From NCBI RefSeq assembly GCF_947501785.1, contig NZ_CANMXB010000001.1:2003048-2067047 (forward strand): a DNA stretch of 64,000 nt, given 5' to 3'. The notes beneath the pieces are model-generated. The model worked only from the letters and a program-made list of their open reading frames with translations, was not told the origin of the DNA and made no database searches. The translations under genes were made by a program, and so were the position numbers. Source of the stretch: an uncultured Litoreibacter sp. (lineage in GTDB: Bacteria; Pseudomonadota; Alphaproteobacteria; Rhodobacterales; Rhodobacteraceae). Below are positions 1 to 64,000 of this stretch, piece by piece (position 1 is the first letter of the stretch; each line of letters starts with the position of its first letter).

Positions 1-27
1 CGTGCGTTCAAACTTTTCCTTAGCCAT
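1..27 (-). CDS. tuf: Elongation factor Tu, first 9 codons only (runs off the left edge)
   Basis: Read on the minus strand from 27 to 1 the codons give MAKEKFERT, the conserved start of bacterial EF-Tu. The remainder lies outside the window. EF-Tu is the GTPase that delivers aminoacyl-tRNA to the ribosome. The gene appears to have its own upstream promoter (87-115), which suits a tuf copy outside the str ribosomal-protein operon, but this cannot be decided from nine codons. Confidence 0.85.
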
Positions 28-86
28 CTCGTCAGGCGCCCTTTGATTAGGAGGGGCAATGTCAGCCCCGATTTCACTTCGCGGGC

Positions 87-115
87 TACCTATTCACATG
101 GCGGACAAAAATCAA
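87..115 (-). promoter_or_regulatory. Candidate sigma-70 promoter for tuf
   Basis: On the minus strand a TTGATT hexamer (115-110) is followed after 17 bp by TAGGTA (92-87), about 60 bp before the EF-Tu start. Spacing is ideal and both hexamers are near consensus. No other start signal is seen between the lipoprotein gene and tuf. Prediction by eye only. Confidence 0.4.
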
Positions 116-166
116 GCCTGAGTTGCGTCTGCGGGCGCAGTCAATTGCCTGTCCGGGCTGCCGCGA

Positions 167-772
167 TCAGCCTGCGCCCGCTTTCTTGGCAATCTCGGCG
201 GCGTCGTCCTTCTTGGCGGCCTCTTTGGCAGCATCCGACACGTCTTCGCCAAAGAGGTCGGCATTGGCCTGCAGCCAGCGTTCCACTGCCTTGGCAAATT
301 GTGCAGCCAGATTGGCCATCTGCTCATCCGCGTCGCGAAACAAGCCGGAACCGATGACGGACTCGCCGTCCAGCTGCTCAAGGATCAGCAGCTGCTTGGA
401 GCGGTCTTTCAGCCGCAGCAGCGGGTCTGTCTGCCAGATATGAACCGTCATGCTCATAGCGGACCGTGGTGCCAAGGCCAGCCGCCCGCCCTTGGTGGCC
501 AGAATGTAGCCGTCCAAAGAGTAGCTGATCGTGTAGGGCGTGTCCCCGTCATAGCGGCGGAACCGCTTGTCGATCGCGGCCTCAAGGGCGGTTTCCCACT
601 CTTCCGCCGTGGCGTCGCGAGACACCCCCATTTTTCGCGCGTTCTTGGTCACCGCGACGTTGCTTTGCAGGCGGAAGTTGCCCAGATCCACCTGTTCCTC
701 AAGGTCGGGATTCGGCACGCTGCAGGCCGCTGTCACGGCAAGGCAGGCGGCGGCAATCAGGTTGCGGATCAT
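167..772 (-). CDS. Putative lipoprotein, 201 aa, function unknown
   Basis: The start at 772 gives a short n-region (MIRN), a hydrophobic stretch and the lipobox VTAAC near residue 17, so the mature protein should be lipid-anchored at Cys17. A longer in-frame extension upstream has no signal sequence and overlaps the divergent P450 gene, so I rejected it. The body has a central part rich in basic and aromatic residues and an Ala/Lys-rich charged C-terminus. I do not recognise the family; no catalytic motif is visible. It is transcribed towards tuf and divergent from the P450 gene, with about 105 bp between the two starts. Confidence 0.75.
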   Translation of the reverse strand: MIRNLIAAACLAVTAACSVPNPDLEEQVDLGNFRLQSNVAVTKNARKMGVSRDATAEEWETALEAAIDKRFRRYDGDTPYTISYSLDGYILATKGGRLALAPRSAMSMTVHIWQTDPLLRLKDRSKQLLILEQLDGESVIGSGLFRDADEQMANLAAQFAKAVERWLQANADLFGEDVSDAAKEAAKKDDAAEIAKKAGAG

Positions 773-877
773 GGGCGGGCCCCTTTGGTTGAACCCTGCC
801 TGCATATCCCCGCCCACACCTGCGTGCAATCGGCGCACCCGGTTGCCGTGGCTCCCCGGCCACATATACTCAGTCCC

Positions 878-2236
878 ATGAAAGATGCAGTCGACATGTA
901 CCCGCCGCAGGTTCCGCTCGTCACCGAGGTCTGGTCCATCTGGCAGTCGCTTGCCGCCGCACGGCGCAACATTCTGGAGCTGATCCCCGAGATTGCGCTG
1001 CACCAGCCCATCGTGTCGGGCAAAATGGGCCGTCCATGGCACATGGTGATGGACCCCGACGCCCTGAGGCGCATTTTGCTGGAGAAGGTCGAGGATTACC
1101 CGAAATCCGACGTCACCAAGAACATCCTGCGCCCCGCCATCGGCGAAAGCCTGTTCGTGGCCGAGGGGGCGCATTGGCGCTGGCAACGCCGCGCCGCCGC
1201 GCCGGTCTTCACGCATCGCAACATCGCCAATCTCGCGCCGATAATGTCCGCCGCCGCCGACCGGTCTTGCGCGCGCATTGCGGAACACACAGGCCGCGCC
1301 ACCGACCTCTACACCGAGATGATGACCGCCGCTTTCGAGGTGATCTCGGACGTGACATTCTCAGGCGACGAGCAGTTCGACCGCAAAGCTGTGCACCGTG
1401 CGGTGGATGGCTATATTGATCAGGCGGCCAAAGTCTCCATCCTCGACATTATCGCGGCGCCCGCCTGGGTGCCCCGCCCTTCGCGCATCATGGGCTCGAC
1501 GGCGATGAAGCAAATGAAACAAATGTCGGATGGGGTGATTGATAATCGCCGCGACAAGGGGCCGGGCGATATCCCCGATCTGCTGGACCTGCTGCTGGCG
1601 GGCGAGGATCCCAAAACCCAACGCACCATGAACACGGCCGAGCTGCGCGACAACCTGCTGACCTTTATTGTGGCGGGCCACGAAACCACGGCGCTGACGC
1701 TTTCCTGGGCCTTGTATCTTTGCGCGTTCGACCAAGACGTTCAGGACACGCTGCGGACCGAAGCACAATCGGTTCTGGCCGGTCGCACGGCCACGGCGGA
1801 CGATCTCCCCAACCTGCCCTACACGCGGCAAGTGATTGACGAGACGCTCAGGATGTACCCGCCAGCCGCCTTCCTGTCGCGCACCGCACAAAAGGACGAC
1901 ACGCTGTGCGACCGGCCGATCAAGCGCAAGGACACGGTGACGTTGCCGATCTATGCCCTGCATCGGTCCCACGCCCTTTGGCCGGATCCGCATAGGTTTG
2001 ACCCCGACCGCTTCAATGGCAAGCAGGAGATCAACCGCTACGCCTACCTGCCTTTTGGCGACGGGCCGCGCATCTGCATTGGGGCGAGCTTCGCCATACA
2101 GGAGGCGGTGATCATGCTGGCCACCATCCTCTCGCGCTTCAAGTTCACGCGCGTCGAGGGCAAGGACCCGAAGCCGGTTTTGATCCTGACGCTGCGCCCG
2201 GAAGGCGGTGTCTGGCTGAATGTGCAAGAGGCGTAG
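878..2236 (+). CDS. Cytochrome P450 monooxygenase
   Basis: A 452-residue soluble P450 with all class-defining motifs: the I-helix AGHETT at about 266-271 (oxygen activation), the K-helix ExxR at about 322-325 (ETLR), and the heme loop FGDGPRICIG at about 393-402 with Cys400 as thiolate ligand. No N-terminal membrane anchor is seen, as usual for bacterial P450s. The start at 878 was chosen because the upstream extension of the frame overlaps the antisense lipoprotein gene; ATG 896 is a possible alternative. No ferredoxin or reductase gene is adjacent, so the electron donor must be encoded elsewhere. Substrate unknown; fatty-acid or terpenoid hydroxylation are typical for such P450s. Confidence 0.9.
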   Translation: MKDAVDMYPPQVPLVTEVWSIWQSLAAARRNILELIPEIALHQPIVSGKMGRPWHMVMDPDALRRILLEKVEDYPKSDVTKNILRPAIGESLFVAEGAHWRWQRRAAAPVFTHRNIANLAPIMSAAADRSCARIAEHTGRATDLYTEMMTAAFEVISDVTFSGDEQFDRKAVHRAVDGYIDQAAKVSILDIIAAPAWVPRPSRIMGSTAMKQMKQMSDGVIDNRRDKGPGDIPDLLDLLLAGEDPKTQRTMNTAELRDNLLTFIVAGHETTALTLSWALYLCAFDQDVQDTLRTEAQSVLAGRTATADDLPNLPYTRQVIDETLRMYPPAAFLSRTAQKDDTLCDRPIKRKDTVTLPIYALHRSHALWPDPHRFDPDRFNGKQEINRYAYLPFGDGPRICIGASFAIQEAVIMLATILSRFKFTRVEGKDPKPVLILTLRPEGGVWLNVQEA

Positions 2237-2248
2237 CGCCAAAGCAAA

Positions 2249-2291
2249 AAGCCCCGACGCCCAAGATGATATCGAGGGAGCCCGGGGCCTT
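2249..2291. terminator. Possible bidirectional terminator
   Basis: GCCCCG (2251-2256) pairs with CGGGGC (2283-2288), with an A-tract on the left and CCTTTC on the right. It lies between the convergent P450 gene and the small gene ending at 2316. The loop is long (26 nt), so this is a moderate call. Confidence 0.4.
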
Positions 2292-2315
2292 TCAGATCTT
2301 CGGTCCTATCAGGCG

Positions 2316-2627
2316 TTAGCCGCCGATCAGACGTCTCAGGAACGAACGCGGTTTCTTCGCGGTCGCGTCTCCCAACAATGCGTCAGCGGCGACGTCGGCG
2401 GGCGCCGGTTGCGCCGCGGCAGGCGCCGCGTGGGCGGGCCGCTGGATCGCGGGTTCGGGCATAGGGGCCGGTTGAGGATTGGCTTGGGGCGCAGCAGAGC
2501 GCATCAGTTCAGCTTCGCTGCCTTCTGCGCCTTCTTCGGCCAGCAGTTCTTTGATCGTCTTCTTCGTAAAGGCCGTCGGCTCCGCAGCCGAAACCCCTTT
2601 CAGCGGTTTCAAACGCTCATATTCCAT
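2316..2627 (-). CDS. Small Ala/Pro-rich hypothetical protein, 103 aa
   Basis: A clear Shine-Dalgarno sequence (GGGAGG) sits about 6 nt before the ATG at 2627, which supports translation. The first 35 residues (MEYERLKPLKGVS...) look ordered and charged, the middle is a low-complexity Ala/Pro linker, and the end is a short basic segment (KKPRSFLRRLIGG). No signal peptide or transmembrane helix. Function not recognised. It faces the P450 gene across a possible terminator. The 200 bp upstream (2628-2827) hold no gene that I can support. Confidence 0.6.
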   Translation of the reverse strand: MEYERLKPLKGVSAAEPTAFTKKTIKELLAEEGAEGSEAELMRSAAPQANPQPAPMPEPAIQRPAHAAPAAAQPAPADVAADALLGDATAKKPRSFLRRLIGG

Positions 2628-2827
2628 TCTCTGCCTCCCAACTCTCGGGCGAAATAGTTAAAATCCGCGCAATTGGTGTATCGCGCAGGGCATATATGAC
2701 AGCGGAATAAGGCGATTTTGGGGAAACGGTCGCAAAAATTGTCGTTAAACGCCGACAAGGTTGTGTGATTTTGGTGACTCTTCCGGTCCGACAGGGGCAT
2801 CAAAACGACGCAGATCCAAGCCCGATC

Positions 2828-4315
2828 TTAGGCCTCGTGCACCACAGACCAACGCCGGATCAACTGCTGTTGCAACTTCTTGGCCCGCCCATTCCAGGAC
2901 CGTGCGCCCCTTGGGGCTTCCCGTTCGGCTTTGGACAAGGCCCGGCGCCGTGGCAGATCGGCGGCAAATATGGCGAAAGCCAAGTCGCGCCCATCGGGTG
3001 TTCTGATGTAGCCTGCCAACCCGCTGACGAAGTTGAGCGTGCCGGTCTTGGCTACAATCTGGATTGGGCTGTTCTGGATCACCTTGTTTTCGCTGTCGCG
3101 CACCGCGATCGTCTTCAAGATCGGCTGCAACAGCTGCTGTGCGCCCGGCGCGGTCAGCGCCTTGACCATTTCCTGCGCGCTCATCTTGGTGCGGTCGCCA
3201 AGGCCCGAATGATCCACAAAACTGGCCTTGCGCGCGCCGTAACGGTCCTCCGCCCAGCCCGCCATCACGCGACCCGAAGCCGCGAGCGTGCCGGCTTTGC
3301 TGGCTGACAGCCCCACGACTTCCGCCGTCACATTGGTTGAAAACTTCAACATGTCGCGGCAAATTTTGCGCAAATCCGGGCTGAGATGCTCTGCCACGGT
3401 CGTCCCTTGCGGCAACGCATTCGTGGCCTCTGGGAATGGCAGATTGATCCCATGGCTACGTGCCACGGTTTGCAAGACGTCGCCTGCATAGATGGCCGGA
3501 CGCCGTACAGGCAACCACCGCCCACCACCTTTGCCAAGCGCCTTGCGGGCGACGGTCCAGTTCTCGCGCGTTGCGCTGTTTGAATAGGTGAATATTGGCG
3601 CACCGCGGTCCGCCACCTGCGTGCGTACAAACCCCACGCCCGGCCTAATCTTTTCGGACCGCGCATCCATGGTGACGTTGTAGCCGCCATTCGCCCGCTT
3701 CCATTCCAGATAAACACGGTTGAAATTCAGGTTCAGCCCGCTGAGGCCCGGGTTGTAGCCCACCTGCACTGGCTGCGTGCCGTCGATTTCCTCGATCGAG
3801 GGCAGCGCGCCGCCATAGACTTTCAGCTTGCCGCGTATCTCTCGGATACCGGCGATCTTCAGGCGCCCCGCCAACTCAAACAGGTCATCGGTCGACAGCG
3901 TCGGATCGCCCCCGCCCACCAGCACCAAATCGCCTTGCAGCACCCCGCCGCTGATCGGGCCGGTGGCCACAAGCCGCGTGCGGTATCGGTGCCCCGCGCC
4001 CAACGTGTTCAGCGCGTAAAGCGCCGTCATCGCCTTTGTCACGCTGGCGGGCGGCTGCCCCAACAGGGGCGAGCGGCTTTCCAGCACTTGCCCCGTGCGC
4101 GCATCGGCCACGACATAGCTGACCTTGCCGCCCAGATTGGCGGCGTCCACAAAGCGGTCGGCCCCCGGCATGGCCTGTTTGGCCGCGTCCGATGGCTTGC
4201 CAATCGGGCGCGAAGACCGCTCCGGCGCATTCGCCAAAGCGCATCCGGCGACGCCATATAACAAGAAGGACAAGACGGTGCGGCGGCCGTACCGGCCAAA
4301 ATCGGAAGAGCTCAT
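2828..4315 (-). CDS. dacB: D-alanyl-D-alanine carboxypeptidase/endopeptidase, PBP4 (peptidase S13) family
   Basis: 495 residues from the chosen ATG at 4315. The serine-peptidase triad motifs are all present: SVTK (SxxK) at about 91-94, STN (SxN) at about 326-328 and KTG at about 423-425, with the large insert between SxxK and SxN typical of class C PBPs. The enzyme trims or cleaves peptidoglycan cross-links in the periplasm. The N-terminus has both a twin-arginine-like RR (11-12) before the hydrophobic stretch and a VAGC lipobox ending at Cys25, so it may be exported as a lipoprotein. A start 20 codons upstream is possible but spoils the signal peptide. The gene is divergent from the EamA transporter gene with only 65 bp between starts. 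Confidence 0.88.
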   Translation of the reverse strand: MSSSDFGRYGRRTVLSFLLYGVAGCALANAPERSSRPIGKPSDAAKQAMPGADRFVDAANLGGKVSYVVADARTGQVLESRSPLLGQPPASVTKAMTALYALNTLGAGHRYRTRLVATGPISGGVLQGDLVLVGGGDPTLSTDDLFELAGRLKIAGIREIRGKLKVYGGALPSIEEIDGTQPVQVGYNPGLSGLNLNFNRVYLEWKRANGGYNVTMDARSEKIRPGVGFVRTQVADRGAPIFTYSNSATRENWTVARKALGKGGGRWLPVRRPAIYAGDVLQTVARSHGINLPFPEATNALPQGTTVAEHLSPDLRKICRDMLKFSTNVTAEVVGLSASKAGTLAASGRVMAGWAEDRYGARKASFVDHSGLGDRTKMSAQEMVKALTAPGAQQLLQPILKTIAVRDSENKVIQNSPIQIVAKTGTLNFVSGLAGYIRTPDGRDLAFAIFAADLPRRRALSKAEREAPRGARSWNGRAKKLQQQLIRRWSVVHEA

Positions 4316-4380
4316 GGCTGCGACATTCGCCCAACCGACAAGTGGTGGCAAGCGGTCAAACAGCCTGATACGCAAGCGTG

Positions 4381-5235
4381 ATGGACCGTTCCTTGCTCAG
4401 CGCTGCCGCGATCATGTCTTTGGGCATGTTGTTGATCCCCTTCGGGGACACCGCGGGCAAGATGATGACCTCTGCCGGGGTGCATCCCTTCTTTGTGGCG
4501 TGGACGCGGTACCTGATCGGGATGGTGGTGCTGATCCCCTTCGCATTCCATGTCGACGCGCTGAAATTGCTGCGCGATTGGCGCATCTGGCTGCGCAGCG
4601 CGGTGCAGGTCATTACCATTTGCACGATCTTGACGGCTCTCTCAACCGAGCCCATCGCAAACGTGTTCGGCGCGTTCTTCCTTGGCCCTATGGTCAGCTA
4701 CGCGCTGTCTGTCTGGCTGCTGAAAGAGCAAGGCAGCGCGCTGCGTATCATCTTGCTGGCGGTCGGCCTTGGCGGGGTCTTTCTGGTGGTCAAGCCGGGG
4801 TTCGGGATGACGCCGGGGCTGGCTTGGGCCGCGGCCTCGGGGTGCTTTTACGGCATGTTTCTAACGGCGTCGCGCTGGGTCGCGCCCTTGGGCCGCCCCG
4901 TGCATCTGTTGCTGACCCAGCTTATCATCGGGACGCTGATGCTGACGCCATTGGGCCTCCTCCATCTGCCGCTGCTGACCGCAAACGTGTCGGGGCTGGT
5001 CTTGTGGTCCGGCGTCGCTTCGATGATGGGAAATTTGTTTCTGGTCTTCGCCTATGCCCGCGCGGGGGCGGCAACGCTTGCGCCCTTTGTCTATGTGCAG
5101 CTGATCGGGGCCACGGCCTATGGGCTGGTCTTCTTCGGCAACTGGCCCGACGGGCTATCGGCCATAGGCATCACCGTGATCTTCGCATGCGGCTTTGCCA
5201 CGCTGTTTCTCAGGAAGACCGCCAGTCGCCCTTAG
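4381..5235 (+). CDS. EamA/DMT-family membrane transporter
   Basis: 284 residues with about ten hydrophobic segments and the internal duplication of the drug/metabolite transporter superfamily: a first repeat to about residue 130 and a second starting near [17 protein letters not shown]. Start is ATG 4381; a GTG one codon earlier would also fit. Members export metabolites such as amino acids or their precursors, but the substrate cannot be read from sequence. Its last 26 bp overlap the convergent nadD 3' end. Confidence 0.8.
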
Positions 5236-5776
5236 CGCGGATCGCGCTGGAGGACGCCTCGCTCAGCGGCAGGTTGATGTAGCACCAGCAGGGGGCTTCC
5301 ATCTGTGGCAGCATCTGGCTGGCCGGCCCCACCAGCCTTGCGTCATCATATAGTTGCGCCGCGACGGATCTGCGCGCTGATATCCGGTCGCCGGGGCGGG
5401 CGAGAACGCCCACCGGCACCATCTCCATAATGTCGCGCCAGTCCTGCCAATGGTGCAGGCTTGCCAGATTGTCCGCTCCCATCAACCACACAAACCGCAC
5501 ACCCGGGTAGCGCCGGATCAGCCCCCTGAGGGTCTGCGCCGTGTAGCGTGTGCCCAGCTTGGCCTCTACATCTGTCACGGTGACACGTGGATGGTCCATC
5601 ACCTGCCGGGCCTTGGCCAAACGGTCCGCCAACGGCGCAGGCGCGTTTTCTTTCAAGGGATTGCCGGGGGAAACCAGCCACCATACGTGGTCAAGCCCGA
5701 AGCGTTTCAACGCCTCGCGGGTGATATGGGCATGGCCTTGATGCGCGGGGTCAAAGGACCCGCCAAGCAGGCCCAC
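5210..5776 (-). CDS. nadD: Nicotinate-nucleotide adenylyltransferase
   Basis: Joins nicotinate mononucleotide and ATP to form deamido-NAD in NAD biosynthesis. The nucleotidyltransferase signature [11 protein letters not shown] is near the N-terminus, and SSSAIRAKG near the C-terminus matches the family's ISSTxIR motif. The start is unclear: the frame has no ATG near the expected position. GTG at 5776 (188 aa) directly precedes the GLLGGSFDP strand and has a purine-rich GGGGCAG upstream. Homologues usually begin about 10 residues earlier; here that would place the start at an ATC overlapping the aldo/keto reductase stop. Convergent 26-bp overlap with the EamA gene. Confidence 0.85.
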
Positions 5777-5816
5777 CGCCTGCCCCGGCCGCGCCGGCGG
5801 CCATCCCGAAGAGATG

Positions 5817-6884
5817 TCAGTCGGTTTCAGAGGACTTGGCCCACAGATTGATGTCTTCCTCCGACGAGATGCGGTCGATCTCGGCGAGCTCGTCGGCCGC
5901 AAACTTGAGGTTTTCCACCGCCCCCACGCAGTCGACAATTTGCGACGGTTTCGACGCCCCGATCAACGCGGTGGTCGCGCGGCCCTCCCGTAAGACCCAG
6001 GCGATAGCCATCTGCGCCAGCGTTTGCCCGCGGGCCTCGGCCATCTCATTCAACGCTTTGACGCTGGCCAGCGACCGCTCGTTGATCATGCCGTCCAGCA
6101 GGGATTTGCCTTGCGTGGCGCGGCTGCCGTCGGGGATGCCGCCGAGGTACTTCTTGGTCAGAATGCCCTGCGCCAGCGGCGTAAACGCAATCGAGCCGAT
6201 GCCCAGGTCGTTCAAAGTGCTCCACAGCCCGTCATGCTCGGTCCAGCGGTTCATCATGTTGTAGGAGGGCTGGTGGATCAAACACGGCGTGCCCAGCTCC
6301 TTGAGGATGGCTGCCGCCTCGCGCGTCTTCTGCGAATTGTAGGACGAAATGCCCGCATATAGGGCACGGCCTGACCGCACGATGTAATCCAGCGCGCCCA
6401 TGGTTTCTTCCAACGGGGTCTCGGGGTCAAAGCGGTGGGAGTAGAAAATATCTACATAATCCAGCCCCAACCGTTTCAGAGACTGGTCGCAAGACGCCAC
6501 CAAATACTTGCGCGACCCCATCTCTCCATACGGCCCCGGCCACATCAAATATCCGGCCTTGGACGAAATGATCATCTCATCCCTGTAGCCTGCAAAGTCC
6601 TCCCGCAAAATCTCCCCAAATGCAGTCTCCGCTGATCCGGGAGGGGGCCCGTAGTTATTCGCTAGGTCAAAATGCGTGATCCCATGATCAAACGCCGTTC
6701 GGCACATCGCACGCTTGTTCTCATGCGGGCTGTCCCCGCCGAAATTATGCCAAAGCCCCAGGCTGATCGCAGGCAGCTGGACCCCTGACTTGCCGCAGCG
6801 GCGGTACTCCATGGTCTCGTAGCGGTCCGCTGCGGGGCAGTAGTCCACAGGTTTCTCCTTCGGGGGGCGCTGAACTTTGCTCAT
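5817..6884 (-). CDS. Aldo/keto reductase, YghZ (L-glyceraldehyde-3-phosphate reductase) type
   Basis: 355 residues, closely resembling E. coli YghZ through most of its length (RRCGKSG near the start, [40 protein letters not shown]). The AKR tetrad is visible: Asp and Tyr in FDLANNY, Lys in SSKAGY and His in YSHRFD. It reduces aldehydes with NADPH in the cytoplasm; methylglyoxal and L-glyceraldehyde-3-phosphate are substrates in homologues. Start 6884 keeps the YCPAADRYE lead-in present in relatives; the frame continues 15 codons upstream. nadD follows immediately. Confidence 0.88.
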
Positions 6885-6944
6885 ACAGGAGTTCTGAGGC
6901 TCACACCTCCGAACGTCAAATGCAATCAAAGTCCGCCCAAAGGA

Positions 6945-8792
6945 TTACCACGCTGAAAACCTGTCGAAGCGCCATGCTCCGTTTGTCGAGTCTCGGGTGA
7001 ATTCGATTATGTAGTACTCGCCGTTACCCGCCCTCAGCGTCACCGATGCATCCTGATACCAGTTTTCCGGGATTTCCGTTGGTCGCGGCAATTCCGAGAG
7101 CTGGCCCGGAGATAACTTTTCGAACTCAAATTGCCGGGCGCCGATAGCAAATTCGGCTATAAGGTCAGGCTGCAACATGACCGCCGCCAGCTCGCCGAAT
7201 TCCACCCGCGTCGCGCCGCTGGGTATTCGCAGGCCCGTAGCGCCCAAAATTCCGCGCTGAGCAATTGTCAGGATATCCTCAGAACGCTCCCGCAATTCGT
7301 CATTGGTGATCGCGTTGATGGCCTGGCGCCAGGCGTCAGCGCCATTTTCCCGTTCTTTGGCCATGGCCAAGACCAACTTCAGCTCTTCCGACAGCCTCAG
7401 CTTTGAACGGACCTCAGAAGGTATGCTGTCATCGGCCAATAGCGCATCATATTCTTCCTGGGACAGAACTTTCAGCTCGTCTGACGCGCCGAACTGGAAG
7501 TTTAGCTCGCTTACCTTTCCGCCCGCCCCAAGCAAATCAACCATCCGCACGGAGTCAACGTCAGGATCCAGCATCCAGCTAACATCGTCCATCTCTAGGC
7601 CTTGCTCGTAGAAGGTTGGAATGAATATGCTCGATTGCCAGCCGTTACTCAGTGAAGGCCCAATTGTCGGCCAAGCCGCATTGCCGGCAGTTGTGTCAAC
7701 GATACGGGGGTTGCCATCCGGCCCAATCTCAACGGTCAGAATAACAACCCGGAATAGGCCGTTTTGGTTGCTGGCGATCCCAAAGAATACGTCCTCTCCG
7801 TCGAACAAGTAGCGCCGCCAGAAGTCAAAACCGAACCCATTGCTGGGCTCGACAAGCTCCATGAATCGCGTCGCCGAATACCCGATCAGTTGGTCCGCAA
7901 CATCGTCAGAAGAAATCTCGACGGAAAAATCGGCCAATGGGGACAAGACAGCATTTGCATCCGTTACAGTGTCCCGCACCCGCTGGGTGGCTTTCTGAAA
8001 CGCATCCTCCAGCCGGTCAGCTTCCGCCGCCATAGAGGCAACGGCAACGGCGTCTCGGTCCTCTTCTTCCATTGCCAGGGCGAGCTGCTGCAATGCGGCG
8101 ATGTAGTCGGTCGAAACGCCTTGATAGTCGCGCAACGTGTCCTGCAGCTCGCCGATGGTGCCGCCCCGCACGCCCAATGCGCGCTCTTTGCGTTCGACCT
8201 CTTCGACGCGATCTTCAAGTTTGTCTTCAGCGTCTTCCAGACGCGCCTCGCTGGCTTTCAAGTCCTCGCGCTGTTGCTGCAATACTGTCCTAGCCTGTGT
8301 GAGGTTGGCCTGGGTCGCACTCAATTCGGCGCGGGCGTCCTCTGCTTGTTGCTGAAAGGCAAGCGCTTCTGACTGTCGGGTGGCAGACTCCGTATTGATC
8401 TTTTTCAGGCTTTCGAACGCATCTGTCAGGTTCTTGATCTGCTGGCCACTGACAGTCGCCATCTGCCCGCTGAAGTCCGAAACGCGGTCATAGGCTTCGT
8501 CGCGTTCCTGGCGCAACAAGGCCAGCGAGTCCTGGTACTCGGTGTCGACTTTCTGGTTTTGCGCCTGAAGGAAGTACCAGCCTACCGCCAGCAGCACGAG
8601 CAATAGGATGGGCGTGGTCCACTGCCCCAACAATCGAAACAGGTTGCCGGTCACTTCGGTCACGGCATCGGAAGGGGTCCGTCCTACCTGGACCGCAGCT
8701 GGGCGGTCATCCTTAAGCTCTCTCACTACCTCAGCCAGGGCCGCCTTGATTTCGGAAATGCTGGTCTCGTCGGGTTTGTCGTTCTTCGCCAC
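6945..8792 (-). CDS. Membrane-anchored coiled-coil protein, 615 aa, function unknown
   Basis: GTG start at 8792 with AGGA upstream. The layout is a short cytoplasmic N-terminus, one transmembrane helix at about 55-75 (TTPILLLVLLAVGWYFLQA), a long charged heptad-rich coiled coil at about 80-230 (many EDK/Q repeats), and a globular region of about 380 residues with no motif I know. Topology suggests the large domain is outside the inner membrane. It is divergent from ettA with a 176-bp intergenic region that should carry both promoters. No functional claim is made. Confidence 0.7.
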   Translation of the reverse strand: MAKNDKPDETSISEIKAALAEVVRELKDDRPAAVQVGRTPSDAVTEVTGNLFRLLGQWTTPILLLVLLAVGWYFLQAQNQKVDTEYQDSLALLRQERDEAYDRVSDFSGQMATVSGQQIKNLTDAFESLKKINTESATRQSEALAFQQQAEDARAELSATQANLTQARTVLQQQREDLKASEARLEDAEDKLEDRVEEVERKERALGVRGGTIGELQDTLRDYQGVSTDYIAALQQLALAMEEEDRDAVAVASMAAEADRLEDAFQKATQRVRDTVTDANAVLSPLADFSVEISSDDVADQLIGYSATRFMELVEPSNGFGFDFWRRYLFDGEDVFFGIASNQNGLFRVVILTVEIGPDGNPRIVDTTAGNAAWPTIGPSLSNGWQSSIFIPTFYEQGLEMDDVSWMLDPDVDSVRMVDLLGAGGKVSELNFQFGASDELKVLSQEEYDALLADDSIPSEVRSKLRLSEELKLVLAMAKERENGADAWRQAINAITNDELRERSEDILTIAQRGILGATGLRIPSGATRVEFGELAAVMLQPDLIAEFAIGARQFEFEKLSPGQLSELPRPTEIPENWYQDASVTLRAGNGEYYIIEFTRDSTNGAWRFDRFSAW

Positions 8793-8968
8793 GCCAATAA
8801 TCCTGCGTAAATATCTAAAGTCACTTTGGTTTCAACGATCACAGGTTAGTCAGAAATACCCCAATCTGGCCACAAATTTTTGCAAAGGGGCACGGTGCGA
8901 AGGGTGATTGAACCGGGCGGTGCGGTAGCCTAAACCAGCACAAGGTCACCTTTAGAGCGAGAATCCCC

Positions 8969-10624
8969 ATGGCAGCCAATCAATTCGTCTACTTCATGGA
9001 CGGCGTCTCCAAGCAGTATCCCGGCGGCAAGAAGGTGTTCGAAAACATCCAGCTCAACTTCCTGCCCGGCGTCAAAATCGGCGTGGTGGGTGTCAACGGC
9101 ACCGGTAAGTCGTCGCTCATGCGCATCATGTCCGGTCAGGACAAGGATTTCACCGGGGAGGCATGGGCCGCCGAAGGCGCCAAGGTCGGCTACCTGCCTC
9201 AAGAACCCACGCTCGATGAAACGCTCGATGTGCGCGGCAATGTGATGCTGGGGGTGAAGGAAAAGAAGGACGTGCTCGACCGCTACAACGAGCTGGCGAT
9301 GAACTATTCCGACGAAACCGCCGAAGAAATGGCCAAACTGCAGGACGAGATTGACGCGGCCAACCTCTGGGACCTCGACGCCCAGATCGACATCGCGATG
9401 GAGGCCCTGCGCTGCCCCCCCGATGACGCCGCCGTCGAAAACCTGTCCGGCGGGGAACGCCGCCGCGTGGCTTTGTGCAAGCTGCTGCTCGAAGCCCCCG
9501 ACATGCTGCTGCTGGACGAGCCGACCAACCACCTCGACGCCGAAACCATCGCGTGGCTGCAAAAGCACCTGATCGAGTATAAAGGCACCATCCTGATCGT
9601 CACCCACGACCGGTATTTCCTCGACGATATCACCGGCTGGATTCTAGAGCTCGACCGTGGTCGCGGCATCCCCTACGAGGGCAATTACTCCGCATGGCTG
9701 GAACAAAAGGCCAAACGGCTGGAACGCGAGGCCAAGGAGGACAAGACCAAGCAGAAAACGCTGGAGCGCGAGCTGGAATGGATCCGCGCCGGTGCCAAGG
9801 CCCGTCAGGCCAAGGGCAAGGCCCGCATCAACGCCTATAATGAAATGGCCAACCAGTCCGAGAAGGAAAAGGTCGGTCGCGCGCAGATCATCATCCCCAA
9901 CGGCCCGCGCCTCGGCAACAAGGTGATCGAGGTCGAAAACCTGACCAAAGCTTACGGCGACAAGCTGCTGGTCGAAGACCTCAGCTTCTCCCTGCCCGCA
10001 GGTGGTATCGTCGGCGTGATCGGCCCCAACGGCGCGGGTAAATCCACGCTGTTTCGCATGCTGACGGGTCAGGAAACGCCGGACTCAGGCGAGGTATCCT
10101 ATGGCGACACGGTGCAGCTGTCCTATGTCGACCAATCCCGCGACGCGCTGAAGGGCGACGCCAATGTCTGGGAAGAAATTTCAGACGGCGGCGAAATCAT
10201 CCAGCTGGGCGACGCGCAGATGAACTCCCGCGCCTACTGCTCCGCCTTCAACTTCAAGGGCGGCGATCAACAGAAAAAGGTCGGCACGCTGTCGGGCGGC
10301 GAACGCAACCGCGTGCATCTGGCGAAACTGTTGAAATCCGGCGGCAATGTGCTGCTCCTCGATGAACCGACCAACGATCTGGACGTGGAAACGTTAAGAG
10401 CGCTTGAAGACGCCATCGAAAACTTCGCCGGCTGCGCCGTCGTCATCTCCCACGACCGCTTTTTCCTCGACCGCCTCTGCACCCACATCCTCGCCTTCGA
10501 GGGCGAGGCCCATGTCGAATGGTTCGAAGGCAACTTCGAGGCCTATGAGGAAGATAAAATCCGCAGGCTGGGACCTGATGCGGTAGAACCTAAGCGGGTG
10601 AAGTATAAGAAATTCACACGTTGA
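8969..10624 (+). CDS. ettA: Energy-dependent translational throttle protein, ABC-F ATPase
   Basis: 551 residues with two ABC domains on one chain and no membrane segments. Walker A motifs are GVNGTGKSS and GPNGAGKST, signatures LSGGERRR and LSGGERNR, Walker B LLLDEPTNHLD and LLLDEPTNDLD. The linker contains the basic, helical arm region rich in KARQAKGKAR that is typical of EttA. In homologues it binds the ribosomal E site and gates the first peptide bond according to ATP/ADP ratio. ATG 8969 is the only good start. Length and order match the family. Confidence 0.94.
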   Translation: MAANQFVYFMDGVSKQYPGGKKVFENIQLNFLPGVKIGVVGVNGTGKSSLMRIMSGQDKDFTGEAWAAEGAKVGYLPQEPTLDETLDVRGNVMLGVKEKKDVLDRYNELAMNYSDETAEEMAKLQDEIDAANLWDLDAQIDIAMEALRCPPDDAAVENLSGGERRRVALCKLLLEAPDMLLLDEPTNHLDAETIAWLQKHLIEYKGTILIVTHDRYFLDDITGWILELDRGRGIPYEGNYSAWLEQKAKRLEREAKEDKTKQKTLERELEWIRAGAKARQAKGKARINAYNEMANQSEKEKVGRAQIIIPNGPRLGNKVIEVENLTKAYGDKLLVEDLSFSLPAGGIVGVIGPNGAGKSTLFRMLTGQETPDSGEVSYGDTVQLSYVDQSRDALKGDANVWEEISDGGEIIQLGDAQMNSRAYCSAFNFKGGDQQKKVGTLSGGERNRVHLAKLLKSGGNVLLLDEPTNDLDVETLRALEDAIENFAGCAVVISHDRFFLDRLCTHILAFEGEAHVEWFEGNFEAYEEDKIRRLGPDAVEPKRVKYKKFTR

Positions 10625-10809
10625 ACGGCGTCGGTTAGGTGTTCCGCACCCAAACCCACCTCACAGGCTGCAACTGATGGGTGAAACCATCCAGCCCACG
10701 GTTCACTGAGAAATATGCTTGGCCGTATCAATAATTTCCAATGACCTCGCTTTTTTTGACAAAATGATGTAGAGTCTTGCTCATTGTTTAGTTGAAGTTG
10801 AGGTTTTTC

Positions 10810-11793
10810 ATGCGCTTTCATTTAGCAATTCCATTGATTTTTTTTCTGTCTTCTCAGGCTAATGCGAACCAAGACTGTTCTCACGCCTTAGTTCAAGATA
10901 CTTATTCCAAAGCCCAAACTGATACGGAAAGGCTTGCTATTATCTACTCGATAGATAAAGCAAATTTTGACCAATTTAAGTCTGAATTCGCCGGTGGTGG
11001 AAATGCTATAATTGGCGGCATTCCAGTTGGCGGCGATATGGACTGGAACGAGTTTGAAGAACATCGTTCACGTATCAAAGAAACTTACAACTTTGATTAC
11101 AACCGAAATTCGTCTCTAGAAATTGCTCGAACCTACCTTTCTGACAATGCGAAGCAGGCCTACATTTCCTGCCTGAAAAACTCGGGAAAAGGCCTAAAGG
11201 TCTGGCTGTCTCAAGTTGAGGATACTCAGCTTACTATTTCGGTTAAGTTTGATACCCACCCTGGTGGTGCTTTGACAGATTTCTCCCTTGGCAGTCCGGT
11301 GGGGGGGACTCTCATTGGTTCTGTTCCAACCTCATTTCCAAACGGTTCGATAAGGACAATTGAGTTTCAGCGGGACCAGAATGTCAGATTTTCGGTTGTT
11401 GTAAATGGAGATGGAGAATCGACTAATTTCGTTGTCCCATCAGAGCCAAGATTTGTGACCGGTGCAGTGGTAAGTTGGGACTTTGAGATTATGGTTGATG
11501 ATGTCCTACAGCGATACCAAGGGAGCAGGGAGATAAGCCCAGATATCTACAAAGAACACGATCCCTCTAAGCGAAAAATTGAGATCCACCGATATACCAC
11601 TCATGACAATCAAGGCGACCGGTGGGCCTATTGTAGAATTGAGGACAACTGGACTCTAACCGCGCTCTACAAGGACCGATTTATTCCTGGAACCAAGACC
11701 GGTGATAGAAAAGTCAAAACCTCCCGTGTACTGGAACCAGGAACTGGGGGAGGGGGTATCTGCAAATTGGAGCGTCTCCTTTACAATCGTTGA
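10810..11793 (+). CDS. Exported protein of unknown function, AT-richer than its surroundings
   Basis: 327 residues from ATG 10810 (a TTG six codons upstream is in frame). The N-terminus MRFHLAIPLIFFLSSQANA is a standard Sec signal peptide with cleavage likely after ANA, giving a mature protein beginning NQDC. Cysteines near positions 24, 120, 275 and 320 could form disulfides. The middle (about 140-240) looks like beta strands. Codon use is visibly less GC-biased than neighbouring genes and A/T-ending codons are common, which suggests recent acquisition. No family recognised. The 185 bp before it hold no gene. Confidence 0.65.
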   Translation: MRFHLAIPLIFFLSSQANANQDCSHALVQDTYSKAQTDTERLAIIYSIDKANFDQFKSEFAGGGNAIIGGIPVGGDMDWNEFEEHRSRIKETYNFDYNRNSSLEIARTYLSDNAKQAYISCLKNSGKGLKVWLSQVEDTQLTISVKFDTHPGGALTDFSLGSPVGGTLIGSVPTSFPNGSIRTIEFQRDQNVRFSVVVNGDGESTNFVVPSEPRFVTGAVVSWDFEIMVDDVLQRYQGSREISPDIYKEHDPSKRKIEIHRYTTHDNQGDRWAYCRIEDNWTLTALYKDRFIPGTKTGDRKVKTSRVLEPGTGGGGICKLERLLYNR

Positions 11794-11886
11794 GCCAAAG
11801 GCCATCGGAACCATCCCCCACCCCACCGCGTTAATTCTCCAACGGCACCCCACACGGGTGTCCCTGAAACAAAAAGGAGAAACATC

Positions 11887-12060
11887 ATGCTCGGTTGGGC
11901 TCTTACATTTTTAGTCATCGCTATCATCGCGGGTATCTTTGGCTTCGGCGGCATTGCCGGCGCGTCCGCAGGCGTGGCACAAATCCTCTTCGTGATCTTC
12001 CTCGTGCTCTTCGCCGTGTCGATGATCGCACGGGCCGTCAAAGGCCGCTCGGTCGTCTGA
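11887..12060 (+). CDS. DUF1328 small membrane protein, 57 aa
   Basis: A short gene that standard length cut-offs miss. It starts [20 protein letters not shown] and has two hydrophobic helices separated by a Gly/Ala-rich turn ([11 protein letters not shown]), with a basic tail, exactly the YtjA/DUF1328 pattern. An AAAAAGGAG ribosome-binding site lies 6-7 nt upstream of the ATG. A good terminator (12084) follows. Members are inner-membrane proteins often linked to stress; the molecular role is unknown. Confidence 0.85.
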
Positions 12061-12083
12061 CCGGACGCGAAGACCGGATAGCG

Positions 12084-12116
12084 AAAGCGCGCCTTTGGGA
12101 GAGGGCGCGCTTTTTT
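12084..12116 (+). terminator. Rho-independent terminator after the DUF1328 gene
   Basis: AAAGCGCGCC (12084-12093) pairs with GGCGCGCTTT (12104-12113), loop of ten, followed by a T run. A textbook intrinsic terminator. Confidence 0.85.
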
Positions 12117-12185
12117 CGTGGGATTTGCGCGAAATGCGGGGTTCGGGCTAGGCTTGCGCCATTCACGAGTCACGAGGTTCTTAAT

Positions 12186-12542
12186 ATGCGCATTCTTCCC
12201 CTCATTCTTGCCGCCACTGTGGCCGCCTCCCCCGCGTTTGCCGGGTGGAGCACCATCACCTCCGAGGCGCAGCTGAAAAAGCTGGTGGTCGGCAAAAGCT
12301 ATCTCGACCCGAAATCCGGCGCGTGGTTCAAGCTGCGCCGCAACGGCAAGCTGACCGGCGCCGCGCGCAAGGAAAAGCTGACCGGTGTGTGGCAGTGGAA
12401 GGACAAATATGTCTGCTTTGACCGCGCCCTTGGCGGCAAGAAGCTGCCCGGCGATTGCATCATCATCCAGGTGGACGGCCCAAACATCGCGACAATCCGC
12501 CAACAAGGGAAAGGTCGCAAGACCGCCTATGTCCCGAAATAG
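12186..12542 (+). CDS. Small periplasmic protein, 118 aa, function unknown
   Basis: Signal peptide MRILPLILAATVAASPAFA with cleavage after AFA. The mature part is about 99 residues with a basic core (KLRRNGKLTGAARKEKLTG), a WQWKDKYVCFDR segment and one later Cys (PGDCII), suggesting a disulfide-bonded beta fold. It reads like a small secreted protein with a glycine-turn beta hairpin (MxxRNGKLTG). I do not recognise a characterised homologue. The next gene starts 21 bp after its stop and may be co-transcribed. Confidence 0.7.
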   Translation: MRILPLILAATVAASPAFAGWSTITSEAQLKKLVVGKSYLDPKSGAWFKLRRNGKLTGAARKEKLTGVWQWKDKYVCFDRALGGKKLPGDCIIIQVDGPNIATIRQQGKGRKTAYVPK

Positions 12543-12563
12543 ACCCAACCGCAGGAGCCGCCC

Positions 12564-12899
12564 ATGACCAAGACCTTCGCCACCACCTTCCTAGCCGCCG
12601 CGACTATGGCGACCTCCCTATTCGCCCAAGCCCTGACCGGCAGCTATGTCGCCGAGGGCCGCAATGCCGACGGGTCCAGCTACTCCGGCACCGTCGAGAT
12701 TGCCGATACCGGCAGCGCCGTGGGGATGACGTGGAATGTCGGCAGCCAGAACTACGCGGGCCAAGGCCAGCTGGAGGGCCGGGTTTTGACCGTCAACTGG
12801 GGTGCCGCCGCGCCGGTGATCTACGTGGTGATGCTCGACGGGTCATTGCACGGGACATGGGACAATGGCCGCGCGTTGGAGAAGCTGACCCGGCGCTGA
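12564..12899 (+). CDS. Small exported protein, 111 aa, function unknown
   Basis: Starts MTKTFATTFLAAATMATSLFAQA, a Sec signal peptide. The rest is Gly/Ser/Thr-rich and beta-like (LTGSYVAEGRNADGSSYSG ... MTWNVGSQNYAGQG), compatible with a small beta-barrel or calycin-like fold. No cysteines. A GGAGCC ribosome-binding site precedes the ATG. It sits 21 bp after the previous small exported protein, so the two are likely an operon. The 228 bp that follow hold only the leader of the cold-shock gene. Confidence 0.65.
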   Translation: MTKTFATTFLAAATMATSLFAQALTGSYVAEGRNADGSSYSGTVEIADTGSAVGMTWNVGSQNYAGQGQLEGRVLTVNWGAAAPVIYVVMLDGSLHGTWDNGRALEKLTRR

Positions 12900-13127
12900 C
12901 ATCGGCGCAATTCCAAAGGCTCAAAACCTCTATACGGTGTCTATATGCAATCCACACGCTTTCTATACAGCCTTTACTTGCGTCCCCAACCCTGCGATAC
13001 CCCACGGGCTACGTTTGCCTATTTCGACCACTGACTTCCTTTTAAACGGCTGCCAGTCTCTCGTTACAGACCGACCACGCCGGGCTGCCACACTTATGCG
13101 GGCAGCATATAAATAAGGAAGATCACC

Positions 13128-13334
13128 ATGGCTAATGGTACCGTAAAATGGTTCAACTCCACTAAAGGCTTCGGCTTTATCGCACCTGAGGGCGGCTCCA
13201 AGGACGTGTTCGTCCACATCTCCGCCGTTGAGCGTGCGGGCCTGACAGGTCTGGAAGACAACCAAGCAGTGACATTCGACGTCGAAGCTGGCCGTGACGG
13301 CCGCGAAAGCGCGATCAATATCGCTCTGGCGTAA
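13128..13334 (+). CDS. Cold-shock protein, CspA family
   Basis: 68 residues with both RNA-binding motifs of the cold-shock domain: RNP1-like KGFGFI (about 15-20) and RNP2-like VFVHIS (about 30-35), plus the leading GTVKWFN. It is a single-strand nucleic-acid chaperone. It has a long leader (about 12900-13127). Near the start a small inverted repeat, GCTGCC (13084-13089) with GGCAGC (13101-13106), lies just before the AAGGAAG ribosome-binding site and could affect its access. A strong terminator follows the stop. Confidence 0.93.
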   Translation: MANGTVKWFNSTKGFGFIAPEGGSKDVFVHISAVERAGLTGLEDNQAVTFDVEAGRDGRESAINIALA

Positions 13335-13384
13335 GGGCTTAGCCCTGTTCCGTTGCTGACGCGGCGGGATGTTTAGAGACAAAA

Positions 13385-13422
13385 AAACCGCCCAGAGCTT
13401 AACGCTCTGGGCGGTTTCTTTT
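13385..13422 (+). terminator. Strong Rho-independent terminator after the cold-shock gene
   Basis: A 14-bp perfect stem, AAACCGCCCAGAGC (13385-13398) with GCTCTGGGCGGTTT (about 13404-13417), loop TTAAC, then CTTTTT. The A-tract before it would allow it to act in both directions, also serving the small gene on the minus strand. Confidence 0.92.
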
Positions 13423-13508
13423 TGGGAAGGTGCCATTCTGCCGTGGCTTGCGCGCCTGAGGGGTGTAGCGAGGGTGCGCGCCCTTCCTGGGAAACTGGTC
13501 TTTGTGGC

Positions 13509-13691
13509 TTAAGCCGCGAGGAACAGGTTGTTCATCGGAGCGCCGCGGGAGGAGGAGAAGACAGGGGCCGCGTCACGCGCTGGGGTCGTGATCATCACAA
13601 CGCCACTATCGGCGCCGAGTTTGCGAACTTGGAGGGCTTGCAGGGCAATCAGACGACGGTTGCGGGCACGTTCTGTCAGAGAAATGGTCAT
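13509..13691 (-). CDS. Small basic hypothetical protein, 60 aa
   Basis: The minus-strand ATG at 13691 is preceded by a very good ribosome-binding site (AGGAAGGA, 7-8 nt spacing). Sequence MTISLTERARNRRLIALQAL... has a basic amphipathic first third and a hydrophobic Val/Ile middle; no signal peptide. It lies alone between the cold-shock terminator and a 380-bp non-coding stretch. Function unknown. The ribosome-binding site is the main reason for calling it. Confidence 0.5.
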   Translation of the reverse strand: MTISLTERARNRRLIALQALQVRKLGADSGVVMITTPARDAAPVFSSSRGAPMNNLFLAA

Positions 13692-13870
13692 GTTCGTTAT
13701 CCTTCCTGTGTGTTGGGTTTACTCTGAACCGTTTCCGGCAACTGATTACGCAATAATAAAACGATGTAGGACATATTTCAGCAAGTATGTTTCTCCTTAC
13801 CATATGATAATGACGTTTTATTGCTCAATTTGCGCCAGAATGATGCCACAAATTCCACTCAATTCGATAC

Positions 13871-13959
13871 AAAACCGCCCAATTGTGGCGGCTTTTCAAC
13901 GGCTTTGCCGCATTCTGCGCCCAAAAGAACTTTGATTTTCTTCCCAATTGGGCGGTTTT
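13871..13959. repeat. 15-bp perfect inverted repeat with 59-nt spacer, in a 380-bp intergenic region
   Basis: AAAACCGCCCAATTG at 13871-13885 is repeated inverted as CAATTGGGCGGTTTT at 13945-13959, followed by another T. The right arm also contains the palindrome CCCAATTGGG. Transcribed to the right it would be a long-loop terminator or a structured RNA. No coding potential is convincing across 13692-14070. No flanking target duplication is visible. Confidence 0.55.
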
Positions 13960-14070
13960 TGCCCTCTCTGCAGCACATGTTTGCCGTGAAATTGGCACCT
14001 TGCCGCACCCGATCATGCAGTCGTCGGCGCTCCATTGTGCATATGCCGCCGCCGCATTAGAACGCATGTC

Positions 14071-15237
14071 ATGAAAAACTATGACCTCATCGTCGTGGGC
14101 TCCGGCCCCGCGGGATCTGCTGCCGCCGTCACCGCGTGCAAACACGGACTGTCGGTCGCAATCGTCGACAAGGCCACATTCCCACGCGACAAGCTGTGCG
14201 GCGGCCTGTTCACCGGGCGGTCGCAAAAAGCCATGCGCGCGATCTTCTCACGCGAGGTCAGCGACGACATGTTCTCCACCTGCGACCACATCCGGTTCTA
14301 TGCCAGCGGCGACCTGCTGGCTGACGTGAAGGACGCGCCGCCAATGCATCTGACCATGCGCCGCGACTTCGACGCGATGCTTCATGGCGACGCGGTCGAC
14401 GCGGGCGCGGAGCCCTATCTCGGCCAACCCATCACCGAGCTGGGCGACACCGCCCTGACCCTGCGCGACGGGACCACCCTTGGTTTCAAGACGCTAATTG
14501 GGGCGGACGGGGTGAATTCATTCGTCGCACGCACTCTGTTCGGCCGGCCTTTCGACCCCGAAACCATCGGCTTCGGCCTAGAGATTGAAACGCCTTTGGT
14601 CCCCTCCCGCGATGACGCGGTCGAGGTGGATTTCGACGCGGCGCAGTGGGGCTACGGCTGGGCGTTTCCGAAACGCAAAACCGTAACCGTGGGCGTGGGG
14701 GGTATCAATTCTCGCAATGCCGATATGAAGGCCAACATGGCGGCCTATGTGGATCAGACCAACAGCGATACCGATCTGAAATACAAAGGCCAATACCTGC
14801 CTTTCGGTGACTACAAGAAGGCGCCGGGACGCAATCATATCCTGCTGGTGGGGGATGCGGCGGGCCTGGTGGACCCGATCACCGGGGAAGGCATAGCCCT
14901 GGCGATGGAAAGCGGCGAACATGCGGCCAATGCGGCGGCGCAGGCGTTGATGCTCGGCGCGCCTCACAAGGCCTACAAACTTTACATGAAGGCCGTAAGA
15001 CCGATCCAGCGCTCCCTCAGCGAGGCGCGGCTGTGGCGCATGATCATGTTCCCGCAAGCCACGCATGGCTATTTCGTCAGGACCTTCAAGCGCGGCAGCT
15101 GGCTGCCGATGAAGTATCTACAAATGCTGGCGGGGGAGGCTGAGTATGCCGATATCCGCTTCGCGCTAATCCAGCGCATTCCGAAACTGTTGTGGCGGCT
15201 GACCAAGCACAAGCTGGGGTTCCGCCAACCGGGGTGA
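14071..15237 (+). CDS. FAD-dependent oxidoreductase of the geranylgeranyl-reductase family
   Basis: 388 residues. The N-terminus carries the FAD-binding VVGSGPAGSAAA motif (about 8-19) and VDKATFPRDKLCGG, the latter characteristic of the geranylgeranyl reductase/ChlP group of flavoproteins. GDAAGLVDPITGEGIALAME (about 263-282) is the second FAD motif. These enzymes reduce isoprenoid double bonds or act as halogenase/monooxygenase relatives. No bacteriochlorophyll genes are nearby, so a role in photosynthesis is not supported. ATG 14071 was chosen; the frame is open a little further upstream. A hairpin (15240-15261) follows. Confidence 0.85.
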   Translation: MKNYDLIVVGSGPAGSAAAVTACKHGLSVAIVDKATFPRDKLCGGLFTGRSQKAMRAIFSREVSDDMFSTCDHIRFYASGDLLADVKDAPPMHLTMRRDFDAMLHGDAVDAGAEPYLGQPITELGDTALTLRDGTTLGFKTLIGADGVNSFVARTLFGRPFDPETIGFGLEIETPLVPSRDDAVEVDFDAAQWGYGWAFPKRKTVTVGVGGINSRNADMKANMAAYVDQTNSDTDLKYKGQYLPFGDYKKAPGRNHILLVGDAAGLVDPITGEGIALAMESGEHAANAAAQALMLGAPHKAYKLYMKAVRPIQRSLSEARLWRMIMFPQATHGYFVRTFKRGSWLPMKYLQMLAGEAEYADIRFALIQRIPKLLWRLTKHKLGFRQPG

Positions 15238-15239
15238 GA

Positions 15240-15261
15240 CCAGCCCAAAGCAAAGGGCTGG
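15240..15261. terminator. Hairpin between convergent genes
   Basis: CCAGCCC (15240-15246) pairs with GGGCTGG (15255-15261), loop AAAGCAAA. It starts right after the FAD-reductase stop and lies before the dodecin stop on the other strand. No T run, so terminator function is tentative. Confidence 0.4.
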
Positions 15262-15274
15262 CCTCGAAACTCAC

Positions 15275-15478
15275 TTAGTCCTTCAGGACAAAGGTGACCT
15301 TCAGGATCACGCGGTATTCGTCGATCTTGCCGTCTTTGACGGTGCATTTCATGTCCTGCACCCATGCGCTGGTGACGTTTTTCAGCGTTTTGGAGGCGCG
15401 CTCCACCCCGGCCTCAACAGCATCTTCAAAGCTTTTGGAGGAGGAGGAGATAATTTCGGTGACGCGTGCGACTGACAT
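15275..15478 (-). CDS. Dodecin family flavin-binding protein
   Basis: 67 residues, MSVARVTEIISSSSKSFEDAV..., ending VILKVTFVLKD. Length and the pattern of one helix flanked by beta strands match dodecins, which assemble into dodecamers that store or buffer flavins. The SS(S)K(S)FEDAV segment and the central Trp (SAWVQD), which stacks against flavin in bacterial dodecins, are present. GAGCAC... is a weak ribosome-binding site. Cytoplasmic. Confidence 0.9.
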   Translation of the reverse strand: MSVARVTEIISSSSKSFEDAVEAGVERASKTLKNVTSAWVQDMKCTVKDGKIDEYRVILKVTFVLKD

Positions 15479-15534
15479 GGCAGTGCTCCTTTTGTTGACT
15501 AGGCGGCCACCCTAAGACGCGGCCCCCAATGCGA

Positions 15535-16152
15535 TCAAGGTGCAGACCAGTCGATATTCCCCGCAGTTGCAATGTCCAGCAGACCATCCGTGTACGGAAC
15601 CATCAGCCGGGCCGCCGCGTCAGTGTCATCGTTGAGCCAAGTCGTCACGGCGTCAGGCGGCAGGATCACGCCCATCCGGTGATGGATGGGCCCGACATCC
15701 CCATTCGGCTCGCAGGTCACGGTGGCCACTTGATCCACCACCACGCCCCCCGGTCCGTTCCAGGTGTCGGCAATCGCAGCAAACAGCAACAGCCCGCCAT
15801 CCTTCGGTGCAATCCTCCAGGCAGTTTTCTTGCGCTTTTCACCAGTCCATTCGTACCAGCCATCCACCGGCACGACGCAACGGCGCACGCCCTCGAAGGC
15901 GGATTTCGCAAAGACGGTTTCGGACCGCGCATTCACGATCGTCTCCATCACCGGCCTACCGCGCGCGTTTACGCGCCCGACCGGCACAATGCCCCAGCGC
16001 ATGCGCGTCAGGCGACCTTTTTCCAGCACAATGATCTCTTGCCCCGGCGCGATGTTGTAGCGGACAAGCTCTTCGCGCACCGACCCAACCTCCACCCCCA
16101 AGGCGGCACCCACATCGGCAATTGGTCTGGTCAAAAAGAAACGTCCGGGCAT
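15535..16152 (-). CDS. SRAP (YedK/HMCES) family protein lacking the catalytic Cys2
   Basis: 205 residues, full family length. SRAP proteins link covalently to abasic sites in single-stranded DNA through Cys2 of an invariant MCGR start. Here the start reads MPGRFFL, so position 2 is proline. The other active-site residues are kept: Asn74 (NARSE), Glu101 (WYEW) and His157/158 (IHHRM). The DNA codon is CCC, so more than one base separates it from a Cys codon. Either the protein uses different chemistry, binds non-covalently, or is an inactive paralogue. It lies between dodecin and a divergent cyclotransferase gene. Confidence 0.85.
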   Translation of the reverse strand: MPGRFFLTRPIADVGAALGVEVGSVREELVRYNIAPGQEIIVLEKGRLTRMRWGIVPVGRVNARGRPVMETIVNARSETVFAKSAFEGVRRCVVPVDGWYEWTGEKRKKTAWRIAPKDGGLLLFAAIADTWNGPGGVVVDQVATVTCEPNGDVGPIHHRMGVILPPDAVTTWLNDDTDAAARLMVPYTDGLLDIATAGNIDWSAP

Positions 16153-16206
16153 ATCCCAACGCTAACACGCTTGCGCAGAACACCAAAACGCCCCTTGATG
16201 GGCCCT

Positions 16207-16761
16207 ATGTCTGACCCTCATTTCTTTGGCTACGGCTCGCTGGTCAACGCCGCGACCCACAGCTACCCCGACCCTCTGCCTGCAACGGTCATCGGCTGGC
16301 GGCGGATGTGGCGTCACACCAAGATGCGTGAGGTCGCCTATTTGACGGTGGCCCCTGACCCGGCTTGCACCATCCAAGGGTTGATCGCTCAGGTGCCCGA
16401 TAATGACTGGGCGGCGCTGGACGAACGCGAATACGCCTATTTCCGCACACCGGTACTGCCGCAAACAATTGCGCTCGACACACCGCGCCGGATGGAGGTG
16501 CAAATCTACCAGACCCGAACCGATCAGGACGCAGCCCCTTCAGTCCGCCACCCGATCCTGCTCAGCTATCTCGATGTGGTGGTACAGGGCTATCTACGCG
16601 TATTCGGGGAGGCCGGTGTGCAGCAGTTCTTCCAGACCACCAGCGGTTGGGATGCCCCAATCCGAAACGACCGTGCCGCCCCGATCTATCCGCGCGCGCA
16701 ACAGCTGACAGCAACGGAGACGCTGCTCGTGGATGAGATGCTAGCGGCGCATGTGAAGTAG
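16207..16761 (+). CDS. Gamma-glutamylcyclotransferase-like protein
   Basis: 184 residues from ATG 16207 (a second ATG three codons upstream, 16198, is also usable). The start FFGYGSLVN matches the YGSL substrate-binding loop of the gamma-glutamylcyclotransferase/AIG2 fold; the family's catalytic Glu probably lies in LDEREYAYF near residue 75. Homologues release 5-oxoproline from gamma-glutamyl compounds. The gene diverges from the SRAP gene and overlaps the convergent MATE gene by 21 bp. Confidence 0.75.
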   Translation: MSDPHFFGYGSLVNAATHSYPDPLPATVIGWRRMWRHTKMREVAYLTVAPDPACTIQGLIAQVPDNDWAALDEREYAYFRTPVLPQTIALDTPRRMEVQIYQTRTDQDAAPSVRHPILLSYLDVVVQGYLRVFGEAGVQQFFQTTSGWDAPIRNDRAAPIYPRAQQLTATETLLVDEMLAAHVK

Positions 16762-18138
16762 GTGCATCAACCGCGCCTGGCGCGAGAACGGGTCGGCCGA
16801 GGTCGGTTTCGCACCGGATTGCACTGCAATCACCCGCCGCCCCAACCACCAGGCCAGCACCCCGAACAACACGCCGCCCACGGCCTGCCCGATCAAAACA
16901 CCCGCCGCGCCCAGCCACCAGGCAAACAGCATCACAAACGGGATCGTCCCCAACGTGTGCCGCCCCCAGTTCACCCATGTCGAATAGAACGGGTGACCCA
17001 GATTGTTGAAGGCCGAATTCGCCACGAAGATCGTGCCGTTGAAGAAGAACAGCAGCGCCAGCGGGCCGCAGAACAGATAGATCAGCTCGACCGCGATGCC
17101 TTCGGCCTGAAACAGCGCCACGATAGGATCGCGCAGAAAGAACAGCAGCCCGCTGACCAACACCACGTAAATGCCTATGAATAGCAGCCCCTCGTTGAAT
17201 GCTTTGCCGACCCTGTCATGCCGCCCTCCGCCGAAATTCTGCCCGATGATCGGCCCCAATGCACCCGACAGCGCGAAAATCACCGCAAAGGAGATCGGTG
17301 TGATGCGGGAGACAATGGCCATGCCCGCTACGGCCACTTCGCCAAATTCCGCCATGGCGCGGGTGACGTATCCCTGCCCGATAGGGGTGGCTAGCTGCGT
17401 CAGGATGGCGGGGAGTGCGATGCCGAACACCGCACCGAAATCCTTTATCAGCGCGGGCATATGCGGCGCGTCAATGCCGCCATGACGTTTGATGATCGGG
17501 ACCAACGCCGTCGCCGCTATCGTGACCCGCGCAACCACGCTGGCCAGTGCGGCGCCTTGCAGATCCAGCCCCGCCCCAAAGATCAGGATGGGGTCCAGCA
17601 CTGCATTTACGAGCCCGCCGTAAATGGTGGCCATCATCGCGCCGCGCGCGTCGCCATAGGCCCGCAGGATCGCCCCGCCCATCATGCCGATCATAAGGAA
17701 CGGAAGGCTCGGAACGATAATCTGCAAATAGCTGATGGCCAGTGCCTGCGTGTCCCCGCTCGCACCCACCAGCGATGTCAGGTAGCCCAGGTTCATCCAC
17801 ACCAGCGCCGAGAAAGCGATGCCGAACGCCACCCCGTAGACCAGCGAATTGGTGATCAACTGCCGCGCCCGCGCCTCGTCCGAATTGCCCAATGCGCGCG
17901 ACACCAGCGCCCCCGCCGCGATCGCCATGCCGATCCCGAAAGAGGTGGTGAAAAACAGGATCGCGCCCGCGTAGCCCACAGCCGCCGCCAAAGCCGCGTT
18001 GCCCAGCATCGAAATGAAGATCATGTCGACAAAGTCGACCGCAAACACCGCGATCAGCCCGACCGACGCGGTCAGCGACATCACCGAGATATGTTTGAAC
18101 AGGTTGCCTTCGAGGAACTTCGCGGTCTCTTGTGCCAT
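16741..18138 (-). CDS. MATE family efflux transporter
   Basis: 465 residues with about twelve hydrophobic helices in two similar halves. Features such as GNAALAAAVGYAGAILFF near residue 42 and GALGPIIGQNFGGGRHDRVG near 295 are typical of the MATE/NorM-DinF class, which exports cationic compounds using Na+ or H+. Located 18 bp downstream of glpK on the same strand, it is probably co-transcribed with glpDK, though a role in glycerol metabolism is not obvious. Confidence 0.87.
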   Translation of the reverse strand: MAQETAKFLEGNLFKHISVMSLTASVGLIAVFAVDFVDMIFISMLGNAALAAAVGYAGAILFFTTSFGIGMAIAAGALVSRALGNSDEARARQLITNSLVYGVAFGIAFSALVWMNLGYLTSLVGASGDTQALAISYLQIIVPSLPFLMIGMMGGAILRAYGDARGAMMATIYGGLVNAVLDPILIFGAGLDLQGAALASVVARVTIAATALVPIIKRHGGIDAPHMPALIKDFGAVFGIALPAILTQLATPIGQGYVTRAMAEFGEVAVAGMAIVSRITPISFAVIFALSGALGPIIGQNFGGGRHDRVGKAFNEGLLFIGIYVVLVSGLLFFLRDPIVALFQAEGIAVELIYLFCGPLALLFFFNGTIFVANSAFNNLGHPFYSTWVNWGRHTLGTIPFVMLFAWWLGAAGVLIGQAVGGVLFGVLAWWLGRRVIAVQSGAKPTSADPFSRQARLMHLLHMRR

Positions 18139-18156
18139 GCCGTCCCTCGATGTTTG

Positions 18157-19647
18157 CTAGACCGAAAGCGTCGCCGCCACTGCCTTTTTCCACGCCCCAT
18201 ATTTGCGCGAACGGGTGTCCTCGTCCATCCCCGGCTCGAACCGGCGCTCCAACGCCCAATTCGCAGCAAAGCCCGCTTGATCCGGGTAAATCCCCGCCCG
18301 CATACCGGCCAACCAAGCGGCACCCAAAGCCGTCGTCTCCAACACCTCCGGCCGGTCCACCTGCGCCCCGATAATGTCGCTCAGGAATTGCATGGCCCAG
18401 TCGCTTGCTGTCATGCCACCATCGACCCGCAGCACGTTCTCGCCGCCATCTGATCCAGACCAATCCGCGGTCATCGCCTCCAGCAGGTCCCGCGTCTGAT
18501 AGCCCACGCTTTCCAGCGCAGCCTTCGCAAACTCCTCCGGACCCGTCCCCCGCGTCAGCCCGTAAATCGCGCCGCGGCAGTCCGCGTCCCAATAGGGCGC
18601 ACCCAAGCCGGTAAAGGCTGGAACCAAGATCACGTCCTGTCCGGCATCGGCCTTGTCCGCCAAAGGCTGCGTCTCTGACGCTTCGCGAATGATCTTCAGC
18701 CCGTCTCGCAGCCATTGCACCACGGCACCTGCAATGAAGATCGAGCCCTCAAGCGCATAGGTCGGCTTGCCATCAAACTGATACGCAATCGTCGTCAGCA
18801 GCCGATTCTCTGACGTCACTGGAGCATCCCCCGTGTTCAGAAGCGCAAAACACCCCGTCCCATAGGTTGATTTCAACATCCCCGGCTCAAAGCAGGCCTG
18901 CCCGACTGTCGCCGCTTGTTGGTCACCAGCCACGCCCAGAATGGGGATCTCGACCCCAAACAAATCCGCTCGCGCCATGCCAAAATCCGCCGCGCAATCT
19001 AGCACCTCGGGCAGCATCCCCATAGGGATGCCAAACATCTCGCATATGGTCGTGGACCAACGGCCCTTCTTGATATCGTACAGCAACGTCCGCGCCGCGT
19101 TGGTGGCGTCCGTCACATGCCGCGCGCCGCCTGTCAGCTTCCAGATGATGTAGCTGTCCACGGTACCAAACAGCAGCTCGCCCGCCTCGGCCCGCGCTTT
19201 GACACCCTCCACATTCTCCAAAATCCAGCGCAGCTTGGTGCCAGAAAAATACGGGTCGCACAGCAGCCCCGTGCGTTCAGTAAACATCGGCTCGTGCCCG
19301 CCGTCGCGCAATTCCTTGCAATACTCGCTGGTCCGCCGGTCCTGCCAGACAATCGCGTTATGCACCGGCTTGCCGGTCTCTTTGTCCCACACCACCGTTG
19401 TTTCACGCTGGTTGGTGATGCCGATGGCGGCAATGTCCTCGCCCTTCAACCCGGCCCGTTCCAACGCCGCGCGGCAGGTGCCTGCCACGGTGGTCCAAAG
19501 ATCATCCGGCTCATGCTCAACCCAGCCCGACTTGGGAAAATGCTGTGTGAACTCTTCCTGTGCCTGCGCCACGATCTTCATGTCGCCGTCGAAAATGATC
19601 GCCCGGCTTGATGTGGTCCCTTGGTCAATGGCCAGAATATGGGTCAT
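18157..19647 (-). CDS. glpK: Glycerol kinase
   Basis: 496 residues, the usual length. Begins [20 protein letters not shown], the phosphate-1 motif of FGGY kinases, and contains [12 protein letters not shown] and [16 protein letters not shown] that match glycerol kinases. It phosphorylates glycerol to sn-glycerol-3-phosphate in the cytoplasm. Start overlaps the glpD stop by four bases (ATGA), so the two are translationally coupled. Confidence 0.96.
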
Positions 19648-21227
19648 GGCTTGCCTCCCTCAGCGCGCATAAAGTCGTCCAGAACTTTGATCTCGGATGC
19701 GGTCATCCGCAACCCCAGCTTGGAGCGCCGCCACACCACGTCCTCCGCCTCCCGCGCATATTCATTGGCCATCAGCCAGCGAATTTCCGTGGCCGTTAGC
19801 GTGGCTCCGAAGCTTTGCCCCAAATCCTCCGCCGCTTTGGCGTCACCCAACATGTCCCGCGCTTCAGTCCCGAAAGCGCGGATCAGGCGACTTGCCCAGA
19901 ACGCATCCAAGAACAGAAAGTCCTGCCGCAGACCGGCGATCATCCCATCCACATCCGCAACCGCGAAGTCTCCCCCCGGCATCGGGGCACCCGCCGTCCA
20001 CGGCTTGTCGCGCATGTCCAGATACGGGCTGATCTTCTCCAACGCATGCTCTGCCAGCTTGCGATAGGTCGTGATCTTGCCGCCAAACACGTTCAGCATC
20101 GGCGCGCCAGCTTGCTCATTCACTTTCAACACGTAGTCCCGCGTCGCCGCCGTCGCCGATTTGGCCCCGTCATCATAAAGGGGCCGCACGCCGGAATAGG
20201 TCCACACGATGTCATCCGCGCTGATATCTTGCTTGAAATACTGGTTGGCGAAGGCCAGCAGATAGTCCCGCTCCTCATCTGAACATTCGGGTTCTATATC
20301 CGGCTCTGAATGTTCCGCATCCGTGGTGCCGATCAAGGTGAAATCCGTCTCATACGGAATGGCAAAAATGATCCGACCGTCTTCGCCTTGGAAGAAGTAG
20401 CATTTCTCGTGGTCAAACAGCTTCTTCGTCACAATGTGGCTGCCCTTGACCAGCCGCACGCCCTCGGTCGCGTTGATCCGCACCGTGTTGTGAATAATGT
20501 CGCCCACCCACGGCCCTGCCGCGTTGACCAGCATCTTGGCGCGACGGGTGATGATCTCACCCTTGGCCAAATCCTCCAGCGTAATCTCCCACAGCCCGTC
20601 GCGCACCTCGGCCGAAATCACCTTTGTGCGTGTCATCACCTCCGCGCCGCGCGCTTCTGCGTCCCGCGCGTTCAGCACGACCAATCGGGAATCCTCGATC
20701 CAGCAGTCGCTATATTCAAACGCGGTTTCAAACCGGTCTTCCAGTGGCTCCCCCTCCGGCGCAGTCAGCAAATCCAGCGTCTTGGTGCCCGGCAAAATCT
20801 CCCGCCCGCCAAGATTGTCATAGAGAAACAGTCCAAACCGAATCATCCATGCGGGCCTGCGTCCCTTCATCCATGGCATGAAGAAACTCAGCAGCTTGGA
20901 GGCAGGCGTGTCCCCCTCAAACCGCATATCCTTGTGATAGGGCAGCACAAACCGCATCGGCCACGAGATGTGCGGCATTGCCCTCAGCAGCGTTTCCCGC
21001 TCGATCAGCGCCTCGCGCACCAGTCGGATCTCGCCGTATTCCAGATAGCGCAGCCCGCCGTGAAACAGCTTGGTGGAAGACGAGGACGTGGCCCAAGCCA
21101 AATCCTTCATTTCCGCCAAGGAGACGCTCATCCCCCTCCCTGCCGCGTCCCGCGCGATGCCGCATCCGTTGATGCCGCCGCCAATGACGAAAAGGTCTGT
21201 TACGTGCTCGGACATGTCTCGACTCAT
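19644..21227 (-). CDS. glpD: Glycerol-3-phosphate dehydrogenase (aerobic, FAD-dependent)
   Basis: 527 residues. FAD motif [19 protein letters not shown] near residues 14-32, then [19 protein letters not shown], a GlpD hallmark, and [14 protein letters not shown] near 375. It oxidises sn-glycerol-3-phosphate to dihydroxyacetone phosphate and passes electrons to the quinone pool at the inner membrane. The start may be ATG 21227 or 21215; neither has a strong ribosome-binding site. First gene of glpD-glpK-MATE and divergent from glpR. Confidence 0.95.
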
Positions 21228-21256
21228 CTTTTTGACTACAGCCCCTACACATATGT

Positions 21257-21300
21257 TTACTTTCGTTTCGTCAAGTTTTAGTTTCGCTTTACTTTCGTAT
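21257..21300. promoter_or_regulatory. Candidate GlpR operator: three direct repeats between glpD and glpR
   Basis: The motif TTAsTTTCGyTT occurs three times: 21257-21268 (TTACTTTCGTTT), 21278-21289 (TTAGTTTCGCTT) and 21289-21300 (TTACTTTCGTAT, last positions diverge). Offsets are 21 and 11 bp, so all face the same side of the helix. It lies within the 83-bp gap between divergent glpD and glpR, where a DeoR-family repressor would be expected to bind. Confidence 0.6.
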
Positions 21301-21310
21301 TGGATCTGAA

Positions 21311-22069
21311 ATGGCCGAAAACTTCCGACAAACCGACATTCTGGAGATCGCGCAGACCGAGGGCCGCGTGTCAGTCGACGACTTGGCAGAGCGGTTCAAC
21401 ATCTCGGTGCAAACCATCCGCAAGGACCTCAGTGAACTAGCTGACAGCGGGCAACTCAAACGCGTGCACGGCGGCGCGATCCTGCCCTCCGGCGTGACGA
21501 ATATCGGTTACGACGAACGCCGCGAGCTGAACCGCGCCGCGAAAACACGCATCGCCAAACGGTGCGCCGCTGACATCCCCGACAACGCCTCCGTCTTCCT
21601 CAACATCGGCACCAGCACGGAGGCCGTGGCCCGCGAGCTGCTCACCCACCGCAACCTCATGGTCGTCACCAACAACATGAACATCGCGCAAATCCTCAGC
21701 GCAAACCCCGATTGCGAGGTGATTGTCGCCGGAGGCACCCTGCGTCGCTCCGACGGTGGGCTGACGGGGCCGCTAACAGTTCAAATGATCCAGGCTTTCA
21801 AATTCGACTATGCCGTCATCGGCTGCTCCGCCTTGGACCTGGACGGTGACATTCTGGATTTCGACATTCAGGAAGTCGGCGTCAGCCAAGCAATCATCGA
21901 CCGCTCCCGCGAGCGTTTCTTGGTCGCCGACACCACCAAATTAACCCGCCCCGCCCCCGTCCGCATCGCTTCCCTGAAGGACCTCACACGGTTTTACACG
22001 GACGCGCAGCCTGCAATGGGTGCTCTTGAAAAATGCATGCGTTGGGGAACAGAAGTCGTGGTCGCATAA
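21311..22069 (+). CDS. glpR: DeoR-family repressor of the glycerol genes
   Basis: 252 residues. The N-terminal winged helix-turn-helix reads RVSVDDLAERFNISVQTIRKDL, the DeoR signature, followed by LKRVHGGA. The C-terminal sugar-phosphate sensor domain contains NIGTSTEAVAREL and VAGGTLRRSDGGLTG. In homologues glycerol-3-phosphate releases it from DNA. Divergent from glpD across a repeat-containing operator region; that context gives the gene name. Confidence 0.9.
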   Translation: MAENFRQTDILEIAQTEGRVSVDDLAERFNISVQTIRKDLSELADSGQLKRVHGGAILPSGVTNIGYDERRELNRAAKTRIAKRCAADIPDNASVFLNIGTSTEAVARELLTHRNLMVVTNNMNIAQILSANPDCEVIVAGGTLRRSDGGLTGPLTVQMIQAFKFDYAVIGCSALDLDGDILDFDIQEVGVSQAIIDRSRERFLVADTTKLTRPAPVRIASLKDLTRFYTDAQPAMGALEKCMRWGTEVVVA

Positions 22070-22569
22070 AGCGATCCAGACTTTGGCAACGTTGTCAGTC
22101 GGCATCGCTCTGCCGACTGTGAACGTCCACTATGCGGGACGAAGCTGCCGTTTGGTGAGGGCATCGCCGGACCGCGGGATGGCGACCCAACAGCCATTCG
22201 GCAGCACTTTATGGCAGCAAGGTCATCTTCCGAACATTCGATGCGCCAAGGCCAACAAAATCGCCAGCCCTGTCGGGCGGTCTGGCGATGCCCGGGGCCT
22301 GACGGCCTGTTAACCGGGCTGGTGCAAAGAATTCAAGTCGGCTGACAAGGGCTCCTTTCAGACATTGAACGAATACAGCTACTGAATCCCTTCAAAAGGC
22401 ACATTGGCCCTACGCTAATGTACACCACCGGCAACTCGCATTGCCAGCGGTCGGCCTAGCCTTCACCGACAGAGAGGCCCTTGCAGGAAATTTCGGGGCT
22501 AGTTGGCATGCAAAGATATATGAAACCGTAAAGCCTTCAGAATCCTACTTGTCCCCAGCTTGCAGGACC
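22070..22569. other. Intergenic region of 500 bp with two hairpins and no convincing gene
   Basis: A 9-bp perfect stem, CAGTCGGCA (22096-22104) with TGCCGACTG (22111-22119), follows glpR and may stop its transcription, although no T run follows. A second structure, ATCGCCAG (22260-22267) with CTGGCGAT (22282-22289) enclosing CCC-TGTC-GGG, lies further on. Open frames across the stretch lack ribosome-binding sites and known motifs. It marks the end of the operon that ends at 22570. Confidence 0.5.
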
Positions 22570-23403
22570 TCAGTCTTCCTTGTCCGGAATGGCCATCTGC
22601 CCCATCGGAGATACCCCCAAAACAGCCGAAGCAAACGGGCCCCCATGGCAGGTCTGGCCCAGATCAGACAGGTCCGCCGCAGGCTCCTTAGCGAAGACCT
22701 CTTCGGCATAGATTTCGGCATTGTCCTTGGGTCGGTACCCGAGGAAAGCCGCCGCCGAATTGTCCACCGGGCAGCGGTCATTATTGGACACCCCATAGAC
22801 CACCGTGAACCCCACAACCGGCGTATCAATGGACCGCGCCACAAGCTGCCGCAGGTCATCAAAGCTCAGCCAGGACCCCAGCGCCCGCGCGTTGCCGGGC
22901 TTGGAGGTGGCCGAATAGATCCGAAGGTGAACACTCTCGATCCCCTCCTTCTCCCAATACATCCGGCCCAGATCCTCGGTGAAGCATTTGGCGAAGCCGT
23001 AGTAGGTGTCAGGCCGGTGCGGCATCTCGGTGTCGATCCGCGTGGTCTTGGGATACATCCCCATCGCGTGGATCGACGAGGCGTAGACCACACGTCGCAC
23101 CCCAAGCTGGCGCGCGGATTCCCAGATGTTGTAGGACCCCATGAAGTTCGGCCCCCACATCTGATCAAAGGGCAGCTCGTCCACAATCGCACCGAAATGC
23201 ACGACCATCTCGGCCCCTTCCAGCAGGGGCCGCACCTGATCCATCTCCGAGAGGTCTGCCTGCACGAAGGTCTCATTTTGCAGCAACGCGCCAACGCCCT
23301 CGGCAATGTCGGTGGACACCAGCTCGTCACACAACCCTGCCAACAGGCCGCGCAGCTCTTGCCCCAGATTGCCGTTGGCCCCGGTCAAAACGATCTTCTT
23401 CAT
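22570..23403 (-). CDS. NAD-dependent epimerase/dehydratase, uronate dehydrogenase-like
   Basis: 277 residues from ATG 23403, which has AGGAAG seven bases upstream; an in-frame TTG 18 bp earlier is rejected. Rossmann motif TGANGNLG near residue 7 and YxxxK (YGFAK, near 135) show an extended short-chain dehydrogenase. Segments such as VYASSIHAMGMYPKTTRI, CFTEDLGRMYWEKEG and FLGYRPKDNAE resemble Agrobacterium-type uronate dehydrogenase, which oxidises hexuronates to aldarolactones. Last gene of the operon 31348-22570, so its substrate is probably the operon's compound or an intermediate. Confidence 0.75.
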   Translation of the reverse strand: MKKIVLTGANGNLGQELRGLLAGLCDELVSTDIAEGVGALLQNETFVQADLSEMDQVRPLLEGAEMVVHFGAIVDELPFDQMWGPNFMGSYNIWESARQLGVRRVVYASSIHAMGMYPKTTRIDTEMPHRPDTYYGFAKCFTEDLGRMYWEKEGIESVHLRIYSATSKPGNARALGSWLSFDDLRQLVARSIDTPVVGFTVVYGVSNNDRCPVDNSAAAFLGYRPKDNAEIYAEEVFAKEPAADLSDLGQTCHGGPFASAVLGVSPMGQMAIPDKED

Positions 23404-23440
23404 GTTGGTCTTCCTTTTCAAACTTGGCCGCAGAGTGGCC

Positions 23441-24376
23441 TCAAGCGTCGCCCCGGTCCAGCGTTTTCAACACCCGGCCTGTGACAAGAGGCGTCAGATA
23501 CATCGGGATTTGGTAGCAGCCCACAAAGATAAGAAGCGGTGCCATCACCTGCTCTGGCAAGGCCACCAGAAACAGCGCGATGTTGCGGTTGCCCGCCATC
23601 ACCGTCAGCGCCGCAACGCGGTCCACGTCGGGGCCCCGCCGCAGGACCGCAAAGGCCAAGAATTGCAGCCCGAAGTTTACGGCCAGCACGAACCCCAGCC
23701 ACAACCAGAACCGTGACGGTTCATTCACCAGCGCTGCATTCACCGCCGACATAAGGCCCACAACGATCACTGCCAGCAACAGGGCGGAAGCCCCGTCAAC
23801 TGCCTTAAGCTCGTCCGCCGACGGCTCCTTCCACAGCACGCCCCGGATCAAGAACGCAAAGGCGGAGGACAGCCCGATCACCACCAATAGCCGCAAAGCA
23901 GCCAGGATCACTTCGGTGAAGCCTCCCAAGGCGGGCATGAGCCACAGAACCGGGATCACCGTCACCGGCAAGATAGCGGTCCCGATCAGCAAAAACCGCA
24001 TCGAGGTAGACGGCTCGAACCCCATCATCGCCACCATATTCGGCGCGCCAGAGATCGAGGACGCCATGGCGATGATCACAAAGGCCAAAGCGAACGGGCT
24101 ACCCAACCAGCCAAACGCGTATAGCACTGCAATGACCAACAGCGGGAAGGCCAGCTGCAGTAGCAAAAGCACCCGCAACGTCCCAAACATGTTGCCCTTC
24201 ATCGAGGCCCGCATCCGCTGCGGCCCGATCCGCAAAGCAGACAGAAACAACAGCCCCGCCACCATATGGGGGATGTAGGGCACCAACACGGCCGCCACTG
24301 ACGGCAACAGCAGCCCCGCCACGATGCCCGCAACCAGAACCCATGGCCCCTGGTCTGCAAGCCAGCGCAGGATCAT
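23441..24376 (-). CDS. Bile acid:sodium symporter (SBF/BASS) family membrane protein
   Basis: 311 residues with eight to ten hydrophobic helices. The MAGNRNIALFLVAL segment near residue 255 matches the conserved motif of BASS-family transporters, which carry organic anions with Na+. It abuts the TRAP permease gene (24377) with no gap, so the operon has two kinds of organic-anion carrier: the TRAP system for uptake and this one for either a second substrate or export of a product. Confidence 0.7.
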   Translation of the reverse strand: MILRWLADQGPWVLVAGIVAGLLLPSVAAVLVPYIPHMVAGLLFLSALRIGPQRMRASMKGNMFGTLRVLLLLQLAFPLLVIAVLYAFGWLGSPFALAFVIIAMASSISGAPNMVAMMGFEPSTSMRFLLIGTAILPVTVIPVLWLMPALGGFTEVILAALRLLVVIGLSSAFAFLIRGVLWKEPSADELKAVDGASALLLAVIVVGLMSAVNAALVNEPSRFWLWLGFVLAVNFGLQFLAFAVLRRGPDVDRVAALTVMAGNRNIALFLVALPEQVMAPLLIFVGCYQIPMYLTPLVTGRVLKTLDRGDA

Positions 24377-25690
24377 CTAGGCATTGGGCCCTTGTCGGAC
24401 GTTCTCAGGCAGCCATGTGGCGATGTCGGGGAAAACGATCAGCACGAAAACCATCAGCACCATAATCAAAAACATCGGGATCGCGGCGCGGGCGATATAG
24501 CCCATCTCGTGATCCGTCATGCCTTGCAGCACAAACAGGTTGAACCCAATCGGCGGGGTAATCTGCGCCATTTCGACGACGACCACGATGAAGATGCCGA
24601 ACCAGATCATGTCGATGCCCGCCTCGCGCACCATCGGCTCGACAATGGCCATGGTCAGCACGACGGATGAAATCCCATCGAGGAAGCAGCCAAGGACGAT
24701 GTAGAAGACCAATAGCACCATTAGCAGCTCGAACCGCGACAGCTCCCATTGCGCAATAGCGTCGGCCAGCCCGCGTGGCAGGCCGGTGAACCCCATCGCC
24801 AGCGACAGGAACGCAGCCCCCGCCAGGATCAGCGCAATCATCGCCGATGTTCGGGTCGCGCCCATGAGGCTTTCGGCGAATGTGCCCCAGTTCAAAGACC
24901 CCTGAACGCCCGCCAAAACCAATGCGCCAATGACGCCAATCGCGGCTGCTTCCGTCGCCGTGGCGAAACCCAAGAACATAGAGCCGATGACCACCGTGAT
25001 TAGGCACATAACGGGGATAAGGAATTTCGAATTCTTCATCTTCTCGCCAAAGCTCATCGCTGCTTCTTTGACCGGCTTCCAGTCGCCCGCGACGGTGGAG
25101 TAAATGCCGACATAAGCCATGAACATCGACGCCAGGACCAACCCCGGTACGATGCCCGCGAAGAACAGCTTGATGATGCTTTCGTTGATCGACACACCGT
25201 AGACGATCAGCGTCAGCGACGGCGGGATCATAAGACCCAGCGTTGCCGCGCCTGCCAGGGTGCCAATGACCATATGCTCGGGGTACTCGCGTTTGCGCAG
25301 CTCCGGGATGGACATCTTGCCCACCGTGGTCAGTGTGGCGGCTGACGAGCCGGAGACGGCGGCAAACACCGTGCAGCCCACAATATTGGTATGCACCAAC
25401 CCGCCCGGCAACCGCGCCATCCAAGGGGCAAGCCCGCGGAACATGTCTTGAGACAAGCGCGTTCGGAACAGGATTTCGCCCATCCAGATGAACAGCGGCA
25501 GTGCGGTCAGCGTCCATGAGGACGAGGCGCTCCAGATCGTGGTGGCCATTCGGTCGCCCGTCGGCCCGGAGGCGAACAGTTCCATCCCGACATAGGCGAC
25601 GCCAACCAGCGCCAGCCCGACCCAAACGCCGGAGCCCAAAAGCGCGAACAGCACAAACAGAAACAAGATGATGACATATGCTTGGTCCAT
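24377..25690 (-). CDS. TRAP transporter large permease subunit (DctM type)
   Basis: 437 residues from ATG 25690, about twelve hydrophobic segments. Motifs of DctM subunits are present, e.g. PSLTLIVYGVSINESIIKLF near 155 and ITPPIGFNLFVLQGM near 370. It forms the Na+-driven membrane channel of a tripartite periplasmic transporter with the DctQ protein 4 bp upstream and the binding protein at 26271. Confidence 0.92.
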   Translation of the reverse strand: MDQAYVIILFLFVLFALLGSGVWVGLALVGVAYVGMELFASGPTGDRMATTIWSASSSWTLTALPLFIWMGEILFRTRLSQDMFRGLAPWMARLPGGLVHTNIVGCTVFAAVSGSSAATLTTVGKMSIPELRKREYPEHMVIGTLAGAATLGLMIPPSLTLIVYGVSINESIIKLFFAGIVPGLVLASMFMAYVGIYSTVAGDWKPVKEAAMSFGEKMKNSKFLIPVMCLITVVIGSMFLGFATATEAAAIGVIGALVLAGVQGSLNWGTFAESLMGATRTSAMIALILAGAAFLSLAMGFTGLPRGLADAIAQWELSRFELLMVLLVFYIVLGCFLDGISSVVLTMAIVEPMVREAGIDMIWFGIFIVVVVEMAQITPPIGFNLFVLQGMTDHEMGYIARAAIPMFLIMVLMVFVLIVFPDIATWLPENVRQGPNA

Positions 25691-25694
25691 GTCG

Positions 25695-26210
25695 CTACTC
25701 CGCCTGCGTGTCGGTGACATCGCGGATGATGCGATGTTTGCCGGTCAAGAAAAGAGAAATCAGGTTGTCAGTCAGGGCAATCGCCAGAATGACCGCGCCG
25801 ATCAGCATGGGGGTCTGCGGTATCCACAACGGGGTCGCGTCCTGGCCTTGGCTGACGTCGTTGAATTTGATGGCAAAGCCCAGCATGCGGTAGATGAAAT
25901 AGCTCATGTACCACGCTACGGCGGTGCCGATGGCGAAGCACCAGACCTCAAGCCAGTAGCGGGCGCGCTCACCCAACGCGTTCAGAACAATCGACACACG
26001 GATATGGCTGCCTTTGTTCAGCGCGTTGGCAAAGGCCAGGAAAGACGCCGCCGCCATGGCGTAGCCGGCATAATCAGGCGCGCCGGGAAACACCTCGCCG
26101 GTCCAGCGGGCCAGCATTTGCACCACAATCAGAACCAGAATGATGATCAGGCACAACGCCGCCAGCACACCTGCGGCCGTATAAAGCCCGTCCAGTAGTT
26201 TACGTATCAT
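25695..26210 (-). CDS. TRAP transporter small permease subunit (DctQ type)
   Basis: 171 residues with four hydrophobic helices, the normal topology for DctQ. It begins MIRKLLDGLYTAAGVLAALCL and has a Phe/Ala-rich segment around ASFLAFANALNKGSHIRV, a typical DctQ feature. It lies between the binding-protein gene and the large permease gene and has no other candidate role. Confidence 0.88.
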   Translation of the reverse strand: MIRKLLDGLYTAAGVLAALCLIIILVLIVVQMLARWTGEVFPGAPDYAGYAMAAASFLAFANALNKGSHIRVSIVLNALGERARYWLEVWCFAIGTAVAWYMSYFIYRMLGFAIKFNDVSQGQDATPLWIPQTPMLIGAVILAIALTDNLISLFLTGKHRIIRDVTDTQAE

Positions 26211-26234
26211 CCCCTGCCCCCGCTAAGATGAAAA

Positions 26235-26262
26235 GCGCCCCGGTCTGTTCAGGCCGGGGCGC
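26235..26262 (-). terminator. Intra-operon hairpin after the TRAP binding-protein gene
   Basis: On the minus strand GCGCCCCGG pairs with CCGGGGCGC (plus positions 26254-26262 and 26235-26243), loop of ten, followed by TTTTC. It sits between the binding-protein stop and the small permease start. Such hairpins usually protect the upstream message or reduce read-through, giving more binding protein than permease. Confidence 0.7.
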
Positions 26263-26270
26263 AGATCGTC

Positions 26271-27254
26271 TTAATTGTTGAACGCGTCAACGATAGCCGC
26301 GCCATCGTCGCCAGCGGCTTGGAGCCACTCTGCGGTCATGGTTGCGCCGATCTCTTTCAGCTCCTCCACAAGGCCGTCACCAGCCCGACCAACGGTCATG
26401 CCGCCAGCCTTCAGGCCATCAAGCGTGAATTGTGTGTAAGCCTTGGAGGCCTCCAGACCCGCAGCAGCAGCCGTGTCGGCACATGCCTGCACAGCGGCCT
26501 TGTTCTCGTCCGAGACATCCGCCCACGCATCGTTATTCACCATTACGTGGTTGTAGGGCAGCCATGCGTCCACCTCGTAGAAGTGGCTCAGCGACTCCCA
26601 AACCTTGCGGTCATAGCCGGTCGCACCAGACGAGATCATCGATTCCGCCACACCCGTCGCGAAGGCCTGAGAAATCTCGGCTGCTTCGATGGTCACGGGC
26701 AACATGCCTGTCAGTTCAGCCAGGCGCGCGGTCGCGTTGTTGTACGACCGGAACTTGATACCTTCCATGTCAGCGACGGAGTTCACTTCCTTGTTGAAGT
26801 ACAGCCCCTGTGGCGGCCACGGAACAGAGTACAGCAACGTCAGGTTCTGGTCTGCCAGGATCTCTTCCAGCTTCGGCTTGGCCGCCTCAAACAGCTTGCC
26901 GGAGGCGTCAAAGGATGTGGCAAGGAACGGCACGGAGTCGAAGCCAAAGACGGCGTTTTCGTTCTGGTGGCCCGACAGCAGGCGCTCACCGATTGGGACC
27001 TGCCCCGTCTGGATCGCGCGTTTGATGTCAGCGCCTTTGAACAGCGAGCCGCCCGGATGTACGGTGATATCAATGGCGCCGCCAGTGCCTTCACGTACGC
27101 AGTCCGCAAATTTCACACCATTTTCGGAATGAAAATTCGAAGCAGAATACGCCATCGGCATGTCCCATTTCTGCGCGTGGCCATCGGCGAACGCAGGCGC
27201 GGCAACAGACGCGGTCAGCGCGGTCGCCATCATCAGGCTTGTGAGTTTTTTCAT
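26271..27254 (-). CDS. TRAP transporter substrate-binding protein (DctP type)
   Basis: 327 residues from ATG 27254. Signal peptide MKKLTSLMMATALTASVAAPAFA with cleavage before DGHAQKW. DctP landmarks include the segment around FRSYNNATARLAELTGMLPVTI near 160-180, which holds the conserved Arg that binds the substrate carboxylate. Periplasmic receptor of the TRAP system. A carboxylate ligand is implied by the Arg; the enzymes in the operon suggest an amino- or hydroxy-acid. Confidence 0.9.
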   Translation of the reverse strand: MKKLTSLMMATALTASVAAPAFADGHAQKWDMPMAYSASNFHSENGVKFADCVREGTGGAIDITVHPGGSLFKGADIKRAIQTGQVPIGERLLSGHQNENAVFGFDSVPFLATSFDASGKLFEAAKPKLEEILADQNLTLLYSVPWPPQGLYFNKEVNSVADMEGIKFRSYNNATARLAELTGMLPVTIEAAEISQAFATGVAESMISSGATGYDRKVWESLSHFYEVDAWLPYNHVMVNNDAWADVSDENKAAVQACADTAAAAGLEASKAYTQFTLDGLKAGGMTVGRAGDGLVEELKEIGATMTAEWLQAAGDDGAAIVDAFNN

Positions 27255-27297
27255 AAGTCTTTCTCCCAGTTGAAAATTTCGGACCCTTCGCGGGTTT

Positions 27298-28548
27298 CTA
27301 ATTATTCGAGGTGTAACGTGCAGGCGAATAGACCCCCACGTCAATGTTTGGTTTCTTGCCAGCAATCATTTGGGCCAGCAAGCGGCCGGTTTTGGGACCA
27401 CCTGTCAGGCCGATATGGTGATGCCCGAACCCCATGTAAGCGCCGCTAGCCCCCGGAACTTCCCCGATCACAGGGATCGAATCCGCTGGCGCAGGCCGGT
27501 GTCCCATCCATTCCTCTTCGCGGTCCCATGTCAGTCCCGGAAACGCCGCTTTGGCGTTCTTGCGCAAAAGGTCCAGCGGCGCTTTTGAGGGCGCTGCCTC
27601 CAGCCCGCCGAATTCAACGACCCCCGCCAGCCGCAGGCGTCCTTCCATCGGGGTTGCAACGAACTTGCCCGACGCGACCATGACCGGTGATCTTGGCATG
27701 AAGGAGGGGTTCCACAGTTCCAGATGGTAGCCGCGCTCTGACTCCAATGGCACTTTGACGCCCAGCTTCTTGGCCAGCGGCCCCGACCAAACGCCGGTCG
27801 CCACAACGCAGGCATCGCAGGCAATCGTTGCTCCTTCGGCGATGACGCCTATTACGGCGCCGTTTTCTATCGCAACATCTTCGACCGCCGCTTTGACAAA
27901 GCGCGCGCCTTGGCTGCCGGCATGGGCCGCAAGCGCTTTGACATAGGCACCCGGGTCGCTGATGCGGCCGTGGTTGGCCAGTTTGATTGCCATGCCCAGC
28001 TCGGGCGCAAAGACGTTGTCATAGGCGCGGAACGCGTCGCCCTCCAGCTCCTCCCAAGTAAACCCATGGCCACGGCGAATGTCCCAACCAAGGGCGTCAG
28101 CGTCAAAGTGGGCGCGGTCATTGTAGATGAAAAGGTAGTCCGATGGTTTGATGAACGCATCAGCCCCGGTTCCTGCGGCAAGGGCCTGATGATCCGCCAG
28201 GCTATCGCCCACAATATTGACCACCGCCGACGCAATCCGGCGGGTGTCGGCCTCGTTGGCGTGGCTGAGATATTTCCACAGCCAGGGGGCCAGCTTTGGC
28301 AAATACCCCCATTTCAGGAACAACGGCTGGGTCGGGTCCATTGCCATCTTGGGGGCTTTCCTGATCAGCCCCGGCCCGGTCACCGGAACGCATGAACATG
28401 ACGCTAGGACCCCACCATTGCCGTATGACGTGCCCGCCGCTGGGCCTGCCTTGTCGATCAAGATGACCTTATGCCCGTCACGCAGAAGCCAAATGGCGGT
28501 TGAGACGCCGACTATCCCTGCGCCAATGATGGCAACCGTTTTGCTCAT
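27298..28548 (-). CDS. FAD-dependent oxidoreductase, D-amino-acid dehydrogenase (DadA)-like
   Basis: 416 residues. Starts [28 protein letters not shown], a dinucleotide-binding GxGxxG fold, with a typical DAO C-terminal motif [21 protein letters not shown] near 375-395. It likely oxidises an amino acid or N-substituted amino acid to a 2-oxo acid, donating electrons to the respiratory chain. The start overlaps the stop of the enolase-superfamily gene by four bases. Together with that enzyme an epimerisation followed by oxidation of a D-amino acid is plausible. Confidence 0.82.
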
Positions 28549-29666
28549 GCACGCCTCACGTTGTAATGGTCCAGTTTCGCTACATCCGGCCTGATCCCCA
28601 GCCCCGCGCCGTCCGGCACGGTGACCGCACCACCTTGGCTTGGGAAGGGCTCTTCAAGGATGTCCTCGCGCAGGTAGTATTGCGCCTGATAGAACTCGCA
28701 GCCCAACGTGATCTCTGGCGTGGCCGCGATCATATGGGCGCCCGCCAGATGCGCCAAACCAGCTTCGAACATATCCCCGCCATAGGATGACAACCCGTTC
28801 GCGGCTGCCATCTTCGCCACCTCTTGCCCGCGTCGGAGCCCGCCGGACTTCATGATCTTGATCGAGAACCCGTCCGCAATCCCCTCCCGCACGGCTCGTG
28901 CCGCGTCCTCTGGCCCGAACACGCTTTCGTCGGCCAATAGCGGCACGTCAATCGCGGCGCGCAGGCGGGCCATCATGTCGAACTGATGCGCCCTTACGGG
29001 TTGTTCGATGAAGCTTGGTTTGAACGCCGCAAGGTCCCTTACCCGCGCCATGGCCTCCTCAATCTCAAGCCCTTGGTTAAAGTCTATCCGCACATCAAGG
29101 TCAGGGTAGTCGCGTGCCAGTGCCTCCATCCGCATCACGTCAAATGCGTGGTCGGTGAAGCCGACCTTAACCTTTACAATGCCCACGCCATCCGCCGTGA
29201 TCCGCTCCAACAACGCCTGTTCTTCCGCCCAATCGGGGTTGGCCAAAGACACCGACAACGCGATTGTGTCGCGGCACTTGCCGCCCAACAGCGCCCAGAC
29301 CGGCACGCCAGACACCCGTCCTGCAAGATCGAGCAAAGCGCTTTCCAGCGCCGCCTTGGCTTCCGTGCAATGCGCCACGGCGCGGGCGGCTTTGGCCATG
29401 ATCACAGCGGCATCCCCGACGCGCGCGCCCATCACCAAGGGCCGCAAGTACCGATCCAACGCCGCGTATGTCGCCTCAACCGATCCGGTGAACACCACCC
29501 AAGGGGAGGCCTCACCAAAGCCGACTTCGCCACCCTCCGCAGTCAACCTCAGAACCACGATCTCGCAGGAGCCTTCCACCGAGCCGATCCCGTGGTCCCG
29601 CCGCGTCTTCACCGGCAAGGCCAGATGCCACAGGTCAAACCCAACGATGCGTTGGTCCAAGCTCAA
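28545..29666 (-). CDS. Enolase-superfamily enzyme, muconate-cycloisomerase subgroup
   Basis: 373 residues starting at TTG 29666, which overlaps the stop of the ThDP gene (TTGA); no ATG is available and longer starts run into that gene. Active-site residues of the MLE subgroup are visible: KVKVG (KxK, near 160), the metal ligands in DFNQG (Asp), IEQP (Glu) and ADES (Asp), and IKIMKSGG (Lys) on the opposite barrel face. This Lys/Lys arrangement suits 1,1-proton transfer, so amino-acid racemase/epimerase or cycloisomerase activity are possible. Neighbouring DadA-like enzyme supports an amino-acid epimerase. Substrate unknown. Confidence 0.78.
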
Positions 29667-31348
29667 GCCACCCACTCCGACACCGGTGCGGCCGCTTCGT
29701 GCAAAGGTTGGGATATCACGTCCACCAATGTCGGTCCGCCATGCGCCAAGGCCTGTTTCAACACCTTCGGCAGATCCGCCGGATCGCGGACGGTCCACGC
29801 CTTAACCCCGAACGCCTCGGCCACTTTGGCATGGTCGGTGCGCCCGAAGTCAACGTTGTAATACCGCTTGCCGAAGCCGCTGTCCTGGCCCGCCTTGATC
29901 CACCCAAATGTCGCGTTGGAAAACACGATGGAGGTGATCGGCATCTTGTGGCGCACAATCGTTTCAAATTCCCCGCAGCAAAAGCCGAAGGACCCGTCGC
30001 CCATAACGGCCACCGTTTTTACGTCAGGCCGCCCGACATGCGCGCCCATCGACGCTGCCAGCGCGTATCCCAAAGCCCCATGCGCGCGATTGGTGATGAA
30101 ATTCCGACCCGCCCGGCGCCACCGGTAATGAGCGCTGAAATACGGGCACGGCGTGCCGGGGTCGGCCACCACTACAGCGTCGTCATCCAGCTGCGCCATC
30201 AACGCGGCGATGACCGCCTCGGGCTTGATCGGCGTCTCGGTAGAGGCCGCAAGCGCATTGAATTCCGCCAGTTTGCTATCCCAAGCCGCCGCCGCGCGTC
30301 CGCGCCCGCCTTGCAGGGCCACTTGTCGGGTCTCCAACTCAGCCACCAAAGCCTCCAACGCCAGCCGCGCGTCGGCGCAGATCGCCACGTCGGTCTGGTA
30401 ATTCGCCCCGATTACCATCGGGTCGCTGTCGATATGGATGATGGTCTTGCCTTTAGCGGGCGACCGCCACCGTTCCGTCGTCACAGACCCCGCGCGGCAG
30501 CCGATGAACAAGATCACATCCGCCGCGTCCACCACCGCCCGCGTTGCGGGGTTGCCGCCGTTTGATCCCACCACGCCCAACGCCTGCGGGTCGGTTTCCG
30601 CAATCGCGCCTTGGCCCGAAACTGTCGTGGCAATCGGCAAATCCAACATATCCGCCAGCTGCTTCAACGCGTCAAACGCGCCCGAGATCACTGGCCCGCC
30701 GCCACAGATGGCGATCCCCGACTTGGCCCCTGCCAGCAATGTCGCGGCGTCTTTCACCGCGTCCATATCCGGTCCCGCACGCTCAGAGGGAAAGGATTGA
30801 TGCCGGTCGTCCGCCCAAACCTCGCCGCTGTCGACAAAGGCCTTCTGCGTGTCAAAGGGCAGCGCCAGATGGGTGGCCCCGGGCCGCCCGGTGGTCATCG
30901 CGCGGAACGCGGCCCGCATCATGGCAGGCAGGCGCGTGGCGTCGTCCAACGACGCGTTCCACTTGGTCACCGGACGAAACAGCGCCACCTGATCCAACTC
31001 CGTCAGCGGGTATTTCCCGCGAGATGTGGTCGCCACATCCGTGGTGATCGCCAAAATCGGTACCGAGCTTTCATTCGCCTCCACCACCCCCGGCAAGATA
31101 TACGTCGCCCCGCCCCCCGACGGCCCCTCGCAGACCCCCGGCTTGCCGGTGACCCGCGCATAGGCGTCCGCCATGTACCCCGCATGCCGCTCGTCGCGTG
31201 TCAGGATGTGGTTGATCCCGTGGTCCAGCTTGGCCATTGCATCATAGAAGGGCAGCGTGGTGTCTCCGCAGAGGCCGAACATCGTATCCACCCCATGCGC
31301 CTGCAGCATGCGCACGGCGGCCTCCGCCCCGGTCATCTCGTTTTTCAT
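29663..31348 (-). CDS. Large thiamine-diphosphate enzyme of the acetolactate-synthase family
   Basis: 561 residues with the three-domain order of ThDP enzymes: N-terminal PYR domain with the catalytic Glu in [16 protein letters not shown] near 53, a central domain with [27 protein letters not shown], and a C-terminal PP domain with the ThDP/Mg motif GDGSFGFCC ... FSNATFG near 450-480. No regulatory small subunit is nearby, so it is unlikely to be the biosynthetic acetolactate synthase; it more likely decarboxylates a 2-oxo acid made by the DadA-like enzyme. First gene of the leftward operon; its start is 76 bp from the divergent racemase-family gene. Confidence 0.85.
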
Positions 31349-31424
31349 GACGCCCCCAGATTGTCAGAAGGAAATGTTGCGCGAGGGCGAAGCTTCGTGT
31401 CAATTCCAATTCAAAGGAGGCCCC

Positions 31425-32144
31425 ATGAAGGTAAAAGGCGGCAAAACCATTTATGGCGCGTCGGTTGGCATCTTAATGCTGGACGCCCAATTCCCGCGTA
31501 TCCCGGGCGACATGGGCAACGCCCTGACTTGGCCCTTCCCGGTGCACTACAAGATCGTGCGCGACGCGTCGCCTGACCGCGTGGTCCGCCGCGGGGCCGA
31601 GGGGTTGCTCGACAATTTTGTTGACGCCGCGCGGGAGCTGGTCCGCGACGGCGTCGACGGCATCACAACCAATTGCGGGTTCCTCTCTTTGTATCAGGAC
31701 GAGCTGGCCGCCGCCGTACCGGTCCCCGTCGCGACCTCGTCGCTGATGCAGGTGGCCATGGTCAACACGGTGCTGCCCAAAGGCAAACACGCCGGGATTT
31801 TGACAATTTCCGCCTCCACGCTCACGTCACATCACCTGCGCAAGGCCGGCGTGCCTGACGGAACCCCGATCCATTCGACGGAAGGCGGCAAGGAATTCAC
31901 CCGCGCCATCCTGGAAAACGAGGCCGAACTCGACGTTGAGGCGGCCCGCGCGGACAATGTGGCAGCCGCGTTGGAGCTTCAGGCCGCGAACGCTGATTTG
32001 GGCGCGGTCGTGCTCGAATGCACCAATATGGTCCCTTATGCCGCCGACATTCGCGCCGCCACCGGCCTGCCGGTCTTCACAATTGAAAGCTTCGTGAGCT
32101 GGTTTCAATCCGGTCTTTCGCCCCGCAGGTACCTAGCCCCATGA
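31425..32144 (+). CDS. Aspartate/glutamate racemase family protein
   Basis: 239 residues from ATG 31425, with a strong AAAGGAGG ribosome-binding site. The two catalytic cysteine motifs of the Asp/Glu/hydantoin racemase and decarboxylase superfamily are present: TTNCGFLS near residue 85 and LECTNM near 200. Cofactor-independent racemisation or decarboxylation of an acid substrate is expected. It opens a two-gene operon divergent from the ThDP operon and is coupled to the SnoaL-like gene by ATGA. Confidence 0.82.
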   Translation: MKVKGGKTIYGASVGILMLDAQFPRIPGDMGNALTWPFPVHYKIVRDASPDRVVRRGAEGLLDNFVDAARELVRDGVDGITTNCGFLSLYQDELAAAVPVPVATSSLMQVAMVNTVLPKGKHAGILTISASTLTSHHLRKAGVPDGTPIHSTEGGKEFTRAILENEAELDVEAARADNVAAALELQAANADLGAVVLECTNMVPYAADIRAATGLPVFTIESFVSWFQSGLSPRRYLAP

Positions 32145-33124
32145 GTCTGTCCGCCTACCGCGCCGCCCTGTACGATTTCGCGCCCGACACGGTGCGGTCC
32201 GCCCTCAAAAACGCCTTCGCGGCTGACGCCCTGATCCAGCTGGCCCACCCATTTGAAACCCTCGGCGGACCGGGAGCCCTTTTCGAGGAAGCGCTTGGGC
32301 CTTTGCAACAGGCGTGGCCCGATCTGGAACGCCGCGAAACCATTGTGATCGAGGGGGATGCAAAGCAGGGGCATTGGGTTGGATGCTGCGGCTATTATAC
32401 CGGCACCTTTGCCAAGCCCTGGCTTGGCATCCCCGCGACAGGGCACCAGGTCGCCATGCGGTTCCACGAGTTCTTCCGCATTGAAGACGGGCTGGTGGTC
32501 GAGATGCAGGCGCTGTGGGATCTGCCCGAGGTGATGATGCAGGCGGGCGTCTGGCCCATGAGCCCGTCACTCGGGCGCGAATGGCACGTGCCCGGCCCGG
32601 CCACACAGGACGGGTTTGGGCCACATGGCAACGGCACTGCAGCCGCGAGCGTCGTCGAAAACATGTTGATTGGCCTTGGGATGCACAAAGAAGGTGGGGT
32701 GGAGGCTATGAACCTGCCGCGCTACTGGCACCCCAAATGCAGCTGGTATGGCCCTTCGGGCATCGGAACCTGCCGTGGGATTGCGGGGTTTCGCAACTGG
32801 CACCAAATCCCCTTCCTGAAAGCCATGCCAAATCGCGTCGGCGACCCCGCTGGCGGTCATCTGTTTGCGCAGGGCGATTACGTCGGCTTCACCGCATGGC
32901 CCGGGATGCAAGCGACCATTAGCGGCGACGGCTGGCTGGGCATCGCGCCATCGGGGCAGGACATCACCCTGCGCTCGCTCGACTTCTGGCGGGTGGAAAA
33001 CGGGTTGATCCGGGAAAACTGGGTGCTGGTGGACCTGCTCCATGTCTACGCCCAGATCGGTGTCGATGTTTTGGCGCGGATGCGGGAGCTCGTCAAAGCG
33101 CGGACAGGGCGGCTTGATCCATAA
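32141..33124 (+). CDS. SnoaL-like (NTF2 fold) protein, two domains
   Basis: 327 residues without signal peptide. Two related halves are visible, each with a WVGCCGYYTGTF / YVGFTAWPGM type strand and a closing R(I/V)E(D/N)GL(I/V) segment (FFRIEDGLVVEMQ and FWRVENGLIRENW), a tandem SnoaL/ester-cyclase arrangement. Such folds act as small-molecule isomerases, cyclases or hydratases; the substrate cannot be told. Start ATG 32141 overlaps the racemase-family stop. Convergent with sdaA, 60 bp apart. Confidence 0.75.
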   Translation: MSLSAYRAALYDFAPDTVRSALKNAFAADALIQLAHPFETLGGPGALFEEALGPLQQAWPDLERRETIVIEGDAKQGHWVGCCGYYTGTFAKPWLGIPATGHQVAMRFHEFFRIEDGLVVEMQALWDLPEVMMQAGVWPMSPSLGREWHVPGPATQDGFGPHGNGTAAASVVENMLIGLGMHKEGGVEAMNLPRYWHPKCSWYGPSGIGTCRGIAGFRNWHQIPFLKAMPNRVGDPAGGHLFAQGDYVGFTAWPGMQATISGDGWLGIAPSGQDITLRSLDFWRVENGLIRENWVLVDLLHVYAQIGVDVLARMRELVKARTGRLDP

Positions 33125-33184
33125 GGGGTTTGCGCTGCCTGCGGCATCGCCGTGCCAGGGGGCCTTGCGCCGATCTCACAGGCT

Positions 33185-34585
33185 TCAGCATTCCGGGATA
33201 TTCACCGCAAGACCGCCCTGGCTGGTCTCCTTGTATTTGGTGCTCATATCGATGCCCGTTTGGCGCATGGCTTCGATGCAATTGTCCAGCGGCATGAAAT
33301 GTGTCCCGTCACCGCGCAAGGACAGCGAGGCGGCGGAGACCGCCTTGATCGCGCCCAAACCATTGCGTTCGATGCAGGGCACCTGCACCAACCCCGCGAC
33401 CGGATCGCAGGTCATGCCAAGATGGTGTTCCAGCGCGATTTCAGCCGCGTTTTCGATTTGCGCGTTGGTGCCGCCCAAGGCGGCACAAAGGCCGGCCGCG
33501 GCCATGGAGGAGGCGGAGCCGACCTCGCCCTGGCACCCCACTTCTGCACCCGAAATGGACGCGTTGTGTTTGATCAGACCGCCAATGGCCGCAGCCGTTA
33601 GCAGGAAGTCCCGCATCCCCGCCTCGGACGCCCCCACGCAGTGATCGCGGTAGTAGCGCAGCACGGCAGGCAGCACGCCCGCCGCCCCGTTGGTGGGAGA
33701 AGTCACCACCTTGCCGCCCGCCGCGTTTTCTTCGTTTACGGCCATGGCGTAGACGCTCATCCAATCATTGATCGTGTGCGGCTGCCCTCTGTTAACGCCT
33801 TGTTCGGCCTTCAGCTGGTCATGAATGTGCTTTGCGCGGCGCTTCACGCGCAGCCCGCCGGGCAGCTCGCCCTCCATGCGCAGACCGCGGTCGATGCAGT
33901 CGAACATCGCTTTGCGGAGCACCTCCAAGTCGCGGTCCAATTCGACGCGGGTCATGGCCGACAGCTCGTTGGCTTCCTTCATTTGCGCGATGGATTTGCC
34001 GGACGCCGCGCCCATTTCCAACATCTCATCTGCAGAGCCAAACGGGTAGGGAAACCCCGCCTCCTCCTTCTGAGCGTGCAGGTCGGTATGCACGCCGGAC
34101 AGCTCCGCCTCGGTCACCACGAAGCCGCCGCCAACGGAATAGTATGTCTCCTGCAGGAACAGGTTTCCTGCCGCATCAAACGCCTTGAAAATCATGCCAT
34201 TGGCGTGGCCATCCAATGTCAGGTCGTAATCGAAAACCAGATCGGTGGACGGATCGAAGCGCAGCTCTCCCAACCCGTCGGCCACCACCTTCTTGTCCGC
34301 CCTCAAGGCGGCCACCAGCCCGTTCACTGCGTCCGGGTCCAGCGTCGCGGGCTCGAAGCCCAGAAACCCCAGCATCACGGCTTGATCTGATGCGTGCCCC
34401 TTGCCGGTAAACGCCAAGGATCCGTGTAGGGACGCGGCTAGGGCGGCCACATCCCCTGCCCCCGGCTCACGTTCGCCGGTCCGCAGTTGATCCAGAAACC
34501 GCGTGGCGGCAGTCATTGGGCCCATCGTGTGGGAGGAAGACGGGCCAACACCCACTTTGAAGATGTCAAAGATGCTCAGAAACAT
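33185..34585 (-). CDS. sdaA: L-serine ammonia-lyase, iron-sulfur type
   Basis: 466 residues, the single-chain (alpha plus beta) form. It begins [23 protein letters not shown], the SDH-beta signature SSSHT. The [4Fe-4S] cysteines are in [20 protein letters not shown] and [13 protein letters not shown] within the C-terminal third. It deaminates L-serine to pyruvate and ammonia in the cytoplasm. A hairpin lies in its leader (34614-34644). It is not obviously part of either neighbouring pathway, although pyruvate is the amino acceptor of Tpa. Confidence 0.95.
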
Positions 34586-34900
34586 GGACCCACCCTAGAC
34601 CCCAAACGTAAAGCCGCCGCCAGCCCTAAACAGACTGGCGGCGGGTCAAAAGCGACGTGTCCCGTGAGCGGATTGCCGCGGAACTGGATAAGTACCTTAG
34701 CTACAGCCCTTCCAGAGGACGCGCTTGTTCTTTGTGCCACTCATAATCATGTCGATACTATACCCGATAAACCCGACAATGATAACTATTATGATCACGG
34801 TGATCGTCTTGCCGGTCTTCTTCCAGTTGTCCGGCCCGGGGATTTACAACTTTTTGAGCGTCAGCGGACTAGGCGGCCCATCCAACAAACTGTTCGGAGC
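34586..34900. other. Intergenic region between sdaA and tauA: leader hairpin and a possible gene remnant
   Basis: CCGCCGCCAG (34614-34623) pairs with CTGGCGGCGG (34635-34644) in the sdaA leader; without a T run it is a possible translation or stability element. Further on, minus-strand frame 34843-34697 encodes a lysine-rich start, one hydrophobic helix (VIIIVIIVGFIGYSI) and a short tail, but it has no usable start codon beyond a GTG inside the helix. It could be a decayed membrane-protein gene, at the place where taurine permease genes often follow tauA. Confidence 0.35.
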
Positions 34901-35905
34901 TTACATTTTCGAAGCCGCTTCCAGGAACGAGCCGTTCACCACCGGCGCGTAGTCGTCGAGCGACTTGTACTGGCCATCTTCTTCCGCAGTTTTGGCAACG
35001 TCACTGAGATATTCCGCAAGACCGCCACCGAACCAGCGGTCACCCAGCTTTTCTTCGGCGGTTGGATAGCCAAACGCAGCAGCAGTTGTTTTGACAGCCT
35101 CTACATCCATACCGGCCGCTTTGGCGATGGTCGGATACATGGCATCAGGGTTTTCGCGGTACCTGCTTTCCATATCGGCGTTCACCTTCAGGAACTTGGC
35201 GACCAGCTCTGGGTTCTCAGCCCCGAAAGATGCCGGGATCGAAACCACGTCAAACATGCGGCCGACGACAGCTTCCTTTTCCGCGCCTTCGATCAGTACG
35301 TTGCCGTGCTCTTTCATGCGCTGCAACGGGCCGGACCAGCCGCAGGCCATATCCAGCTCGCCCGCGGCAAAAGCCGCAGCTGAATCCACCGGCGCCATGT
35401 CGACGACCGTCATCGCATCCGGGGCAACGCCGAAATGCCTCATCTGAGCCAGGAAACCGGAATGCGCAGCGGTACCCAGCGCGACACCGACTTGCTTGCC
35501 CGGCAGCTCGGTGCCGGCGTTGGTCTTGTCGATTTCCAGCGAACTGCGCACGACGCAATTGTCGTTGTCGGAGTAAGACACAGCGATGTCGATGGCCTGA
35601 AGGTCCTGCCCGGCGGCAACCGCCATCAAGAACGGAGTCATACCTTGGGAGTAAGAGATATGCACGTCGCCAGATGCCATAGCGGCGGACATCGCAGTAC
35701 CAGCGTCAAACGACACCCAGTTGATTTTCACGCCCATAACTTCTTCGTACAGCTTGTTTTCCTGCGCGAACTGGTTCGCTGTCGGCCATTCCAGGAAGTA
35801 GGCCACGGTGATCTCTTCGAGGTGGCCGTCAGCAACGGCGGCATTTGCCCCAGTCAGAAGCGCGACACCGGCGGCAATGCCCATCAAATTTGTGGTCAGC
35901 TTCAT
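34901..35905 (-). CDS. tauA: ABC transporter substrate-binding protein, taurine type
   Basis: 334 residues. Signal peptide MKLTTNLMGIAAGVALLTGANAAVA, then a TauA/SsuA-type fold: TVAYFLEWPTANQFAQE at the start of the mature protein, DVHISYSQGMTPFLMAVAAG near 78-97, and LDMACGWSGPLQRMKEHG near 185. Periplasmic receptor. The taurine assignment rests on its position divergent from tpa and on family resemblance. Unusually, no ATPase (tauB) or permease (tauC) gene follows; downstream is a 315-bp gap and then sdaA. Confidence 0.82.
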   Translation of the reverse strand: MKLTTNLMGIAAGVALLTGANAAVADGHLEEITVAYFLEWPTANQFAQENKLYEEVMGVKINWVSFDAGTAMSAAMASGDVHISYSQGMTPFLMAVAAGQDLQAIDIAVSYSDNDNCVVRSSLEIDKTNAGTELPGKQVGVALGTAAHSGFLAQMRHFGVAPDAMTVVDMAPVDSAAAFAAGELDMACGWSGPLQRMKEHGNVLIEGAEKEAVVGRMFDVVSIPASFGAENPELVAKFLKVNADMESRYRENPDAMYPTIAKAAGMDVEAVKTTAAAFGYPTAEEKLGDRWFGGGLAEYLSDVAKTAEEDGQYKSLDDYAPVVNGSFLEAASKM

Positions 35906-36200
35906 TGGTGTTCATCTCCCATGTTGAACAATTGGTCTTCCTCCAGTCGAGGTCGGTGCAAGCGGAGCCCTTTGTGGACGCTGTCTGCCGTGAGGGCATA
36001 GGTAACAAAGCAAAATGCCGACAGGCAAACCGTTCGCCCGGCATCATCAGTAGGCCACCTTTCGAAAACCCTAATTTTCCTGACGGCCCACCGGATGCTG
36101 CTAACAGATGAACAAATCGGCATGAGTCAACCATTTCGCTTCGCCTACATCGCCAAAAAGAGCGCTCAAAAACGACATCGCAGAACCGCCCAAACCATTA

Positions 36201-36228
36201 GCGTTGTGGGAAGTTTGACCCACAACGC
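36201..36228. promoter_or_regulatory. Perfect 10-bp inverted repeat upstream of tpa
   Basis: GCGTTGTGGG (36201-36210) and CCCACAACGC (36219-36228) with an 8-bp spacer containing TTTGA. It lies in the 506-bp tauA-tpa intergenic region, about 184 bp before tpa. It could be a dimeric repressor site or an RNA hairpin; no T run follows. The rest of the 35906-36411 region shows no gene. Confidence 0.5.
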
Positions 36229-36257
36229 CGAAACCGTGTCGTTAAAATACAAGAATT

Positions 36258-36323
36258 TTGGACCTAAATTTAGAAGAAACTGGCCCTATCGAAATACATA
36301 AAGTCTGTGCTGCTTAGACTTAG
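36258..36323 (+). promoter_or_regulatory. tauR-box: Candidate TauR-binding direct repeats before tpa
   Basis: TTGGACCTAA (36258-36267) and CTGGCCCTAT (36280-36289) are 22 bp apart; a weaker copy TTAGACTTAG is at 36314-36323. They resemble the CTGGACYTAA-type direct repeats reported, as I recall, for Rhodobacter capsulatus TauR at its tpa promoter. A possible -10 hexamer TATATT follows at 36326-36331. MocR-type activators bind such head-to-tail repeats just upstream of the core promoter. Confidence 0.55.
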
Positions 36324-36411
36324 GATATATTGGCCTCACCCCGCAGATTCGTCTGCCGGCGAAAATGGAGCCTGCCGCACGCAAAGCTATTGACCATAGG
36401 GAGTTCACGTC

Positions 36412-37827
36412 ATGGACGGTAATCTGTCACCAAACGATCTATCGGGCATCGTCGAAGCCGACCGCGCCCATGTCTGGCACCACCTCAGCCAGCACGCGCC
36501 CTACATGGCGCCCGAGGGCGAGCGCACCGACCCCAAGATCATCGTCGAGGGCAAGGGCCTGCGCGTCTGGGACCAGCATGGCCGCGAACATATCGACGCG
36601 GTCTCCGGCGGGGTCTGGACCGTCAATGTGGGCTACGGCCGCGAAACCATCGCCGACGCGGTGCGCGACCAGTTGGTCAAAATGAACTTCTTCGGCGGCA
36701 CCGTGGGGTCGATCCCGGCGGCCATGTTCTCCGAGCGTCTGCTGTCGAAAATGCCCGGCATGTCCCGCGTCTACTACGCCAACTCCGGCTCCGAGGCGAA
36801 TGAGAAGGGCTTCAAAATGGTCCGCCAGATCGCGCATCAGCGCTACGGCGGCAAGAAGCACAAAATCCTCTACCGGGAGCGTGACTACCACGGCACCACC
36901 ATCGCCTGCCTGTCGGGCGGCGGTCAGGACGAGCGCAACGCGCATTACGGCCCCTTCACACCCGGCTTCATCCGCGTGCCGCACTGCCTTGAGTACCGCA
37001 AGGGCGATCAAGGCATGGCCGATCTCAGCTCTGAGGAATACGGCGTCGCCGCCGCAAACGCGATCGAGGAAGTAATCCTGCGCGAAGGCGCCGACACCGT
37101 GGGTTCCCTCTGCCTTGAGCCGGTCACCGCAGGTGGTGGCGTCATCACCCCGCCTCCCGGTTACTGGGACCGCGTGCAGGATATTTGCAAGAAATACGAC
37201 ATCCTGCTGCATATCGACGAGGTCGTCTGCGGCGTCGGCCGCACCGGCACATGGTTCGGCTACCAGCATTACGGCATCAAGCCCGACATCGTGACCATGG
37301 CCAAGGGCGTGGCGTCGGGTTACGCCGCCATCTCGTGCTGCGTCACCACCGAGGAGGTCTTTGACATGTTCAAGGACAACACCTCCGATCACCTCAACTA
37401 CTTCCGCGACATCTCCACCTTCGGCGGCTGCACGGCTGGCCCGGCGGCGGCGCTGGAAAACATGGCGATCATCGAGCGGGAGGGCCTCTTGGACAACACC
37501 GCGGCCATGGGCGATTACATGGTCGACCAGATGCGCGCGTTGCAAGACAAGCATGCCTGCATCGGGGAGGTCCGCGGCAAGGGCCTGTTCACCGGGATGG
37601 AGCTGGTCGCCGACCGCACCACCCGCGAACCATTGCCCGAGAAAACAGTGGCCGCCGTCACCGGTCATTGCATGAAGAACGACGCGGTGATCATCGGCAT
37701 GACCAACCGGTCGCTGCCGGGGCTGAACAACACGCTGTGTTTCTCGCCTGCGCTGATTGCGACGAAGGACGATATCGACCAGATTCTCGCATCCGTCGAC
37801 GGGGCACTGACAGCCGTCATGGGCTAG
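36412..37827 (+). CDS. tpa: Taurine--pyruvate aminotransferase
   Basis: 471-residue class III PLP-dependent aminotransferase. It transfers the taurine amino group to pyruvate, giving sulfoacetaldehyde and alanine. Visible landmarks: ANSGSEANEKGFKM near 123-136 (PLP phosphate), HIDEVVCGVGRTG near 265 (Asp binding the pyridine N), and MAKGVASGYAA near 295 with the Schiff-base Lys. Start ATG 36412. Specificity for taurine is inferred from its close match to Tpa proteins and from tauA, tauR and xsc nearby. A strong hairpin terminates it. Confidence 0.93.
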   Translation: MDGNLSPNDLSGIVEADRAHVWHHLSQHAPYMAPEGERTDPKIIVEGKGLRVWDQHGREHIDAVSGGVWTVNVGYGRETIADAVRDQLVKMNFFGGTVGSIPAAMFSERLLSKMPGMSRVYYANSGSEANEKGFKMVRQIAHQRYGGKKHKILYRERDYHGTTIACLSGGGQDERNAHYGPFTPGFIRVPHCLEYRKGDQGMADLSSEEYGVAAANAIEEVILREGADTVGSLCLEPVTAGGGVITPPPGYWDRVQDICKKYDILLHIDEVVCGVGRTGTWFGYQHYGIKPDIVTMAKGVASGYAAISCCVTTEEVFDMFKDNTSDHLNYFRDISTFGGCTAGPAAALENMAIIEREGLLDNTAAMGDYMVDQMRALQDKHACIGEVRGKGLFTGMELVADRTTREPLPEKTVAAVTGHCMKNDAVIIGMTNRSLPGLNNTLCFSPALIATKDDIDQILASVDGALTAVMG

Positions 37828-37843
37828 CCCAGCCACCATTCAA

Positions 37844-37876
37844 AACGCCCGCGCGCCAAAAACGAGCGCGGGCGTT
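37844..37876 (+). terminator. Terminator after tpa
   Basis: An 11-bp perfect stem, AACGCCCGCGC (37844-37854) with GCGCGGGCGTT (37866-37876), loop of eleven, then CTAGTTC. Stem strength is high; the T run is weak. Confidence 0.7.
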
Positions 37877-37943
37877 CTAGTTCGTAGGCAGGTCCGCTTT
37901 GCGGGACAAAGCGTGAATTCGCTAGAACAGTCTGAGGGTCCGC

Positions 37944-38342
37944 TTACGCCATTTCTGGATGACCGTCGTTTTGAGGTGCATCATCACAGATAGTATACCA
38001 TGAAGGCTTTTCGCCAACGAACTCATGGGATTGGTTCGTGAGTTCGATATCTCCATCAAGCGCATTTACCGCGATTGGGAAACTGTCTTCGGGTGACAAT
38101 ATCTCACCAAGTGACGTACCGCAGACTTTGCAAAAGCATCGTGCATATTTGTAAGGGGCGGTCGGCACAAAAACCTGAACGCAGTCTTTTCCTGCGATCC
38201 ATCTGAGGTCTTCCTGTTTCACAAATGCGATGGTGCTTGCGCCAACCTTGCGACACCTTGAGCAGTGACATGTACTAACAAATGACGGCTCATTCGTTAA
38301 CTCAAATTGGACGGCTTTGCAGCAGCAACTTCCCTGTATCAT
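37944..38342 (-). CDS. GFA (CENP-V/glutathione-dependent formaldehyde-activating) family protein
   Basis: 132 residues from ATG 38342, which has a GAGGAG ribosome-binding site 6 nt upstream; a start five codons earlier lacks one. Zinc ligands typical of the fold are visible: a CCCK cluster at 6-8, STCHCSRCRKVGAS near 28 and RCFCKVCGTSLG near 70. Members bind zinc and act on glutathione adducts or related thiols; activity is often unproven. Divergent from the YafY-type regulator, which probably controls it. Base composition is less GC-biased than the tau genes, suggesting insertion of this gene pair. Confidence 0.85.
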   Translation of the reverse strand: MIQGSCCCKAVQFELTNEPSFVSTCHCSRCRKVGASTIAFVKQEDLRWIAGKDCVQVFVPTAPYKYARCFCKVCGTSLGEILSPEDSFPIAVNALDGDIELTNQSHEFVGEKPSWYTICDDAPQNDGHPEMA

Positions 38343-38404
38343 AACCACTCCTCTCATTTTTCAATGACCCTACTCTCACGTTTGCTTCGGGATATAAATA
38401 TGGC

Positions 38405-38417
38405 ATGCTGACAGCAT
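38405..38417. promoter_or_regulatory. Candidate operator of the YafY-type regulator
   Basis: ATGCTG-A-CAGCAT is a perfect 6+1+6 palindrome (38405-38417) between the divergent GFA and YafY genes. Another half-site, GGCAGCAT, follows at 38421-38428. Position and symmetry suit a dimeric HTH regulator. Confidence 0.5.
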
Positions 38418-38447
38418 CATGGCAGCATTGAACGCGAGGCTATACTT

Positions 38448-39164
38448 TTGCGCAAAGCGGAGCGATTATTCGAAATTGTCCAACTTCTCCGCCTTTCGCG
38501 AGCGCCAATTTCTGCGCAGCATATCGCAGGTGAGCTGGGATCATCCAAACGGTCCGTCTATCGCGATATCGCAGCATTAAAGGCGCAAGACGTTCCGATC
38601 CGTGGCGAAGCTGGCGTCGGTTATGTCCTTGAAAAGGGCTTTGATATGCCGCCGTTGATGTTGACGTCTGATGAACTGGATGCCGCCGTTTTAGGAGCGT
38701 CTTGGGTTGCAAGCAGAGGCGAGCCAGACTTGGCAAAAGCCGCCCTTAACTTACTAGCCAAGATCGAGGTTGTCGTACCTGAACGCCTAAGGGCACACGT
38801 GTTGGAACCCGCTACGAGTATCGCACCTGTTGTTCCAGCCATTGAGGTGGTCGATTCCTCATCCCTTAGAAATGCCATCCGTCGGCATCGAAAGATAACC
38901 TTGGTATATGATGGCGGTTCAGGAGTGCGCACCGAGCGTGTCGTCTGGCCAATCTTACTTGGTTATCGGGACACAGGCCGCATTCTTGCGGCTTGGTGCG
39001 AACTTCGAAGTGGCTTTCGTTACTTTCGCACGGATCGGATGATTTCAGCGGAGACTCTAGAGCAACCAATACCGGAAAATGCGCTGGCATTGCGTGCACG
39101 CTGGCGTTCCGCGATGGATCAAGAGCGAGCGAGCTATGCAAGACAGCCCCAAGAAGACAGATAA
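38448..39164 (+). CDS. YafY/WYL family helix-turn-helix transcriptional regulator
   Basis: 238 residues. The N-terminus carries HTH_11 (ISAQHIAGELGSSKRSVYRDIAALKAQ, about 22-48), and the C-terminal half has a WYL-like region (ITLVYDGGSGVRTERVVWPILLGYRDTGRILAAWCELR). Such WYL domains sense small ligands. The start is TTG at 38448; no ATG is available before the HTH. Divergent neighbour of the GFA gene with a palindrome between them. Not obviously connected to taurine metabolism. Confidence 0.83.
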   Translation: MRKAERLFEIVQLLRLSRAPISAQHIAGELGSSKRSVYRDIAALKAQDVPIRGEAGVGYVLEKGFDMPPLMLTSDELDAAVLGASWVASRGEPDLAKAALNLLAKIEVVVPERLRAHVLEPATSIAPVVPAIEVVDSSSLRNAIRRHRKITLVYDGGSGVRTERVVWPILLGYRDTGRILAAWCELRSGFRYFRTDRMISAETLEQPIPENALALRARWRSAMDQERASYARQPQEDR

Positions 39165-39331
39165 AGGCCTTTGCTGCATTAGGCGTCACCAAAGCCGACA
39201 CTGGTGCATGTCGCAGCATTCGGCACTCTGGGCTCAAACCGGACTTTCGCTGCGCTTCCACAAAAAAGCCCGGGCGCAAAGACTACCTCCTCTATTAACC
39301 CCTCATACGCGAAACCTTGGCCGACGGCGTG

Positions 39332-39375
39332 TCGGTACAGGCTGTGTACAGTGTGTGTACAGACTGTGTACGCCG
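39332..39375. repeat. Four tandem 11-bp repeats upstream of tauR
   Basis: Units TCGGTACAGGC, TGTGTACAGTG, TGTGTACAGAC and TGTGTACGCCG run head to tail with no gap (44 bp); units 2-3 are nearly identical and units 1 and 4 are diverged. Each has a GTAC core. An 11-bp period puts every unit on the same helix face, as for cooperative binding of a regulator. The array ends 85 bp before the tauR start in a 296-bp gap with no gene. Confidence 0.7.
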
Positions 39376-39460
39376 GTTTTGCGGGCCTTAACTTGGTTAT
39401 TGCTTCCGTTTTTGGTGCTGGTTCGGTATATCCAGACGCAGACCGCCATAAGGCCAACCC

Positions 39461-40924
39461 ATGCCCATCGCTATCGACACGTTCTTCCTCGACCCAGCCT
39501 TTGAAGGCACCTTGCAGCAGCAGATCCAGCAGATGGTGGCGGGGGGTGTATTGTCGGGCCGATTCCGCCCGGGGGAGAAGCTGCCCTCGTCACGCAAACT
39601 GGCCAAACATCTTAACGTCAGTCGCATCACTGTGACGCTCGCCTATAACGAGTTGATGGCCGATGACTACCTCACCTCTGCGGGCCGGTCGGGCTACTAC
39701 GTTTCTGAGAACGCACCCGAGCCGCCACAGATCAGCGGACGCGCCAGTCAGGACACCGTGGATTGGTCCCGCGCCATCGGCAACCGCTTTTCCGGCGCGC
39801 TGCAGGTCGAAAAACCAGTGGACTGGCGTAAGTACAAATACCCATTTCTGTACGGCCAGGTGGACCCCTCTCTCTTTGATCGCCAAAACTGGCGTCTCTG
39901 CGCCATAAGAGCCTTGGGACAAAGGGATTTTGACAGTCTGACGGCGGATCAGGTTGACCGGGACGACCCCCAGCTGTTGGAATTCATTGCGCGCAACACA
40001 TTGCCCCGCCGCGGCATCCTGGCCAACCCGGATGAGATACTTGTCACCGTCGGCGCGCAGAACGCTTTGTGGCTGACCGCGCAGGTGCTTTTGACCCAAC
40101 GCCGGACGGCCACGCATGAGGACCCGTGCTACCCGGGCCTGCGCCACATCCTAAAGCAATCGCGCTGCCACCGGGTGCCGATCACCGTGGATCAGGGCGG
40201 CATATTGCCGGACGCAGTGCCTGCCGAAACGGACGTTCTGTTTACCACGCCCAGCCACCAATGCCCGACCACCGCCACCATGCCTTTGGACCGGCGCAAC
40301 GAGCTGCTGCGCCGCGCGCGCGAGGATGACTTTTTGATCGTTGAAGACGATTACGAGTTCGAGATGTCTTTCCTCAAACCGCCATCCCCAGCCCTGAAAT
40401 CACTGGATGACGACGGCCGTGTGATCTACATCGGGTCCTTCTCCAAATCGCTCTTCCCCGGCCTCCGCCTAGGCTACCTAGCAGGCCCCGCCCCCTTCAT
40501 CCGCGAAGCCCGCGCCCTGCGTTCTGCGGTGCTAAGGCACCCCCCCGGCCACATGCAACGCACTGCCGCCTACTTCTTGTCACTTGGCCATTACGACGCG
40601 CTCATCCGGCGGCTCAGGAACGCGTTTCATGACCGGCGACGGCTGATGGATAAAGCCATTGACGAACACCAATTGGAGGTCGCGGGTGTCGGTACGTTTG
40701 GTGGGTCAAGCTACTGGATGCGCTCGCCCGAAGGGGTGGACACAATGCGATTGGCCGAAGCCTTGAAGGAGCAGTCCGTTCTTATCGAACCGGGCGCGCC
40801 GTTTTGCGAAGGGACAGGCCGGGTGTATCGCCATTATCGCCTTGCGTATTCGTCAATCTCTGCAGCGCAGATAGCACCTGGCATAGCAAAAATTGCTGAG
40901 GCAATCGAGCAGTTAAGGCCTTAA
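39461..40924 (+). CDS. tauR: MocR-type transcriptional regulator of taurine genes
   Basis: 487 residues. GntR winged helix at about 20-85 (GEKLPSSRKLAKHLNVSRITVTLAYNELMADDYL), then an aminotransferase class I-like domain with the PLP lysine in IGSFSKSLFPGLRLGYL near 325-345. MocR proteins sense amino compounds through PLP; TauR activates taurine genes in relatives. The name rests on family and on location between tpa and xsc. Followed by a long-spaced inverted repeat that begins at its stop codon. Confidence 0.9.
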   Translation: MPIAIDTFFLDPAFEGTLQQQIQQMVAGGVLSGRFRPGEKLPSSRKLAKHLNVSRITVTLAYNELMADDYLTSAGRSGYYVSENAPEPPQISGRASQDTVDWSRAIGNRFSGALQVEKPVDWRKYKYPFLYGQVDPSLFDRQNWRLCAIRALGQRDFDSLTADQVDRDDPQLLEFIARNTLPRRGILANPDEILVTVGAQNALWLTAQVLLTQRRTATHEDPCYPGLRHILKQSRCHRVPITVDQGGILPDAVPAETDVLFTTPSHQCPTTATMPLDRRNELLRRAREDDFLIVEDDYEFEMSFLKPPSPALKSLDDDGRVIYIGSFSKSLFPGLRLGYLAGPAPFIREARALRSAVLRHPPGHMQRTAAYFLSLGHYDALIRRLRNAFHDRRRLMDKAIDEHQLEVAGVGTFGGSSYWMRSPEGVDTMRLAEALKEQSVLIEPGAPFCEGTGRVYRHYRLAYSSISAAQIAPGIAKIAEAIEQLRP

Positions 40925-41026
40925 AATGGGACTTTAGGTTTCCATTAATTGAATCTTTGAGACGCACTCTTTTGACGCACATACTCCCGAATACGTCTGG
41001 AAAGAGGTTCACAAAAGTCCCATTTT
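40923..41026. repeat. 13-bp perfect inverted repeat with 78-nt spacer, at the tauR stop
   Basis: AAAATGGGACTTT (40923-40935) overlaps the tauR stop codon and is repeated inverted as AAAGTCCCATTTT (41014-41026), followed by a T. It could serve as a long-loop terminator of tauR or as structured leader for the xsc operon. The same arrangement occurs at 13871-13959 with a different sequence. Confidence 0.5.
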
Positions 41027-41055
41027 TGAGAAAATTCGGCACAACTGGTGATTTT

Positions 41056-41087
41056 TTGGATATATACCTCCATCCAACTGGCTCTAA
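41056..41087 (+). promoter_or_regulatory. tauR-box: Candidate TauR-binding direct repeats before xsc
   Basis: CTGGCTCTAA (41078-41087) matches the CTGGACYTAA-type box in 8 of 10 positions; 22 bp upstream TTGGATATAT (41056-41065) is a weaker copy. The 22-bp offset is exactly that seen before tpa, which strengthens both calls. The boxes lie 94-125 bp before the xsc start. Confidence 0.45.
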
Positions 41088-41180
41088 CCTAGACAGTTCT
41101 GCGACGCTAAGTTAGCCCCAACGTCAATACGGGGCCGTTTTGCCCCCGCGTTCCACCTCACGTTTAAGGGAGAGACCCCC

Positions 41181-42950
41181 ATGAAGATGACGACCGAAGA
41201 AGCCTTCGTCAAAACGCTGCAAATGCACGGCATCCGCCACGCTTTTGGGATTATCGGTTCGGCCATGATGCCGATTTCCGACCTGTTCCCAACCTCCGGC
41301 ATCAAGTTCTGGGACTGCGCCCACGAGATGACCGCTGGCATGATGTCCGACGGCTACACCCGCGCCACTGGTGAAATGTCGATGATGATCGCGCAAAACG
41401 GCCCCGGCATCACCAACTTCGTGACTTCCGTCAAAACCGCCTACTGGAACCACACCCCGCTGCTGCTGGTCACCCCGCAGGCTGCCAACAAGACCATCGG
41501 CCAAGGTGGCTTCCAGGAAATGGAGCAGATGAACCTGTTCGCTGACTGCGTCGCCTACCAGGAAGAAGTCCGCGACCCGTCCCGCATCGCCGAGACGCTG
41601 AACCGCGTGATCATGCAGGCCTACCGCGCCTCCGCACCCGCGCAGATCAACATCCCGCGCGACTTCTGGACCCAGGTCATCGACATCGAACTGCCGGTCG
41701 CCGTTGATTTTGAACGCCCCGCTGGTGGCGCAGAAGCCGTCAAGAAAGCCGCCGACCTGCTGTCCTCTGCCAAATTCCCGGTCATCCTGAATGGCGCGGG
41801 CGTTGTACTGGCAGGTGGCATCGAAGCCTCTGCCAAATTGGCCGAAACGCTCGATGCACCGGTATGCGTGGGCTATCAGCACAATGACGCATTCCCGGGC
41901 AACCACCCGCTGTTCGCTGGTCCGCTGGGCTATAACGGCTCGAAAGCCGGGATGGAGCTGATCGCCAAAGCCGACGTTGTTCTGGCCTTGGGTACACGGC
42001 TCAACCCGTTCTCCACCTTGCCCGGCTACGGCATCGACTACTGGCCCACCGAGGCTAAAATCATCCAAGTGGACCTGAACCCAGATCGCATCGGCCTGAC
42101 CAAGAAAGTCACCGTCGGCATCGTGGGCGACGCCAAGAAGGTTGCCGAAGGCATTCTGGCCAACCTGTCTGACGGTGCAGGCGACGCAGGCCGCGCAGAT
42201 CGCAAGAACCTGATCGCACAAACCAAATCGGCTTGGGCGCAGGAACTGACCTCGCTGGACCACGAAGAGGACGATCCGGGCACCACCTGGAACGAACGCG
42301 CACGCACAGCCGAGCCAAACAAGATGTCCCCACGCCAGGCATGGCGCGCGATCCAGTCGGCCCTGCCGAAGAACGCGATCATCTCGTCCGACATCGGCAA
42401 CAATTGCGCGATCGGTAACGCCTACCCTTCGTTCGAGGAAAGCCGCAAATATTTGGCACCCGGTCTGTTCGGCCCATGTGGCTACGGCTTCCCGGCCATT
42501 GTCGGCGCGAAAATCGGCTGCCCGGACGTGCCTGTTGTTGGTTTCGCTGGCGACGGCGCATTCGGCATTTCGATGAACGAAATGGTGTCGGTGGGTCGCG
42601 GTGACTGGCCAGCAATGACCATGATCATCTTCCGCAACTACCAGTGGGGCGCGGAGAAGCGTAACACCACGCTGTGGTTCGACGACAACTTCGTGGGCAC
42701 CGAACTGGACACAAACGTGTCCTACGCCAAAATTGCAGACGCTTGTGGCCTGAAAGGCGTGCAGGTCGACAGCATGGACGCGCTGACCGACGCTTTGAAC
42801 GAAGCGATCAAAGGCCAGATGGAAGGCAACGTCACGACCTTCATCGAAGTCCTGCTGAACAAAGAGCTGGGCGAACCGTTCCGCCGCGACGCAATGAAAA
42901 AGCCCGTCGCAGTGGCTGGAGTCTCTGCATCGGATATGGCCGCAGAGTAA
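41181..42950 (+). CDS. xsc: Sulfoacetaldehyde acetyltransferase
   Basis: 589-residue ThDP enzyme of the acetolactate-synthase superfamily. It cleaves sulfoacetaldehyde with phosphate to acetyl phosphate and sulfite. Catalytic Glu is Glu49 (CAHEMTAGMMSDGYTR). The ThDP/Mg motif is GDGAFGISMNE near 455. The sequence MHGIRHAFGIIGSAMMPISDLFP and the NGPGITNFVTSVKTAYWNHTP segment are those of Xsc proteins, distinct from acetolactate synthase. Good GGGAGAGACC leader before ATG 41181. First gene of xsc-pta-tauE-soeABC. It is the step on which taurine, and possibly C3 sulfonates via sulfopyruvate, converge. Confidence 0.97.
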   Translation: MKMTTEEAFVKTLQMHGIRHAFGIIGSAMMPISDLFPTSGIKFWDCAHEMTAGMMSDGYTRATGEMSMMIAQNGPGITNFVTSVKTAYWNHTPLLLVTPQAANKTIGQGGFQEMEQMNLFADCVAYQEEVRDPSRIAETLNRVIMQAYRASAPAQINIPRDFWTQVIDIELPVAVDFERPAGGAEAVKKAADLLSSAKFPVILNGAGVVLAGGIEASAKLAETLDAPVCVGYQHNDAFPGNHPLFAGPLGYNGSKAGMELIAKADVVLALGTRLNPFSTLPGYGIDYWPTEAKIIQVDLNPDRIGLTKKVTVGIVGDAKKVAEGILANLSDGAGDAGRADRKNLIAQTKSAWAQELTSLDHEEDDPGTTWNERARTAEPNKMSPRQAWRAIQSALPKNAIISSDIGNNCAIGNAYPSFEESRKYLAPGLFGPCGYGFPAIVGAKIGCPDVPVVGFAGDGAFGISMNEMVSVGRGDWPAMTMIIFRNYQWGAEKRNTTLWFDDNFVGTELDTNVSYAKIADACGLKGVQVDSMDALTDALNEAIKGQMEGNVTTFIEVLLNKELGEPFRRDAMKKPVAVAGVSASDMAAE

Positions 42951-42973
42951 TTCTCGCGCCATACTGCGACCTT

Positions 42974-42999
42974 ACCCGCCCCAAGACATTGGGGCGGGT
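42974..42999 (+). terminator. Strong hairpin between xsc and pta
   Basis: ACCCGCCCCAA (42974-42984) pairs perfectly with TTGGGGCGGGT (42989-42999) around a GACA tetraloop, followed by TTTC. pta starts 38 bp later. Likely a partial terminator or a 3' stabiliser that raises xsc message over the downstream genes. Confidence 0.75.
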
Positions 43000-43036
43000 T
43001 TCGTGGTGAAAAGGCTTGGTATTGGGAGAGACCACC

Positions 43037-43975
43037 GTGAGTTCTGAAAATCCGTTCCTGTCCACCCGCGAAGCCGTATGCCCCCCCAATTTGCTGGAGA
43101 TGGCCCAAAACGCCACCTCCCCCCGCGTGGCCATTGCCCGCGCAGGAGCACCGCTTCCCATGGAAGCCGCTCGCGACGCCACCGAGGCCAACATCATGGA
43201 GCCGGTCTTCACTGGCGAACGTCACATGATCGAGGCAGAGGCCGAGAAACTAAATTGGGACATTTCACAATTCCAACTGATCGAGGCAGAGGGCGAAGCT
43301 GATAGCGGCATGGCCGCTGCCATGGCCTGCGGTGACGGCCGCGCTGACGTGATGATGAAGGGTCAGCTGCACTCCGACACGTTCATGCGCGCCGCTTTGG
43401 CCCGCGACGCGGGGCTTCGCACAGGTAACCGCCTCGTCCATATCTTCCACATCAGCCATCCCGATGGCGGGCCATCCATCACCATCTCGGACGCCGCCGT
43501 TAACGTGGACCCCAATATCGAGACCCGCAAAGACGCGACCCGCGAAGTGGTCAAGCTGCTGCACATGATCGGCAATGATCGCCCGAAAGTGGCGTTCCTG
43601 TCAGCCACCGAAAGCGTGCTACCTGCCGTGCCATCCTCCGTCGAAGCGGATGAGCTGGCCACATGGGCCAAATCGGAAATTGAAGGCGCGGACTTCTCAG
43701 GCCCCTTAGCGTTGGACCTGATCCTCAGCCCTGCTGCGGTTGCCACAAAGAAGCTAGCCGCTGACCCCGTTGCAGGCAAAGCTGATGCGATCATCGTGCC
43801 AGACATTGTGTCGGGCAACTCGCTGTTCAAATCCTTCGTCTATCTGACAGGCGGTTGTGCCGCTGGCATCGTCATGGGGGCAAAGGTACCGGTTTTGCTG
43901 ACGTCTCGCGCCGATCCGCCCGCGGCCCGTATGGCGTCCATCTGCCTCGCCGCGATTGCGAACGCATCCAAATGA
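43037..43975 (+). CDS. pta: Phosphate acetyltransferase
   Basis: 312 residues, the short single-domain Pta type found with xsc. It converts acetyl phosphate from Xsc to acetyl-CoA. GTG 43037 was chosen as start since GGGAGAG lies 8 nt upstream and homologues begin near SSENPFLS; a TTG 21 bp earlier is open. Family motifs include MKGQLHSDTFMRA near 110-122 and the C-terminal SGNSLFKSFVYLTGG / AGIVMGAKVPVLLTSRAD. Its stop overlaps the next start by ATGA. Confidence 0.94.
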   Translation: MSSENPFLSTREAVCPPNLLEMAQNATSPRVAIARAGAPLPMEAARDATEANIMEPVFTGERHMIEAEAEKLNWDISQFQLIEAEGEADSGMAAAMACGDGRADVMMKGQLHSDTFMRAALARDAGLRTGNRLVHIFHISHPDGGPSITISDAAVNVDPNIETRKDATREVVKLLHMIGNDRPKVAFLSATESVLPAVPSSVEADELATWAKSEIEGADFSGPLALDLILSPAAVATKKLAADPVAGKADAIIVPDIVSGNSLFKSFVYLTGGCAAGIVMGAKVPVLLTSRADPPAARMASICLAAIANASK

Positions 43976-44733
43976 ACCTGCTTGCCGATCTCACAAATCT
44001 GACCACGACAGAGGTTCTGCTGCTCAGCGCCATTATCTTCGTCGCCTCCATGGTGCGCGGCTTTTCAGGTTTTGGGCTGTCTGCCGTGGTGATGGCCTCG
44101 GCCATCTTCATCTTGCCGCCTTTGGCGCTAATTCCGATGCTTTGGTTCCTCGAGATGGCTGGTAGCCTGGCCATGTTCAAAGGCGGCATGAAGGACGCGG
44201 ACCGGCCCACTGCCAAGGGACTAATCATCGGCTCCGCCTGCGGCTTGCCAGTGGGTCTATTGATCAACATGCAATTGGCGACAGAGACGTCCAAAGCGGT
44301 CGCCCTGTCAGTCCTAATCGTCTTGGCCTTTGGCCAGCTGGCAAAGATTAGAATGCCGTTCCTTGCAACGACAGCAGGCACATATGGCTCTGGCCTCGGC
44401 GCGGGTATTGTCACCGGGTTTGCCGGTGCGGGCGGTATGCTCATCGCGCTATACATGCTCGCCCGCAACCTGCCTGCACGAACCATGCGCGGTACGCTTT
44501 CAATCTATCTGCTCGGCGCGGGCGTGCTTGGCCTCGCTACGCACCTGATCATCGGCACTATGGACCAAACCGCGATTGCCCGCGGCCTGTTCTTCATCAT
44601 TCCAACGCTCCTTGGCCTCTACGCAGGCCGCGCGCTCTTCATTCCGCGCCTGGAGCCTTACTACAAACCCTTCTGCCTGACGCTGCTGCTTGGCCTCGCC
44701 TCGCTCGGCCTCATCCGCACCGTATCCAACTAG
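43972..44733 (+). CDS. TauE/SafE family membrane protein, probable sulfite exporter
   Basis: 253 residues with about eight hydrophobic helices and the family's two glycine-rich repeats (MVRGFSGFGLSAVVMASAIFILPP near 27-50 and GIVTGFAGAGGMLIALYML near 145). ATG 43972 overlaps the pta stop. TauE-type proteins are thought to export sulfite released by Xsc. Being between pta and soeA, the job here is disposal of sulfite in parallel with its oxidation by SoeABC. Direction and substrate are inferred from context. Confidence 0.82.
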   Translation: MNLLADLTNLTTTEVLLLSAIIFVASMVRGFSGFGLSAVVMASAIFILPPLALIPMLWFLEMAGSLAMFKGGMKDADRPTAKGLIIGSACGLPVGLLINMQLATETSKAVALSVLIVLAFGQLAKIRMPFLATTAGTYGSGLGAGIVTGFAGAGGMLIALYMLARNLPARTMRGTLSIYLLGAGVLGLATHLIIGTMDQTAIARGLFFIIPTLLGLYAGRALFIPRLEPYYKPFCLTLLLGLASLGLIRTVSN

Positions 44734-44744
44734 GAGCCTTCGCC

Positions 44745-47561
44745 ATGAACCAACCCGTGATCAATCTGTCGCCCAAGGTCTCTGACGAGGTCCGCAAGAC
44801 CACCTGCTACATGTGCGCCTGCCGCTGCGGGATCAACGTCCACATGAAGGAGGGCAAGGTCGCCTATATCGAGGGCAACAAGGATCACCCGGTCAACCAA
44901 GGTGTGCTCTGCGCCAAAGGCTCAGCGGGCATCATGCAGCACAACGCCCCGTCCCGTCTGAAAGCGCCGATGAAGCGCGTCGGTCCTCGCGGGTCAGGCG
45001 AGTTCGAAGAAATCACGTGGGAAGAGGCCTACGACATCGCCGTCGGCATCCTGGAACCTGTGCGCCGCGACAACCCCGAAAAGCTGGCTTTCTTCACAGG
45101 CCGCGACCAATCGCAAAGCTTCACCTCCCTCTGGGCACAAGGTTTCGGCACCCCGAACTACGCTGCCCATGGCGGCTTCTGTTCCGTCAACATGGCCGCC
45201 GCTGGCATCTACACGATGGGCGGCGCGTTCTGGGAATTCGGCCAGCCCGACTGGGACCGCACCAAGATGGTGATGATCTTCGGCGTCGCGGAAGACCACG
45301 ATAGCAACCCGATCAAAATGGGCCTCGGTAAAGTCAAAGCGCGCGGCGCGAAGGTCTACGGCGTCAACCCGATCCGGTCCGGCTATAACGCGGTCGCCGA
45401 CGAATGGGTTGGCATCACCCCCGGCACCGACGGTCTGTTCATCCTGTCGCTGGTTCATGAGCTGTTCAAAGCCGGCAAGATCGACCTGCACTACCTCGCG
45501 CAATGGACCAACGCGCCTGTGCTGGTCAACGGCGACGAAAAGTCCGAAGACTTCGGCCTTCTTATGCGCGACAAAAACAACAAGCTGATGGTCATCGACC
45601 GCGCAACCGGCAAGCCTGCCGCTTTCGACAAGAAAGGCGTCAAGCCGGACCTCGCAGGTTCCCAACGCGTCAAAGGCGTCACCCACCGCTCTGTCTTCCA
45701 GCACATGGCGGAGAAATACCTCGACCCGCAATACGCCCCCGAGGCCGTCGCTGCTAAAACCGGCATCACAGCCGAACGCATCAAACGCATCGCGGCTGAA
45801 CTTGCCGACGTGGCCTTCAACCAAGCGATCGAGGTCAAGCAAACCTGGACCGATTTCCGCGGCGAAACACATGACAAATTTGTCGGCCGCCCCGTTTCCT
45901 TCCATTCCATGCGCGGTATCTCCGCCCATGCCAACGGCTTCCAGACCTGCCGCGCCCTGCACATGCTTCAGATCATCCTCGGCACCGTTGAGACCCCCGG
46001 CGGCATGCGCTTCAAACCGCCCTATCCCAAGCCGCCCGAGGCGCATCCAAAGCCGCATTGCAAGGTGACACCGGGCGAGGCGCTTGACGGCCCGCATCTG
46101 GGCTTCACCCATGGCCCCGACGATCTGGCGCTGAAGGAAGACGGCTCCCCCGCCCGCATCGACAAGGCCTTCACATGGGAAAACCCGATGTCGTCGCACG
46201 GCATGATGCACATGGTCATCTCCAATGCCCATGCCGGGGTTCCTTACAAGATCGACACGCTCTTCATGTATATGGCGAACATGTCGTGGAACTCCTCGAT
46301 GAACACGCGCGGCGTAATCGACATGCTGACCGACAAGGATGAAGACGGGAATTACGTCATCCCCAACATCATCTATTCGGACGCCTACAGCTCCGAAATG
46401 GTCAGCTACGCCGACCTGATCCTGCCCGACACAACCTATCTGGAACGCCACGACTGCATCAGCCTGCTGGACCGCCCGATCTGCGAGGCCGACGCCGTCG
46501 CCGACGCAATCCGCTGGCCCGTGGTCGAGCCCGACCGCGACGTCAAAGGCTTCCAATCCGCGCTCTGCGACCTCGGCGCGCGCCTCGGCCTGCCGGGCTT
46601 CGTCAACGAGGACGGCTCCCAGAAATACAAAGACTACGCCGACTACATCACCAACCACATCCGCCGCCCCGGCGTCGGGCCCTTGGCGGGCTTCCGAGGC
46701 AATGGCGACGAGCACGGGCGCGGAGACTCCAACCCCGGCCAACTCGATGCATATATCGACAATGGCGGCTTCTGGATGGAGCACGTCCCCGAGGACGCCG
46801 CCTTCTTCAAGCCATGGAACATGAACTATCAGGATTGGGCCGTCAAAAAATCCTTCTTCGACAAGCCTATGCCCTACCTGTTCAACCTCTACGTCGAACC
46901 CATGCGCCGCTTCCAACTCGCAGCCGAGGGCCATGGCACGCGTCAACCGCCTGATCATTTGCGAGAGCGGATCAAAGCGACAATGGACCCGCTGCCAATC
47001 TGGTACTCCAACGAAGACGAGAACAAGGCTGACGAATACCCCGTCACCGCCCTCACCCAACGCCCGATGGCGATGTACCATTCATGGGGCAGCCAAAACG
47101 CATGGCTCAGACAAATCCACGGCCACAACCCGCTCTATGTACCGACAAAAATCTGGGAAGAAAACAACTTCCAGGAAGGCGATTGGGCCAAGGTCGCCAG
47201 CCCGCATGGGGAAATCACCGTCCCCGTCGCGCATCAGGCCGCGCTGAACGAAAACACCATCTGGACATGGAACGCGATCGGCAAACGCAAAGGCGCATGG
47301 GCACTGGAAGAAGACGCGCCTGAGACCACCAAAGGCTTCCTGCTGAACCACCTGATCCACGAGCTGCTCCCCCCGAAAGGCGACGGCCTGCGCTGGTCCA
47401 ACTCCGATCCGATCACCGGCCAGGCCGCATGGTTCGACCTCAAGGTCCGCGTCGAAAAGGCCCCCACGCCGGAACAGCCGCAAACCAAACCCAACGTACC
47501 GGCACAGAAATCACCCGTCGGCAAAGGCCCTAAAAACCTGACATGGAAGCTCGGCAAATGA
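44745..47561 (+). CDS. soeA: Sulfite dehydrogenase SoeA, molybdopterin catalytic subunit
   Basis: 938-residue DMSO-reductase-family molybdoenzyme. The N-terminal [4Fe-4S] site is CYMCACRCGINVHM with a later CAKG (about 17-64). There is no twin-arginine signal, so it is cytoplasmic, as known for SoeA, unlike periplasmic relatives such as PsrA. Contains DHDSNPIKMGLGKVKARGAK and the C-terminal molydopterin domain (ALTQRPMAMYHSWGSQNAW). With SoeB and SoeC it oxidises sulfite to sulfate and gives electrons to quinone. Eleven bases after the tauE-like gene and coupled to soeB by ATGA. Confidence 0.9.
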   Translation: MNQPVINLSPKVSDEVRKTTCYMCACRCGINVHMKEGKVAYIEGNKDHPVNQGVLCAKGSAGIMQHNAPSRLKAPMKRVGPRGSGEFEEITWEEAYDIAVGILEPVRRDNPEKLAFFTGRDQSQSFTSLWAQGFGTPNYAAHGGFCSVNMAAAGIYTMGGAFWEFGQPDWDRTKMVMIFGVAEDHDSNPIKMGLGKVKARGAKVYGVNPIRSGYNAVADEWVGITPGTDGLFILSLVHELFKAGKIDLHYLAQWTNAPVLVNGDEKSEDFGLLMRDKNNKLMVIDRATGKPAAFDKKGVKPDLAGSQRVKGVTHRSVFQHMAEKYLDPQYAPEAVAAKTGITAERIKRIAAELADVAFNQAIEVKQTWTDFRGETHDKFVGRPVSFHSMRGISAHANGFQTCRALHMLQIILGTVETPGGMRFKPPYPKPPEAHPKPHCKVTPGEALDGPHLGFTHGPDDLALKEDGSPARIDKAFTWENPMSSHGMMHMVISNAHAGVPYKIDTLFMYMANMSWNSSMNTRGVIDMLTDKDEDGNYVIPNIIYSDAYSSEMVSYADLILPDTTYLERHDCISLLDRPICEADAVADAIRWPVVEPDRDVKGFQSALCDLGARLGLPGFVNEDGSQKYKDYADYITNHIRRPGVGPLAGFRGNGDEHGRGDSNPGQLDAYIDNGGFWMEHVPEDAAFFKPWNMNYQDWAVKKSFFDKPMPYLFNLYVEPMRRFQLAAEGHGTRQPPDHLRERIKATMDPLPIWYSNEDENKADEYPVTALTQRPMAMYHSWGSQNAWLRQIHGHNPLYVPTKIWEENNFQEGDWAKVASPHGEITVPVAHQAALNENTIWTWNAIGKRKGAWALEEDAPETTKGFLLNHLIHELLPPKGDGLRWSNSDPITGQAAWFDLKVRVEKAPTPEQPQTKPNVPAQKSPVGKGPKNLTWKLGK

Positions 47562-48298
47562 CCCAACTCCCAACCCATACCGAGAAGAAGCTCGGCCTTG
47601 TCATCGACCTCGACACCTGCGTCGGCTGCCATGCCTGCGTGGTGTCCTGCAAAGGCTGGAACACGGAAAACTATGGCGCGGCGCTCAGCGATCAAAACGC
47701 CTATGGCAAGGACCCTTCCGGCACCTTCCTGAACCGCGTGCACAGCTACGAAGTGCAACCGGAACAAGGCGCGGCACAGACCATCCACTTCCCCAAGAGC
47801 TGCCTGCATTGCGAGGACGCGCCCTGCGTCACCGTCTGCCCAACAGGCGCCAGCTACAAACGTGTCGAAGATGGCATCGTGCTGGTCAATGAAAGCGACT
47901 GCATCGGGTGCGGCCTCTGCGCATGGGCCTGCCCCTATGGCGCACGGGAACTCGACCAAGCCGAAGGTGTTATGAAGAAATGTACCCTCTGCGTCGACCG
48001 CATCTACAATGAAAACCTGCCCGAGGAAGACCGCCAACCGGCCTGCGTCCGCACCTGCCCCGCGGGCGCACGCCATTTCGGCGATCTGGGCGATGAAACC
48101 TCTGACGTCTCCGTGCTGGTAAAAGAACGCGGCGGGTTCGACCTGATGCCCGAGCAAGGCACCAAACCCGTCAACAAATACCTGCCGCCTCGTCCAAAGG
48201 ACGAGCAAATCGACATCCTCGCCCCCCTGTTGGAACCCGTGGCCGCTGAGCCAAAAGGCTTCCTTGGCTGGCTCGACAAAACGTTGGAGAAACTCTGA
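47558..48298 (+). CDS. soeB: Sulfite dehydrogenase SoeB, iron-sulfur subunit
   Basis: 246 residues from ATG 47558 (ATGA overlap with soeA). Four cysteine groups for [4Fe-4S] clusters are seen in the order of DmsB-like subunits: CVGCHACVVSCK (about 21-32), CLHCEDAPCVTVCP (about 82-95), CIGCGLCAWACP (about 115-126) and CTLCVDR ... CVRTCP (about 140-170). It carries electrons from SoeA to the membrane subunit. Confidence 0.92.
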   Translation: MTQLPTHTEKKLGLVIDLDTCVGCHACVVSCKGWNTENYGAALSDQNAYGKDPSGTFLNRVHSYEVQPEQGAAQTIHFPKSCLHCEDAPCVTVCPTGASYKRVEDGIVLVNESDCIGCGLCAWACPYGARELDQAEGVMKKCTLCVDRIYNENLPEEDRQPACVRTCPAGARHFGDLGDETSDVSVLVKERGGFDLMPEQGTKPVNKYLPPRPKDEQIDILAPLLEPVAAEPKGFLGWLDKTLEKL

Positions 48299-49173
48299 TG
48301 CACCCCGCACCCTCCATTATCTTCTTCACCGTCTTCTCCGGCCTCGGCTTTGGCATGCTGGCCTTCCTCGGTCTCGGCAAACCCGACGTTTCCGGCTTCA
48401 CCGCTTTCATCTTCTTTGCCATAGCCTATGCGCTTGCCGTGGGCGGCCTGATCTCCTCCACCTTCCACTTGGGCAACCCGCAACGCGCGCTAAAGGCCTT
48501 CACACAATGGAAAACGAGCTGGCTGTCGCGCGAAGGCTGCCTTGCCGTGGCCACCCTTATTGTCATGGGCCTCTACGCCATAGGGATCATCTTCTTTCAT
48601 ACGCGCATCGGCATTCTTGGCCTGTTGGGCGCGGCACTTTGCGTTTGTACGGTGCTCGGCACATCCATGATCTACACGCAGATCAAAACGGTTCCCCGCT
48701 GGCATCACTGGACCACGCCATTGGTTTTCCTAGGCTATGCCCTCACAGGTGGCGCGTTTCTAACCAGTCAGGTTCGCGTTGCCGCCGCAGGCCTCGTCAC
48801 CATTGGCGCGTTGCAGGTGATCGCATGGATCATTGGCGACAAACGTTTCGCGGAGGAAGGCTCAAGCATCGAGACCGCAACAGGCCTCGGCGCCATCGGC
48901 AAGGTCCGTATGTTCGAGGCCCCGCATTCCTCGAAAAACTACCTGATGAAGGAAATGGTCCACGTCATCGGCCGCAAACACGCCCGCACATTGCGCATCA
49001 TCGGCGTCGTTCTGCTGTCGCTGCTGCCATGGACGATCTTGATGTTCTTCCCGTTCAGCCATGTCCTGGCGGTCATCGCCCTATTGGCCCATGTCGCAGG
49101 CGCTCTAACTACGCGCTGGTTGTTCTTCGCGGAGGCAGAACACACGGTCGGCCTCTATTACGGGCAACGCTAA
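48298..49173 (+). CDS. soeC: Sulfite dehydrogenase SoeC, membrane anchor
   Basis: 291 residues, start overlapping the soeB stop by one base (TGATG). Eight or so hydrophobic helices without cofactor cysteines, resembling the DmsC anchor family. It anchors SoeAB to the inner membrane and should pass electrons to the quinone pool. Last gene of the xsc operon. 144 bp of non-coding DNA separate it from the convergent hpsN. Confidence 0.9.
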   Translation: MHPAPSIIFFTVFSGLGFGMLAFLGLGKPDVSGFTAFIFFAIAYALAVGGLISSTFHLGNPQRALKAFTQWKTSWLSREGCLAVATLIVMGLYAIGIIFFHTRIGILGLLGAALCVCTVLGTSMIYTQIKTVPRWHHWTTPLVFLGYALTGGAFLTSQVRVAAAGLVTIGALQVIAWIIGDKRFAEEGSSIETATGLGAIGKVRMFEAPHSSKNYLMKEMVHVIGRKHARTLRIIGVVLLSLLPWTILMFFPFSHVLAVIALLAHVAGALTTRWLFFAEAEHTVGLYYGQR

Positions 49174-49243
49174 AGCTTCTTTCTGCCGGAAATATGCTCT
49201 AGGGGATGCCTGCGTGGCGGGGAGGGAACCTCCCCAAGAACGC

Positions 49244-49283
49244 AAAAGAAAACGCGCCGCAGGCTCATTCAGGCCACGGCGCG
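49244..49283 (-). terminator. Terminator of the hpsN transcription unit
   Basis: On the minus strand CGCGCCG (49283-49277) pairs with CGGCGCG (49259-49253), loop of 17, followed by TTTTCTTTT. It is 35 bp after the hpsN stop, and lies also just beyond the soeC stop from the other side. Confidence 0.7.
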
Positions 49284-49317
49284 CTGCGGATTTGTGCGCG
49301 GGGGGGGCGTCGCCGGG

Positions 49318-50625
49318 TCAGTCGTAGCGTTCCTGTTGCGACACCTCGAAGTCAAACGCGGTCTTCCCGCTGAATTTCTGCAAACGCCAGTCGCAGGCCC
49401 GCGCATGACCGTCCATGCCCTCCAACCGAGACAGCCGCGACCCCACTTCCGACATTTCCGGGTCAGCATCGGTCGCAATCTCCTGCCAGGTCAGGATCTT
49501 GAGAAATTTCATCACGTTCAACCCGCCAGTATATCGCGCGGCCTGCCGCGTCGGCAGGATGTGGTTGGTCCCGGAGCATTTGTCGCCATGTGACACTGTC
49601 GAGCCTTCGCCAAGGAACAAAGACCCGTAATTGCGCAACCGGTCGCGCCACCATTCCAGATCTTTGGTTTGGACCTGCAAATGCTCGCACGCGTATTTGT
49701 CAGAAACCTCTGCCATCTGTTCGTTGTCTTCGCACACAATGATTTCGCCGTAGTCACGCCAGGACACCATTGCCACGTCGCCCGTAGGCCAATCTGCCGC
49801 GACTTGCGGCAGAATCCGGTTCACGGTTTCAGCCAGGTCAGACGAGGTTGTAAACAGCCACACCGGCGAATTCACCCCATGTTCGGCCTGCGACAACAAG
49901 TCAATTGCAACGGTCATCGGGTCGGCGGTTTCATCCGCAATCACGGCACTTTCGGTCGGCCCGGCAAACAGGTCGATCCCAACGCCGCCGAACAACTGGA
50001 TTTTCGCCTCAGCCACGAACGCATTGCCGGGTCCGACCAGAATGTCAGCGGGCTGCGTGCCAAATAGCCCAAACGCCATCGAGGCCACGGCCTGAACGCC
50101 GCCCATCTCCAAAATGACGTCCGCGCCCGCCAAGGTCATCGCATAGCAAACTGCGGGGTCAATCGCGTCTCCGCGCGGTGGTGAGGCCGCGATCACGAAC
50201 GGCACACCCGCCGCTTTCGCCGTTGCCACGCTCATCAAGGCCGAGGCGACATGCGCATAGCGCCCCCCCGGCACGTAACAACCGGCGCAATCGACTGGCA
50301 CGCATTTTTGGCCCAGCATAACACCCGGCTCGGTCTCAATGGAAAAGTCGCTCAAGCTGGCGCGCTGCGCGGCTGCAAATCGGGTGATCTGGCGATGCGC
50401 AAATTCGATATCGCGTTTGGCCTGCTCGGGAACCTGGGCCACCAAGGCATCCCGCTTCTGTGGTGACAACACGAAGTCACCCCTCCAACCATCAAGTTTC
50501 TTGGCATAGTCCCGCACGGCATCTTCGCGACCTTCCCGGATCGTAGCCAGCATTTCGGCAACCAAGCCGCGCGTTTTGGTGTCTTCAGCCACTTTGTCAA
50601 CGACGGGAGATTTGATGTGTTTCAT
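49318..50625 (-). CDS. hpsN: Sulfopropanediol 3-dehydrogenase (HpsN), histidinol-dehydrogenase family
   Basis: 435 residues. The histidinol-dehydrogenase zinc site is conserved with family spacing: Gln246, His249, Asp348 and His407 (SQAEHG, GDKCSGTNH, DGHARA). The NAD fold contains GCYVPGGRYAHVASALMS. A short N-terminal region differs from HisD, and no his genes are near. HpsN oxidises (R)-2,3-dihydroxypropane-1-sulfonate (DHPS) to sulfolactate with NAD. The assignment rests on family resemblance to HpsN and on the surrounding sulfonate genes. Final gene of a leftward unit with three genes of unknown role. Confidence 0.8.
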   Translation of the reverse strand: MKHIKSPVVDKVAEDTKTRGLVAEMLATIREGREDAVRDYAKKLDGWRGDFVLSPQKRDALVAQVPEQAKRDIEFAHRQITRFAAAQRASLSDFSIETEPGVMLGQKCVPVDCAGCYVPGGRYAHVASALMSVATAKAAGVPFVIAASPPRGDAIDPAVCYAMTLAGADVILEMGGVQAVASMAFGLFGTQPADILVGPGNAFVAEAKIQLFGGVGIDLFAGPTESAVIADETADPMTVAIDLLSQAEHGVNSPVWLFTTSSDLAETVNRILPQVAADWPTGDVAMVSWRDYGEIIVCEDNEQMAEVSDKYACEHLQVQTKDLEWWRDRLRNYGSLFLGEGSTVSHGDKCSGTNHILPTRQAARYTGGLNVMKFLKILTWQEIATDADPEMSEVGSRLSRLEGMDGHARACDWRLQKFSGKTAFDFEVSQQERYD

Positions 50626-50735
50626 AGGGCACCTTTAAAACCAAACTCTGGTTCAGATGCCGCGCCGACGTCGCACGAGGCAATCAGTTTCGGGCAGGAA
50701 GCCACGACAATCAAGAATCCCGAAACTGTCCTTCG

Positions 50736-51341
50736 CTAGTCATTGTCGCTCAATCCGGCGCCGGCACCGGCATTGCGGGACGCTTCGCTTGCCGGAACAT
50801 AGGTTTTGGCGGCGAACTGCTGAAGCCTGTCATGCACCAAATCAGGAACGGGTTGGGGCTCGCCAATCGGATCCAGTTCCGTGCGGTCGGACAAGCTGAT
50901 CATGACGACCCCGCGATCCCCTTTGTTCAATGCAAACTTGACGCCATAAACCGCCTCGGCATTCACCAAATAGGGCCATAGCAGCAGCGGCCAGTCCAAA
51001 TTTTGAACCACAACGCGCTGCGCCCCGGCGATCAGCCGGTCTATGATCATTGGGCCGGCCATCAAGACCTTTGCCTGCTCAATCACGACATGGGCGTCGG
51101 TCCCCTCTATGACCGGGATGTGTTGCGGCCCATCCAATGCGGCAGCTGCCATCCCCAATAGATGCGGGTCGCTCATCAAAAGATGGGAAAGCGCCGAGAG
51201 GTCCTGCGCATGCCCCAGCGGCAGGCCGCTGCCGATCCCGGCCTTCAGCAATAGCGCCTGCACCTCGGCAACGGACATGCGGCGCCCGGCATAGCCCGGC
51301 CCCTGCGCCTTGAACCGCGCGAACCAGTCAGACTGGGTCAC
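50736..51341 (-). CDS. DUF3726-like protein, 201 aa, function unknown
   Basis: GTG 51341 is the likely start: it overlaps the stop of the upstream gene as GTGA. No signal peptide or transmembrane helix. The N-terminal part (MSVAEVQALLLKAGIGSGLPLGHAQDL, about 22-48) resembles the opening of DUF3726 proteins, and AGPMIIDRLIAGAQRVVVQNLDWPLLLWPYL mid-protein is the likely core. No catalytic motif seen. Coupled to the 547-residue gene upstream; hpsN is 110 bp downstream. The pairing with a histidinol-dehydrogenase homologue suggests a role in the same pathway. Confidence 0.65.
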   Translation of the reverse strand: MTQSDWFARFKAQGPGYAGRRMSVAEVQALLLKAGIGSGLPLGHAQDLSALSHLLMSDPHLLGMAAAALDGPQHIPVIEGTDAHVVIEQAKVLMAGPMIIDRLIAGAQRVVVQNLDWPLLLWPYLVNAEAVYGVKFALNKGDRGVVMISLSDRTELDPIGEPQPVPDLVHDRLQQFAAKTYVPASEASRNAGAGAGLSDND

Positions 51342-52981
51342 GCCGCAAACACCGGCAGCCACCAATCATCGGCATCTGCCAGCTCGTCAGACAGCGGAGC
51401 GCCCTGTGCCAGTGTGATACGGGTCCAGCGGTCAGATTTCGGGTCGAATTTCGACGCCCCGAAGAAGGACAGTTTGCAGCGCAGCATGTCGATGGGTCTG
51501 CAGCTTTCGCAAATCAGGTTGTCGCGTATTTCCGCATAAGGGAACAGCTCCAGCCGTTGCACACGCCTGACGGCGTTGCGGTGTCCGGGATGGTCCCGCA
51601 AAAAATCGACGAGCAGGCCGGGGTAGTCGTTGAGATCAAACGACATTGCCTGCACCTGCCGGGCAATATCCAACGGGCTTTCCAGTTCGCTACCGGGCTC
51701 GTCGTAGCGGCGGCCAAGACGTGGTTCCAGCTTCTCTTCCGAGACATACCAAAACTGCGCCGTTTCTTCTTTGCTGGCAAAGTCCACCGGCAGCGCCCAG
51801 CCAAAATGCTGGTCGATCAGTTGCTTCAGTTGCGCGACCCCCATGCGGGGGTCCAGCGGCGTAGCGGCCGCCATCCCCATACACTCAGCCAGCCCATCCA
51901 CCATGTCGCCAAACGGTTCGATGACAAGGCTGACGACCAGCTCCTGACAATCAAGGCCAAAGGCCTCGCTGATCCGCACCAGCTGATCCAACGGCTTGTG
52001 TTGATCCAGCAAGTCCGGCAGCTCCGCGCACAGGTCAGCCCAATCCCTGCGCAAGTGTTCGATCCGGGCCTGATGCGCGGGGTCTGGGACCTGCCATTGT
52101 GCCAAATGCTGCGTCGCGCGGGCGGCCAGTTCGGTTATCCGGGCCACCTGAGCACCATCCAAAGCCCGCACCGCGCGCACGCGGGCCAATGCCGTTTCGC
52201 GCGCCATCATCCAGTTATTCAACAGCTCAGGGTGGCTGACCAGAAACGGGGCCATCCCCAGCCCGGTGGAGTTGCCCACCCCAATATGACGCTTCAAATT
52301 TCGGTCAAGCTCCGCCCCGCCGACATGTTCCACCAGATCATGGGTGAAGCCACGGATCAGCCAGACCGTCAGCATCTCCGCCATGAACGGGCCTTCCAGC
52401 CCGGGCCTGTCGGCAATGACGCGGCGGTCAGCGATGCCAAATTTCCCGTTCCCATAGACGGCGGTCGTGCGCATCAAATAGCCAATGCGAGCGACCATGC
52501 TCGCGTCTATCAGGGTGCCTGAGCGCAGGCCATCGGCGACATGGGCAAACAGGCGCACAGATTTGTTGGCGCGGCTCAGCACGAGGTCGCGCTCGCAGAA
52601 CCGGCCCGCCTCCTGCAACGGCGCATTGGCGTGCAGCCGGGCAATCTCATCCCCGTCCGGCACGCCGTCATACAAAACGAATGCGCTGTCCCAAGCCTCT
52701 GCAATCACGCGGTCGGTTCGTTGATCCGCGTCCAACCGGTTTGAAAACGCCACCAGCGAGTAAGTGAACCCGCCAAGCTCCAATGAATACACCGCGTGGC
52801 CATAGCCCTCGGCATCCATCTCCCAAACCGGGCGGGTCACGTCCACCTGCTCCGCCGATAAACGCCGCATCAGGCTGCGCAGAAAGCTCAGCCGGGTTGG
52901 AAACATCGACCCCATCCGGTCCAGCCGCATCACGTCAGAGGCCGGTCGCAGCGGCTCCTGTGGGGGAAGCGCGGCATTCAT
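51338..52981 (-). CDS. Uncharacterised protein, 547 aa, coupled to hpsN module
   Basis: Soluble, no signal peptide, no membrane segment. Rich in Asp/Arg/Leu, mostly helical. Visible features are two Cys in NLICESCRPIDMLRC near 500, CERDLVLSRANKSVRLFAHVADGL near 133, and an HLxxHIGVGNSTGLGMAPFLVSHPELLNNW-like segment near 232-260 that is Gly-rich and could bind a phosphate or nucleotide (given here only in outline). I recognise no family. Its ATG overlaps the M19 gene stop and its stop overlaps the DUF3726-like gene, so all three are translationally coupled. Confidence 0.7.
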   Translation of the reverse strand: MNAALPPQEPLRPASDVMRLDRMGSMFPTRLSFLRSLMRRLSAEQVDVTRPVWEMDAEGYGHAVYSLELGGFTYSLVAFSNRLDADQRTDRVIAEAWDSAFVLYDGVPDGDEIARLHANAPLQEAGRFCERDLVLSRANKSVRLFAHVADGLRSGTLIDASMVARIGYLMRTTAVYGNGKFGIADRRVIADRPGLEGPFMAEMLTVWLIRGFTHDLVEHVGGAELDRNLKRHIGVGNSTGLGMAPFLVSHPELLNNWMMARETALARVRAVRALDGAQVARITELAARATQHLAQWQVPDPAHQARIEHLRRDWADLCAELPDLLDQHKPLDQLVRISEAFGLDCQELVVSLVIEPFGDMVDGLAECMGMAAATPLDPRMGVAQLKQLIDQHFGWALPVDFASKEETAQFWYVSEEKLEPRLGRRYDEPGSELESPLDIARQVQAMSFDLNDYPGLLVDFLRDHPGHRNAVRRVQRLELFPYAEIRDNLICESCRPIDMLRCKLSFFGASKFDPKSDRWTRITLAQGAPLSDELADADDWWLPVFAA

Positions 52982-53958
52982 GCGGCACCAAAAGAGCTAT
53001 CATAAAACCGCAGCCAATTGCCGCCCATGATGCCGTCGACCTCCGCTTGGTCAAATCCTGCATCCAAGAGCCCCTTGGTCAAGTTAGGCATGTCGCGGTT
53101 GTCCACAAACCAATCTGGCTGCTCCGGGAACCCGGCCTGCGCCGCAGACCCTTCGCCGTAATCCATTTCCTTCGACCATCGTCCGTTGCGCATCCAAGTC
53201 ACCACGCTGTCGGGTTGGTCCTGACACAGATCGGACCCAATGCCCAAATGCTGCGCGCCATACCGCGACGCCGCCTCCGCAATCATCTCGCAAAAGCTTT
53301 TCAGGGTGCAGGCAGTGCCGTCCTTCAGGTGATGTGGGTACATCGAAAAGCCCAACATGCCCCCCGCTTCCGTCAAAGCGCGGATCACGTCGTCCGATTT
53401 GTTGCGCAACGCGGGATGCCACCAATCAGGGTTGGCATGCGTGATCGCGATAGGTCGGGTCGAGTGCTCAATCGCCTCAAGTGTCGAGCGGTCCGCCGAA
53501 TGGCTCATGTCCACAACCAGCCCCACGCGGTTCATCTCCGCAACGGCTTGTTTGCCAAACCGCGTTAGCCCGGTGTCATCGGGTTCATAGCAGCCCGTCG
53601 CCAGCAATGACTGGTTGTTATAGGTCAGCTGCATGAAGCGGATGCCAAGCTGGTGCCACACCTCAATCAACCCGATGTCGTCTTCAATCGGCGAAGGGTT
53701 TTGAAAGCCGAAAAACACCGCCGTCCGCCCGGTCTCAACAGCCTTCCGCACGTCATCTCCAGACGTGCCGCGCATGATCAATTCAGGGTATTGTTCAAAC
53801 CACCGGTTCCACTGAGAGACGTTCAACACCGCCTCGCGAAAACTTTCATGATAGGCAATGGTCACATGGATTGCGTCGACACCACCCTCGCGGAGTTGCC
53901 TGAAGGCTTTCTCCGACCAATTCACATATTGCAGGTTATCAATGACAGGCGCGCTCAT
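52978..53958 (-). CDS. M19 (membrane dipeptidase) family protein with altered metal site
   Basis: 326 residues, no signal peptide. The fold is recognisable from DMSHSADRS (His153), ITHANPDWW (His174) and LGIGSDLCQDQ (about 237-247), the usual order in M19 zinc dipeptidases. The N-terminal HxD ligand pair (normally within DGHxD) is absent: the protein begins MSAPVIDNLQYVNWS. The bridging Glu of the usual EGG motif is also replaced (GFQNPSP). It therefore probably binds one metal at most and may not hydrolyse dipeptides. First gene of the leftward hpsN unit, starting 36 bp after the terminator of the sulfosugar operon. Confidence 0.75.
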   Translation of the reverse strand: MSAPVIDNLQYVNWSEKAFRQLREGGVDAIHVTIAYHESFREAVLNVSQWNRWFEQYPELIMRGTSGDDVRKAVETGRTAVFFGFQNPSPIEDDIGLIEVWHQLGIRFMQLTYNNQSLLATGCYEPDDTGLTRFGKQAVAEMNRVGLVVDMSHSADRSTLEAIEHSTRPIAITHANPDWWHPALRNKSDDVIRALTEAGGMLGFSMYPHHLKDGTACTLKSFCEMIAEAASRYGAQHLGIGSDLCQDQPDSVVTWMRNGRWSKEMDYGEGSAAQAGFPEQPDWFVDNRDMPNLTKGLLDAGFDQAEVDGIMGGNWLRFYDSSFGAA

Positions 53959-53993
53959 GCCCGCACCCTGTCACAAAAAATGGCAAAGGCAAG

Positions 53994-54018
53994 AAAAAGG
54001 GGCACTGCCGCGCCCCTT
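53994..54018 (-). terminator. Terminator of the sulfosugar operon
   Basis: On the minus strand AAGGGGC (54018-54012) pairs with GCCCCTT (54003-53997), loop of eight, then a run of T. It separates the operon ending at 54100 from the hpsN unit. Confidence 0.75.
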
Positions 54019-54048
54019 CCCATGTTCCAAAATATCCCCGCCGGAGGC

Positions 54049-54094
54049 CAGAGTTTCACCGAAACTCTGATCAAAACTCTTTGCAAGAGTTTTG
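54049..54094. repeat. Twin-hairpin intergenic repeat
   Basis: Two back-to-back stems with 3-nt loops: CAGAGTTTC-ACC-GAAACTCTG (54049-54069) and CAAAACTCTT-TGC-AAGAGTTTTG (54072-54094). Directly left is AAAATATCCCCGCCGGAGGC, a motif I recall as common between genes in Rhodobacteraceae. It sits six bases after the aldehyde dehydrogenase stop. The same architecture recurs at 62604-62650. Confidence 0.7.
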
Positions 54095-54099
54095 CCCGC

Positions 54100-55542
54100 C
54101 TAAAAGTCGATCGCGGTGTATTTGGTTTCCATGTAGTCCTCCAGGCCTTGGCTGCCGCCCTCTTTGCCCAGCCCGCTTTCCTTCACCCCGCCAAACGGCG
54201 CCTCTACGGTGGTGATCAGGCCAGAGTTGATCCCGATCATCCCGTATTGCAGCTTTTCGGTCAGCTTGAAGATACGGCCAACGTCACGGGTGTAGGCGTA
54301 AGACGCCAGCCCGAATTCAGTGTCATTGGCCCAACCAATCGCTTCATCTTCGTCCTCAAACTTGAAGACCGGCGCGATGGGGCCAAAGATCTCTTCCTTG
54401 GCGAACATCATGGACTGGGTGGCCTCCGAAATAATGGTCGGTTCAAAGAAGCTTTGCCCCTTGTCATGGCGGTTGCCGCCATGCACGACCTTGCCGCCTT
54501 TGGCTGTCGCGTCGGCGATGAACTCTTCCACCTTCTCAACCGCGTCCATGTCGATCATCGGGCCTTGCTCCACGCCGTCTTCCAGCCCGTTGCCCACTTT
54601 CATGGCCGCCGTGGCCTTGGTCAGCTTCTCGACAAACTCGTCATAAACGCCCGCCTGCACGTAGATGCGGTTGGCGCATACGCAGGTTTGGCCGGAGTTG
54701 CGGAATTTCGACACCATCGCGCCAGCGACGGCCTTGTCGATATCAGCGTCATCAAACACCATGAACGGCGCGTTGCCGCCCAGCTCCATCGACACTTTCT
54801 TCACGGTACCCGCCGATTGCCGGATCAGCTCTTTGCCGACTTCGGTGGAGCCGGTGAATGTCACCTTGCGCACCCGCGGGTCATCCATAATCGCCCCGCC
54901 AATTTTGCGAGCCGAGCCCGTCACCACATTGACCGAGCCCGCCGGGAAACCGGCCTCTTCCGCAAGCGCGCCCCATGCCAATCCGGAATACGGCGTCGCG
55001 GTCGCGGGCTTGGCCACCACGGTGCAGCCAATCGCTAGCGCGGGCGCCACTTTGCGGGCCAGCATCGAGGACGGGAAGTTCCAGGGTGTGATCATGCCCA
55101 CCACACCAATCGGGTGCTTGGACACGAGGAACCGGCGGCCATTGGTTGGCGCAGGGATAATCTCACCCTTGGCGCGGCGCACCTCTTCAGCAAACCAGCG
55201 CACATAGGCGGCACCAATGCCAATCTCACCCATGGATTCCGCCAGCGGCTTGCCCATTTCCACGGTCAACAGCTCGGCCAGCGTCTTCTGGTTGTCCATC
55301 AACGCATCATGGACCTTCATCAAAAGCCCGACGCGTTCCATCAACCCCATGCCGGCCAGCCCGTCAAAGGCCGCGTCCGCCGCGTCAACCGCGCGCAGTG
55401 TTTCCGCATCGCCAGAATTCGGAACTGTGCCGATAACCTCACCCGTCGCCGGGTTCGTCACGTCGATGGTCTCGCCGCTGTCAGCCGCGACCCATGCGCC
55501 GCCAATGAGGTTCGCCTCTTTCATGTATTTGGTGTAGCTCAT
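54100..55542 (-). CDS. NAD(P)-dependent aldehyde dehydrogenase, probable sulfolactaldehyde dehydrogenase
   Basis: 480 residues of the succinate-semialdehyde dehydrogenase (GabD) group. Catalytic Glu is in MELGGNAPF near 252, catalytic Cys in SGQTCVCANR near 287, and TPWNFPSSMLARKVAPALAIGCTVV is the coenzyme domain. GabD-like enzymes oxidise 3-sulfolactaldehyde (SLA) to sulfolactate in known sulfosugar pathways; that role is inferred here from the operon. An ordinary succinate-semialdehyde role cannot be excluded. Last gene, seven bases after the mutarotase gene. Confidence 0.85.
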   Translation of the reverse strand: MSYTKYMKEANLIGGAWVAADSGETIDVTNPATGEVIGTVPNSGDAETLRAVDAADAAFDGLAGMGLMERVGLLMKVHDALMDNQKTLAELLTVEMGKPLAESMGEIGIGAAYVRWFAEEVRRAKGEIIPAPTNGRRFLVSKHPIGVVGMITPWNFPSSMLARKVAPALAIGCTVVAKPATATPYSGLAWGALAEEAGFPAGSVNVVTGSARKIGGAIMDDPRVRKVTFTGSTEVGKELIRQSAGTVKKVSMELGGNAPFMVFDDADIDKAVAGAMVSKFRNSGQTCVCANRIYVQAGVYDEFVEKLTKATAAMKVGNGLEDGVEQGPMIDMDAVEKVEEFIADATAKGGKVVHGGNRHDKGQSFFEPTIISEATQSMMFAKEEIFGPIAPVFKFEDEDEAIGWANDTEFGLASYAYTRDVGRIFKLTEKLQYGMIGINSGLITTVEAPFGGVKESGLGKEGGSQGLEDYMETKYTAIDF

Positions 55543-55549
55543 CGCTCAG

Positions 55550-56536
55550 TCATCCTTTGGAAAACGCAAATTGCGTGTGTTGTTCATACACTTCGCCGGG
55601 GCGCAGCACCGCATTGGGGAAGGCCGGGTGGTTGACCGCGTCCGGCCAGACCTGAGGCTCCAACGCAACCCCTGCGTTCTTGCCGTAGCGCCGCCCACCA
55701 AGACCCGCAGGCCCGACATCTAACTTGAACCCGTCATAAACCTGCAGCCCCGTCTCGGTCGAGCGGATTTGCATCGAAACACCCGATTTTTGGGAAACAA
55801 GAGTCCCAATTTTCCGCAAATCGACACGTCCGTTCGAAAGGCACAGGTTGTGGTCGATGAAAACCTCATCCTTGATCGGCCGCATCAGTCGGAAATCGTA
55901 TCGCGTGCCGTCGACGCGGCGGCTTTCACCGGTCGGGATAAAGCCGTCATTAACTACGGTCATATGCTCCGCATCCACCTGCATCAGGTGGTCATCGGTG
56001 GTCGCGCCGCCATCAAGGTTCCAATAGCTGTGATGGGCAAAGTTGCACAATGTCGGCGCATCCGTTTCCGCCGTAATCTGCACGTCAAAAACGCCCCCGG
56101 GCAGGCAAGCATAGGTGCAGCGCGCCACCATGTTGCCGGGGTAGCCCATCTCGCCATCGGCCAATGCGATGCTCAGGGTGATCCTGTCGGCTTCGACGGT
56201 TTCAACAGACCAGTTGCGTTTGCCAACCCCCTTGGCTCCACCATGCAGATGGTGTCGCTCCTGAAAGTTGCGGTCGACCTGAAAGGCCCTCCCATCAATG
56301 AAAAACTGCCCCTCCCCAATGCGGTTGGCACAACGCCCGGCAATGGCTCCGAAATAGGGGGAATCCGTCAAATAGGGCGCAAACTCTTCGAACCCCAACA
56401 CCAGCGGCGCGTCATGGCCGTCTAGCCGCAGGTCTTGCAGGACAGCGCCATATGACAAGACATGCGCCGTAAGCCCGCCGCCTTCGATGGTGTGGCGCTC
56501 AACTGCGTCGCCGTCCGGCATTACGCCAAAACTCAT
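55550..56536 (-). CDS. Aldose 1-epimerase family protein, possible sulfoquinovose mutarotase
   Basis: 328 residues. GalM-type motifs: GRCANRIGEGQF near 70 (Asn/Arg), LHGGAKG (first His) near 97, FAHHSYWNLDG near 167-177 (catalytic His), and VALEPQVWPDAVNHP near 287 (catalytic Glu). It interconverts sugar anomers. Start overlaps the Gfo/Idh gene stop by ATGA. In an operon with a sugar isomerase and kinase it would prepare the anomer used by the isomerase. Confidence 0.85.
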   Translation of the reverse strand: MSFGVMPDGDAVERHTIEGGGLTAHVLSYGAVLQDLRLDGHDAPLVLGFEEFAPYLTDSPYFGAIAGRCANRIGEGQFFIDGRAFQVDRNFQERHHLHGGAKGVGKRNWSVETVEADRITLSIALADGEMGYPGNMVARCTYACLPGGVFDVQITAETDAPTLCNFAHHSYWNLDGGATTDDHLMQVDAEHMTVVNDGFIPTGESRRVDGTRYDFRLMRPIKDEVFIDHNLCLSNGRVDLRKIGTLVSQKSGVSMQIRSTETGLQVYDGFKLDVGPAGLGGRRYGKNAGVALEPQVWPDAVNHPAFPNAVLRPGEVYEQHTQFAFSKG

Positions 56537-57624
56537 GGGCCTTTCCCTCGCAAATCAATCGCCTGTCCCGAGCGCGCGGATTCCTCCGCCGCTTCACCGA
56601 CCAACACGGACCAGTAGCCATCCATCAAGGACACCTCCGGTTCACCTTTACCTGTCCGAACGAGGTTGAGAAACTTCTCATGCTGGAAGAACGTGGACCC
56701 ATGATGGTCCCCCGCCGCCAAAATATGCTCCGGCACATGCACGACCTCCCGCACCTCTTCTTTCAAGGCCCGCAATGACATCACAAACTCCGCCTCCCGC
56801 TCTTTGCCGTCGGGGGAGAACCGCGCAGGTCCCGGCACAAACGCCTCCACCCGCGCCTTTTCTCCAGTGACCGCGACGCTTTCCTGCCAGAACGAGCCTT
56901 CCGCAAACATGCACAAATCCAGCATGCCCCGCGCGCCATTCTCAAAATCCACCACAACATAAGCGTTGTCGATAATGTCGGGCATCTTGCCCATGTAGCG
57001 CTCGTCCCTGTGGTTCACATCGACCCCGCCCGAGGCATAGACACGCACTGGGTCAGACTTCAAAATCAACCGCATAAGGTCCCAGAAATGGCAGCATTTC
57101 TCTGTCAGAGTGCCGCCGGTGCGTGCGTTGAACCGGTTCCAATCGTCCACCTTGGGCAGAAACGGAAACCGGTGTTCCCGGATCGACATCATGCGTGGGG
57201 TGCCCACGGCACCCTGATCAACTGCCTGCATCAGCCGTTGCAACGGCGGCATGTAGCGGTATTCCATCGCCACCCAGACCGGGGCCAATCGCCCCTTGGA
57301 CATGTTCAGCAGGTCCCGGCAATCCGCGCTTGTCGTCGCCAACGGCTTTTCGACCAGAATGGGCTTATCGGTCGCCAGCAGCTTCTGCATGATCCCCGCA
57401 TGCGTATCATTTGGCGCGGCAATCAGCACAACGTCGCAGGCATCCGCCGCCAGCATCTCCTCCATCGTGGCATATCCGGCCCCGCCAGAGCTTTGCATGG
57501 ACTGCGCCCGCATTTCGTCGTTTGGCTCTGCAATGGCCGATACTTTCGCACCTTCAAGCAGCGCGATGTTGCGGATATGCTCTTGGCCCATCATGCCAGA
57601 GCCGATGATCCCGTATCTAATCAC
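56533..57624 (-). CDS. Gfo/Idh/MocA oxidoreductase family protein, candidate NAD+-dependent sulfoquinovosidase
   Basis: 363 residues starting at GTG 57624, which overlaps the isomerase stop (GTGA). Rossmann motif GIIGSGMMGQEHIRN at residues 5-19, the family motif EKPLATT near 94-100, and GGTLTEKCCHFWDLM near 168 carrying the catalytic Lys and His. Families of this fold include sugar dehydrogenases and NAD+-dependent glycosidases; the GH188 group acts on sulfoquinovosides. No GH31-type sulfoquinovosidase (YihQ) is in the window, so this protein is the best candidate to release sulfoquinovose. Activity is inference. Confidence 0.75.
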   Translation of the reverse strand: MIRYGIIGSGMMGQEHIRNIALLEGAKVSAIAEPNDEMRAQSMQSSGGAGYATMEEMLAADACDVVLIAAPNDTHAGIMQKLLATDKPILVEKPLATTSADCRDLLNMSKGRLAPVWVAMEYRYMPPLQRLMQAVDQGAVGTPRMMSIREHRFPFLPKVDDWNRFNARTGGTLTEKCCHFWDLMRLILKSDPVRVYASGGVDVNHRDERYMGKMPDIIDNAYVVVDFENGARGMLDLCMFAEGSFWQESVAVTGEKARVEAFVPGPARFSPDGKEREAEFVMSLRALKEEVREVVHVPEHILAAGDHHGSTFFQHEKFLNLVRTGKGEPEVSLMDGYWSVLVGEAAEESARSGQAIDLRGKGP

Positions 57625-58973
57625 GCGCCCAACTCCACGACATTCAGTCCCATTCCGGCCGCGATCCCGCGCAACGCGTTGCGGTGGTCGCCATAGGCAA
57701 TCGCCATGTGATGCTCCAACCCGCAATCCATTACGTCGCGCAGTGTTTTCTGCGCAGCATGGTCAAATCTCACCACACCGGAGGTTCCCGTGAACGCCAT
57801 TTCGCTGCGCAGCATTTCTCCGCCCGCTATGATCACTTTCGGCTCACCATAGGCCTGCGACAGGCGGAAAAACGTCACCCGTCCCGGCTTCAAAGTGAAC
57901 TCGTAAAGCAAAGCCTGTTTGCGGTTGGTATGCACCGTAGCCATCGGTTCATCATCCGTCATGGACAGCGGCGCCTGCCCGCAATGCCAAACCACGCCGG
58001 TGTTGTCGTTTACGTCCATATCTACGAGATCGGCCAAGAAAACAGGGCTATCCGCCACTTTTTGCAAGATCGCCTGCGTCACCGCACCGTAGACATCGGC
58101 CTCGCACGCGCACGGCACCCGCGCTTCGCCCATCATGGACACCGGCCCGCAGACGGCCCCGCCATATTCGGTAAACGTCTCCGGCCAGCAGCGGATTGCG
58201 AAGGCGTCATAACCGTTTTCGCTGCGCAGCATTTCCAACGCGCCTGCCAGCTTTAGGGAGCGGTCCAGCTCTCCCGCATCCATCTCCTTCAGGTTCGGCA
58301 CATCCGCCACTTTCGCGCGGTAAGGCGCAACCGCAGCATCGTCGAGGCCGCGTGCCGCGTCGAACATGTCCTCCAGCGCCAATTCATCGACCGTGGCCCC
58401 CGTCAGCACCTTCAGCTCCGCCTTGTCGTAGGCACAGGTGTCAAATCCCACGGGATGCGCCCCAATGCGCGCGATCTTCAAATCCGGCACCGGCATATCA
58501 GATGCCGCAACACCAGCTGCCGCCCCGTCAATCCGAGACACCGCATAGTCGCCAGCCAACAACCCCGCCAAATCCGCCTCACCCGGATCGGCGTATAGCC
58601 AGCCAAACCCAACCCCGTTGCGCCCCAAGGCGTGGCCCGCAAGGTTCAACCCGCAAAACGCGTTCAAACGCAGTCGCCCGCCCAACCGAGGCTCCGGCAC
58701 CGCCCAAATCGCCAGCGGCACACCCAGCTTTGACGCCTCCACCACGAACGCCGCGTCGGTAAATGTCACCTGCAACACCAACACCAGATCAGCCGACGCA
58801 ACACTCGATAATGCCTCCGGCGACCCCTCCATCAGCAGAGCGCGCGGCCCGATGACCTCGTGGCCCTGTTCCGAAGCAAGCACATCAATATCCGCCAGCA
58901 TCCCAGCCAGTTTCTCTTCCGCATAGGGTACGTCGAATGTGGGCCGCCCCAGCGGCAATATCCCGATCTTCAT
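57621..58973 (-). CDS. Fucose/arabinose-isomerase-family protein, candidate sulfoquinovose isomerase
   Basis: 450 residues. Metal-binding motifs of the FucI/AraA fold are seen: Glu in RCWPETFTEYGG near 255-265 and CEADVYGAVTQAIL near 280, and a C-terminal GDHRNALRG. In the sulfo-transaldolase and some sulfo-EMP pathways a member of this superfamily (SqvD type) turns sulfoquinovose into sulfofructose, unlike the AGE-type YihS of E. coli. Assignment is by family and context. Coupled to the aldolase by TGATG and to the Gfo/Idh gene by GTGA. Confidence 0.72.
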   Translation of the reverse strand: MKIGILPLGRPTFDVPYAEEKLAGMLADIDVLASEQGHEVIGPRALLMEGSPEALSSVASADLVLVLQVTFTDAAFVVEASKLGVPLAIWAVPEPRLGGRLRLNAFCGLNLAGHALGRNGVGFGWLYADPGEADLAGLLAGDYAVSRIDGAAAGVAASDMPVPDLKIARIGAHPVGFDTCAYDKAELKVLTGATVDELALEDMFDAARGLDDAAVAPYRAKVADVPNLKEMDAGELDRSLKLAGALEMLRSENGYDAFAIRCWPETFTEYGGAVCGPVSMMGEARVPCACEADVYGAVTQAILQKVADSPVFLADLVDMDVNDNTGVVWHCGQAPLSMTDDEPMATVHTNRKQALLYEFTLKPGRVTFFRLSQAYGEPKVIIAGGEMLRSEMAFTGTSGVVRFDHAAQKTLRDVMDCGLEHHMAIAYGDHRNALRGIAAGMGLNVVELGA

Positions 58974-59998
58974 CAGAGGCCCTCATACCCATGCCTAAAC
59001 GACGCGTCCGCAGGCGCAAATTGCGCACCACCTGCGCCCCAACACACGTGCTGATCCCACGCCACAGCCTTCGCATCCGCCAAAGCCGAAATCTCCGCCA
59101 TATAGGCCGCGCTTTCGCCTTCCAGGCCTGCGCGCACCGCGTCCCAATCGGGGAACGCCTGAAACGCGTCCAGCCAAATCGCGCGCCCTGCCAGGAAGCC
59201 CGAGGCTCCGGCGGCAAAGGCGTGCTCCAAAATCTGCTTGAACTCAGGCTTGCCTGCTCCTGCCGACAACATCACCCAAGGCCGCGCCGCGATACGCCCC
59301 ATCTCGTCAAACAGCGCCTGAACGCCTTCGGTGGCCGCCACATCCTTGGCAGGCACCGGGCTTTCCAGCTTGAACACGTCCACGCCGTAGTCGGCATGCG
59401 CAAATTCCTCGACGGAGCGCAAAACATCATCCGCCCGCTTGGTGTTCATCTCCACATATTCGCTGGTCTGTTCGCTATCGCTGTCAATCGGATGCACCAG
59501 CAGTTCAAACAGGAACGGGATGTCGTATTTGGCGCAGGCCTCCCCAATCCGCTTGGTCCAGTCCTTCTGGTGCTGGTTCACGGCGTCGGACGCGTCAGGC
59601 CGGTACCACGCCAGCACCTTCACCGCGTCGCCGCCCATGCGCTTGATCTTGCCCACGTCCCAGTCGTCGATCATAGAGGACCGCCGCCCCATGCCGGTTT
59701 CTTCAAACAGCGAGTCCTCCAGCGTCACGATCAGCCCTTTGGTGGGTGACAGGTGCTTCAGCCCCACCGGGATGGCGTAATGCGGGTCCAGCAGCATGGC
59801 GCTTGATCCGCCTTGCAGCGTCTCCACCAGCATCGCCTTGAACCGCGCCACGTCGTCGTAAGGCGCGTCCGCAGCACCGTAATGCGCGGCAATCGGGCCT
59901 TTGATCGGCGGGCGCTGATCGACCGCCGTCATCTTGAACACCCCGTTCGCGTCGGCCATGCGCCGCATGCCCCATAGTTTGCCTGCTGTCAGCTGCAT
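58973..59998 (-). CDS. LacD/YihT-like class I aldolase, candidate sulfofructose-phosphate aldolase
   Basis: 341 residues, a TIM barrel of the tagatose-bisphosphate aldolase group. Near the start FKMTAVDQRPPIK holds the Asp/Gln/Arg of the phosphate side; YGVDVFKLESPVPAKD near 207-222 should hold the Schiff-base Lys; LSAGAGKPEFKQILEHA and GFLAGRAIWLDAF are family-like. YihT is the E. coli aldolase splitting sulfofructose-1-phosphate to DHAP and sulfolactaldehyde. Longer than YihT by about 50 residues. Starts 1 bp after the kinase stop. Confidence 0.75.
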   Translation of the reverse strand: MQLTAGKLWGMRRMADANGVFKMTAVDQRPPIKGPIAAHYGAADAPYDDVARFKAMLVETLQGGSSAMLLDPHYAIPVGLKHLSPTKGLIVTLEDSLFEETGMGRRSSMIDDWDVGKIKRMGGDAVKVLAWYRPDASDAVNQHQKDWTKRIGEACAKYDIPFLFELLVHPIDSDSEQTSEYVEMNTKRADDVLRSVEEFAHADYGVDVFKLESPVPAKDVAATEGVQALFDEMGRIAARPWVMLSAGAGKPEFKQILEHAFAAGASGFLAGRAIWLDAFQAFPDWDAVRAGLEGESAAYMAEISALADAKAVAWDQHVCWGAGGAQFAPADASFRHGYEGL

Positions 59999-59999
59999 C

Positions 60000-60860
60000 T
60001 CATGCTCTCTCTTTCAGAAACTGTTCCACCTCGGCCCGGGAGGGCGCGGCTTTGCGCCCCCCAAAGCCCGTGCATTTCAAAGCGGCCGCCGCATGGGCAA
60101 ACCGCATCGCATCCATCTCGCCCGCGCCCTCGCCCAGCCGCAGGGCAAACGCCCCGTGCCAGATGTCGCCCGCGCCGAGCGTGTCTTTCACATCCACCTT
60201 GAAACCCGGCATCACCCCGCCCGGGTGCAACACGCCATCCGCGCCCAGGGTCACCGCGCACCAGCCCGGCAGGTCCAGCGCGGCGTAGGCGGCGTGCACG
60301 TCGTCCATACCGGTAAAATCCATCAAGCCCTGTTCGGAAAACACCACATGGCTGGCCGCTGCCGCCAGTTCCACCGGCACCGGGGCCTCCCCGTCCAACA
60401 CTGCCGGTATCCCCAGCGCGCGGCCCAACTCGATCACCTGACGCGTGGCTTCTGGCCAACGGGTGTCTGCCAGAACGGCGTCGGCGCTCAGCTCGGACAA
60501 CTCGGGGTCCTGCGCCAACCCGGCGCCACGAAAGGCCATGATTTGCCGTTCGCCGGCCTCGTCAACATAGACGGACGACATGGCCGACCGCGCGCCGTTG
60601 GTGATGACACAGGCGGATGTGTCTACATTTTCTGACAAAATATCCCCAAGAACGATCTCAGATACTTCATCTTTGCCGAATCTTGCTAATAATTGGGACT
60701 TTCCGCCCAGTCGGGCGATGCCCACTGCGGCGTTTGCCGCACATCCGCCCCCAACTATATCCACAGCCCTCGCCGCGTATTTTTCGGCCCGCTGGGGCAA
60801 AACATCGACCTGGTAGACAAAATCCAACGCGGCGGAGCCCGCAACCATGACGCGCGCCAT
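60000..60860 (-). CDS. PfkB-family sugar kinase, candidate sulfofructose kinase
   Basis: 286 residues from ATG 60860 (TTG 60863 also possible). Ribokinase-family signature GGGCAANAAVGIARLGGK near 35-52 and the catalytic DTLGAGDIWHGAFAL near 225-239, with Asp in GAGD as base. YihV, the sulfofructose kinase of E. coli, belongs to this family. Sits between the peroxidase gene (TGATG overlap) and the aldolase gene, so its product would feed the aldolase directly. Substrate is inferred. Confidence 0.75.
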   Translation of the reverse strand: MARVMVAGSAALDFVYQVDVLPQRAEKYAARAVDIVGGGCAANAAVGIARLGGKSQLLARFGKDEVSEIVLGDILSENVDTSACVITNGARSAMSSVYVDEAGERQIMAFRGAGLAQDPELSELSADAVLADTRWPEATRQVIELGRALGIPAVLDGEAPVPVELAAAASHVVFSEQGLMDFTGMDDVHAAYAALDLPGWCAVTLGADGVLHPGGVMPGFKVDVKDTLGAGDIWHGAFALRLGEGAGEMDAMRFAHAAAALKCTGFGGRKAAPSRAEVEQFLKERA

Positions 60861-62113
60861 CAATCCACCCTCAACCCGCTGGGGACGCTTTTGGGTTTGC
60901 CCAAACGCCCGTAAATGGATTTCTTGCCGGTCAGCGCACCCATGAAGGCCACAAGATCCATGATCTCATCGTCACTCAAATGTTGCGGCTCCAAATCAAG
61001 CGACGCTCTGACCCGCGCCATCTCCCGGCTGTCTTCGTGAATAATGAAGTCGGCCTGCTGCAGCCAGGGCACTGACGGCAGCTGCGCCATCTCCGGCCTC
61101 CATTCATCCAGCCCGGTCAAAGGGTCCAGATGGTGCCGGATGATCCCCTCCAACGTCGCATAAGCGCCATTATGGCCATACGGCCCCGTCACCGCGACGT
61201 TGCGCAATGACGGCGTGCGGAAGCGGTAAGCGTCCTCCAACGCGTCGCTTTCCGCCATCCGCCCCACATCGCGCGGCATCGGGTCAAACCGGCGGGTGCG
61301 GCCCGGACCAAAGGGTGGCAGCCCGATGGCATGGAAGTCCTGATCGGTAAAGAGCGGCCCGCTATGGCAATCCGCGCAGCCCGCGTCGCCAAAAAACAAG
61401 TCATGCCCCCGCATCTGCGCGGCATCCATGGATCCAACGTCATAGGCGCTATCAAAGGACCGCCACTCCGCGTCCATAAACGCACCCAGCGCGTTGCCTA
61501 TGTCCGCGATGGAGATCTCCTCCACGCCCACCTCCGCAAACATCTCGCGGTATTCATCGATGATGCGCACGCGCTTGGCCAAGATAGGCCAGGCCATATC
61601 AATGCGGTCATGAATGGCCCCGGCCACCTCATTTTCCTTGGGGTTGCCCGCCATTTCGAACTGCGAAGTCATCGGGAACAGCGCCTGCGTCGCGAGCAAT
61701 GTTTCAAGCCCGTCGGGCAAGAACTCCTCAGCCGGGGAATTCACGCCATTGCCGTAATCCGGTGACGCGCCCAGCCGCCCGTCGTGGAAGAAGACCTCCA
61801 GCGCGCCCACGTTAAACAGGGCCTGCGCATTGCGTGGGATGCGCTTCTTGATCTGGTTCGGCCCGTCTTGGGCCACGCGTTTCGGCCCCACTCCAACGCC
61901 GCCCTCGCCAATTCCGAGGCTCACACCATCGGCGGAAAACGTATCGTGGTTATGGCACGTCCCGCAGGAAATGTTGCGGTTCCCAGACAGGATTGGATCG
62001 TAAAACAGCAGCTGACCTATCGCGGCCAGGTCCTCGTCAATCGGGTCAAACATCCCCGCGGGCGCATCAGACATTGCAGGCCCCGCCAAGCCCAGCCAAA
62101 CTGCCCCCAACAA
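60860..62113 (-). CDS. Di-heme cytochrome c peroxidase/MauG family protein
   Basis: 417 residues. Two heme-attachment motifs, CGTCH (about 57-61) and CADCH (about 225-229), with the family's RIPRNAQALFNVGALEVFFHDGR and RFRTPSLRNVAVTGPYGHNGAY segments. Periplasmic in homologues, either reducing hydrogen peroxide or oxidising a partner protein. The start is uncertain: TTG 62113 gives a hydrophobic LLGAVWLGLAGPAMSDA signal-like start; no ATG precedes it in frame. Its start is only 12 bp from the divergent Sel1 gene. Its stop overlaps the kinase start, so it is unexpectedly part of the sugar operon. Confidence 0.82.
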   Translation of the reverse strand: MLGAVWLGLAGPAMSDAPAGMFDPIDEDLAAIGQLLFYDPILSGNRNISCGTCHNHDTFSADGVSLGIGEGGVGVGPKRVAQDGPNQIKKRIPRNAQALFNVGALEVFFHDGRLGASPDYGNGVNSPAEEFLPDGLETLLATQALFPMTSQFEMAGNPKENEVAGAIHDRIDMAWPILAKRVRIIDEYREMFAEVGVEEISIADIGNALGAFMDAEWRSFDSAYDVGSMDAAQMRGHDLFFGDAGCADCHSGPLFTDQDFHAIGLPPFGPGRTRRFDPMPRDVGRMAESDALEDAYRFRTPSLRNVAVTGPYGHNGAYATLEGIIRHHLDPLTGLDEWRPEMAQLPSVPWLQQADFIIHEDSREMARVRASLDLEPQHLSDDEIMDLVAFMGALTGKKSIYGRLGKPKSVPSGLRVD

Positions 62114-62125
62114 ACGGAGACCGAC

Positions 62126-62593
62126 ATGCGCTTTCTTGCCATCCTCGCCCTGATGACCCTTCCGGCTGCCGCCGATATCGAAAAAGCCCGCGACCTTATG
62201 GAGGCCAACAAATTCGAAGAGGCGCGGGAGGCCCTTTGGCCTGCGGCCCGGTCCGGCAACGCCGACGCGGAGGAGCTGATCGGCGTCATGTACGCGCTTG
62301 GCCTTGGCGTCGAAAAGGACCCGGTTCGGGCGTTTGAATGGTATTTGCGCAGCTCGATGAAGGGTCATCCCGGCGCGCAATCCGGCATTGGATGGTACTA
62401 CGAGGAAGGCATCGGCATGCCCGCCCCGGACCTTGTCCGCGCCTACATGTGGTACGCGCTTAGCGCCATCGGCGGTGACCCCGACGCGGCTATCTCCCAG
62501 GAGGAGGTGGTCAAGAAGATGACCCAAGAGCAGATTGATCATGCGCATGAGCTGATCGCCGATTACAAAGTTTGGATGTATCCGTTCCGTTGA
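62126..62593 (+). CDS. Exported Sel1-like repeat protein, 155 aa
   Basis: Signal peptide MRFLAILALMTLPAAA, then about three Sel1/TPR-like helical repeats (ADAEELIGVMYALGLGVEKD, HPGAQSGIGWYYEEGIGMP, VRAYMWYALSAIGGD). A short periplasmic protein that probably mediates protein contacts. It faces away from the peroxidase gene with 12 bp between starts, so each promoter must lie inside the other gene or overlap. Twin hairpins follow. Confidence 0.85.
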   Translation: MRFLAILALMTLPAAADIEKARDLMEANKFEEAREALWPAARSGNADAEELIGVMYALGLGVEKDPVRAFEWYLRSSMKGHPGAQSGIGWYYEEGIGMPAPDLVRAYMWYALSAIGGDPDAAISQEEVVKKMTQEQIDHAHELIADYKVWMYPFR

Positions 62594-62603
62594 GCGCCGC
62601 CGC

Positions 62604-62650
62604 CATTTTCTCATCGAGAAAATGAACCCAAAGTCTCCTCGAGACTTTGG
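62604..62650. repeat. Twin-hairpin intergenic repeat, second copy of the architecture
   Basis: Stems CATTTTCTC-ATC-GAGAAAATG (62604-62624) and CCAAAGTCTC-CTC-GAGACTTTGG (62628-62650), again with 3-nt loops and a 3-nt gap, followed by small GC hairpins such as GCGCC...GGCGC near 62650-62665. Lies between the convergent Sel1 and TRAP binding-protein genes and may stop transcription from both sides. Confidence 0.7.
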
Positions 62651-62694
62651 CGCCCGAAAAGGCGCAGCGGCCCGAAAGCCGCTACGCCGAGGTC

Positions 62695-63771
62695 TTACTT
62701 CAGATCAGCGTCACGCGCGGCATTCACCGCTGCTTCCGCCTCGGCCACAGCCGCCGTCAGCGCGTCAAACGCCGCGCCGCCACCGTCAACATTGGATTTG
62801 AACCAGTCATAGACCGGGGCCGCCGCGTCTTTGAAGGCCGCTTTCTGCTCCGGTGTTGGCACATAAAGGTCGCCGCCAGCCGCGACGAAATCCTCGTAGG
62901 CCTGGATCGACTTGCGCTTCGGCGAGGCAAACGTGGCCTGCTGCAGCTGGTAGAACCCGTCCACAACAACGCGCTTCAGCCCGTCATCCATCGACTGGAA
63001 CTTTTCGTTGTTCATGAACCACAGCGCGCCCATGTATGCGTGGCCATCCAAGGTCACGTATTTCAGGCCCGCATCAGGGAACTTCATGTTCATGATGTCC
63101 GTGATGCCGTTCTTTGATCCTTCCACAACGCCCGTCTGGAACGAGGTGAACAGCTCAGGCCATGGGATCGGGGTGGGCGACGCGCCAAGCGCTTTCACCA
63201 GCTCTTGCGGCAGGTCAGCCACAACAGTCCGGATCTTCAGCCCGTCCATGTCACCCGGCTCCGCCACGCGGCGCTTGGTGTTGGCAAAGTTGCGCCAGCC
63301 GCCCGTGTTGCCGATGGTCATCAGGCGGATGCTGTCGCCGGACGCTTCCTTGACCATGTCCTGCATGGTGGTGGTGAAGCCCGACCCGTTGGCCAAGGCG
63401 GCCTCCGCAATCCGGTCATCTGCCATCAGGTAAGGCAGGTCCAGAACCTGGATGAACGGGAAGATCCCCGACACCCCGCCCGAGGTGGACACATAGACGT
63501 CGATCGTGCCGTCGCCCACGCCCTGCAGGCACTCTGCGCCGTTGCCGCACAGCTGCGTGCCGATGAACAGCTCAACCGTGATCGCACCGTTGGATGCCGC
63601 CTCCACGTAGTTCTTGAACACGACCAGGCCGTCATAATCCTCGTCATTCTCGTTCGAGTTCGCGGTCGCGCGGATGGTCATCGCATGACCGTCCGCCCAG
63701 GCCGCAACGCTGGTGCCGGCCATCAAGGCCGCAAGGCCCAACGCCTTCAATGTGTTTCCAAGTTTCATCAT
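62695..63771 (-). CDS. TRAP transporter substrate-binding protein (DctP type)
   Basis: 358 residues with signal peptide MMKLGNTLKALGLAALMAGTSVAAWA. DctP landmarks: FTTTMQDMVKEASGDSIRLM near 130 and LKIRTVVADLPQELVKALGASPTPIPWPEL near 185-215 (given in outline), with Arg in KIRT as the likely carboxylate or sulfonate ligand. Cys pair near 75 and 80 (LCGNGAEC) may form a disulfide. Position next to the sulfosugar operon makes an anionic sulfonate or sugar acid ligand plausible, but this is not proven. ATG 63771 or 63768 as start. Confidence 0.88.
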   Translation of the reverse strand: MMKLGNTLKALGLAALMAGTSVAAWADGHAMTIRATANSNENDEDYDGLVVFKNYVEAASNGAITVELFIGTQLCGNGAECLQGVGDGTIDVYVSTSGGVSGIFPFIQVLDLPYLMADDRIAEAALANGSGFTTTMQDMVKEASGDSIRLMTIGNTGGWRNFANTKRRVAEPGDMDGLKIRTVVADLPQELVKALGASPTPIPWPELFTSFQTGVVEGSKNGITDIMNMKFPDAGLKYVTLDGHAYMGALWFMNNEKFQSMDDGLKRVVVDGFYQLQQATFASPKRKSIQAYEDFVAAGGDLYVPTPEQKAAFKDAAAPVYDWFKSNVDGGGAAFDALTAAVAEAEAAVNAARDADLK

Positions 63772-63799
63772 AATCCTCCCATTGGATCTTTTTGGTTAT

Positions 63800-64000
63800 T
63801 TACAGAAAGCCGAACAGCCCCGGCACGAATAGCGAGATCGCAGGCACGTAGGTTATCAAGAATATCACCGCAATTTCGACGGCGAGGAAAGGCAAAATCG
63901 CTTTGGCAATCGCCTCAACCCGTTCGCCGCTGACCGATGAAGCCACAAACAGCACCAGCCCCATCGGCGGCGTCGCCAGCCCCACGGTCAGGTTGACGCT
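63800..64000 (-). CDS. TRAP transporter large permease subunit, C-terminal 66 residues only
   Basis: The frame runs from the right edge to the stop at 63800. It reads SVNLTVGLATPPMGLVLFVASS, then hydrophobic helices ending ISLFVPGLFGFL. The motif LTxGLATPPMGLxLF is the conserved end of DctM subunits. Permease first, then the binding protein 28 bp downstream. Confidence 0.88.
   Translation of the reverse strand, partial: SVNLTVGLATPPMGLVLFVASSVSGERVEAIAKAILPFLAVEIAVIFLITYVPAISLFVPGLFGFL

Follow-up and report, generated by a model that had tools for sequence, protein, structure and literature searches.

Six closely packed genes in the genome of an uncultured Litoreibacter sp. raise the question of which sugar they serve to degrade, and whether the set is complete. 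They occupy positions 54100–60863, on the minus strand, of the 64,000-nucleotide stretch of DNA analysed here (the window), in the order PfkB-family kinase (60000–60863), class I aldolase of the LacD/YihT family (58973–59998), fucose-isomerase-family protein (57621–58973), Gfo/Idh/MocA-fold protein (56533–57624), aldose-1-epimerase of the galactose mutarotase family (55550–56536) and GabD/SlaB-like aldehyde dehydrogenase (54100–55542). The junctions range from a 4-base overlap to a 7-base gap, and the Gfo/Idh/MocA gene, which has a GTG start, overlaps the stop codon of the isomerase gene. Order, coupling and families had been read correctly in the original prediction: all open reading frames were found as placed, and the Pfam matches agree (PfkB, 2e-34; DeoC/LacD, 5e-26; Fucose_iso_C, 2e-10; GFO_IDH_MocA; Aldose_epim, 2e-68; Aldedh). 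Among the loci of the best 80 of 468 relatives, the order dctP-kin-ald-iso-sqgA-mut-aldh was found in 32, and since all four core genes (kinase, aldolase, isomerase and sqgA) recur together in 65 of these 80, the gene set is not a chance association. Judged on families, residues, coupling, conservation and co-occurrence, the six genes very probably form a complete hybrid sulfo-EMP operon for glycosides of sulfoquinovose (SQ), the sugar of plant sulfolipid.

The Gfo/Idh/MocA protein matches only three solved structures at E < 1e-100, namely the two published SqgA entries 8qc3 (5e-110) and 8qc2 (3e-108) and the unassigned 8zn9 (3e-117); the next match lies at 1e-23. Alignment with 8qc3 demonstrated that all eight SQ-contacting residues of the published ArSqgA–SQ complex are kept (residue numbers were counted out against published SqgA). 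The sulfonate ligands Arg166, Leu170 (backbone) and Lys172 are all present, the segment EHRFPFLPK retaining R, L and K, and the five catalytic and SQ-contact residues Lys107, Tyr136, Glu189, His193 and His321 are identical. Among 72 SqgA proteins of relatives, the sulfonate motif was matched in 65, the other seven being missed by the pattern, and the catalytic and SQ-contact motifs in 63. The gene is thus predicted to encode, probably, a GH188 NAD-dependent sulfoquinovosidase, and the operon would therefore not be short of a glycosidase.

The isomerase had been likened to the SqvD-type enzymes of sulfo-EMP variants. Its sole NCBIfam match at E 1e-3 is the sulfoquinovose isomerase model NF048012 (E 3e-72); the score of 243.6 bits is below the cut-off of 700, and for this reason the protein is named SqvD-type and not SqvD. 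With its AlphaFold2 model (pLDDT 90.5), the top 41 Foldseek matches were L-arabinose, D-arabinose and L-fucose isomerases, at TM-scores of 0.45–0.58 by query length. The invariant residues E291 and D315 are spaced by 24 and presumably correspond, as acidic metal ligands, to E337 and D361 of FucI, likewise 24 apart. The modelled protein has the fucose/arabinose isomerase fold with predicted acidic metal ligands, and it is a probable sulfoquinovose isomerase of the SqvD/SftI type.

The kinase matches the solved structure of YihV with E 8e-48 and 39% identity, and 2rbc, a sugar kinase of unassigned function, with E 1e-48. Its residues K28 and R135 align with K27 and R138 of YihV and are kept in 100% and 99%, respectively, of 73 relatives' kinases, while alanine occupies the position of YihV Asn109; we take all three YihV residues to be sulfonate contacts. 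Of the active-site sulfonate residues to which the original prediction had pointed, the SqgA ligands are thus all present, and the kinase has the lysine and the arginine but not the asparagine. These alignments indicate a probable YihV-type sulfofructose kinase.

The aldolase is 28% identical to YihT and nearer to LacD. Its Lys210 and Arg272 align with YihT Lys193, which we take to be the Schiff-base lysine, and with Arg253, to which we likewise assume a role in YihT; the nearest solved chain is 8tnf (E 1e-88), labelled DUF2090 domain-containing protein. Neither for the aldolase nor for the kinase did any model naming it as an SF enzyme match. Family and aligned residues point to a probable sulfofructose-1-phosphate aldolase. 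A LacD aldolase is not nearby in 9 of 99 relative loci, and in the eight genomes searched (eight of these nine loci) no stand-in aldolase was found clearly beside the cluster. With the window aldolase as query, distant matches alone (26–29% identity) were obtained in four of the eight genomes, and PF01116 scored above cut-off in seven of them, in no case linked to the cluster. The same function set is found on Zymomonas pZZM402 with a class II aldolase in place of the class I enzyme, which indirectly supports the role of the aldolase.

The aldose-1-epimerase is a possible SQ mutarotase, although BLAST at 1e-3 did not match it to E. coli YihR. In the aldehyde dehydrogenase, Cys287, Glu253, Arg163 and Arg281 match by motif Cys295, Glu261, Arg171 and Arg289 of RlGabD, in which the two arginines are the published, proposed sulfonate residues; SSADHs share these arginines. 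The score of 637 bits against the SSADH model, 9 short of the cut-off of 646, is non-discriminating. The enzyme is a probable sulfolactaldehyde dehydrogenase and could be an SSADH. Its gene is present in 42 of the 80 loci (best 80 of 468 relatives). In five of eight opened loci lacking it, a gene for a D-2-hydroxyacid dehydrogenase directly follows sqgA or the mutarotase gene, and in locus L062 such a gene directly follows that of the aldehyde dehydrogenase. This D-2-hydroxyacid dehydrogenase resembles the product of the gene adjoining comDE in the Litoreibacter genome, and the cluster is therefore tied to sulfolactate. The oxidative exit to sulfolactate, as originally proposed, is likely.

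SQ turnover carries a large flux within the sulfur cycle, and Roseobacter-type bacteria are prominent in it. The Roseobacter-clade sulfo-SMO clusters resemble the present locus in GH188, in the TRAP receptor and often in a di-heme/Sel1 gene pair, whereas a luciferase-like monooxygenase, an aldo/keto reductase and a flavin reductase replace the sulfo-EMP enzymes. From the gene set, this monooxygenase is presumably the SQ monooxygenase; no match to it was found in the Litoreibacter genome at E 1e-80. Among 394 genomes of the family, the isomerase occurs in 32, all with GH188, and the SQ monooxygenase in 165, of which 161 have GH188; only one genome carries GH188 with neither. Both enzymes coincide in two genomes against 13.4 expected (Fisher 6.5e-6, genomes counted without phylogenetic correction), and the two types nearly exclude each other. 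These counts suggest that a minority uses the carbon-cutting, sulfolactate-forming route, most SQ users carrying genes for direct C–S splitting.

Immediately upstream of the kinase gene, a di-heme protein of the CCP/MauG family, probably periplasmic, is encoded on the minus strand at 60860–62125 (start codon approximate; Pfam CCP_MauG, 6e-28), its stop codon overlapping the kinase start. Neither this gene nor the identity of the Gfo/Idh/MocA protein figured in the original prediction. Divergent from it lies the gene of a Sel1-repeat protein with a signal-peptide-like start (62126–62593, plus strand; Pfam Sel1), which adjoins the di-heme gene in relatives too, followed by that of the TRAP solute-binding protein DctP (62695–63771, minus strand); genes for DctM, DctQ and a DeoR-type regulator come after DctP, just beyond the window. 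Two CxxCH motifs are invariant among 23 aligned di-heme proteins. The gene was found in 60 of the 80 relative loci (best 80 of 468), those of L043 and L083 being partial, at the locus edge. Close orthologues of the TRAP receptor occur in 142 of the 394 genomes of the family and, counted without phylogenetic correction, 139 of these 142 have an SQ pathway; the receptor is found in 110 of the 165 monooxygenase genomes; in relatives it adjoins genes of the SQ-monooxygenase type. This co-occurrence makes DctP a probable receptor for SQ or SQ-glycosides.

Close orthologues of the di-heme protein were defined by at least 55% identity, a line set after viewing the list, and genomes with only more distant copies served as the control group. 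Among the matches listed, from which some short or low-scoring copies may be absent, and with kinship ignored, 106 of 108 genomes with a close copy have an SQ pathway, as against 50 of 119 with solely more distant copies and 39 of 167 without any; the TRAP receptor is likewise present in 106 of the 108. As a marker of the sulfo-EMP cluster alone the di-heme gene was ruled out, since it also adjoins monooxygenase clusters. We tentatively suggest that TRAP, Sel1 and MauG-like di-heme genes may constitute a single SQ acquisition module in Rhodobacteraceae, feeding either hybrid sulfo-EMP or sulfo-SMO, in which the di-heme protein with Sel1 would work for uptake, for example by oxidatively maturing a partner protein, or the substrate ahead of its import. 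It is possible, but rather doubtful, that the Sel1 and di-heme genes are mere passengers travelling with the TRAP genes, without part in SQ use. Such an origin would suit the breadth of the di-heme family (227 of 394 genomes at E 1e-60), its absence from 20 of the 80 isomerase loci (best 80 of 468 relatives), the presence of a close copy within 15 kb at only 20 of 32 isomerase places and 55 of 150 listed monooxygenase places, and, among the matches listed, the 34 SQ genomes with the TRAP receptor but without a close di-heme copy and the 55 of 195 SQ genomes with neither. It is opposed by the presence of an SQ pathway and of the TRAP receptor in nearly all genomes with a close copy, and by the adjacency of the gene to two unrelated SQ pathways. 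A role for such a protein in sulfoquinovose use was not found in the searched literature, and the upstream module, common to sulfo-SMO clusters and marking SQ genomes, looks new, although an SQ TRAP system may already be described. The acquisition module, if true, would be a pathway-independent marker of SQ use, and poses the question why an SQ importer is accompanied by a MauG-like protein. The predicted structure of the di-heme protein is of low quality (pLDDT 65.7), and its Foldseek matches, MauG and bacterial cytochrome c peroxidases, add little to the Pfam family.

In the proposed pathway, the TRAP system would import SQ or sulfoquinovosylglycerol, from which the GH188 enzyme would release SQ via transient NAD-dependent oxidation at C3. 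The mutarotase would equilibrate the SQ anomers, the SqvD-type isomerase convert SQ to sulfofructose and the PfkB kinase phosphorylate it to sulfofructose-1-phosphate; cleavage by the class I aldolase would yield DHAP and sulfolactaldehyde, the latter being oxidized to sulfolactate by the GabD-like dehydrogenase. Sulfoquinovose, the substrate originally proposed, is the best supported one, by the SqgA residues, the SQ-isomerase model, the kinase lysine and arginine and the co-occurrence data. Degradation of another 6-sulfo sugar, such as sulfofucose (6-deoxy-6-sulfo-D-galactose) via sulfotagatose and sulfotagatose-1-phosphate, is very unlikely. The fucose-isomerase family and a LacD-type (tagatose-bisphosphate) aldolase suit that configuration, and for a sulfofucose-degrading Paracoccus strain an EMP route was weighed by the authors from the PfkB- and LacD-family genes of its cluster; that strain, however, was demonstrated to degrade the sugar by an ED route, showed no increase of its EMP-like proteins on sulfofucose and failed to grow on SQ, while GH188, the SQ-isomerase model and a TRAP receptor common with SQ-monooxygenase clusters favour SQ. 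That the operon serves a non-sulfonated 6-deoxy sugar (DHAP plus lactaldehyde, then lactate), with the Gfo/Idh/MocA protein an ordinary dehydrogenase, is hardly credible: the enzyme families alone suit any ketose-1-phosphate route and the aldehyde dehydrogenase model is SSADH-like, but the SqgA sulfonate triad and the kinase Lys/Arg pair are kept, sulfonate genes lie nearby and relatives carry a sulfolactate-type dehydrogenase. In comparisons aimed at other questions, no characterised system of identical gene order for a non-sulfonated sugar came to light.

Like the sulfo-EMP operon of E. coli (yih), the present one encodes a kinase resembling YihV and a class I aldolase from the YihT superfamily, but here a fucose-isomerase-family protein stands in place of YihS, and the aldolase is nearer to LacD; none of YihS, YihQ, YihU and YihR matched any of the 11 proteins of the window that were compared. 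The sulfo-EMP system of Arthrobacter AK01 is similar in its GH188 SQase and its GabD-type dehydrogenase yielding sulfolactate. The likeness to SqvD-type variants holds for the isomerase, by a model match below cut-off, and not for the kinase and aldolase families: sulfo-EMP2 of Bacillus urumqiensis also has an SqvD-type isomerase and a SlaB-type dehydrogenase, whereas its kinase is the PfkA-family SqiK (PF00365) and its aldolase the class II SqiA (PF01116), as against PfkB (PF00294) and class I (PF01791) here, and the mutarotase here is of the galactose-mutarotase family, not that of SqvB. The enzyme set, described as non-canonical, is so with respect to E. coli but not as a novelty, since such hybrids are already published, as is the combination of GH188 and a fucose isomerase. 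Backlund and Higgins (2024) describe Actinobacteria in which GH188 accompanies fucose isomerase, SF kinase, SFP aldolase and SLA dehydrogenase (PMC11465081), and a figure legend of Kaur et al. (2023) lists Jannaschia faecimaris as a GH188 example (PMC10755693). In J. faecimaris DSM 100420, gene content and gene order agree with those found here, except that sqgA and the mutarotase gene lie about 1 kb further apart; Litoreibacter roseus is another cultured relative carrying this cluster. For the GH188 clusters of both papers, the TRAP/Sel1/di-heme module is not mentioned in the parts of their text consulted.

Further sulfonate genes lie in the same window. An HpsN-like DHPS (sulfopropanediol) dehydrogenase, which may provide an auxiliary sulfonate entry, is encoded at 49318–50625 on the minus strand; its best solved relative is sulfopropanediol 3-dehydrogenase (8v35, E 2e-154), whereas the best-matching histidinol dehydrogenase has E 5e-66. 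Sulfoacetaldehyde acetyltransferase, Xsc, is encoded on the plus strand at 41181–42950 (TIGR03457, 930 bits, cut-off 676), and 43016–49173 on the same strand holds a Pta-like phosphate acyltransferase, a TauE-family exporter and a molybdenum oxidoreductase with two following ORFs. From Pfam family and gene order we take the last three to be SoeABC; no SoeABC-specific model matched at these genes. Of the neighbours first named in support of a sulfonate role, HpsN, Xsc and the TRAP protein DctP are thus borne out by matches, and Soe is putative, by family and gene order. ComDE is encoded elsewhere in the genome, TIGR03846 scoring above cut-off and TIGR03845 143.9 against a cut-off of 147.95. With ComDE and a SlcC-like dehydrogenase, also encoded elsewhere, and Xsc in the window, sulfolactate could pass through sulfopyruvate and sulfoacetaldehyde, ending as acetyl-phosphate and sulfite; complete mineralisation would be possible with HpsN, Xsc and ComDE.

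The original prediction of six tightly coupled genes holds, since all six ORFs (window 54100–60863) lie on the minus strand with junctions ranging from a 4-base overlap to a 7-base gap, and Pfam confirms the six protein family assignments. The genome, within which the window spans C1:2003048–2067047, measures 3.9 Mb, and its closest named relatives by isomerase search belong to Litoreibacter. Among the operon genes, that for the Gfo/Idh/MocA protein pins the substrate class best. Only three solved structures match this protein with E < 1e-100 (8qc3, 8qc2 and 8zn9), the next match being at 1e-23; 8zn9 carries only the name 'Oxidoreductase, putative', and 8qc3 and 8qc2 are given as SqgA enzymes in sections of Kaur et al. 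2023 (PMC10755693). Alignment demonstrated that the sulfonate ligands Arg166, Leu170 and Lys172, as well as the sulfoquinovose (SQ) contacts Lys107, Tyr136, Glu189, His193 and His321, are all retained. The structure matches and the retained residues together make the protein a candidate GH188 sulfoquinovosidase.

The main rival to an SQ operon is a sulfofucose route, as raised by parts of a paper on that pathway (PMC12421959). The single NCBIfam match of the isomerase is the sulfoquinovose isomerase SftI (E 3e-72), whose cut-off of 700 bits it misses with a score of 243.6, and its predicted structure (pLDDT 90.5) most resembles arabinose and L-fucose isomerases. The kinase shares 39% identity with YihV and has the Lys and Arg found at YihV positions 27 and 138, which we take to be sulfonate-binding residues; they occur in 100% and 99%, respectively, of 73 relatives' kinases, and are absent, save one Arg, from the three alignable paralogues among eight other PfkB matches in the same genome. 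The position of YihV Asn109, presumably a further sulfonate contact, is aligned with Ala. Lys210 and Arg272 of the aldolase align with Lys193 and Arg253 of YihT, the enzyme as a whole being nearer to LacD and 8tnf, a protein with no stated function, than to YihT, and a BLAST comparison of the epimerase with YihR gave no match. By motif, the aldehyde dehydrogenase (ALDH) carries the catalytic and proposed sulfonate residues of RlGabD, as described in passages of PMC10599462; succinate semialdehyde dehydrogenases (SSADHs) have them too.

The operon type read here as SQ catabolism is already known, and the window operon is one more example. Hybrid sulfo-EMP1/2 gene sets have been reported in Proteobacteria and Actinobacteria in excerpts of the literature, part of PMC11465081 describes GH188 alongside a fucose isomerase, a kinase and an aldolase, and a GH188 figure legend in PMC10755693 names J. 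faecimaris, whose locus has the same gene order as the window operon. Used as query against genome contigs, the isomerase found 468 relatives, of which the best 80 loci, some cut by contig ends, were kept. Kinase, aldolase, isomerase and sqgA occur together in 65 of these 80, and the order dctP-kinase-aldolase-isomerase-sqgA-mutarotase-ALDH in 32; singly, kinase is present in 75, sqgA in 73, aldolase in 72, dctP in 67, mutarotase in 47 and ALDH in 42. A D-2-hydroxyacid dehydrogenase directly follows sqgA or mutarotase in five of eight opened ALDH-less loci (L028, L041, L048, L066, L081) and directly follows the ALDH in L062; none appears in the ORF lists of the ALDH-less loci L044, L056 and L058, that of L056 including a sulfopyruvate decarboxylase alpha gene. 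Of the six loci with the dehydrogenase, three were scanned (L028, L048, L062), and its top NCBIfam match there is phosphoglycerate dehydrogenase. A relative adjoins comDE in the window genome, a position from which we presume that the dehydrogenases of the loci may be SlcC-like. Five loci (L039, L050, L067, L071, L087) have the di-heme gene, aldolase, isomerase and SqgA with no match to the window kinase, which may have been replaced by another; four reduced clusters (L062, L069, L075, L088) hold kinase, isomerase and ALDH but, over the stretch covered, no SqgA, mutarotase or aldolase.

Between the operon and hpsN (window 50736–53958) lie an M19 dipeptidase and two proteins of 547 and 209 residues with no Pfam or NCBIfam matches, all three retained in several Litoreibacter relatives. 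A taurine-type sulfonate island inside the window (34901–49173) includes Xsc together with TauE, a Pta-like protein and a molybdenum oxidoreductase, and also has a taurine-family ABC receptor, a class III aminotransferase and a MocR regulator. ComDE lies at C1:1816790–1817826, its beta subunit scoring above its cut-off and its alpha subunit at 143.9 against 147.95. HpsN would feed DHPS into the sulfonate route, and we infer that SQ could be completely mineralised.

Upstream of the operon, the TRAP gene dctP, a divergent Sel1-repeat gene and a di-heme gene of the MauG/CCP family (window 60860–63771) form a conserved module, found also beside sulfo-SMO-type clusters. The Sel1-repeat gene, on the opposite strand, and the di-heme gene lie between dctP and kinase, and the di-heme stop overlaps the kinase start; the di-heme gene is present in 60 of the best 80 of 468 loci, two copies being partial at the locus edge. 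In the di-heme protein (window 60863–62125), residues 331–332 are an invariant His-His, presumably near the site of the second heme ligand, which we take to be Met in bacterial CCP and Tyr in MauG. Twelve stretches around close di-heme copies, ten from isomerase-less genomes and two (G326, G332) with the isomerase elsewhere, contain Sel1 in 12, dctP in nine and another SqgA in four. All eight opened stretches have, inside or at the edge, a luciferase-like monooxygenase, which from family and neighbours we take to be the SQ monooxygenase; an aldo/keto reductase and a flavin reductase stand beside it in these stretches, read in part, the set in L144 being confirmed by Pfam.

Among 394 family genomes (thresholds: isomerase E 1e-40, SQ-monooxygenase type E 1e-80, GH188 E 1e-60, DctP E 1e-140, di-heme at least 55% identity), the isomerase is found in 32 and the SQ-monooxygenase type in 165, the two together in 2 against 13.4 expected (Fisher 6.5e-6; counts ignore shared ancestry). 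GH188 is present in 192, comprising 32/32 isomerase and 161/165 monooxygenase genomes and one with neither. Of the 142 genomes that have a DctP orthologue, 139 carry an SQ pathway; 31/32 isomerase and 110/165 monooxygenase genomes have one. Among the matches listed, a di-heme orthologue of at least 55% identity is present in 108 genomes, of which 106 carry an SQ pathway and 106 have a DctP orthologue; the SQ pathway is found in 50 of 119 genomes with only more distant di-heme copies and in 39 of 167 with none. A close copy lies within 15 kb of an isomerase or monooxygenase in 75 of 108 genomes, and near 20/32 isomerases and 55/150 monooxygenases (both counts on 150 of the 165 monooxygenase places). 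These proximities speak against a strict link to SQ, as do the absences: of 195 SQ genomes, 55 lack both DctP and a close di-heme copy, and a further 34 have the former but not the latter. The module is thus tied to SQ and the TRAP system but not required everywhere, and this tie lends independent support to SQ as the operon substrate.

Zymomonas mobilis plasmid pZZM402 (L009, L014) carries an isomerase (42%), SqgA (46%), ALDH (45%), PfkB kinase (35%), mutarotase and class II aldolase, as well as a TonB receptor and MFS transporters. Judged by its genes, this looks like a hybrid SQ cluster, and its class II aldolase indicates that unrelated enzymes can carry out the aldolase step; excerpts of reviews report hybrid clusters with unrelated aldolases. 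On Parasedimentitalea and Paracoccus plasmids (L011, L012), a distant isomerase (23–26%) is accompanied by a tagatose-bisphosphate-type aldolase, DhaK and DAK2 genes, a GntR regulator, an ABC transporter and a nucleoside hydrolase, together making up an unassigned sugar pathway. A Candidatus Chlorohelix allophototropha plasmid (L010) places an SqvD-like isomerase beside a diphosphate-dependent phosphofructokinase, sulfite reductase, siroheme genes, an ALDH and an ABC transporter, and is possibly an SQ cluster.
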